From Gemmatimonadota bacterium (GTDB lineage Bacteria > Gemmatimonadota > Gemmatimonadetes > Longimicrobiales > Gaopeijiaceae), in contig VYAQ01000359.1 in NCBI GenBank assembly GCA_009844885.1, positions 1 to 32,414 of the forward strand: a DNA stretch of 32,414 bases. The letters run 5' to 3'. Below the pieces are notes generated by a model, which worked only from the letters and a program-made list of their open reading frames with translations, ran no database searches and was not told the DNA's origin. Each line of letters opens with the position of its first letter. Positions within the stretch are counted from its first letter, which is position 1. Both the position numbers and the translations under genes were made by a program. Shown in pieces: positions 1 to 32,414 of the stretch.

Positions 1-1
1 C

Positions 2-31
2 TGCCATCTGTGGAACCTCGTCGCCCACTAG
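2..31 (+). pseudogene. End of upstream SNF2 helicase frame, closed by amber TAG
   Basis: The frame entering from the left edge reads CHLWNLVAH and then a TAG at 29-31. The residues directly after the stop, TREG and then VVFTRLFEK, continue the same frame. Together they match the end of the helicase C domain in SNF2-type helicases, where a segment like LWNLVA-x-x-TREG-x-V-x-x-RL is usual. The stop therefore sits inside what should be one protein. A single G to T change (GAG to TAG) would account for it, since Glu fits this place. It could be a real nonsense mutation, a suppressed codon or an assembly error. Confidence 0.6.
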
Positions 32-43
32 ACCAGGGAGGGA

Positions 44-1666
44 GTGGTGTTCACCCGACTGTTCGAGAAGATCGAACAGCAGCGGGGTGTGTACGGCGAC
101 CAAGTGTATGACGTGCTGGGTGACTCCCACATCAACACCTCTCTCCAAGAACTCCTGCTCAGGGCCATCACTGCCGACGACGATCCTGCCCATCTCGAAT
201 ACATGCAAGAAGTCATCGAAGGCGACATCGGCAAGCAGCTTGAGAACGTGTTGAAAGAGAGGGCGTTCGTCGGAGGTCTCGCCGACCCGGCGCTCAACGA
301 CAAGATCAAAGAGGACATGGAACGGGCCCGGGCCCGCAAGCTGCAACCGTGGTTTGTCCACGGGTTCTTCTCCGAGGCTCTTCGTCAGTATGGAGGGCGC
401 ATCACCAGTCGGGAGAGGGGCCGGTACGAGATCACCCGCATCCCGGCCTCGGTCCGCTCATTCGCCGATTCCAATCTCGGCCCGGTACACGACCGCTATG
501 AATGGGTCACTTTCGACAAAGCCTTCGTCCAAATCGATGGAGACGACCGGGCCGAGCTGATCTCGCCGGGCACCCCGCTACTCACTGCCGTCATCAACAA
601 GGTGCTCGCCGACCACGAGCACACGTTGTCGCGGGGAGCGACCTTGGCCGACCCCCAAGACCAGTCGACCGAGCCACGCCTTTTGGTCTACCTCGATCAT
701 TCCGTCACCGATGGGCGACAGGTCCACGGGCATCGCCAAGTGGTGTCGCGGCGGTTTCAGTATGTAGAGATCGACCAGCAAGGTAACGCCAAGAACGCTG
801 GTAATGAGCCATATATCGGCTACGCCCCGCTGACTGACGAGGACCGAACGCTGCTCGAAGGCCATCTCGACCTGGACTGGGCCGATCACACTGCTGAGGA
901 GACGGCCAAGGGCTGGGCCATCGAGCACCTGTCTCAGCCGCACTTCGAAGAAATCCACCGTGTCACTGAAGCTCGAGTGGCAAGGGTCAGCGAGGCTGTC
1001 CGAGAACGCCTCCAAGCCGAAATCCACTACTGGGACCAACGAGCCGAGGAGTTGAAGAAACAGGAGCTAGCCGGCCAAAAGCCCCGGATCAATTCCGGTC
1101 GAGCCCGGGCTCGGGCCGACGATTTGGCTACTCGACTGACCCGCCGGCGGCTCGATTTGGACCGAGAAAGCGACCTCCACAACAGCCCGCCAAACATTGT
1201 GGGAGCGGCAATCGTTGTTCCTCAAGGACTCATCGATCAGCTCCGCGGCACACCTCCCGACCCCGAAGAGACTGCCGACAAGATGGAGACCGACCGTCGA
1301 GCCGTTGCCGCCGTCCTAGAAGCCGAGCGAGCCCTCGGCCGCAACCCTGAGGCCCAGGCCCACAGCAATCCCGGCTACGACGTGCTTTCCATCGACCCCG
1401 ACACCGGCACCCACTACTTCATCGAAGTCAAAGGCCACCTTCCCCGCACCACCGAAATCCACATCAGCACCCAGCAGATCAGCAAAGCCAAATCTCTCCC
1501 CGAGCACTGGCGCCTCGCCGTCGTCTCCGTCCCCGACGACCCTGCCGAATCACCCACCGTGCGATACCTAGTCGACCCCTTCCGAGATGTCACCCTCCAC
1601 TTCGCCCAACCCGGCGTACCTCTCACTGTCGCCGATCTTCTGGAAGTCGCCCAAGACCCCTGCTGA
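44..1666 (+). CDS. SNF2-type helicase C-terminal half with DUF3883 domain
   Basis: This 540-residue open frame starts at GTG 44, with a purine-rich AGGGAGGGA directly upstream that could support re-initiation. Residues 1 to about 75 match the end of a helicase C domain (FTRLFEKIEQQRG, then YDVLGD). The middle (about 300-400) is highly charged and helical, probably coiled coil. Residues about 440-520 are a DUF3883 domain, a nuclease-like fold, with a PD-(D/E)XK-like pattern at D446 and E461-V-K463 (motif FIEVKG). The Walker motifs of the helicase would lie upstream of the window. Such helicases co-occur with DUF1156 methylases and DUF499 ATPases, both found further right on the same strand. 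The frame is cut off from its N-terminal part by the TAG at 29-31, so it may be half of a broken gene. The family call is firm; whether it is functional is open. Confidence 0.75.
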   Translation: MVFTRLFEKIEQQRGVYGDQVYDVLGDSHINTSLQELLLRAITADDDPAHLEYMQEVIEGDIGKQLENVLKERAFVGGLADPALNDKIKEDMERARARKLQPWFVHGFFSEALRQYGGRITSRERGRYEITRIPASVRSFADSNLGPVHDRYEWVTFDKAFVQIDGDDRAELISPGTPLLTAVINKVLADHEHTLSRGATLADPQDQSTEPRLLVYLDHSVTDGRQVHGHRQVVSRRFQYVEIDQQGNAKNAGNEPYIGYAPLTDEDRTLLEGHLDLDWADHTAEETAKGWAIEHLSQPHFEEIHRVTEARVARVSEAVRERLQAEIHYWDQRAEELKKQELAGQKPRINSGRARARADDLATRLTRRRLDLDRESDLHNSPPNIVGAAIVVPQGLIDQLRGTPPDPEETADKMETDRRAVAAVLEAERALGRNPEAQAHSNPGYDVLSIDPDTGTHYFIEVKGHLPRTTEIHISTQQISKAKSLPEHWRLAVVSVPDDPAESPTVRYLVDPFRDVTLHFAQPGVPLTVADLLEVAQDPC

Positions 1667-1971
1667 CCAGCAGATATCCAGTGTCTTGGGCGCCCACAAC
1701 AGAAAGACCCGGCACACCCTAGGTGAGCTCTTGACTCCCTAGGTTAGCACCGGGTGGGTACAAGCACTGTACCGGGAGCGACCTGGCGAAGCCAGCCTTT
1801 TCTCGATGGTGGTTTCTCTTTCAGGGTGTTTACCAATCCCGGCTTCCGGTGCCCGTTAATTTCCTCGAGGGGATTGCTGGCAGGCGGGTACCATCAGAGA
1901 TCCCCTGCTCCTGTTGAGGCGGCGCATCGTGGGAAAATGGCAGTGCGTCCAACATATGGAAGTCGATTGAT
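1667..1971. other. Structured intergenic stretch, no gene seen
   Basis: About 305 bases lie between the helicase end and a tiny gene. I find no convincing coding frame. The stretch carries several dyads: direct copies of CCCTAGGT at 1717-1724 and 1737-1744 (20 bp apart), GGTACA/TGTACC at 1757-1773, a hairpin CTGGC-gaa-GCCAG at 1783-1795, and AGGGGAT/ATCCCCT at 1868-1906. It could hold a terminator, operators or a small RNA; none can be proven by eye. Confidence 0.5.
1783..1801 (+). terminator. Possible intrinsic terminator after the helicase gene
   Basis: A perfect 5-bp stem CTGGC/GCCAG with a GAA loop is followed by CC and four T residues. It lies 117 bases after the helicase stop and before the next gene. 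The stem is short and the T run is modest, so this is a weak candidate. Confidence 0.3.
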
Positions 1972-2142
1972 ATGCCAGAGAAACTCTTGGTGGTGAGAAG
2001 GCGCGATGACCTGTGGGAAGTGAAGGCCCCCGGTGCTCACTACCCCGACTCCACCCACTCGACGTGGGCCGAGGCGGAAAAGGCCGCTACAGACTACCTG
2101 GTAGAGAAATTCGGCGGCGGCTATGTCGACATCATCTTGTGA
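1972..2142 (+). CDS. Small DUF2188-like protein, 56 aa
   Basis: The frame runs from ATG 1972, with GGAAG nine bases upstream, to TGA 2140-2142. The protein begins MPEKLLVVRRRDDLWEVKAP, has a central STHSTWAEAEKAATDYL segment and ends GGGYVDIIL. A short beta-hairpin with a W-x-V-K core followed by an A-E-A-E-x-A helix is the pattern of DUF2188-like small proteins, whose role is not settled. Codon use looks coding and the frame ends just inside the next small gene (20-base overlap), suggesting translational coupling. It was inferred directly from the sequence because of its small size. Function is unknown; a toxin-antitoxin-like or accessory role with its neighbour is a guess. Confidence 0.6.
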   Translation: MPEKLLVVRRRDDLWEVKAPGAHYPDSTHSTWAEAEKAATDYLVEKFGGGYVDIIL

Positions 2143-2347
2143 GGCTCCGAAAGGGCCGACATCCGAGCACTCGGAGGAGGGCAAGCTCAAGGGGCCGGTT
2201 CCCAGTCCGCCAGAGACCTTCCCAACATCCCGCTCTACTCTCCTAGAGCGCGTAGAGGAGCGCCGCCGCGACCCCGAGTTCCAGGAACGGCTGAAACGGA
2301 ATCTCAATCGCCACAAGGAGATCTTGGACAGGCTGGCGGACTGCTGA
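2123..2347 (+). CDS. Small charged helical protein, 74 aa
   Basis: ATG 2123 lies inside the end of the preceding 56-aa gene, which it overlaps by 20 bases. The N-terminal half is low-complexity (Ser, Pro, Glu, Lys). The C-terminal half, residues about 38-72, is a charged helix with the pattern LLERVEERRRDPEFQERL, then a second helix ending ILDRLADC. Small actinobacterial proteins with an R-x-D-P-E-F-x-x-R-L helix pair are common and are often found beside other tiny genes, sometimes in toxin-antitoxin-like settings. I do not know a proven function. The overlap with its neighbour and the conserved-looking helix support it being real; the start could instead be further downstream. Confidence 0.5.
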   Translation: MSTSSCEAPKGPTSEHSEEGKLKGPVPSPPETFPTSRSTLLERVEERRRDPEFQERLKRNLNRHKEILDRLADC

Positions 2348-2439
2348 CGCCATTTTGAGGCGCTTGCCAAGCTGTTGATTGAGGGAACCAGGCATTTCAA
2401 GTAGCAGAATCTTCGCACCAAATTGCGATTTCAGCACTA

Positions 2440-2462
2440 ATTTCGTCAGATATTGACGAAAT
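2440..2462. promoter_or_regulatory. 23-bp palindrome, candidate operator before the RloAB-type operon
   Basis: Perfect 9-base arms ATTTCGTCA and TGACGAAAT flank a 5-base spacer (GATAT). It lies 41 bases before the ATPase start codon. The right arm overlaps a possible -35 box TTGACG (2453-2458), with TACGAT at 2478-2483 as a poor-spacing -10. That layout fits a repressor operator, but no matching regulator gene is evident nearby. Confidence 0.5.
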
Positions 2463-2503
2463 CGTGATATTGATTGCTACGATTCGCCTAGGAGGACTCC
2501 GTC

Positions 2504-3757
2504 ATGCTGCTGCGATTCCAGGTCTCCAACCACCGCTCGATCCTCGATCCCGTGGAGCTATCGATGATCGCCGTGGACGACGATCGCCCCGCTACCCGCG
2601 GATTCGAACGTCTATCAGAGCGCGTCCTGACCACCGCTGGCATCTACGGCCCCAATGCGTCAGGCAAGTCCAATGTGCTGGATGCGCTCTATTGGTTGTC
2701 GTATGCAGTGGCTACCTCACTACTAGGAGGAGGGGACTCAATGCATCGGGACCCTCACCGCTTTGGCAAGGGATCGGAAAAGCCCTCAACTTTCGACATG
2801 GACTTCATTGTCGAGGGCATTCGGCATGGGTATCAGCTTGAAGTCGACGACTCTGCCGTGCTGTACGAGAGTCTGTGCAGCTACCCCGAGCAGAGGCGAC
2901 GAATGCTCTTCGAGCGTGAAGGCGATGAGGTCCACTTCCGCCGCGGACTGAGTGGTGCTGGCGGAACCAGGGAACTGCTTACGCCGACCACGCTGGTTCT
3001 CTCGGCTGCCGCTCGTGTCGGCGACCCTGCCATCGAGGTCGCGGGTAGCGCGATCTCCCGGATTGCCGAGATCAATTCCCACGGCTTCAATCGAGGGAGG
3101 CGTTCTTCGCCATTCCTGTTTTTGGCCCGATCTTCGAATACATATTCAATGTTTGAGGACGCAGGTGTTCGCGAGCAGCGGATCTTCAAGGACACGACTC
3201 GTGGCGATGCGGCCATTGAGCTGCTGCGACTGGCCGACCCGGGTATCACAGATTTCGACATCATTGAAGTTGAGGGTCGGGTGACTGGTGCCACCGGTGA
3301 AGAACTGCATCTTCTGCATCACGATGGAGACAGAACCGTACCCTTTTGGCTTGCGGAGGAGTCCGCGGGAACCCGAATGCTGTTCAGCCTGCTAGGTCCG
3401 GCGCTTGATGCGCTCAAGTATGGCCAGGTTCTCCTCTTTGATGAAGCTGATGCCAGCCTGCACCCACGGCTGTCAGCCCGACTCCTCGAATTGTTCCAAG
3501 ACCCGCAGACCAATCCCTTCGGCGCCCAGCTCATCTTGGCCACCCACGACACGTCGCTGCTCAACACGCTGAATCGCGATGAGGTCTGGCTCACCGAGAA
3601 GGGTTCTGATGGCGCCACCCGGCTTACGGCGCTGGCTGAATTCGGCGGTGATCTCGTAAGGAGATCCCTGAACCTCGAGAGGGCCTACCTTCAGGGCCGC
3701 TTTGGAGCCATACCCGAGATCGACCACACCGACGTCCGTCACGCCGTCCACATTTGA
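2504..3757 (+). CDS. AAA/ABC-type ATPase of an RloAB/AbiL-like defence pair
   Basis: A 417-residue P-loop ATPase of the AAA_15/AAA_21 (OLD/RecF/ABC-like) group. The start at ATG 2504 has a strong AGGAGGA seven bases upstream. Walker A is GPNASGKS (49-56), the ABC-signature-like stretch is EESAGTRMLFSLLG (285-298), Walker B is VLLFDEAD (309-316) and the switch His lies in LATHDT (345-350). The gene is followed after 13 bases by an RloB-family gene. This ATPase plus RloB pairing is that of RloAB and of lactococcal AbiL, systems that cause abortive infection; the ATPase is thought to sense phage and control the partner. All expected ATPase motifs are present, so it looks intact. It is probably expressed from its own promoter at the palindrome just upstream. 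Confidence 0.85.
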   Translation: MLLRFQVSNHRSILDPVELSMIAVDDDRPATRGFERLSERVLTTAGIYGPNASGKSNVLDALYWLSYAVATSLLGGGDSMHRDPHRFGKGSEKPSTFDMDFIVEGIRHGYQLEVDDSAVLYESLCSYPEQRRRMLFEREGDEVHFRRGLSGAGGTRELLTPTTLVLSAAARVGDPAIEVAGSAISRIAEINSHGFNRGRRSSPFLFLARSSNTYSMFEDAGVREQRIFKDTTRGDAAIELLRLADPGITDFDIIEVEGRVTGATGEELHLLHHDGDRTVPFWLAEESAGTRMLFSLLGPALDALKYGQVLLFDEADASLHPRLSARLLELFQDPQTNPFGAQLILATHDTSLLNTLNRDEVWLTEKGSDGATRLTALAEFGGDLVRRSLNLERAYLQGRFGAIPEIDHTDVRHAVHI

Positions 3758-3770
3758 GCCTCTGTCCACA

Positions 3771-4430
3771 ATGGCAAGATCAGCAAGCCGCAGGTCGCGG
3801 GAGCAAAGGACGCTTCGGCGCCAGGATCCCCATCGAATTCCCAAACGGACTTTTCTCGTTTTCTGCGAAGGCGAAAGGACGGAGCCGGCTTACCTCAAGG
3901 CGCTGAAACGCGAACCTGAAGTCCGCGACATCGCCTCGGTTGACATCCGCATTCATGACGACTCTCTTGGTTCTGCGCCATTGACCCTGGTCGAAGCTGC
4001 AGCCGATACACGCGCCCGCGCTAGTCAGGAAGAAAGCGAGATTGACGAGGTTTGGTGCCTCTTCGACGTCGAATGGCCCAGGAATCACCCCAACCTAAAA
4101 AAGGCTCGCGATCTTGCTAGAGCGAGCAATGTGAAGGTCGCGGTGTCGAATCCTTGCTTTGAGCTATGGCTTCTACTGCACTTCCAAGACCAGACCGCAT
4201 GGCTCGAGACGGACGCTGCCAAACGTCGGCTCAAGAAGTATGACCCTAGTGATGGCAAAAGCATCGACGGCGCAACCTACGTACCCCGACGCGCCAAGGC
4301 CGCAGACCGCGCCCGCTCACTGGAAAAACGTCACAGAGGCGGTAGAACCAAGTTCCCCAACAACAACCCATCTTCCGGCATGTACCGCTTCCTCGAAGCA
4401 GTTGAGAGTCCTACGGAGGATGCTGGCTAG
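3771..4430 (+). CDS. RloB-family protein (Toprim-like effector)
   Basis: A 219-residue protein, start taken at ATG 3771, 13 bases after the ATPase stop; a longer TTG-start frame from 3702 would overlap the ATPase and adds an unstructured tail, so it was not used. No clear Shine-Dalgarno precedes ATG 3771, which fits translational coupling. RloB hallmarks are present: a basic N-terminus, FLVFCEGERTEPAYLKAL (28-45, acidic E33/E35 of the Toprim-like core), FDVEW (98-102, D99 and E101) and the diagnostic NPCFELWLLLHF (127-138). The usual second acidic motif in this family is closer to D-x-D; here it is D-V-E. By analogy with AbiL and PARIS, the RloB partner is the toxic nuclease-like effector released or activated by the ATPase. 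No transmembrane segment is seen. Confidence 0.85.
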   Translation: MARSASRRSREQRTLRRQDPHRIPKRTFLVFCEGERTEPAYLKALKREPEVRDIASVDIRIHDDSLGSAPLTLVEAAADTRARASQEESEIDEVWCLFDVEWPRNHPNLKKARDLARASNVKVAVSNPCFELWLLLHFQDQTAWLETDAAKRRLKKYDPSDGKSIDGATYVPRRAKAADRARSLEKRHRGGRTKFPNNNPSSGMYRFLEAVESPTEDAG

Positions 4431-4790
4431 GTATCGACCTCCACGGAATTTGCCGATTGCAACACGTCTCCGGTCTTGACTGGCATGGAGAACATTCGGC
4501 CTCCGGAAAGGTCGTGATATGGCCTTGATGATGCAAGTACGGCCTGTGGCAAGGCCGATAAGCAGGGGAAACCCGTTGCAACAAATTGCTCTGGCGGATT
4601 GAACTTTGGGCAGATATGGTGTGCATCACAAAGTACGCGAGCGTAATTACAAGCAGGTTCCAGCCGATGAGCCACCTGAACTCAGTATCGAGAAACAAGG
4701 GCGATTCCTCAGAGGTTGTCTGCTAGCTAGAGGCATCCTTCCTGCAAGGCCGTGGGCATCGTGAGGACACAATCCATCAGGAGCTTGTTG
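4431..4790. other. Intergenic stretch before the SIR2/pAgo operon, no gene seen
   Basis: These 360 bases hold no frame I would call a gene; minus-strand open frames here have no recognisable content. Weak dyads are TACGC-ga-GCGTA at 4634-4645 and CGGCC/GGCCG at 4540-4557. It presumably carries the promoter for the Argonaute operon, but I could not find a convincing -35/-10 pair. Confidence 0.4.
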
Positions 4791-6650
4791 ATGGTTGATC
4801 ACATCTCGTCTGACGACTTTGCTCGTACGTTCGGTCAGAGGACTGGTCAGCTCGCCTGGCTTCTAGGCGCAGGTACGTCGGCGTCCGCGGGAGTACCGAC
4901 GGGGCAAGACATGATCAATGACTTCAAGGTTCGCTTGTTTAGCTCCGACGTGGGACTGCCACGCCAAGAGGTGGACATCAGCGATCCAATTTGGGATCAG
5001 CAGGTTAATTCCCATTTTGACGGGGCTTGCGGCTTTCCGCCTCTGGGAGCCCCAGACGAATATGCGGCAGCATTCGAGGCTGCGTTTCCCTCCGCCAGCG
5101 ACCGACGCTCGTACATCGACGATGCAGTAAAGCGAGGATCCCCCTCGTATGGGCATCGTGTACTCGCTTCACTGATTTCCAACGGCTTTGTTCGATGCCT
5201 GTTCACTACGAACTTCGATCAGCTTGTGGAACGGGCCACGGTTATCACCGATGAAATGCTTCCTGTGGACCAGCAGGTACACCTCACGGTTAGCGCACTC
5301 GACTCGGTTGACCGGGGGGAGCGCTGTATGAGCGAGGACGATTGGCCCGTGCTGGTGAAGCTGCATGGCGACTATCAGTCTGAGCACCTAAAGAACACTG
5401 CCGAAGAACTCCAAGTACAGGACGAACGGCTTAGAACGGTCTTTGTTCAAGCCCTGAGTCGATTCGGGCTTGTCGTTGTGGGCTACAGCGGTCGAGACGA
5501 TTCGGTCATGGATGCTCTAGATGAGGTCGTGGCCATACAGGGAGCCATGCCCGCTGGCCTGTGGTGGGTGTCTCGACAAGGCGAGCAACTCCTCCCAAGG
5601 GTCCAAGAGATGCTGCAGCAAGCAGAGGAATCGGGCATCGAGGTTCACATTGTCGATTCCGAGAACTTCGATGAGCTTGCCGGCGACCTAGAGGGGGAAG
5701 TCTCTTTGGAGGCCCCGCTTCTCGAGCACATACGCGAGGTACGACCACGACCCGTCGTTGAGCCAGTAACTCTTCCGACGAAGAGATACGCGACCTTTCC
5801 GGCCGTTCGGTGTTCCGCCCTCGAAGTGCTTGAGCTGCCATGCGAAGCCAGAGAGATCGCCGTGAATAGGCCGCTAACAGCAGTGGAGGCTCGCAAACTC
5901 GTGAAGGATGCAAGAGTGTGGGCGACTGTGGCATCACGAGGGAGGACGCTGGTCGCTTTCGGAGCGGATCGGGACCTCGAACAGGCATTCGCATCTGTTG
6001 GAGGCGAACTGCGTGGAAGAGTGCCAATCAACCCGGCACAAGACTCGATCGACCGCGGCCTCGTCTACGAGGCGTTGACAAGAGCAATTGCACGACATAG
6101 ACCATTGCGCCCAGTCTTGCGGGGTCGAGGACACGCGGTTGTCGTTCAGCCAGCATCCGATAGGTACCCCGATCACGTTGTGCGGCGCCACGAGGAGCAG
6201 TTGGATGCCCTGCGACGAGCATATGGGACAGCACTTACAGGGTCCGTGCCGAGCATCCAACAGCCCTTTGCTGAAGCGGCGCAAGTACGCCTTGAATACT
6301 GGAATGGCACATGGTGGCTGGTGTACGAGCCCTTCACTTGGGTAGATCTTCCTCGGGCTGACGAAGGTGAAGCGGCCATAGATGAATTGTCCCGGTCTTT
6401 GACCTCTGCCCCTGGTGGTTCTAGTTCAAAATTCGTCGCAGCAGACTGGAGGCGAGAACGATGGGCGCAACGCTACAACCCAAAGTGGAACAAGATCATT
6501 GCTGCTTGGGCCAAGCTCATGGCTCCCGCATCGGAAACTGAATTGTTGACCCACTACTTCGAAAGTGAAGGCATTTGCGGGGGTTTTCGGCTCTCGTGGA
6601 CTACAGCCTGGAGCAGCCCGGTCCGAGCTTCGCCATGGAGTGGAGCATGA
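4791..6650 (+). CDS. SIR2-APAZ NADase subunit of a short-pAgo (SPARSA-type) system
   Basis: A 619-residue protein. ATG 4791 is preferred over the in-frame GTG 4752 because AGGAG lies seven bases before it. The N-terminal SIR2 domain (about 1-300) has the nucleotide-binding GAGTSASAG (26-34), TTNFDQLVE with N141, KLHGDY with H192 and VVVGYSGRDDSV (228-239). N141 and H192 match the catalytic pair of defence SIR2 NADases. Residues about 330-600 form an APAZ domain, related to the N-terminal lobe of long Argonautes; the tail RWAQRYNPKWNKIIAAWAKL (557-576) is typical. SIR2-APAZ proteins pair with short Argonautes and, when the guide-loaded complex finds invader DNA, deplete NAD and kill or arrest the cell. 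The Argonaute gene begins in the stop codon (ATGA overlap), so the two are co-translated and probably form a heterodimer. Confidence 0.9.
   Translation: MVDHISSDDFARTFGQRTGQLAWLLGAGTSASAGVPTGQDMINDFKVRLFSSDVGLPRQEVDISDPIWDQQVNSHFDGACGFPPLGAPDEYAAAFEAAFPSASDRRSYIDDAVKRGSPSYGHRVLASLISNGFVRCLFTTNFDQLVERATVITDEMLPVDQQVHLTVSALDSVDRGERCMSEDDWPVLVKLHGDYQSEHLKNTAEELQVQDERLRTVFVQALSRFGLVVVGYSGRDDSVMDALDEVVAIQGAMPAGLWWVSRQGEQLLPRVQEMLQQAEESGIEVHIVDSENFDELAGDLEGEVSLEAPLLEHIREVRPRPVVEPVTLPTKRYATFPAVRCSALEVLELPCEAREIAVNRPLTAVEARKLVKDARVWATVASRGRTLVAFGADRDLEQAFASVGGELRGRVPINPAQDSIDRGLVYEALTRAIARHRPLRPVLRGRGHAVVVQPASDRYPDHVVRRHEEQLDALRRAYGTALTGSVPSIQQPFAEAAQVRLEYWNGTWWLVYEPFTWVDLPRADEGEAAIDELSRSLTSAPGGSSSKFVAADWRRERWAQRYNPKWNKIIAAWAKLMAPASETELLTHYFESEGICGGFRLSWTTAWSSPVRASPWSGA
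6637..6649 (+). promoter_or_regulatory. Ribosome binding site that fixes the pAgo start
   Basis: GGAG at 6637-6640 lies six bases before ATG 6647, whose last bases form the TGA stop (6648-6650) of the SIR2-APAZ gene. This favours ATG 6647 over the upstream in-frame TTG at 6575 and ATG at 6635. Confidence 0.65.
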
Positions 6651-8098
6651 CCGCCGCAGTTCGAGCAGGTCAGTTGGCTCCGTACACGCCACTGGCAGAG
6701 CCGCTCTTATCGTTTTCGTCAGCAAATCCATCTGATACCGATACTCATCCACTCAGAGGTCTCGTGACGCATGGGCCCTATAGCAAGAACTCTCTGACAG
6801 CTTTCTCCGACTCAGTGCGAGTCGCGATCGTCGGCCCGGAATCCGGCAGAGAGGGGCGCAGGAAGATTCTCGGAAATCTCAGGCAGACACTGCGGCCCTC
6901 GGACCGTCGCGACTATGTCCCTGAGTTTCCTGGATTTGAGCCGCTCTTTGATGTCCCACTTGTCCCAGCCCCAGAGTGCGCACTGTTGGACTGGCCATCT
7001 CGCCTAGATGAACTCGGGAACGGATCTCCCCATGAGCGAGTCCGACGGGCAATATCGCAGAATCTCCGGCAACTGGCCGATGTTAGGGACCAGTTTGATG
7101 TTGCGGTTGTCCACTTGCCAGACGGTTGGGAACCGGGACTCCATGGTGCTGGCTTCGACGCTCACGATGAGCTAAAGGCGATTGCCGCTGAGCTCTCGAT
7201 GCCTACGCAAGTCATCAACGACCGCACATTTGCTTTTCCTTATGCGGCATCACTCTCGTGGCGGCTGGCCATCGCACTCTATGTCAAAGCTGGAGGGACG
7301 CCTTGGCGACTAGCTCCACTTCCAGGGATCCCCGCAGACAGTGCCTACATTGGGCTGGCCTATGCTCTTCGGGGCAACCCACAGGAAGCCAGGTTCGTAA
7401 CCTGCTGTTCCCAGTTGTTTGATGCGGACGGCGGTGGTATGCAGTTCGTGGCATACGACGCCCGAGACCCACTCGACAGCTCTGAAGATGCCCGGCGGAA
7501 TCCATACCTCAGCCGATCAGACATGCGGGCTGTGTTGGCAAGAAGTCTGGACCTGTATAGACGCCGCAACGGTGGCCAAGTGCCCCGGCGAGTGGCTGTG
7601 CACAAGACGACGGATTTCAAGGACGATGAGCTTGCTGGCGTTTCCGATGCACTGGCCGCTGTAGAAGAAGTCGAGTGTGTGAAGGTGACAACAAACGTGA
7701 ACTGGCGGGGAGTTTGGCTTCAGGAATCGGAGCGAGAGGGGCAAATAAGCAAGCCAGACGGATATCCCGTGCATCGCGGGACGATGGTCCCCCTTTCAGG
7801 AACTTCAGCACTGCTTTGGGTAGCAGGAAATGCCCCCTCTGTTGCGAAACAAGGGAGCGGTTTCTTCCAAGGCGGCAAGAGCATTCCCTCGCCGCTAGTC
7901 CTTACCAGACAAATGGGTCGTGGACCCCTGGAAGTCGTCGCATCTGAACTTCTAGCTCTCACAAAGATGGACTGGAACAACGACGCGTTGTACGACCCAG
8001 TCCCGGTCACGATTCGCTATTCGCAACGCCTGGCCCGAATCATCGCAAATGTGCCGGATCTTCCGCGGAGCGTTTACCCCTATCGGATGTTCATGTGA
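6647..8098 (+). CDS. Short prokaryotic Argonaute (MID-PIWI), catalytically inactive
   Basis: A 483-residue protein in the usual size range of short pAgos, with only MID and PIWI lobes. The N-terminal segment PLRGLVTHGPYS (35-46) resembles the entry to the MID lobe. The 5-prime guide-binding pocket is visible as HDELKAIA (K177), PTQVI (Q188) and YVKAGGTPW (K214). The PIWI fold follows: AYIGLAYAL (233-241), FVTCCSQLFDADGGG, and RVAVHKTTDFKDDEL (315-329), ending in PVPVTIRYSQRLARI. The first catalytic Asp of slicing Argonautes, in an I-G-x-D context, is A238 here, and the HK-T-T segment lacks the third, so it should bind but not cut targets. It acts with the upstream SIR2-APAZ protein, sensing invader nucleic acid through a small guide and switching on the NADase. 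The ATGA overlap implies one operon. Confidence 0.9.
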   Translation: MTAAVRAGQLAPYTPLAEPLLSFSSANPSDTDTHPLRGLVTHGPYSKNSLTAFSDSVRVAIVGPESGREGRRKILGNLRQTLRPSDRRDYVPEFPGFEPLFDVPLVPAPECALLDWPSRLDELGNGSPHERVRRAISQNLRQLADVRDQFDVAVVHLPDGWEPGLHGAGFDAHDELKAIAAELSMPTQVINDRTFAFPYAASLSWRLAIALYVKAGGTPWRLAPLPGIPADSAYIGLAYALRGNPQEARFVTCCSQLFDADGGGMQFVAYDARDPLDSSEDARRNPYLSRSDMRAVLARSLDLYRRRNGGQVPRRVAVHKTTDFKDDELAGVSDALAAVEEVECVKVTTNVNWRGVWLQESEREGQISKPDGYPVHRGTMVPLSGTSALLWVAGNAPSVAKQGSGFFQGGKSIPSPLVLTRQMGRGPLEVVASELLALTKMDWNNDALYDPVPVTIRYSQRLARIIANVPDLPRSVYPYRMFM

Positions 8099-8279
8099 GG
8101 CCTCTGTGCAAGCAAAAGTCACTCTTGCTGACTCGGCGAGATTGGCCACCAACCGAGTGAGCTTGCCCCTATCTGTGGAGATCTGGAGTTTGAGGCCAGG
8201 GGCGGTGGAGCGTGGAGCGGGGCAGTTTTGTGGACTTGTCGGTTGTCGCCGCGGTATTCGTAAGGGCCCTGCGGTGAAA

Positions 8280-11200
8280 CTATGTCGGTAGGCCTCGGCG
8301 GATGGTCTCTGCTTCGCGGTCGTGAAGACCAGCCTCGTACTCGTAGCCGCGGGCCAGCTGCCTGAAGATGGCTGCTGTACGGGGCCACTCCTGGAAGCGG
8401 CGGCTCTGCTCCTTGTAGCTCTCGGCGAGATGGCGCTCTTGATCTCCGCCGGCTGTCAAGGAGCGGGACGTGACGCCGCGTTGGTTATGAATGGCCATGA
8501 GGAGGCCTCGCTCAATGCTGTCGCATTGCAGTCGTTCCAGCAGGTTGCGGACAGCAAGTCCAGGCCACTCGCCGTCGGGGTCTTCAGGAGATGCGGCGAG
8601 GGCGGCACCGATCATTTCGTCGCCAATGGTAGATCGGTCACTTGCCGCCAAGAGTCCACGAGCGCTGTCAATCCAAACTTGGAGCGAATCACCATCTAGC
8701 GCGCCGTCATCGTCGAGTCCTGGAACGAACTGCGAGGCTGGCCAGCTACGCAATAGTCGGTAAGCGCTGAGCGCCATCTGTTGTTGGGCTTCAGTCACCG
8801 GAGGCCTCTCATCCGGCGTAGCGGTTGCTGGCTTGAAGGCCCACTCGACTAGCTGCGAGAAGAGTTCGGGGTCACAAGCCAGCTCCCGGTAGAGGTTTGG
8901 AGCGCTGAAATCTGGGTCGTGGTGCAGGAGCGGGTGGCATTGCCACTCAAGAACGGCGACTCGACTAGTGCCAATATGGTCCCGGTGCATGTCGAGCACC
9001 TTCAATAGCGAGGCCAATCGCCAGTAGGTCATGTCGATATCTTCGGCCTCGGTGCTAGGTTGTTTGATCCACTGTTCAAGCCACTCCACAGCTTCGTCGG
9101 CGAAATCCGATTCAGATTCATGGGTGGTCGAGCGGATCGACAGCAGTTTCCCCGCCAATTCGAGGCGTCCCGCTTTTCGCAGTCGGCGACACACCTCGAG
9201 GAGTTGACTCAACTCCTGTGGAATCCCGAGGTCGTAGTAGCCCACCCGACTCCAGTACTCGGTCGCAACCTCCTCACCCCAAGCGTCTACCCGCGTCCAA
9301 GGCAATTCCACTGGAGGTGGCGAGCGCAGGACGTCAGCGGCAACTTGGGGAGACACTTGATTTTCGGAGAGAAGCTCTTCCAGTCCTTCCCATTGCAGTT
9401 CGGTGAACCGGTGGTCGAAATAGCCCAAGGCGACTTCCGCGACCGCCCCGGATGCGGTTTCCATGGACCTGAGAATGTCCTTGTCAAGGGCCGAGTTGTA
9501 GCTAGCAAGCGCCGAGCCAACTCGACGAGGCTCATCCACCGACTCGGCGAAGCCGAAAACCGCCTCGAGTCCGCCGTCGGCAAAAACTGCCTCTATTGCT
9601 TCCGCCTGCTTTGGCCGTAGCGCCGCTTGGAACTCCTCATACCCACCTGCCGCCTCGACACCATCTAGATACAGCAGGCCCGATGAGAACAGGTCGCCAT
9701 AGGAGATAGCGGGCGCAGCCGGACAAAGAAAATCCTGAACCTGCTCCAGCGCTTCCAATTCAGTTTCGGCTAGCGCCCAGTTGGCTTCACTGTGGCGGCG
9801 GTGACGACCCACGAGGTCTCGCAGTAGTGGCCATATCCTCGATTTGAACGCCTCATCGGGGTTAGCGGCAGCCAGCCTGCTGATTGCCGAGTTTGCCTTG
9901 TGGCGCGGCCCGTCAGGCAGATCGGCGAAGCGTCCAATCAGGGATGCCCAGCGCTCGGAGTCCTCACCGGCATCCTCAACGAGCATGTTTGCGATTGCGG
10001 TGGTTGTGTAGACGTATTCTCGCTGTGTGATAACCGGCTGAGCTGGCCTCCAGTCGCGGTATCGAGGCATTTCGCTCGGGTGCTGGACACCGTGGGGTTC
10101 TGGCAGCATCGACAGCATCAACGTCCAAGCGACATTTGTATGGGACTTCCGCAGCATGCGGACTGCTGCGAGACGATTAGCAGCATCTGCTGACGTATTG
10201 GGCAGCCATGGACACATGATTGAAGCGAGGCTTTCATCCGGTCGGTTCGTGTACCGGCTACCGGGGTCGATCTCGGCTAGCCGGGCGAGCACATCAGAGG
10301 TGGCCAAGAGGTGCTCGGGCGACCATGCCATGACTTCCAACGCATTCAAAATGCGAAAGTGGGGCGACGAAGAGTTAAACCCCAACCAGTCGGAGTCGCC
10401 ATCTGTGAACATTGCTCGCGCGAAAACGTGCGACTCAGCGAGGCAGGTACGCAGGGCTTCCAGTACGGCTTCGGGCGCGGCCTCAGCGAGAAGGGGTAAT
10501 GAGTCGGAAATCGCAGTCCAGGTTCTAGGGGTTGCGTCGTCCATTGCTGATCTGAGTAATCGTCGAATGATGCCCTCAGCCATTCCCGAGCTCGAAGCAG
10601 CGGCCCCGCCCGCCGCCGGCTTGCTGCCAGCCAGTGCAAGGGTTGTTGCTACTCCCTGTTTGAGCTGAGACGAGTACTTCGCCTGGACTCCCTTGATCTG
10701 GGCACTGAGGACCTCCTCACTGGACAGTTCTCGCAGTGGGTCGGCACCGGTTAGCACTTCGTGGGCGATTTCCCCGAAATCCGAGTTATCGCTGGAAGAA
10801 AGCTGATCGCGCAACAGCATCCAAGTGTCAGCTGGTGACACCGCATGAACCAGTTCACTGGTCGTAGTCATGGGTGCATCGCCGAGATCAAACTGGCGCA
10901 GCGCCTCGGCAACCGCATCGGCTGGATGGCCAGTGAAACGCTCCACGACCTCGCGATCGCCTTTGCGGCTTTCGTTCCAGCCGCCGAGCAGCAGGCTCCG
11001 TCTCAGTGTCTTGTCGATCTGCCCTTTCGCCCATTCGGGAGTGTGCAAGGCGGGGTCGGCACTTAGATGCCTTCTAAGTGCCATCAGGCTCATCCGCGCC
11101 AAACCGCCAAGTTGGTGTGCTACATGAAGCTCCACTCGATTGTCTTGGAATCGTTGGGCTACTAGTCCTGAGTCGACTGCGTTGAGAACAATCTCAGCTT

Positions 11201-12689
11201 GAGTGTTGCCTGGGACCGGCACGATCATCAGATGCGAACTCCCTGCGGGCAGATGTTCAGCGAATTCTGCCGACGGCACGACCACTGTCAGCGGAGATGC
11301 TGCCTGGGTGTCCCTCGCATTGCCCGAGAGTGCTTCCCCAGCAAAAAGCCGACGTGCGTCATCATGGGCCTCCACATACAGCACATCACCAAACGGTGAG
11401 TCCGAAGTGCCGCCTGCCACGAGCGCAGCCGAAAGAAATGCCAGAATCTCGTCGCGCTGGACACGGCCTCCAACGGTCACCACCCCGCGACCCTGTCGGC
11501 AGCGGTCACGCAGGTCTTCCGCGGCCTGTTCGCGTCCTGCTAGTACAAACCCTTCGTCGAGGGGTGTCCTTGTCGATTCCAACCACTTCGACCACCACGA
11601 CGAGAGCAGGCCAATTCCCTCCACCGGAGCTCCCATCTGATCGCGCATCCACACCGTGGTGGCGGGCGCGCATTCCAGCCATTCCTCCAAATTGTCGACA
11701 TTCAGAGCCCCTACCTGCCGGAAGTCTCCTCTTGTCGTGCGATCCTGCTTAAATTCTCGTGCTTTGGTCCACGGGGCGCAGACCACGGCCACATACGACA
11801 TATCGGATCGTTCATCGGGCGGTGTCTCGGCGACCCGTTTCTCGTAGTCGTCGCCAGCTTTCTTGTGCGAGCCGTTCTGCTTGGTTGACAACTCCCAAAC
11901 CGACTGACCGGCAGGCACGTACCGATTACCTCGAGCGCATCGCACAATGCCGTCCCATCCGGGCGAATTCACCGCGGTGCCTCCAGGCATATCGAGCCAC
12001 TCAGCTGATGGCTCGGTCTCGGCAATGAGGCTGCGCACCAAGCGCGGCAGCGCCTGCTCTGAACCGCCCGCATTCGCCCACCCCAGTAGGTCGTCCCGAG
12101 ATACCCGCAGGGACTGAGGAACTAAGGGGACGAGCGGAATCGGAGGAATCAGTGCATTAGCGAGTTCCCGTGCTATCTCTTGATCCTCGGCAGGTCCGAG
12201 TGCCGTCAGTCCGCTGCCGCTCAGCCCTTCGGCGATCCGTCCGAGATCACGGACCCTGTCCGTAGCGATGGGACATTGAACCGCAAACTCCTGAAGGCTC
12301 TCCCCGGCAGCTACCGCCGCTCGCAATTCGGCAATCTCTGAGTGGGCGCGAGCAAAGGCCTCTCGGAGTTCATTGGTGGCCACCGCCGCAAGCTCTCCAA
12401 CCAGAGATGCATCACCGCGCAGTCGCACTTCTTCGACCAAATGGCGGAGCCAGTTCCGCCTCACCACATCGTCTGCCATCTCATCGAACACGCTGAGCCG
12501 CTTGCCAGCTTCAGCCAAGAGCAGTGCCCTCGAGTCGCCGCCGTTTGAGGCGGATAGGCTGCGCAGCCCCTCGACCCATGCCTGCTCGAATTCGTAGTGA
12601 TCCTTGGCATCTGCGATGCGTTCCAGCGCGGAGTTGACTATCTCCTGTGTCGGTTCGACCGAGGGGTTCGGCGGGGAAGTGGCAGTCAT
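8280..12689 (-). CDS. Very large protein with PD-(D/E)XK nuclease-like domain and helical C-terminal region
   Basis: A 1469-residue protein starting at ATG 12689, overlapping the stop of the preceding gene by four bases (ATGA). Residues 1-180 are mostly helical. Residues about 225-350 resemble a restriction-endonuclease-like fold: NSPGWDGIVR (D246), QSVWELSTKQ (E266), then KKAGDDYEKR (K276/K277), and CAPWTK. The lysine is displaced from the canonical E-x-K place. Residues about 378-500 (FVLAGR, then VVTVGGRVQRDEILAFL) occupy the position of a P-loop domain but lack the G-x-x-x-x-G-K-[ST] loop, so ATP binding is doubtful. The remaining 950 residues look alpha-helical and repeat-like, possibly a sensor. 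Large proteins of this build occur in defence islands; no activity is known to me. It probably works with the 138-aa protein encoded first in the operon. Confidence 0.7.
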   Translation of the reverse strand: MTATSPPNPSVEPTQEIVNSALERIADAKDHYEFEQAWVEGLRSLSASNGGDSRALLLAEAGKRLSVFDEMADDVVRRNWLRHLVEEVRLRGDASLVGELAAVATNELREAFARAHSEIAELRAAVAAGESLQEFAVQCPIATDRVRDLGRIAEGLSGSGLTALGPAEDQEIARELANALIPPIPLVPLVPQSLRVSRDDLLGWANAGGSEQALPRLVRSLIAETEPSAEWLDMPGGTAVNSPGWDGIVRCARGNRYVPAGQSVWELSTKQNGSHKKAGDDYEKRVAETPPDERSDMSYVAVVCAPWTKAREFKQDRTTRGDFRQVGALNVDNLEEWLECAPATTVWMRDQMGAPVEGIGLLSSWWSKWLESTRTPLDEGFVLAGREQAAEDLRDRCRQGRGVVTVGGRVQRDEILAFLSAALVAGGTSDSPFGDVLYVEAHDDARRLFAGEALSGNARDTQAASPLTVVVPSAEFAEHLPAGSSHLMIVPVPGNTQAEIVLNAVDSGLVAQRFQDNRVELHVAHQLGGLARMSLMALRRHLSADPALHTPEWAKGQIDKTLRRSLLLGGWNESRKGDREVVERFTGHPADAVAEALRQFDLGDAPMTTTSELVHAVSPADTWMLLRDQLSSSDNSDFGEIAHEVLTGADPLRELSSEEVLSAQIKGVQAKYSSQLKQGVATTLALAGSKPAAGGAAASSSGMAEGIIRRLLRSAMDDATPRTWTAISDSLPLLAEAAPEAVLEALRTCLAESHVFARAMFTDGDSDWLGFNSSSPHFRILNALEVMAWSPEHLLATSDVLARLAEIDPGSRYTNRPDESLASIMCPWLPNTSADAANRLAAVRMLRKSHTNVAWTLMLSMLPEPHGVQHPSEMPRYRDWRPAQPVITQREYVYTTTAIANMLVEDAGEDSERWASLIGRFADLPDGPRHKANSAISRLAAANPDEAFKSRIWPLLRDLVGRHRRHSEANWALAETELEALEQVQDFLCPAAPAISYGDLFSSGLLYLDGVEAAGGYEEFQAALRPKQAEAIEAVFADGGLEAVFGFAESVDEPRRVGSALASYNSALDKDILRSMETASGAVAEVALGYFDHRFTELQWEGLEELLSENQVSPQVAADVLRSPPPVELPWTRVDAWGEEVATEYWSRVGYYDLGIPQELSQLLEVCRRLRKAGRLELAGKLLSIRSTTHESESDFADEAVEWLEQWIKQPSTEAEDIDMTYWRLASLLKVLDMHRDHIGTSRVAVLEWQCHPLLHHDPDFSAPNLYRELACDPELFSQLVEWAFKPATATPDERPPVTEAQQQMALSAYRLLRSWPASQFVPGLDDDGALDGDSLQVWIDSARGLLAASDRSTIGDEMIGAALAASPEDPDGEWPGLAVRNLLERLQCDSIERGLLMAIHNQRGVTSRSLTAGGDQERHLAESYKEQSRRFQEWPRTAAIFRQLARGYEYEAGLHDREAETIRRGLPT

Positions 12690-13102
12690 GACGCTCCAAA
12701 ATCGTACCTGCGAATTGCACCCGAACGGACACGGATTCCAGCGACCTCGAACGCTTGCTGGGCAACCTCAAGGCTTGCAGTGGCTGGACGGTAGTGGCCG
12801 CTCATGTTGTCGAGAGCCGACACAACAAGCACCCCATCTTCGGCCACGACTTCAAATTCGCCGGCGGCTTGCACCGGGTCACCGTTAGCGAGCACCGCAT
12901 GGGAGATGTGCTCAACGCCCACTTGCCGCTTCGACGCCAGCAGCCGGCCGCCCGCTACGACATAGATCATCCTTTGACCCTCGGCCGCCAAGACGTCGAA
13001 CGCCGTACTGGGAATCTCGGCAGGCGTGAGGTCGACTCGGCGAGCCGTCTCCAACTCTCGCTGGAGCAGTGACGGCAATCGGTTGTAGTACGGAGTAGAC
13101 AA
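12686..13102 (-). CDS. 138-aa protein with SGHYRP motif, partner of the large nuclease-like protein
   Basis: First gene of a minus-strand pair; its TGA overlaps the ATG of the 1469-aa gene. The start is TTG 13102, the only plausible start before residue 45, with GAGGA a rather long 13 bases upstream. Residues 44-138 form a compact domain: RMIYVVAGGRLLASK, then HISHAVLANGDPVQAAGEFE (65-84), VLVVSALDN and SGHYRP (101-106), then a helix ASLEVAQQAFEVAGI. A similar pattern (His-containing strand, G-x-P-V-x-A-A-G-E, then S-G-H-Y-R-P) recurs in the C-terminal parts of many bacterial toxin- or effector-like proteins, but I do not know its activity. Here it stands alone without a secretion signal. It could be a toxin moiety, an antitoxin or a regulator of the large protein. 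Confidence 0.65.
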   Translation of the reverse strand: MSTPYYNRLPSLLQRELETARRVDLTPAEIPSTAFDVLAAEGQRMIYVVAGGRLLASKRQVGVEHISHAVLANGDPVQAAGEFEVVAEDGVLVVSALDNMSGHYRPATASLEVAQQAFEVAGIRVRSGAIRRYDFGAS

Positions 13103-13141
13103 GGTGTCGATTCTGTCCTCATAGCCACTCGATTCACTCGT

Positions 13142-13191
13142 ATTCTACAGTACAGAAAATATATTGAAATCACATTAGAATTGCTTATCAG
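13142..13191. promoter_or_regulatory. AT-rich divergent promoter region
   Basis: Between the minus-strand pair and the DUF1156 gene, a plus-strand promoter candidate has TTGAAA at 13164-13169, a 16-base spacer and TATCAG at 13186-13191, giving a leader of about 55 bases before GTG 13252. On the minus strand TAGAAT (13147 to 13142) is a possible -10. An imperfect dyad TTCT/AGAA spans 13143-13157. Confidence 0.45.
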
Positions 13192-13251
13192 GTGCCGTAG
13201 CTCCAGTCAGCGCAGTGAGCTAGTCGGTCAAGTTGGCTACCGTGACCGGTC

Positions 13252-15996
13252 GTGGCAGGTGAGGCGTATCGGCCGAAGCTGATTGAGGTGGCGTTGCCGT
13301 TGGCGGCGATTAATGTGGAGGCGGCGCGGGAGAAGTCGATTCGGCACGGGCATCCGTCCACATTGCACTTGTGGTGGGCTCGGCGGCCGTTGGCAGCGGC
13401 TCGTGCGGTGATTTGGGCGTCGCTGGTGGATGACCCTTCGGGGGATGAGTCGTTGACCCCGTATGAGCAAGAAGATGAGCGGCAACGGCTGTTCGGGATT
13501 CTTGAGCGACTGGTGAAGTGGGAGAACTCCAATGACCCAGAGGTACTGGCTGAGGCGCGAGCGGAGATCGAACGGTGTTTTCCGGAGGGGCCGCCGCCGA
13601 TTCTCGATCCGTTTGCCGGTGGTGGGGCGATTCCATTGGAGGCACAGCGACTTGGATTGAAGGCTCTAGCAGGTGATCTGAATCCGGTGGCGGTGTTGAT
13701 CAACAAGGCGATGATCGAGATTCCGCCGCGCTTTGCTGGCCTGCCCCCAGTGCATCCTGACATAGACAAGACGCTTACGACATGGGAGCGGGGGCAAGGG
13801 CTGGCGGCGGACGTGGAGGCATACGGGCGTTGGATGCGAGAAGAAGCCGAGCGACGCATTGGGCACCTCTACCCGGATGCAACTGGTCCCAACGGTGAGA
13901 GGCTCACACCTATTGCTTGGATTTGGGCTCGGACGGTGGAGTCGCCCGATCCCAGCTGGTCGGGGCATGTGCCGTTGGTGGCGTCATGGACTCTTGCCAA
14001 TAGACCGGGAAAGCCCAAGGTCTGGGTCGAGCCGGTAATCGACAGGGAAACCCAGAACATCAGCTACGAGATTCGTGAGGGCGGCGAACCGGCATACGAA
14101 AGGACCGTGAACCGAGGCAACGGCACCTGCATTGCAACTGGCGCAGCGGTGTCCGGGGACTACATCAAGTCTGAAAGCTGTGCAGGACGTATGGGACAGC
14201 AATTGATGGGGGTAGTAGCGGAGAGCTCAGTTGGTAGGAGCTACTGCAGTGCCGCTGAGGATGACGTCAGTTCGGCGGGGAATGTGAATTCAATTGAGGA
14301 ACCAAGCAGCGGTGTAGCGCTTGACCCCAGAAATGTCTGGATCACCACATATGGAATTGACGAGTGGTGGAAGCTTTTTACCCAGAGACAGCTACTGGCG
14401 CTGACCACGTTCTCTGATCTTCTTGCAGAGGTAGCCAGCCGAGTAGCAAGGGATGCCGCCGCAACTGGGATGGCTGACGATACCGAGCGGCTTCGCGACG
14501 GTGGTCGCGGGGCAGCGGCATATTCGGACGCGTTGGTCACGTATCTGGCATTTGCTGTCGATAGGAGTGCTGACTACTGGTCAACAATCTGTACCTGGGC
14601 CAATTCAGGTGGTTTCATTAGAAACACTTTTGCGCGTCAAGCGATCCCGATGACCTGGGACTTTGCGGAGTGCAATCCATTCTCTGACTCCACAGGTAAT
14701 TGGATGTCGATGATTGGATGGATCGTCAAGGCAATTTCGCATACGCCAGCATCTCTACCAACGGGCGAAGTCATTCAGCGAGATGCCCGGGCACGCGTCA
14801 GAGAGTCCGAAGGGGCTGGAATATCAACGGATCCTCCCTACTACGACAACGTCTCCTACGCCGACCTTTCGGATTTCTTCTATGTCTGGCTACGTAGAAA
14901 CCTCTCGGAGGTGTGGCCCGACGAGTGCTCCACCCTCCTCTCTCCCAAGGCAGAGGAACTTATCGCCAACAGCTATAGGGCTGGTTCGAGGGATCAGGCA
15001 GAGAAGCACTTTGAGTCGGGGATGGCCGAATTCATGAACCATGTCGTTGAGAGCCAGGCAACTGACATTCCTGCCACGGTCTACTACGCGTACAAGGCGA
15101 CCGAGTCGAAAGAAGGAGATATAAGGACAACAGGCTGGGACACATTTCTTCAAGCTGTGCTTGATGCAGGTTTACAAATCAACGCCACATGGCCTATTCG
15201 GACCGAGAGGCCAGGAAGGATGCTCTCAGTCGGCACAAACGCATTGGCCTCCTCGATTGTGCTGGCATGCAGGCCCCGAGCTCCATCGGCCTCGCTTGCC
15301 ACTCGGGGGGAGTTCATTGCCGCTCTCCGTAAGGAGCTTCCCGATGCCGTGCGCATTCTCCAAACCGGGAATATCGCCCCAGTGGACATGGCCCAGTCGA
15401 CAATCGGGCCGGGCATCAAGGTTTTCTCGCGATATGCCAAAGTCGTGGAGGCAGATGGGTCGTCGATGCCCGTATCGGCGGCGCTGGCGATCATCAATGA
15501 TGTGCTGGGTGAAGTGCTCGATGGCGAGGAAGCGGAGTTGGATCGTGACACACGGTTCGCCCTCACCTGGTTCTCAGAACATGGTTACAACTCCGGTCCA
15601 GCAGGAGATGCCGACAGCGTCGCAAACGCCAAGAACACATCTCTGGCAGGGATCGAAGAATCAGGAGTAGGCGTGGCTCGGGCTGGCAAGTTCCGACTGT
15701 ATGAGCGGTCAGAACTTGCTGAGGGTTGGCTGCCGACTACAGACCCTCGCCTCACGGTGTGGGAGGCGCTCCAATATCTGATCGCAGCATTGGAGCGGTC
15801 GGAGTCAGAGGCAGCGGAGCTCTTGAACGCTCTCGGGGGCTACAGCGAGCGGGTTCGCCAGCTTGCTTATCTTCTGTATCAAAAGTCCAACGACAAGGGC
15901 TGGGCAGCAGAAGCCGGGGCCTATAACGGCCTCATCACCGCCTGGCCCAGCCTCCAGGCCAGCGCTGGAGACCCAGTCCAAGAATCCATGCTGTAG
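13252..15996 (+). CDS. DUF1156 family DNA adenine methyltransferase-like protein
   Basis: A 914-residue protein starting at GTG 13252. The N-terminus carries the DUF1156 signature: KLIEVALPLAAINVEAARE and KSIRHGHPSTLHLWWARRPL (28-47). Motif I of an S-adenosylmethionine methyltransferase is ILDPFAGGGAIPLEA (117-131) and motif IV is TDPPYYDNVSYADLSDFFY (526-544), the DPPY of N6-adenine methylases. Between them are the family segments AGRMGQQLMGVVAE and FARQAIPMTWDFAECNPFSD. The motif order (I before IV) and the large middle insert fit this family. DUF1156 methylases are known to be encoded with DUF499 ATPases and SNF2-type helicases in restriction-like defence systems, presumably marking self DNA. 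Both partners are in this window on the same strand, about 11.6 kb upstream and 4.5 kb downstream. The gene looks intact. Confidence 0.88.
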   Translation: MAGEAYRPKLIEVALPLAAINVEAAREKSIRHGHPSTLHLWWARRPLAAARAVIWASLVDDPSGDESLTPYEQEDERQRLFGILERLVKWENSNDPEVLAEARAEIERCFPEGPPPILDPFAGGGAIPLEAQRLGLKALAGDLNPVAVLINKAMIEIPPRFAGLPPVHPDIDKTLTTWERGQGLAADVEAYGRWMREEAERRIGHLYPDATGPNGERLTPIAWIWARTVESPDPSWSGHVPLVASWTLANRPGKPKVWVEPVIDRETQNISYEIREGGEPAYERTVNRGNGTCIATGAAVSGDYIKSESCAGRMGQQLMGVVAESSVGRSYCSAAEDDVSSAGNVNSIEEPSSGVALDPRNVWITTYGIDEWWKLFTQRQLLALTTFSDLLAEVASRVARDAAATGMADDTERLRDGGRGAAAYSDALVTYLAFAVDRSADYWSTICTWANSGGFIRNTFARQAIPMTWDFAECNPFSDSTGNWMSMIGWIVKAISHTPASLPTGEVIQRDARARVRESEGAGISTDPPYYDNVSYADLSDFFYVWLRRNLSEVWPDECSTLLSPKAEELIANSYRAGSRDQAEKHFESGMAEFMNHVVESQATDIPATVYYAYKATESKEGDIRTTGWDTFLQAVLDAGLQINATWPIRTERPGRMLSVGTNALASSIVLACRPRAPSASLATRGEFIAALRKELPDAVRILQTGNIAPVDMAQSTIGPGIKVFSRYAKVVEADGSSMPVSAALAIINDVLGEVLDGEEAELDRDTRFALTWFSEHGYNSGPAGDADSVANAKNTSLAGIEESGVGVARAGKFRLYERSELAEGWLPTTDPRLTVWEALQYLIAALERSESEAAELLNALGGYSERVRQLAYLLYQKSNDKGWAAEAGAYNGLITAWPSLQASAGDPVQESML

Positions 15997-16010
15997 CCAG
16001 GGTCGCAGCA

Positions 16011-16427
16011 CTAGCGCGGCCTCAATACTTGAAGTTGGTCAAAGCGTTCGAAGTCGCGGGTGTTGAGGGTGACGACGGTCATGCCGTTGGCCAATGCGGT
16101 CGCCGCTATCAGCGCGTCGATGATCGGGGCGGGATCGGGCACATGCAGCGATGCCGCCAAGCGGGCGACGGTGGTATCGACGGGGAGAATGCGCTGCTCG
16201 AAGGCACTGGCCACATCGCCGTCGAGCCAATGTCGCAGTACTGCCCCCGATGTCGGATCGCGGCGCTCGGCCAGCAGGACGCCATGCTCTAGCTCCTGGA
16301 TGGTGATGGCAGAGATATAGGTGAGTCCTGTAGGAACTCGGCTCGACCATTCGACGACGGCGGGGTCGGCCCTGCCTGTCTTGGATTTGCGGATCTCCGA
16401 CACGATGCTGGTGTCTAGTACATACAT
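16011..16427 (-). CDS. vapC: VapC-type PIN-domain toxin
   Basis: A 138-residue PIN ribonuclease. ATG 16427 is chosen because MYVLDTSIVSE is the classical VapC N-terminus and its A is shared with the stop of the antitoxin gene (TGATG junction); a longer frame upstream just reads through the antitoxin. The acidic metal-binding residues are all present: D5, E45 (TIQELEHG), D104 (PIIDALIAATAL) and D125 (TLNTRDF, with N122). VapC toxins cut tRNA or rRNA when their antitoxin is lost. It follows the Phd/YefM-type antitoxin on the same transcript and ends 14 bases from the DUF1156 stop, convergently. Confidence 0.92.
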   Translation of the reverse strand: MYVLDTSIVSEIRKSKTGRADPAVVEWSSRVPTGLTYISAITIQELEHGVLLAERRDPTSGAVLRHWLDGDVASAFEQRILPVDTTVARLAASLHVPDPAPIIDALIAATALANGMTVVTLNTRDFERFDQLQVLRPR

Positions 16428-16690
16428 CAGTCGAAGGTGGCAGGTCGGGCGAATTCGCCTAGTTTGGGAACCTCGAAATCGACGTCTCCCGCTCCAGGGG
16501 TGCTGCACAGCATCTCGACGAGGCTCGGTTGGTCGCCGAGGAGTTGCCGGTAGTGGTCAAAGCTCAGCAGCACAAAGGCCGGTCGTCCGCGGTCGGTAAT
16601 GCAAACCGGGCCATTGAGCGCCGCCTTTTTCGCGTCTCCCGTGCCCTGATTGAATTCTCGGCTGCTCATGCTCGTCATCGCATTCGGCAC
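16427..16690 (-). CDS. vapB: Phd/YefM-type antitoxin of the VapBC pair
   Basis: An 87-residue antitoxin. GTG 16690 is preferred because GGAGGA lies eight bases before it; ATG 16678 is an alternative. The N-terminal part MSSREFNQGTGDAKKAALNG with PVCITDRGRPAFVLLSFDHY (28-47) is the Phd/YefM DNA-binding fold. The C-terminal part (VDFEVPKLGEFARPATF) is the acidic, extended toxin-binding tail. It neutralises the VapC toxin and, together with it, should repress its own promoter; an inverted repeat lies 18 bases upstream. An open frame extends further upstream but has no homology-like content. Confidence 0.9.
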   Translation of the reverse strand: MPNAMTSMSSREFNQGTGDAKKAALNGPVCITDRGRPAFVLLSFDHYRQLLGDQPSLVEMLCSTPGAGDVDFEVPKLGEFARPATFD

Positions 16691-16707
16691 CGTCTCGCTC
16701 CTCCCAT

Positions 16708-16727
16708 TAGTAGCAATGTTTCTACTA
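16708..16727. promoter_or_regulatory. Inverted repeat upstream of vapB, probable autoregulatory operator
   Basis: TAGTAG and CTACTA arms (16708-16713, 16722-16727) are separated by 8 bases. On the minus strand TATAGT (16729 to 16724) is a possible -10. The position 18 bases before the antitoxin start fits the operators of Phd/YefM-type antitoxins. Confidence 0.45.
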
Positions 16728-16845
16728 TAACGCCGCGCCGGGTGGGAAACTGCCCCAGAGTCCAGGGTGAGGGCCTTTGTGGAACCGTCGTCATCCAACA
16801 TGCGCTCCTTCTATCAACCCGAAGCATGAAAATCAGTGAAAATAG

Positions 16846-19800
16846 TTAGATATCAATTCCCAGGCGAGCGGCCTGCTCTTTCAGCGGGAGGGCCTGTTCT
16901 GGGGTTATGCGGCTGAGAAGCTTGGGGATCATCTCGCCGAGGGCACCGCCTTCCAAAGTCTGGCGATGAGGCAGGACTGGGTTGGTGTTGGCGAGCAGGT
17001 GGGCCAGGAGTCGGGCGGTGTGCTCGGGGTGTTCTTCGAGGTGGTTGACTGCCTCTGGCCGATCGTCGAGGTGGTGCAGCCTGATGATCGCTATTGAGCG
17101 CTCTGCGGCCTCCGCCCTGTGCTTGCAGGCAAGCTCCACCGCCTCGGGGAATCTGCTTCCGAGGGTTGCAGTCCAGTCGACGAGGGCGGTGGCTTCCTTG
17201 TCGGTCAGGGCGCGAGGTTTGCTGGCCAGCCGATCGCTCCAGTACTGGCGCATCCACGCGTCCCACTGGGCATCGGCTTCCATGCTCGACAGACGGGGCA
17301 ATGCGAAGGAGACCTGTCTGATCCACTCGACACGGCTACTTTCGCTTGCCGAGGCGGTGTAACTGTTCAGCCAACCCTGCTGCATGGGGTTGATCCCGGA
17401 GAAGACCGCAATCTCGGCCAACCGCCGGTGGTAGTGCGCTCCGGTTTCGTCGTGCCGGTCTCCCAGGAGTTCGGCCATAGCGACGAAGAGGTCGAGCAGT
17501 CCGGTCTCCAGCAGTTTGGGAGGCCCGACACCTCTGAAGAGCAGGCCGTCCCAGCAGCGGATGGCGCGGTCTTGGTCGATGCTGGGGTCGAGCAGGGGCA
17601 GCACCTGCTCTCGGCACCACTGTTCGTCCATATGGAAGAGGAACCCGGTGCCCCTGGCTAGCACCACTTGGGCGAGGTTGGAAGCCATCTCGCTGCCCTT
17701 GGCCATCTGCTCCATGGGCCGACTCAAGCGGTCGGGCAATCCGGCCCAACTCTCCTCTTCGACCTTGTAATCCTGCTCGACCAATCGGAGGACTACCTGG
17801 GCAAGGTGGCCGGCCCAGTGGTTGATGGCCTGATTGAGCGGGCCGGAGCTGCTATCTGTGATGACGGTTCTCTTAGTCCATTGGGCAGTGCCTGTGGTCC
17901 ATATGGCCGGGAGCCTCTCGGTAATGGCTTGGCAGAGACTGGCGTCAAGGTCAGATCTCGTCCATATCCCAAAGGCTGTGTCCGCTATGTCCTCACTGGC
18001 ATGGGAGTCTTCGGGCGCGTGTTCGCCAATCAGCACATCAATCAATTCGACCGCATCGGCGGGATGCGACTCCAAAGTGCTCTGCAACCAGCGGAGCGCG
18101 TCCCACCACCTCGGTTCGTCCCACTCGGCATTCTTAGGGAAGCTCAATAGGTAACTGACGGCTGCTGTGGGGTCGTCTTCGATCATCTGGTGCAGGTCTC
18201 CGGGGCTGCCTAGGTCGGGAGGCTCCACTGTGTCCGACCAACTCCAGCTCAAGAAGTCCGGGTGATCCAACGGTTCCCACTCTGGGTTTCTCGCCTGAAT
18301 AGCGGAAAGCGCCTGTTGGGCGGCTGGCGCAGAGGATGAGTGTTGAGCGATCCATGCAAGCCACTCGTAGATCCGTCGCTCGGAGAATTCGTCTTCTCCT
18401 CGCAGTACAGCTTCGATGTGCGCGACCAAGCCTTTGATGGTTTCTGTCGACGCTTCTGGCAGGGCAACAGCAGCCAGCCTCATGGCCTCATGCCTCAAGC
18501 CGGAACCGGACACCCATCCCGAGTTGCACAGCTTGGCAATCTTCTCGTCGGCGGTGACATCTCGACGCTCCGCCCATCCGTGTATGGCCAGCCGCTGAAG
18601 CAGCGGCATCTGCGTGCTGTCCCACGAGCGCAGGTAGTGCTCGGCAAGCTCCGGGTGGTATTCGAGCAACGCTTCCAATGTGTCTCTTGCCACATCGATC
18701 AGAAGTCCGATTCTCTCGTGTCGAGATGCCTCGTCCTGTGCGTGGTCTTCGATGGCGCTTCTGGCAAAGCTGAGCCCGAACCACTCTTGGCTGGGGTCGC
18801 CACTGGACGCGGCGATCAAATGGGCGGCCCGCAGGTGCCGATCGAGAATCACGGCCACGCATGACGCCAGCGTTTCGTCTGACAGGTTGGGACACAGGCT
18901 GCTACTCCAGTATGTCCAGAGTTCCCAACTGGGTCCCTCAAGGCGGGGCACCGGTCTTGCCTCTTCCCCGAAATTCGCGTATGGGGACAGAGCGGGCTGA
19001 GGCTCAAGCAACTTGTCGAGTAGAAGGAGCATCGCCTGGCGGTCGCGCCCGGGGTCGCAATCGGATAGCAGCCATTCCAGGCGTTGATTGCCGCCCAGAG
19101 GAACTTGTCGGATCAACAGAGGCAGCCACCTCTTGGCGTCTTTGGCGGCATCGCCCCCGCCTTTCAGCGGCTTCCAGCACTGCATGGCCAACCTGTTCCA
19201 GAGGCCAGGGCTGAAACCGCCCCCGTGCTGGTGGAATATGGAAAAAGCCTCTTGGCGCAATTCCGGGTCGTCGCCCAAGGCAAAGTGTTCCACAAACCAT
19301 TGGGTCCAGAGTTCATCCTGTTGGGCTTCGGCTCGGTGGTCAAAAATCATCAGGAATTCAGGAAGTCTTGTGGCCCATCTGAGCCATTCAGCTCCGCGGG
19401 CACTCTCGGTGATGAAGCGCAACTTTTCGGGGGCCTTTGCCGTCTCCTGAAGGTACGACTCGTTTTCGCGGGACAGCGGCGGAGCTCCGCGGGTGATGTC
19501 TTCCACCCGCTGACGGTGCTCTAGGACTCCCATCCGGACACGTTCGGCCCATTTTCGAAGCAGTTCGGGGAGGGCCTCGTGGACGCCGTAGTTGATGGGC
19601 GTGATCCCCCTCTGGTTCCAGATCTTGCTCTCCGCATCTTTCTGGCAGCACAGCGCAAATCGGCTCGTTTCTTCGGCAGGCAGGGAGCGGGCCAGATATT
19701 CCATGAGGGTGTCGTCGTGGCTGTAGCCGATGAAGAGCACCGTGGAGCTTCGGAACATCCTGCTCAGGAATTGGGCGGCGGTCCACGGTGCCTCCAGATA

Positions 19801-20331
19801 CGCCTGGCCGAAGTCGGCGTCGGTGACCACTAGGTGCTCGGCGGGCCCTTTGACCGAGCCATGCAGGTACACGATCCCGGTGAAGTCTCCACGCTGGGGG
19901 AAGGCCAAAGAGGGGTACTCGTTGACACTGCCGTCGAGATGCTCCTCCAGGCAGGTAGACAGGTGGCGGTCATAGTTGGTGGTCACGATTCGAGGCTGCT
20001 TGGTTGCCGCCAACCCTGCAATGGCCGTGTGCAGGTCGTTGGGCTCTGACTCGGGGTTGTCGATGATGTTCTTGATCCTCTCGTGGACATCCACGCGCTT
20101 CTCCTTCAAGCGGCCCAGTTTCTTGTCGAGAGCTTCACCCTTCTCAGGTAGAGCCTCCTGGCTCTCTTCACACAACTTCCTGGCCAGCTCCCCAAATGTT
20201 GGCAATCCCGACGGGGGATCAACTGAGGCTCCCGCACCCACAAACAGAACCAGCTGCCCTTCGGTATGGGCCGAGATCAACTCGTCGGGAACCTCCACTT
20301 CCTGGCCGTCCGATAGTCCAAACCACATCAT
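16846..20331 (-). CDS. Large SIR2-domain protein, defence-associated sirtuin (DSR/DUF4020-like)
   Basis: A 1161-residue protein. The start is set at the double ATG at 20331/20328 (MMWFGLSDGQEVEVPDEL); the open frame runs 73 codons further upstream but that part overlaps the divergent DUF499 gene and lacks meaning. The N-terminal SIR2 domain (about 20-300) has FVGAGASVDPPSGLP (30-44), IVTTNYDRHL with N119, GIVYLHGSVK with H157 and STVLFIGYSHDDTLMEYLA, so the catalytic Asn and His of NAD-hydrolysing defence SIR2 domains are present. The rest is alpha-helical, Trp-rich, without motifs I recognise, as in large sirtuins such as DSR1/DSR2 and DUF4020 proteins, where the C-terminal part senses phage proteins. 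It likely depletes NAD on infection. It is transcribed divergently from the DUF499 gene and no Shine-Dalgarno is evident. Confidence 0.8.
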   Translation of the reverse strand: MMWFGLSDGQEVEVPDELISAHTEGQLVLFVGAGASVDPPSGLPTFGELARKLCEESQEALPEKGEALDKKLGRLKEKRVDVHERIKNIIDNPESEPNDLHTAIAGLAATKQPRIVTTNYDRHLSTCLEEHLDGSVNEYPSLAFPQRGDFTGIVYLHGSVKGPAEHLVVTDADFGQAYLEAPWTAAQFLSRMFRSSTVLFIGYSHDDTLMEYLARSLPAEETSRFALCCQKDAESKIWNQRGITPINYGVHEALPELLRKWAERVRMGVLEHRQRVEDITRGAPPLSRENESYLQETAKAPEKLRFITESARGAEWLRWATRLPEFLMIFDHRAEAQQDELWTQWFVEHFALGDDPELRQEAFSIFHQHGGGFSPGLWNRLAMQCWKPLKGGGDAAKDAKRWLPLLIRQVPLGGNQRLEWLLSDCDPGRDRQAMLLLLDKLLEPQPALSPYANFGEEARPVPRLEGPSWELWTYWSSSLCPNLSDETLASCVAVILDRHLRAAHLIAASSGDPSQEWFGLSFARSAIEDHAQDEASRHERIGLLIDVARDTLEALLEYHPELAEHYLRSWDSTQMPLLQRLAIHGWAERRDVTADEKIAKLCNSGWVSGSGLRHEAMRLAAVALPEASTETIKGLVAHIEAVLRGEDEFSERRIYEWLAWIAQHSSSAPAAQQALSAIQARNPEWEPLDHPDFLSWSWSDTVEPPDLGSPGDLHQMIEDDPTAAVSYLLSFPKNAEWDEPRWWDALRWLQSTLESHPADAVELIDVLIGEHAPEDSHASEDIADTAFGIWTRSDLDASLCQAITERLPAIWTTGTAQWTKRTVITDSSSGPLNQAINHWAGHLAQVVLRLVEQDYKVEEESWAGLPDRLSRPMEQMAKGSEMASNLAQVVLARGTGFLFHMDEQWCREQVLPLLDPSIDQDRAIRCWDGLLFRGVGPPKLLETGLLDLFVAMAELLGDRHDETGAHYHRRLAEIAVFSGINPMQQGWLNSYTASASESSRVEWIRQVSFALPRLSSMEADAQWDAWMRQYWSDRLASKPRALTDKEATALVDWTATLGSRFPEAVELACKHRAEAAERSIAIIRLHHLDDRPEAVNHLEEHPEHTARLLAHLLANTNPVLPHRQTLEGGALGEMIPKLLSRITPEQALPLKEQAARLGIDI

Positions 20332-20470
20332 TGTAAGGATATGCGGCTGAACGGCAAATGGGGTTGGCCAATGCTGGACGGGGTGCCCACAGCAAGCTCC
20401 GAACACACGCTCTGCCATCCTCTCATGGCATTGTTGGGGCCATGAGCACGCCCGACAAGGAGCGACGCCG

Positions 20471-23710
<3,240 letters not shown>

Positions 23711-23714
23711 AAGT

Positions 23715-24146
23715 ATGGCCGCGATAGTCCTCGCTAGCATTTCCCTAGCTATATCGATACTTGCAGTCCTATACGCAGCCCGGAGCGCTAGAGCCAACGA
23801 AAGGCAGCTGCGTGGCGAATCAGACGCCTCAAGAACCACACTCTTCGAGCTAGATATAAGTCATCGAATGGTCTTTACGCTTGATGAACGAGATTATAGG
23901 CCGTATCCCCACAGTATTAGTGCTAGGAATTCGGGAAATGCTGACGCAAGAGATGTAAAGCTGGAAGTAAGTGCAAAGGACGATGGAGAAGAATGGTTGG
24001 AAAGCAATCAAGTGCTCTTGCCAGGCGATTCCATGTCAGTCAGTCTTGGAAGCTTCACTGGTGAACGAGAATTTGTGGCGAAAGTGTCCTGGAAGGACAG
24101 TCGGCTCATTCGGCAGTCGCACAAGAGAACTCTAAGAACGTGGTAG
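23715..24146 (+). CDS. Small membrane-anchored protein of unknown function
   Basis: A 143-residue protein starting four bases after the DUF499 stop, so probably co-transcribed. Residues 2-21 (AAIVLASISLAISILAVLYA) form one transmembrane helix, followed by a basic stretch and a linker. The C-terminal part (about 50-135) looks like a beta-sandwich: SARNSGNADARDVKLEV, ESNQVLLPGDSMSVSLG and EFVAKVSWKDS, as in many immunoglobulin-like domains that follow a single anchor. Its base composition is visibly more AT-rich than both neighbours, suggesting separate acquisition. I know no function. It may be an accessory of the DUF499 system or an unrelated passenger. Confidence 0.6.
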   Translation: MAAIVLASISLAISILAVLYAARSARANERQLRGESDASRTTLFELDISHRMVFTLDERDYRPYPHSISARNSGNADARDVKLEVSAKDDGEEWLESNQVLLPGDSMSVSLGSFTGEREFVAKVSWKDSRLIRQSHKRTLRTW

Positions 24147-24241
24147 TAGTTGAACTCATTTGCAAAAGAGGAGTCCATCTGCTTTCACGGATCAATTGGT
24201 TGCCTTGAATCCCAACCTCCGATGGCAAAGCTGGCTTAAGG

Positions 24242-25150
24242 ATGAGATTTAGCGTTTGGCCGGCGTTGGAGCGGTCGTGGGACGAGGTTCTTGATTTGGC
24301 TCAGCGCTCAGAATCGGCTGGGTGGGATGGGTTTTGGGTGGCGGACCACTTCATGGTGGAACAGCCGGATGAGGGCCCAACCGGAGTGCTGGAAGTGTGG
24401 AGCACGCTTGCCGCGTTGGCGGCAGCGACTAGCCGGATTGCCTTGGGGTCGCTGGTTTGCTCGGTGACCTATCGGCATCCGGCGGTGTTGGCTTCGGCTG
24501 CGGTGACGTGCGACCACATCAGCAGCGGGCGGTTCGTCCTCGGGGTTGGCGCTGGATGGCAGGAGAACGAGCATCAGGCCTACGGCTTCGAACTGGGTGA
24601 CCTGAAGACGAGATCGGATCGGTTCGAGGATGGCTGTCGAGCGATTCGAGGACTGCTCGACGGGGAGAGCTTGACAATGCAGTCCCCGCACTTCGTGTTT
24701 GATGCGGCTCTCCGATACCCCAGGCCAGTCCAGGAGCGGCTTCCGTTGCTGGTCGGAGGAAAAGGGGAACGTCGCACGCTGCGGACGGCAGCGATGTATG
24801 CCGATTGGTGGAATGCATGGATTGACGCGGAGGCCCTTCGACACAAGCGGGCGGTACTTGGTCAACACTGCGACGAAGTGGGGCGCGATCCGGATGAGGT
24901 GAGCTGCTCGACTCAAGCGTTTCTGTGCTTGAGCGAAGACCGGGACGTGCAGCGCGATTTCGTCGGTCGTGCAGGGAGGCGACCTACGCTCGTGGGCTCA
25001 GTCGAGGCGGTGACCGATCAAGTTGGCCAGCTTCAAGAAGCCGGAGCGGAGGAGCTGATCATCCCGGACTGGACCTATGAGTCCTTATCCCGTCGAGACG
25101 ACGAACTCGACCAGTTCATCTCAGAGGTTGTTCGCTCAGTTAGGGCCTAG
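24242..25150 (+). CDS. Luciferase-like monooxygenase, F420-dependent oxidoreductase type
   Basis: A 302-residue TIM-barrel protein of the bacterial luciferase-like superfamily. Typical segments are MRFSVWPALERSWDEVLDLA, AGWDGFWVADHF (27-38), TSRIALGSLVCSVTYRHPAV, SSGRFVLGVGAGWQENEHQA (93-112), RSDRFEDGCRAIRGLL and RLPLLVGGKGERRTLRTAA. In actinobacteria such proteins mostly use coenzyme F420 rather than FMN, though the cofactor cannot be read from sequence. The substrate is unknown. The gene marks the change from the defence island to metabolic content. Its stop overlaps the end of the convergent small gene by 11 bases. Confidence 0.88.
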   Translation: MRFSVWPALERSWDEVLDLAQRSESAGWDGFWVADHFMVEQPDEGPTGVLEVWSTLAALAAATSRIALGSLVCSVTYRHPAVLASAAVTCDHISSGRFVLGVGAGWQENEHQAYGFELGDLKTRSDRFEDGCRAIRGLLDGESLTMQSPHFVFDAALRYPRPVQERLPLLVGGKGERRTLRTAAMYADWWNAWIDAEALRHKRAVLGQHCDEVGRDPDEVSCSTQAFLCLSEDRDVQRDFVGRAGRRPTLVGSVEAVTDQVGQLQEAGAEELIIPDWTYESLSRRDDELDQFISEVVRSVRA

Positions 25151-25460
25151 CGTTCGCTGTGTCCTGGGTTTCGAGCAGAGGGCTGAAGCGGTCCTTGGCG
25201 TCCTGGGCTGAGAGGCCGAGGATCTCCCCAATGCGCTCCCATGAGGTCCCGCTTGCTCGAGCTGCTGACATCGCTTCGAGGAGTTGGGGCTCGTTGATTG
25301 GGCGGACTTCAGCCGCACACCCCAAATAGAACTCGGCGACGGGGACTTCCAGGGCTTCTGACCAGTCAAAGGCCTCGCACCAGTCGGCCACTTCGTCCCA
25401 GTTGCCGCTTGCCTCGGCCCTGGCGATTAATTCTCGAAGGGATTGGGGCATGTCATTCAC
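25140..25460 (-). CDS. Small HTH-like protein, second gene of a toxin-antitoxin-like pair
   Basis: A 106-residue acidic helical protein. Its GTG start overlaps the stop of the preceding gene (GTGA); ATG 25451 with an AGGTGA in front is an alternative three codons in. The segment GTSWERIGEILGLSAQDAKDRF (71-92) has the shape of a helix-turn-helix, with the T-S-W-x-x-I-G-x-x-L-G-x-S pattern found in many small actinobacterial DNA-binding or antitoxin proteins. Residues 20-50 are rich in Trp and acidic residues. The position behind a small toxin-like gene on the same transcript suggests the antitoxin role. Family name unknown to me. Confidence 0.65.
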   Translation of the reverse strand: MNDMPQSLRELIARAEASGNWDEVADWCEAFDWSEALEVPVAEFYLGCAAEVRPINEPQLLEAMSAARASGTSWERIGEILGLSAQDAKDRFSPLLETQDTANARP

Positions 25461-25693
25461 CTCAAGTAGTTGGGCCCTGCCTTCATCGCATGAATGATTC
25501 TAGGGGCTTCATCCGTTCTCGCGATTCCTACCTCCAGCATGCGACCGCTGGAGTCAGCTCCTATGAACATCAATAGATCGTCCATTTGGACGATGCGAAT
25601 AGCGTTCCGACAGGCGTGGAGCGCATCGTCTTCCGAAATCCCGTGCCGCCGCGCGCTGGCAGCGAATCGCAGTTGGGTGAAATCGAAATACAT
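25457..25693 (-). CDS. Small toxin-like protein (BrnT-like pattern)
   Basis: A 78-residue protein starting at ATG 25693. It has FTQLRFAASARRHGISEDDA (5-24), LHACRNAIRIV, LLMFIGADSSGRMLEVGIA and PRIIHAMKAGPNYL. The order of an R-H-G-I-S-x-x-D helix, a G-x-D-x-x-G-R-x-L-E-V strand pair and a final I-H-A-M strand is common in small actinobacterial toxin-like proteins that resemble BrnT RNases. It is followed with a four-base overlap by an HTH-like gene, the usual toxin-first arrangement of such pairs. A very AT-rich stretch (25694-25714) directly before the start probably holds the -10 box and implies a very short leader. Cell target and activity are inferred only. Confidence 0.65.
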   Translation of the reverse strand: MYFDFTQLRFAASARRHGISEDDALHACRNAIRIVQMDDLLMFIGADSSGRMLEVGIARTDEAPRIIHAMKAGPNYLR

Positions 25694-25714
25694 GAGAATA
25701 TCATAATATATATG
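25694..25714 (-). promoter_or_regulatory. AT-rich promoter-like element of the small toxin-like pair
   Basis: Read on the minus strand it gives TATATTATGATATTC immediately before the start codon. TATTAT or TATGAT would serve as -10, with little or no untranslated leader. No -35 is obvious. It stands out strongly from the high-GC surroundings. Confidence 0.4.
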
Positions 25715-25754
25715 GTAAGTGGCCCCAAGACCTCATGTCTGAGTCTTTGAGTTG

Positions 25755-26210
25755 TCAACGCTCGGCCCACAGACCGCGACGGCTGGCGAGTTGAGTAGCC
25801 AATTCGTCGATTTGGATGGCTAATTCGTCTTCACCCACTGCCTGGTCTTCGAGCCGACTGTGGTGTGCGATTGTCTCGATTTGTTGGGTCGCTTTCTGCA
25901 TTGCCTGGGCATTGACGGCTTCTTCGAGGGTGGTGTTGGGGACGAGGGCATATACCAGCCGGCAATCCATGGCATTGGCGGCTCGCTCTAGGGTCTTGAG
26001 TTGGATGGTGTGGTGCTGTTCGCTGCGTTCGATGTCGCTGATGGTCTGCTGGCGGACTCCCATGCGAGAGGCCAGCTCCCTAGAGCTCATGCCCAAGGCG
26101 TCGCGGATTGCCCGGATCCACCCTCTATGAGGGCGGAGCAAGTCGCCTGGAGCAGGGAAATCCTTCAGTCGGTCGTCAAGCCGGCTGCGGGCCAAGTCGG
26201 AGTTTCTCAC
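25755..26210 (-). CDS. Mobile mystery protein A (MmyA), HTH regulator
   Basis: A 151-residue protein starting at GTG 26210. It fits mobile mystery protein A: RSRLDDRLKDF near the N-terminus, HRGWIRAIRDALGMSSRELA (28-47), an XRE-type helix-turn-helix (about 41-62, RMGVRQQTISDIERSE), then LKTLERAANAMDCRLVYALV (71-90), SRLEDQAVGEDELA and a terminal GLWAER. MmyA is usually followed at once by mobile mystery protein B, a Fic-domain protein, the two forming a toxin-antitoxin-like unit. No Fic gene follows here; after 61 bases comes the small toxin-like pair. So this is an orphan or has exchanged its partner. Two dyads upstream (26224-26239 and 26245-26264) may be its operators. Confidence 0.85.
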   Translation of the reverse strand: MRNSDLARSRLDDRLKDFPAPGDLLRPHRGWIRAIRDALGMSSRELASRMGVRQQTISDIERSEQHHTIQLKTLERAANAMDCRLVYALVPNTTLEEAVNAQAMQKATQQIETIAHHSRLEDQAVGEDELAIQIDELATQLASRRGLWAER

Positions 26211-26223
26211 AATGGTTGAAAAT

Positions 26224-26264
26224 ACAGGTCCTAGCCTGTCGAATCAACCAATTTCTACAGGTTG
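26224..26264. promoter_or_regulatory. Two dyads between MmyA and the FNT transporter gene
   Basis: ACAGG/CCTGT arms at 26224-26228 and 26235-26239, and CAACC/GGTTG at 26245-26249 and 26260-26264. They lie just upstream of the MmyA GTG and downstream of the transporter stop. On the minus strand the first is followed by ATTTTC, so it may be a weak terminator for the transporter, or an MmyA operator. Confidence 0.3.
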
Positions 26265-26309
26265 TGACTTGTAGGTGAAGGGTACGGCGCGCTGAGCCCG
26301 GTGTCGCGG

Positions 26310-27128
26310 CTACTGCCGTCTTAGGTAAACGGTCCAGTTGGTGAGGCCGACGAGGGCGCCGCCGACGATGTTGCCGAGGGTCACGGCGACGAGGTTGTGG
26401 GTCACCCAACCGAAGTTGAGGCGGTCGACTTGATCGGCGGTGAGTCCGGCAGCGGCCAGAGCGTCGGCGTCGGTGGATACCAGCCAGCCCAAGGGCAAGA
26501 AGAACATGTTGGCGATGCTGTGCTCGAAGCCGGCGGCCACGAAGGCGGTGATGGGTAAGAGGATCCCGATCATCTTGTCCACCAGCGAGCGGCCGGCCAC
26601 CGCCATCCACACCGCCAGACCCACCAGCATGTTGGCCAGCAGCCCCCGCACGAATGCGGTGCCAAACGACAGGTTCACCTTGTCGTTGGCGATCTGGATG
26701 GTCCGCACCGAGAAGGCGTAGTCGGCTTGGGCCCACCACCGGCTGTAGTAAAGCAAGAACACGATCACCAGCGAGCCGACCAGGTTGGCCACAAAGGCCA
26801 GAGCCCAGTTGCGGGTGAGCTCGGGGCCGCTGATGCGGCGGCTGAAGAAGCTGGCCACCATCAGGTTGTTGCCGGTGAACAGCTCCGATCCGGTGACCAC
26901 CACCAAGAACAGCCCCAGCGAGAAGCCCACCCCGATGAGGAGACGGGCTGGCCCGGTTCCCAGCTCCGGGCTGACCGCGATGGTGAGGGCGAACACGCCG
27001 CCCAGGGCGATGAACGCCCCGGCCATGATTCCCAGGATGGAGGTCTGGGTGAAGTCGAACTGGGCCTTGCCGATTCCGGCACGCTTGATCTTTCGGGCAA
27101 TCTCCTCCGGCGTCAAGGCTTCTGACAT
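26310..27128 (-). CDS. Formate/nitrite transporter family channel (FNT)
   Basis: A 272-residue inner-membrane protein with six hydrophobic segments, the usual FNT length and fold. Signatures are SELFTGNNLMVASFF (81-95), GLLANMLVGLAVWMA and AAGFEHSIANMFFLPLG (198-214), in which H203 is the conserved central pore histidine. FNT channels move formate, nitrite or hydrosulfide with protons. Substrate cannot be told from sequence and no pyruvate formate-lyase or nitrite reductase gene is near. The gene stands alone, transcribed divergently from an alanine-rich protein gene 105 bases away. Confidence 0.93.
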   Translation of the reverse strand: MSEALTPEEIARKIKRAGIGKAQFDFTQTSILGIMAGAFIALGGVFALTIAVSPELGTGPARLLIGVGFSLGLFLVVVTGSELFTGNNLMVASFFSRRISGPELTRNWALAFVANLVGSLVIVFLLYYSRWWAQADYAFSVRTIQIANDKVNLSFGTAFVRGLLANMLVGLAVWMAVAGRSLVDKMIGILLPITAFVAAGFEHSIANMFFLPLGWLVSTDADALAAAGLTADQVDRLNFGWVTHNLVAVTLGNIVGGALVGLTNWTVYLRRQ

Positions 27129-27233
27129 ATTCCCGAACCCCCGTCCCTGGTTCCGATTGGATCAAACCGTACTATTCCGGCTCACCTTAGGGTGGCGCAT
27201 ACAACTTACAGACGGACCACTAACGTGTAGGCC

Positions 27234-28436
27234 ATGGCCGAGCCGGAAATGGGCGCGGAGTTTTCAGCCGGAGGCGTTGTTTCGGACTCCCGCTACTACG
27301 CCGGTGCCGTCGAGTCTCTGCGTAGCGCCTGCGCCCAGATCGGCGAGGCCGCCGACGCTGCCCAGCGGTCCGGCTTTTTTGCCCGCGTCACCGACTGGAA
27401 AGACGAGGCCGACGCCTCAGCCCTCGACGCCGACAAGGCCGCGGTCATGGCTATGGCCGAGGCGCTGCGGGCCAAAGAGGCGGTTGCCGCTTATGCCGAC
27501 GCCGCCCGCAAAACGCTGGCCGAGGTCACTGCCGCCTTCGCCGCCGCCTCGATGCCCGACAGCCCTGCGGGGGGTGCCGCGATGGAGTCGGCGGATGGGG
27601 ACGAAATGCAGGATGCCGCCCCGCAGGAGGTTGAAGCAGAGGGAGCGTTCTCGGGCCACTTGTCCGATGCACTGGTGGCGCTAGCCGAGGAGCGGGAGCG
27701 AGACGCTGAAGGAGGCGATGACGACGATTACGGCAAGCTGGCCCAAACCCTGTCGGTGTTGGCGGGAGCCCGGTCCGCCTATAGAGCGGTGGACGAGGCG
27801 CTGATTCTGCTGGCCAACGCCCGGACCACCTATCTGAAGGAGTCGCTGGCCGCCGCGCAAACCGCCCTGGCCGCCGACTTGAAAGCCGCGGTGGCCGACG
27901 ACATACGAACCACCTCCATCGGCCAGTTCCGCTCGGCGCTGACCACTCTGGCCGTGACCCGAACGGCCTACAACGCCGAGGTGGCCGACGAGCTGTGGGG
28001 GGCGCTGGCCGAAGCCCGAACCAACTTGGCCGCAGCCACCGCCACAGTGCTCGAAATCCAAGCCGCCGCCGGCGATCCCGGTGCCGCCGATGATGTCCAC
28101 GCCGCCTCAGCCCTGGCCTATTCGTTCAACGACTCGGGCACCCCCACTGGCATCTACGACGCGGCTCGAGATGTCGTGATCGAGGCAAAGGACTACCGGC
28201 GCCGGGCCCAGAGCGCCTGCGATGCGGTGGATGTGCTGCTGGTGGAGAACCGGGCGGTGGCCGCCGACGCCCTGATCGAAGCAAGGTCGGTGGTCGGCGC
28301 CGGGGCGCTGTTCGAGATTCGCACCGCCTACGACACAACCAGCGCAGCCATGGACGCTCTGTTCGGGGCTCGGGCGGCCTTCGAGGTTGGATTCGACTTC
28401 ACGCTGCCCGAGATCTTCGGCGACTTCGAGATCTGA
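27234..28436 (+). CDS. Alanine-rich helical protein with repeated AR-x-x-Y motifs, function unknown
   Basis: A 400-residue protein, very rich in Ala, Asp and Glu, predicted almost wholly alpha-helical, with no signal peptide or membrane segment. A degenerate motif recurs: GARSAYRAVDEAL, NARTTYLKESL, VTRTAYNAEVADEL, EARTNLAAATATV, EIRTAYDTTSAAM and GARAAFEVGF. The region around 100-165 is acidic and low in complexity, probably disordered. Codon use is strongly coding (G/C in third positions). I recognise no family. It could be a coiled-coil structural or scaffold protein. The gene stands between the divergent transporter and a convergent CopD-like gene. Confidence 0.75.
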   Translation: MAEPEMGAEFSAGGVVSDSRYYAGAVESLRSACAQIGEAADAAQRSGFFARVTDWKDEADASALDADKAAVMAMAEALRAKEAVAAYADAARKTLAEVTAAFAAASMPDSPAGGAAMESADGDEMQDAAPQEVEAEGAFSGHLSDALVALAEERERDAEGGDDDDYGKLAQTLSVLAGARSAYRAVDEALILLANARTTYLKESLAAAQTALAADLKAAVADDIRTTSIGQFRSALTTLAVTRTAYNAEVADELWGALAEARTNLAAATATVLEIQAAAGDPGAADDVHAASALAYSFNDSGTPTGIYDAARDVVIEAKDYRRRAQSACDAVDVLLVENRAVAADALIEARSVVGAGALFEIRTAYDTTSAAMDALFGARAAFEVGFDFTLPEIFGDFEI

Positions 28437-28449
28437 ACCCGGGTTCCCT

Positions 28450-28854
28450 CTATAGGGCAACACCCACCAGCACGGCGCCGATTGAGGCCACGCCAGACAG
28501 CGAGCCCATCATGGCGATTCGGCGGCGGTCGGTGGCCTTGGTGTGCAGCCAGGCGGTCACCCCGGTGGCAATCACCAGCACCAGCTTGATGGTGAGGGTG
28601 ATGTGGTAGCTGTTGGCCGCGTCGTCGAATTCCACCTCGAGCAGGTTCCACAGGCCCGACAGCACCGCCAGCCAGAAGAACGGCCACGCCACCCGGGCGA
28701 ACTGCTGGGCGGCGGCCTGGGTGGCCTCGGGACCTATCCGGCGCAGGGCCGGCACCAAGGCGGCGACAATGACTTGGCCTCCCACCCACACCGCCGCGCC
28801 CAGGATGTGGAGGAAAACCCGGAGGGTGTCGAGGTCCCAATTGGCTTCGATCAT
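28450..28854 (-). CDS. Small CopD/DUF2269-like integral membrane protein
   Basis: A 134-residue protein with four hydrophobic segments. The first (DTLRVFLHILGAAVWVGGQV, 9-28) has the L-H-x-L-G-x-A-x-W-V-G-G signature of CopD-like and DUF2269 membrane proteins, with H16 in the helix. Later segments are WPFFWLAVLSGLWNLLEVEF and TIKLVLVIATGVTAWLHTKA. Family members are linked to copper handling or haem-bearing membrane complexes, but for such short forms the role is unknown. It ends 13 bases from the convergent alanine-rich gene and starts 47 bases from a divergent gene. Confidence 0.8.
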   Translation of the reverse strand: MIEANWDLDTLRVFLHILGAAVWVGGQVIVAALVPALRRIGPEATQAAAQQFARVAWPFFWLAVLSGLWNLLEVEFDDAANSYHITLTIKLVLVIATGVTAWLHTKATDRRRIAMMGSLSGVASIGAVLVGVAL

Positions 28855-28901
28855 GGGCTCAACTTAGTGGTCGGCCTGGTTGGGGTTGGTACCGTCGCGC
28901 C

Positions 28902-29639
28902 ATGAGCATCGACCGAACCGTCTTTCAGCAAGCCCTGCGATCCGACGGCGAGGCCATCGCCGCAGCCGGCCGGCGGGACATCGACGCCGCGGTGCCGTCG
29001 TGCCCGGGCTGGACCGTGCACAAGCTCTTGGCCCACGTGGGCCGGGTGTACCGCTCGGTGGGGCGCCACGTGGCCGAGCGGGCCACCGAGATGATTTCTG
29101 CCGACGAGATCCCCCGCCCTCCCGAGGGCGACGCCATCGTGGAGTGGTTCGAGGAGGGGCACCAGTTTGTACAGGAGGCGCTCGATGGGGCCGACCCCGA
29201 CGAGGCGGTGTGGAGCTGGGCCGGGCAGAACACCATGGCCTTTTATTTCCGCCGCATGGCCCACGAGACCGCGGTGCACCGCTGGGACGCCGAGGCCGCC
29301 TTCGGAGCTCCCGGACCAATCGACTCCGACCTGGGGGCCGACGGCGTGAGCGAGCTGTTCGAGGTGGTGCTGCCGTTTGCGGTGGCCAACTGGGACATGA
29401 CCCTGCCCGATGCCAGCCTCCATCTGCACCGCACCGACGGAGACGGCGAGTGGCTGCTGGTCAACGACGGAGGCCGCATCAAGATGAGCTTCGAGCACGC
29501 CAAGGGCGATGCCGCGGTGCGCGCCAGCGGCACCGATCTGCTGTTGCTGGCGTGGGAGCGCATCGGGCTGGACAGCCCCGGTGTGGAGACCTTCGGCGAC
29601 GCCGACGCGGCGCGGGCCTGGTTCGCCCTGTCCCGCTAG
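28902..29639 (+). CDS. Maleylpyruvate isomerase family mycothiol-dependent enzyme
   Basis: A 245-residue DinB/MDMPI-fold protein. The N-terminal helical bundle has VPSCPGWTVHKLLAHVGRVY (28-47) and FRRMAHETAVHRWDAEAAFG, which bring the metal-binding histidines together. The C-terminal part (LHLHRTDGDGEWLL, then KGDAAVRASGTDLLLLAWER) is the usual small second domain. Family members use mycothiol, the actinobacterial thiol, for isomerisation or transfer reactions, including detoxification; the substrate here is unknown. It is followed after 19 bases by a membrane protein gene, possibly in one transcript. Confidence 0.87.
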   Translation: MSIDRTVFQQALRSDGEAIAAAGRRDIDAAVPSCPGWTVHKLLAHVGRVYRSVGRHVAERATEMISADEIPRPPEGDAIVEWFEEGHQFVQEALDGADPDEAVWSWAGQNTMAFYFRRMAHETAVHRWDAEAAFGAPGPIDSDLGADGVSELFEVVLPFAVANWDMTLPDASLHLHRTDGDGEWLLVNDGGRIKMSFEHAKGDAAVRASGTDLLLLAWERIGLDSPGVETFGDADAARAWFALSR

Positions 29640-29658
29640 AGTCGCCGAGCAGCCCCTC

Positions 29659-30345
29659 ATGACCGACGACACATCCCCATCAACGCCGATTCCGTCGGCC
29701 CCCACCCGGGCCGATGTGTTCGACCAATACATGCCCATCGTGCTGTTCTTGGTGTTCAACAGCGTGGCAGGGCTGGTCTGGGCCATCGGGGCTATGACGC
29801 TCTGGGCTGTCAAGGCCCAGGTGAGCCGCTATCGCAGGGGCCTGCCCTTCGGCCGGGTGATGCCTATCATTGTTTTGTATCTGCTGGTCCGGGGAACGCT
29901 GGGCATCATCTACGACAGCGAGGAGGTGTATTTCGGCATCGGCATCGGGGTCAAGGGACTGGCCGCGGTGGCCTTGGTGGTATCGGTTGCCATGGGCCGC
30001 AGCGCGATGGGCTACGCCTTCTCCTACCTGGTGTCGGTAGACCGCTCCGTCAAAGCCCACCCCGAGTACCGAGCGGCTATGAGCCGGGTCACCCTTGGGG
30101 TGGCGCTGGTGGTGTTCGCCAGCGTCGGCTTCGACACCTGGCTGATTCGGCACGCCTCGATCAACGAGTTCGTGCTCATCCGCTTGGGCGTCAACTGGGG
30201 GGCGTCGATCGCCACACTTTTGTCCATCGGCCTATACCTCGACCGCCGACTGCGGCGAACCCCCGATTTTCCTGGTTTGCTGCCTTTGATGGAGCGGCGA
30301 TTGGGATCCCTCGGCTTCAACCCGCCGCCTTCCTCTGAAGGGTGA
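29659..30345 (+). CDS. Multi-pass membrane protein of unknown function (VC0807/DUF3159-like build)
   Basis: A 228-residue protein. ATG 29659 (MTDDTSPSTPIPSAPTRADV) is chosen; the open frame runs back into the preceding gene but that part reads as a Cys/Pro-rich shadow. A short disordered N-terminus is followed by about five or six hydrophobic helices: YMPIVLFLVFNSVAGLVWAI (24-43), VMPIIVLYLLVRGTLGII, GIGVKGLAAVALVVSVAMG, VTLGVALVVFASVGFDTWLI and NWGASIATLLSIGLYL. The layout resembles VC0807-like and DUF3159 proteins, whose roles are unknown. It may share a transcript with the preceding mycothiol-dependent enzyme. Confidence 0.78.
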   Translation: MTDDTSPSTPIPSAPTRADVFDQYMPIVLFLVFNSVAGLVWAIGAMTLWAVKAQVSRYRRGLPFGRVMPIIVLYLLVRGTLGIIYDSEEVYFGIGIGVKGLAAVALVVSVAMGRSAMGYAFSYLVSVDRSVKAHPEYRAAMSRVTLGVALVVFASVGFDTWLIRHASINEFVLIRLGVNWGASIATLLSIGLYLDRRLRRTPDFPGLLPLMERRLGSLGFNPPPSSEG

Positions 30346-30395
30346 TCGGCTGGCCGGGGTGACCGGGTGCCACCGCCATCATTAGAGTCTCGGCC

Positions 30396-31298
30396 ATGGC
30401 TGAGAATAACTGGGGCAGATGGGGCGACGACGACGAGCGGGGGGCGCTGAATCTGCTCACCCCTGAGGTGGTGAAAGAGGCCAGTGCGTCGATCACCACT
30501 GGGAAGGTGTACCCGCTGGGCATTCCCATCCAATCGCAGGGTGTGCCCATCATGGACTACCGGGGCACGCCAATGCGGCTCACCCTCCAGAACGCCTCCG
30601 ACGAGGGCATCTATGCGGCCTACGGCTGCCACGACGGCACTGGGGCCCACGAGGACGTGCTGGTGTTCGCCTCCCATACCACCAGCCACATGGACGCCCT
30701 GTGCCACGTGTACGGCCAAGATCAGCACTACAACGGCTTCTCCAAGGAGGCCATGAAGACCCACACCGGAGCCTCCCGGCTGGGCATCGAGAAGGTGGGC
30801 GCCATCGCTGGCCGGGCCGTGCTGTTGGACATGGTGGCCCACATGGGTGCCGACAATTGGCTGGAGGCGGGCACGCCGATCAGCGGGGCCGACATGGCCG
30901 CCTGCGCCGAGGCCCAGGGCACACCGGTGCGAGCGGGCGACATCGTGCTGATCCGCACCGGCTACCTCGACATGTGGTGGTCGATCGAAGCCGACCCCAC
31001 CGCCGAGCAGCCCTTCGCCCAGCCGGGCATCAACAACGACGGTGCCAGGTGGCTGGCCGAGAGGGATGTCGTGGCTGTGGGGTCCGACAACGCCGCCATC
31101 GAGGTCATCCCGTTCGACGAGAACGACTTCCTCACCGTGCACAAGATCCTGCTGGTGGGCGCGGGCATCTACATGCTGGAGTTCCTGAGCTTCTCTGAGA
31201 TGGCCGCCGACGGGTGCCACGAGGGCTTCATGACCGTGTCCCCGCTCAATGTGACCGGGGCTACCGGCAGCCCGATCAACCCCGTGGTCATCGGGTAG
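30396..31298 (+). CDS. Cyclase family protein (kynurenine formamidase-like hydrolase)
   Basis: A 300-residue metal-dependent hydrolase of the cyclase/kynurenine formamidase fold. It begins MAENNWGRWGDDDERGALNL, typical of the family. The metal-binding signature H-x-G-T-H-x-D-x-P-x-H appears as HTTSHMDALCH (94-104; H94, H98, D100, H104). Further segments are GAIAGRAVLLDMVAHMG, VRAGDIVLIRTGYLD and WLAERDVVAVGSDNAAIEV. Such enzymes cleave amides, esters or lactones. It is followed after eight bases by a CoA-transferase gene, suggesting a joint catabolic operon. Substrate not known. Confidence 0.9.
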   Translation: MAENNWGRWGDDDERGALNLLTPEVVKEASASITTGKVYPLGIPIQSQGVPIMDYRGTPMRLTLQNASDEGIYAAYGCHDGTGAHEDVLVFASHTTSHMDALCHVYGQDQHYNGFSKEAMKTHTGASRLGIEKVGAIAGRAVLLDMVAHMGADNWLEAGTPISGADMAACAEAQGTPVRAGDIVLIRTGYLDMWWSIEADPTAEQPFAQPGINNDGARWLAERDVVAVGSDNAAIEVIPFDENDFLTVHKILLVGAGIYMLEFLSFSEMAADGCHEGFMTVSPLNVTGATGSPINPVVIG

Positions 31299-31306
31299 CT
31301 CCGCCC

Positions 31307-32414
31307 ATGCCCGAGATGGCCGGAGGAGGCCTGCTGGGCACCCCTGATGGGGCGGTGCTCGATCAGGTGCGAGTGCTGGAGCTCACCCGCACTATCGGCG
31401 GGGCCTACACCGCCAAGCTGTTTGCCGACGCCGGAGCCGAGGTGGTCAAAGTCGAGCCTCCCGGCGGCGACCGATTGCGGTCGTGGTCGGCATCGGGCTC
31501 GCCCGCGGGCGGCGATTCCGGTGACGGGGCGTTTTTCCAGTTCCTCAATGCGGGCAAGCGCAGCGTGGTGATCGACTTGGACGACCCTGGAGGCCGGGAC
31601 CAGTTCATGGCGCTGGCGGCCACCGCCGATCTGGTGGTGGAGGACTTGGGTGCCGGAACGGTCGAGGCTATGGGCCTGAGCCACGCCGAGTTGAACGAAA
31701 GCAACCCCTCTTTGGCGCTGCTGTCGATTTCCCCGTGGGGCCGCGGCGGGCCGTGGGACCAGCGTCCGGCCAACGAGTTCACCCTCCAATCCTGGGTGGG
31801 CTCCACCCACAGCCGGGGCATTCCCAACGAGATGCCCCTCGGCGTGGGGGGCAAATTGGGGGAATTCCTGGTGGCGGCCAACGCCGCCGCTCTGGGGCTG
31901 GCCGCGCTGATGGCCGCCCGGCGAGACTACGCCCGGGGCGAGCACGTAGACGTGTCGGCCTATGAGGCCATGACCACCAGCTTCGTGGTGTACGCCCACC
32001 TCTATGCGGCCTACGCCTCTGATGCCCGCACCGGGGCCACCCGCTCCATCGAGATCCCCTCGGTGGAGCCAGCCAAAGACGGCTGGGTGGGCTTCTGCAC
32101 CATCACCGGCCAGCAGTTCAAGGATTTCTGCGTGGTCATCGACGACCCCGAGATGGCCGAAGCCCCGAGGCTGGCCAGCGGCGACGGACGGATGGACCAC
32201 CGCGACGAGGTGTGGAACCGCATTGCCCGTTTCACCCAGGCCCACACCGTGGACGAAATCGTGGACAAGGCCACCATGCTGCGAGTGCCGGTGGCCCCCA
32301 TCGGCGACGGCAGCCGGGTGGCCCAGATCGACCATTTCGCCGAGCGGGGGGTGTACGTGGAGAACCCCGGCGGTTTCACCCAGCCCCGAGTGCCCTATCA
32401 GCTCAGTGCTCGCC
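31307..32414 (+). CDS. CaiB/BaiF family CoA-transferase, cut by window end
   Basis: The frame opens at ATG 31307, eight bases after the cyclase stop, and stays open to the window edge (369 codons). Typical family segments are VRVLELTRTIGGAYTAKLFA (21-40), AGAEVVKVEPPGGDRLR, LNAGKRSVVIDLDDPGG, LVVEDLGAGTVEAMGL, LLSISPWGRGGPW and GEHVDVSAYEAM. These type III CoA-transferases move CoA between carboxylic acids. At the place where formyl-CoA transferase has its nucleophilic Asp there appears to be E186 (LGEFLVAANAAALGL), as in a subset of the family. It probably belongs to one catabolic operon with the cyclase gene. The C-terminus is not visible. Confidence 0.9.
   Translation, partial: MPEMAGGGLLGTPDGAVLDQVRVLELTRTIGGAYTAKLFADAGAEVVKVEPPGGDRLRSWSASGSPAGGDSGDGAFFQFLNAGKRSVVIDLDDPGGRDQFMALAATADLVVEDLGAGTVEAMGLSHAELNESNPSLALLSISPWGRGGPWDQRPANEFTLQSWVGSTHSRGIPNEMPLGVGGKLGEFLVAANAAALGLAALMAARRDYARGEHVDVSAYEAMTTSFVVYAHLYAAYASDARTGATRSIEIPSVEPAKDGWVGFCTITGQQFKDFCVVIDDPEMAEAPRLASGDGRMDHRDEVWNRIARFTQAHTVDEIVDKATMLRVPVAPIGDGSRVAQIDHFAERGVYVENPGGFTQPRVPYQLSAR

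Follow-up and report, generated by a model that had tools for sequence, protein, structure and literature searches.

In the SPARTA and SPARDA systems, a short prokaryotic Argonaute (pAgo) is accompanied by an APAZ partner that carries an effector domain, which is TIR in SPARTA and a nuclease in SPARDA. The closest described counterpart of the system considered here is GsSPARSA from Geobacter sulfurreducens (GsSir2/Ago; PDB 8in8, 8jkz, 8jl0), in which a SIR2-APAZ protein is paired with a MID-PIWI Argonaute that lacks the first slicer aspartate. Also relevant are Hma systems (helicase, methylase, ATPase; the Type-1 DUF499-centred BREX-related systems), whose three ordered core genes can hold other defence genes between them. 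In these systems the HmaA helicase often has a C-terminal PD-(D/E)XK domain, HmaB is an N6-MTase with DUF1156 and HmaC is a DUF499 ATPase. Such embedding of other defence genes (Hma-embedded candidates, HEC) is reported in the available text of PMC11411939, PMC12255303, PMC12111858 and PMC12988326, citing Payne 2024. The same portions of PMC11411939 and PMC12255303 describe Type I restriction-modification loci that embed TgvAB (Vibrio cholerae) or DarTG2 (EPEC).

Here we examine a stretch of 32,414 nucleotides from contig VYAQ01000359.1 (the window), in which an Hma (Type-1 BREX-related) locus holds a gene pair at positions 4791-8098, in the gap that separates hmaA from hmaB. We consider it very probable that this pair is a complete SPARSA system, which by analogy with GsSPARSA would carry out guided NAD+ depletion, and that it occupies the Hma gap as an independent cargo module. 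As a system, the pair is an ordinary, apparently intact copy of a known form of bacterial immunity.

Both genes lie open on the forward strand. The first (4791..6650) encodes a SIR2-APAZ effector of 619 amino acids, the second (6647..8098) a MID-PIWI short pAgo of 483 amino acids, and the two overlap by ATGA at 6647..6650. GGAG sequences resembling Shine-Dalgarno elements are located on the same strand 7 nucleotides before the effector start codon (4780..4783) and 6 nucleotides before that of the pAgo (6637..6640). Longer frames exist for both genes: the longest effector ORF begins at 4752 (632 amino acids), and an alternative in-frame ATG for the pAgo at 6635, 12 bases upstream of 6647, gives an ORF of 487 amino acids. 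An initial sequence-only reading had described a two-gene SPARSA-type system with ATGA coupling and its own ribosome binding sites. This description holds, as evident by the overlap and GGAG elements and by the agreement among PADLOC profiles, GsSPARSA chains, the NADase dyad and the predicted fold.

The predicted model and the comparison with GsSir2 place a SIR2 NADase domain at residues ~1-310 of the effector, a linker at ~311-340 and an APAZ domain at ~341-619, all bounds being approximate. Pfam SIR2_2 matches at 7.5e-16, the PADLOC profile Aga_SIR2-PNTD1-PNTD2 matches residues 27-621 of the 632-aa ORF at 1.8e-190, and the PDB sequence match is GsSir2 (8jkz/8in8) at 2.3e-62. A SPARTA or SPARDA identity was rejected because the Pfam match makes the effector domain SIR2, neither TIR nor nuclease. 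In an alignment of 80 rows (the window, 78 loci and GsSir2; loci L004 and L007 gave no SIR2-APAZ), Asn141 (codon 5211..5213, motif TTNFD) and His192 (codon 5364..5366, motif KLHGD) align with the catalytic N142 and H186 of GsSir2 and are kept in 79 rows, the remaining row being a gap. The conserved set of dyad and NAD-contact residues comprises N141, F142, D143, H192, Y232, S233, R235, D236 and F293. All of the top eight PDB fold matches to the predicted effector model (pLDDT 80.9) are GsSPARSA chains, with TM-scores by target length of 0.73-0.76 against 8in8_B, 8k87_B and 8y7z_A, which are chains of ~255 residues; in 8in8, only the APAZ portion of GsSir2 is visible, according to the available text of PMC10474274. 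The SIR2 domain with N141 and H192 that had been proposed is thus recovered by Pfam and by alignment, and the APAZ domain by the SIR2-PNTD1-PNTD2 profile and these fold matches.

The pAgo matches PADLOC pAgo_I at 2.6e-195 and GsAgo (8in8_C) at 1.8e-102 over residues 11-487 of the 487-aa ORF, whereas other PDB short pAgos match far more weakly (1e-22 to 1e-28); a Pfam search gave nothing at E<=0.1. Its predicted 5′-phosphate pocket, K177/Q188/K214, corresponds to K170/Q181/K207 of GsAgo and is identical in 82 of 82 aligned rows, with H173 (GsAgo H166) forming part of the same pocket. At the position of the first slicer aspartate, the only tetrad position compared, the protein carries A238; alanine occurs here in 79 of the 82 rows and serine in three, and GsAgo has S228. 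The MID-PIWI assignment, the pocket residues and the alanine were all part of the sequence-only reading and are borne out by these matches and alignments, and SPARSA membership agrees on each sequence-testable feature, with the slicer comparison covering this first position. Two other positions depart from GsAgo, as its R190 and N195 are occupied by F197 and S202 (phenylalanine in 80 and serine in 75 of the 82 rows). Because R190 and N195 contact guide base 2 in GsSPARSA (available text of PMC10781750 and PMC10474274), guide preference may differ between the two systems; for GsSPARSA, a 5′-AU bias of the guides is reported. GsAgo is very distant on the Ago tree, with an end branch of 8.9 changes per column. 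Four relatives of the pAgo, at 58-60%, were found on viral contigs.

The sequence-only reading left out the nesting in an Hma locus that holds three other cargo modules. The core genes hmaA, hmaB and hmaC are present in order on the forward strand. Since the contig starts inside hmaA, only the 3′ part of this helicase gene is seen (44..1666; PADLOC HmaA 3.1e-126, profile positions 631-1171); its product has a C-terminal D-x-E-x-K nuclease-like motif and 90% amino acid identity to the full-length HmaA of locus L143. The DNA methyltransferase gene hmaB (DUF1156) lies at 13252..15996 (PADLOC HmaB E=0; Pfam DUF1156 8.2e-27). The DUF499 ATPase gene hmaC lies at 20471..23710 (PADLOC HmaC 7.9e-280), and its product has a Swt1-like HEPN N-terminus (Pfam HEPN_Swt1 8.8e-23); a simple Walker-A pattern search in HmaC gave no match.

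Two of the other modules share the hmaA-hmaB slot with SPARSA. The AbiL module consists of an AbiLi OLD-like ATPase (2504..3757, forward strand; PADLOC 1.9e-87) and an RloB/AbiLii partner (3702..4430, forward strand; Pfam RloB 6.8e-38), whose true start is probably downstream of 3702. On the reverse strand, an ORF for a 1469-aa protein (8280..12689) occurs in the same slot in L142, L153 and L236, and a 138-aa ORF upstream of it (12686..13102, reverse strand) also adjoins that gene in L142 and L236. Pfam and NCBIfam searches with the 1469-aa protein gave no match, structure prediction for its residues 1-533 (two sequences) gave no usable model (pLDDT 42.3), and no viral contig searched with its peptide patterns matched. 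The third module, in the hmaB-hmaC slot, is a DSR1-like SIR2-DUF4020 protein (16846..20550, reverse strand, start codon uncertain; PADLOC Dsr1 2.6e-56), which matches NCBIfam Dsr1 at 1.8e-68 with 231 bits, below the family cut-off of 1400 bits.

In this Acidimicrobiia subfamily of Hma, the hmaA-hmaB gap has served repeatedly as a site for cargo. Of the 14 loci fetched from the subfamily, 11 have a gap longer than 3 kb, versus one of 15 other fetched Hma loci, and recognisable defence genes occupy the gap in 12 of the 14. The slot in genome G806 contains an unrelated class II short pAgo, and other loci of the subfamily carry different cargo or are empty. The HmaA profile search matched all 14 control genomes, presumably via the helicase domain, and therefore only near-full-length matches were followed. 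The Ago search was repeated in the class of G394 and HmaB was searched in its family; Hma loci from the class of the genome under which the contig is filed (G000) were kept solely within the background set of other Hma. Defence genes between Hma core genes, as in the HEC concept, are found with SPARSA in the window and five other genomes.

All six such loci (the window, G394, G395, G396, G397 and G398) carry SPARSA in the hmaA-hmaB gap and in the same orientation. This constancy could be taken to mean that Hma and SPARSA are coupled, such that SPARSA would serve Hma as its dedicated suicide arm, responding either to nucleic acid fragments released by the HmaA helicase-nuclease or to inhibition of Hma. 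The six nested Ago sequences form one clade on the best tree (1 change; support 92/67; 90% of bootstrap trees); the branch that defines this clade lacks strong support (92/67). Ago and SIR2-APAZ identities also divide the nested loci in the same way as HmaA and HmaC, consistent with parallel divergence, and the Ago gene ends ~110 bp ahead of hmaB homology in G394 and G395. A coupled two-stage unit might predate the separation of two Acidimicrobiia lineages (rpoB 77-78%) and have stayed linked ever since. In such a unit, Hma would restrict first, its helicase-nuclease would supply or expose single-stranded nucleic acid, and SPARSA would deplete NAD+ if restriction fails. Were this true, the class II short pAgo of G806 would mean that a guided suicide arm had been recruited a second time, by convergence.

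However, we think such a two-stage unit improbable, and a dedicated suicide arm similarly unlikely. In two of the six nested loci, hmaA, hmaB and hmaC remain open but SIR2-APAZ is missing or split, and eight close Hma loci are without SPARSA (L150, L152, L153, L219, L220, L222, L223 and L225). The window also has a gene on the opposite strand lying between ago and hmaB. Moreover, 75 of 80 SPARSA loci have no convincing Hma homologue in their available flanks, although nested cases may have been missed because these 80 were drawn from 136 relatives, flanks extended <=6 kb and many contigs ended early. Strict coupling therefore ranks second, and the disappearance of SPARSA from loci that retain Hma argues for an independent cargo module, whose relation to Hma is most likely one of shared location.

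The system would be expected to work as GsSPARSA does. A single Argonaute-like clamp, built from the short pAgo together with the APAZ half of the effector protein, would hold a 5′-phosphorylated RNA guide. Once this guide pairs with matching single-stranded plasmid or phage DNA, the SIR2 domain would be freed and its Asn-His dyad would destroy NAD+, and the infected cell would halt growth or die before the invader spreads. SPARSA would thereby add a second, suicidal layer that is independent of methylation-based restriction by Hma.

The two damaged loci also raise the prospect that the pair in the window is decaying cargo whose function is gone in this genome, which we regard as very unlikely. 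Both of its frames are open, with catalytic and pocket residues in place, and Ago dN/dS between the window and L002-L004 is 0.08-0.09. L003 is the closest relative in which both genes are open, and comparison of the window with it gives 0.09 (Ago) and 0.16 (SIR2-APAZ). Across all comparisons, Ago dN/dS is 0.04-0.10 in 12 of 15 pairs and 0.26 in the near-identical L002/L003 pair, with two pairs saturated; for SIR2-APAZ, it is 0.14-0.16 in two of six pairs and saturated in four. This purifying selection suggests that the gene pair is working, in keeping with the earlier impression of intactness.

Past hmaC, the flanking sequence is colinear with that of Acidimicrobiia MAGs, and by rpoB, G000 is a different lineage; a 16S search in G000 found none. 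The contig thus looks mis-binned, so a search for relatives in G000's own class is misleading and the genome label of VYAQ01000359.1 is not to be trusted. The actinobacterial part of the previously suggested origin, an uncultured actinobacterial lineage, is right for the contig. Apparent mis-binning calls for caution with the assembly, yet a chimera of unrelated defence loci is extremely improbable, since the separately assembled MAG G396 aligns with window positions 1-1796, 2472-4861, 6806-15953 and 20466-23720 in that order, and G394, G395, G397 and G398 repeat the order hmaA, SPARSA, hmaB, hmaC.

The setting is more informative than SPARSA itself, which contributes little except a divergent homologue from Acidimicrobiia that is probably functional. 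Both a guided NADase system and another short pAgo, unrelated to it, occupy one and the same gap within Hma, a modification-based system, where neighbouring cargo turns over and the effector is occasionally lost. The natural series of intact SPARSA, broken SPARSA, other cargo and empty slots makes it possible to ask whether nested defences are co-located or cooperating.

Compared with known systems, the pair most resembles GsSPARSA, with which it shares domain composition, the catalytic dyad, most NAD-contact residues and, by alignment, the 5′-phosphate pocket. It differs in its distant sequence, in having F197/S202, as do most relatives, for R190/N195, and in its nested setting, which the available text of PMC10781750 and PMC10474274 does not mention. 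SPARTA and SPARDA have the same short pAgo and APAZ-effector plan with effectors other than SIR2. A literature search on nested cargo returned no paper, and the BREX-related survey PMC12839542 lists nuclease backups in its available portions, with no occurrence of 'argonaute' or 'sir2' in the main text. Because systems embedded in Hma have been published before, the locus represents a new instance of HEC, distinguished by SPARSA as the embedded system. Embedded Type I restriction-modification loci likewise hold a defence system inside the genes of a modification-based one, but there the carrier is hsd, whereas here it is Hma and the cargo is a putative guide-directed NADase.

We find a SPARSA system lodged inside an Hma system. 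A SIR2-APAZ protein of 619 aa (4791-6650, plus strand) and a short pAgo of 483 aa (6647-8098, plus strand) are encoded by genes that overlap as ATGA, with GGAG lying 6-7 nt upstream of each start; this agrees with the ATGA coupling and the separate ribosome binding sites proposed in the sequence-only reading. Its domain assignments hold as well, since PADLOC recognizes the first protein as Aga_SIR2-PNTD1-PNTD2 (1.8e-190) and the second, read as MID-PIWI, as pAgo_I (2.6e-195), with GsAgo of Geobacter sulfurreducens SPARSA (GsSPARSA) as its best PDB match (1.8e-102). Behind GsAgo come nine other short pAgo sequences (1e-22 to 1e-28) and three from long Agos (~1e-7). At E<=0.001, SIR2-APAZ matches nothing in the PDB other than GsSir2, which is present in three forms (2.3e-62). 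Pfam, at E<=0.1, returns the SIR2 domain and one match under its cut-off for SIR2-APAZ, and no match for the Ago.

The sequence-only reading had also suggested structure prediction. For a single-chain AlphaFold2 model of SIR2-APAZ (23 sequences; mean pLDDT 80.9, pTM 0.49), the best eight PDB matches are all GsSPARSA chains. Ranks 1-3, which are nearly complete chains, give E values of 1e-38 to 1e-39 with rmsd 22-24 and TM 0.43-0.48; the likely reason is that the model does not fix how the two halves are placed relative to each other. Ranks 4-5 have E about 1e-28, and ranks 6-8 (~255 residues) reach TMt 0.73-0.76. Comparing the window with locus L003 gives dN/dS values of 0.091 (Ago) and 0.163 (SIR2-APAZ); in several pairs of greater divergence, synonymous sites have reached saturation.

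The window is an entire contig (G000:C122) of 32,414 bases. Genes in it are arranged in the order hmaA (3' part), AbiLi-RloB, SPARSA, a 1469-aa gene (minus strand) with a 138-aa ORF, hmaB, a DSR1-like gene (minus strand) and hmaC. Among 80 loci kept of 136 found for relatives of the Ago, four (L002, L003, L005 and L055) show the order hmaA, SPARSA, hmaB, hmaC in the flanks examined, and L004 is a fifth, seen in a longer flank. Another locus, L027, was discounted because its HmaA match is only 33% over 91 aa. For the other 74 loci, there is no Hma match at E<=1e-5 in the flanks examined. In all six nested loci, window included, SPARSA lies on the same strand as hmaA and hmaB. On the best tree, the Agos of these loci fall into a single group (support 92/67; 90% of 200 bootstrap trees), such that nesting requires 1 change, against 5.9 on average with shuffled labels. 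The nearest non-nested relatives (71%) are L006, on a short contig, and L007, at a contig start; immediately after Ago, these two have a common gene (L006:7056-8285 and L007:1229-2587), with MITFEEHGSQLVLTYE in both. AbiL adjoins SPARSA, divergently, in another Acidimicrobiaceae MAG (L008:1986-5947) whose examined flanks contain no Hma gene, and thus the AbiL-SPARSA neighbourhood recurs.

The hmaA-hmaB gap was surveyed in Hma loci picked non-randomly, by best Hma matches, and counted where both genes lie on one fetched contig. Of the 14 loci whose HmaB is >=70% identical to that of the window, 11 have a gap longer than 3 kb (two of the surveyed loci, L144 and L145, are closely related to each other), as does one of the 15 others, where the insert is the second fragment of a broken hmaB. 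At >1 kb the counts are 12/14 and 7/15, so other Hma loci also have inserts of smaller size. The hmaB-hmaC gap presents no such contrast (>3 kb in 2/13 versus 3/18). Truncated hmaB genes led the length filter to remove L235 (gap ~4.3 kb) and L236, and the contigs of L221, L224 and L234 are without hmaA.

PADLOC-matched genes, or homologues of such window genes, occupy the hmaA-hmaB gap in 12 of the 14 loci. Besides SPARSA (six loci), the cargo includes AbiL, whole or in pieces (window, L142, L220, L222, L223, L225), Avs2 (L142) and AbiU with a DSR1-like C-terminal part (L153). L219 has PDC-S19, HEC-09 and a Fic protein resembling PDC-S23, and L146 gives a weak match to AbiJ. At L220:8810-11595, a class II short pAgo (PADLOC 1.8e-162) precedes a helical DpnII-MboI-type nuclease (Pfam 8.4e-49), a second, unrelated Argonaute system in this slot. 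At L223:7029-10513, a C5 cytosine methyltransferase stands beside a HATPase-type protein with a weak REase_II match, one modification module nested inside another. The gap is empty in L150 (15 bp) and L152 (122 bp). That 15 of 30 gap ORFs submitted to PADLOC are unmatched at the thresholds used, some possibly not being genes, counts against a slot purely for defence.

The 1469-aa gene and its 138-aa ORF (8280-13102, minus strand) also lie in this slot. The 1469-aa protein has no match in Pfam or NCBIfam, and it recurs between hmaA and hmaB in L142 (81%), L236 (73%) and L153 (55%); the adjoining ORF is kept in L142 and L236 (80-81%). The two are a candidate defence pair. In the hmaB-hmaC gap, DSR1-like genes are found in the window (SIR2-DUF4020; 16846-20550, minus strand), L221 and L224, with a remnant in L225. 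Two small ORFs at this gene are common to the window and L221 (85-90%), and DSR1-like matches also stand beside more distant hmaB genes (L226, L229).

HmaA, HmaC, Ago and SIR2-APAZ all divide the nested loci into those of the window and genomes G394, G395 and G396 (the last without SIR2-APAZ) and those of G397 and G398; HmaB does so less clearly. The two host groups are 77-78% identical in rpoB. G397 and G398 share 99% in rpoB but only 81% in Ago and 87% in HmaA, so the locus changes faster than rpoB, whether by evolution or by exchange. In G396 (L004:5939-7305), a deletion takes almost the whole of SIR2-APAZ together with the N-terminus of Ago, leaving window positions 4862-6805 without counterpart. 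In G394 (L002:4085-6004), SIR2-APAZ is split into two ORFs, a break that a sequencing error could also produce. Both loci keep open Hma genes and an otherwise conserved Ago. Window-type Ago is rare in the class: in a sample of 395 genomes drawn around G394, 6 have any match to it, and only G394's copy exceeds 63% identity.

The contig is filed under genome G000, whose rpoB is 79-98% identical to that of 18 of 20 genus mates (two gave no match) and 52-54% identical to that of these Acidimicrobiia (best segment, about 630-644 residues). The actinobacterial lineage proposed earlier is borne out by the right flank. Proteins at 28902-29639, 29509-30345 and 30396-31298 have colinear counterparts in G394, with identities of 94%, 74% and 97%, and in G395, the genome of L003, with 93%, 75% and 96%; both genomes are labelled Acidimicrobiia. 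In 20 other genomes of the G000 genus, nothing matches the third protein above 34%. Tetranucleotides of 24000-32414 correlate at 0.92, 0.91 and 0.90 with the G394-G396 flanks and at 0.73 with a pool of G000 contigs. Mycothiol-isomerase domains in one flank protein, and a weak DUF3159 match in the flank, also fit an actinobacterial host. We take the contig to be probably mis-binned, horizontal transfer being the less likely explanation for this segment. The first 8.1 kb points the other way, its correlation being slightly higher for the G000 pool (0.78) than for G394 (0.74). G000 test contigs, mostly members of that pool, score 0.92-0.96 in five of six cases and 0.88 in the other, and thus this part fits neither genome. 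Atypical composition is common for defence genes.

The name Hma comes from PMC8565338, in whose accessible text a frequent Septu association is already recorded, and PMC12839542 treats Hma, in the portion available, as a Type-1 BREX-related system with auxiliary nucleases. Defence genes embedded in Hma are described as HEC in the available parts of PMC11411939, PMC12255303, PMC12111858 and PMC12988326, citing a Payne 2024 preprint. In listings of papers that join Hma with short pAgo or Argonaute, and in passages from papers among them, no report of SPARSA inside Hma appears; because this scope leaves out that preprint and most subscription papers, we make no claim of priority. We read the location as a shared shelf, not shared machinery.

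Guided NAD+ depletion, supported by published GsSPARSA work, would by analogy extend to the window locus. The SIR2 residues N141 and H192 named in the sequence-only reading align with GsSir2 N142 and H186 in 79/80 rows, the other being a gap, and the same count applies to F142, D143, Y232, S233, R235 and D236 (GsSir2 F143, D144, Y226, S227, R229 and D230). F293 corresponds to GsSir2 F287 (Phe in 79/80 rows, one Ile). According to the available text of PMC10781750, GsSir2 mutants H186A, N142A, D144A, F143A, Y226A and F287A lose activity, whereas Ala mutants of R30, S38 and E262 remain active; these last three are A31, Q39 and L268 in the window. Accounts of the active form of SPARSA appear to differ, as the PDB holds a tetrameric gRNA-ssDNA complex (8y80) whereas PMC10474274, in its accessible part, reports no higher-order assembly. 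In the Ago, the predicted guide pocket (K177, Q188, K214) is identical in 82/82 rows, as are H173 and N191, and the Ala noted at the first slicing Asp is A238. GsAgo R190, which is reported to orient guide base 2 (PMC10474274, available text), is replaced by Phe in 80/82 rows, including the window (residue 197), and N195, the other guide-base-2 contact, by Ser in 75/82 (window residue 202). GsSPARSA is therefore exceptional at both residues, and one should not assume that the window has its 5'-AU preference; judging from the alignment, GsSPARSA may be the atypical member in guide choice.
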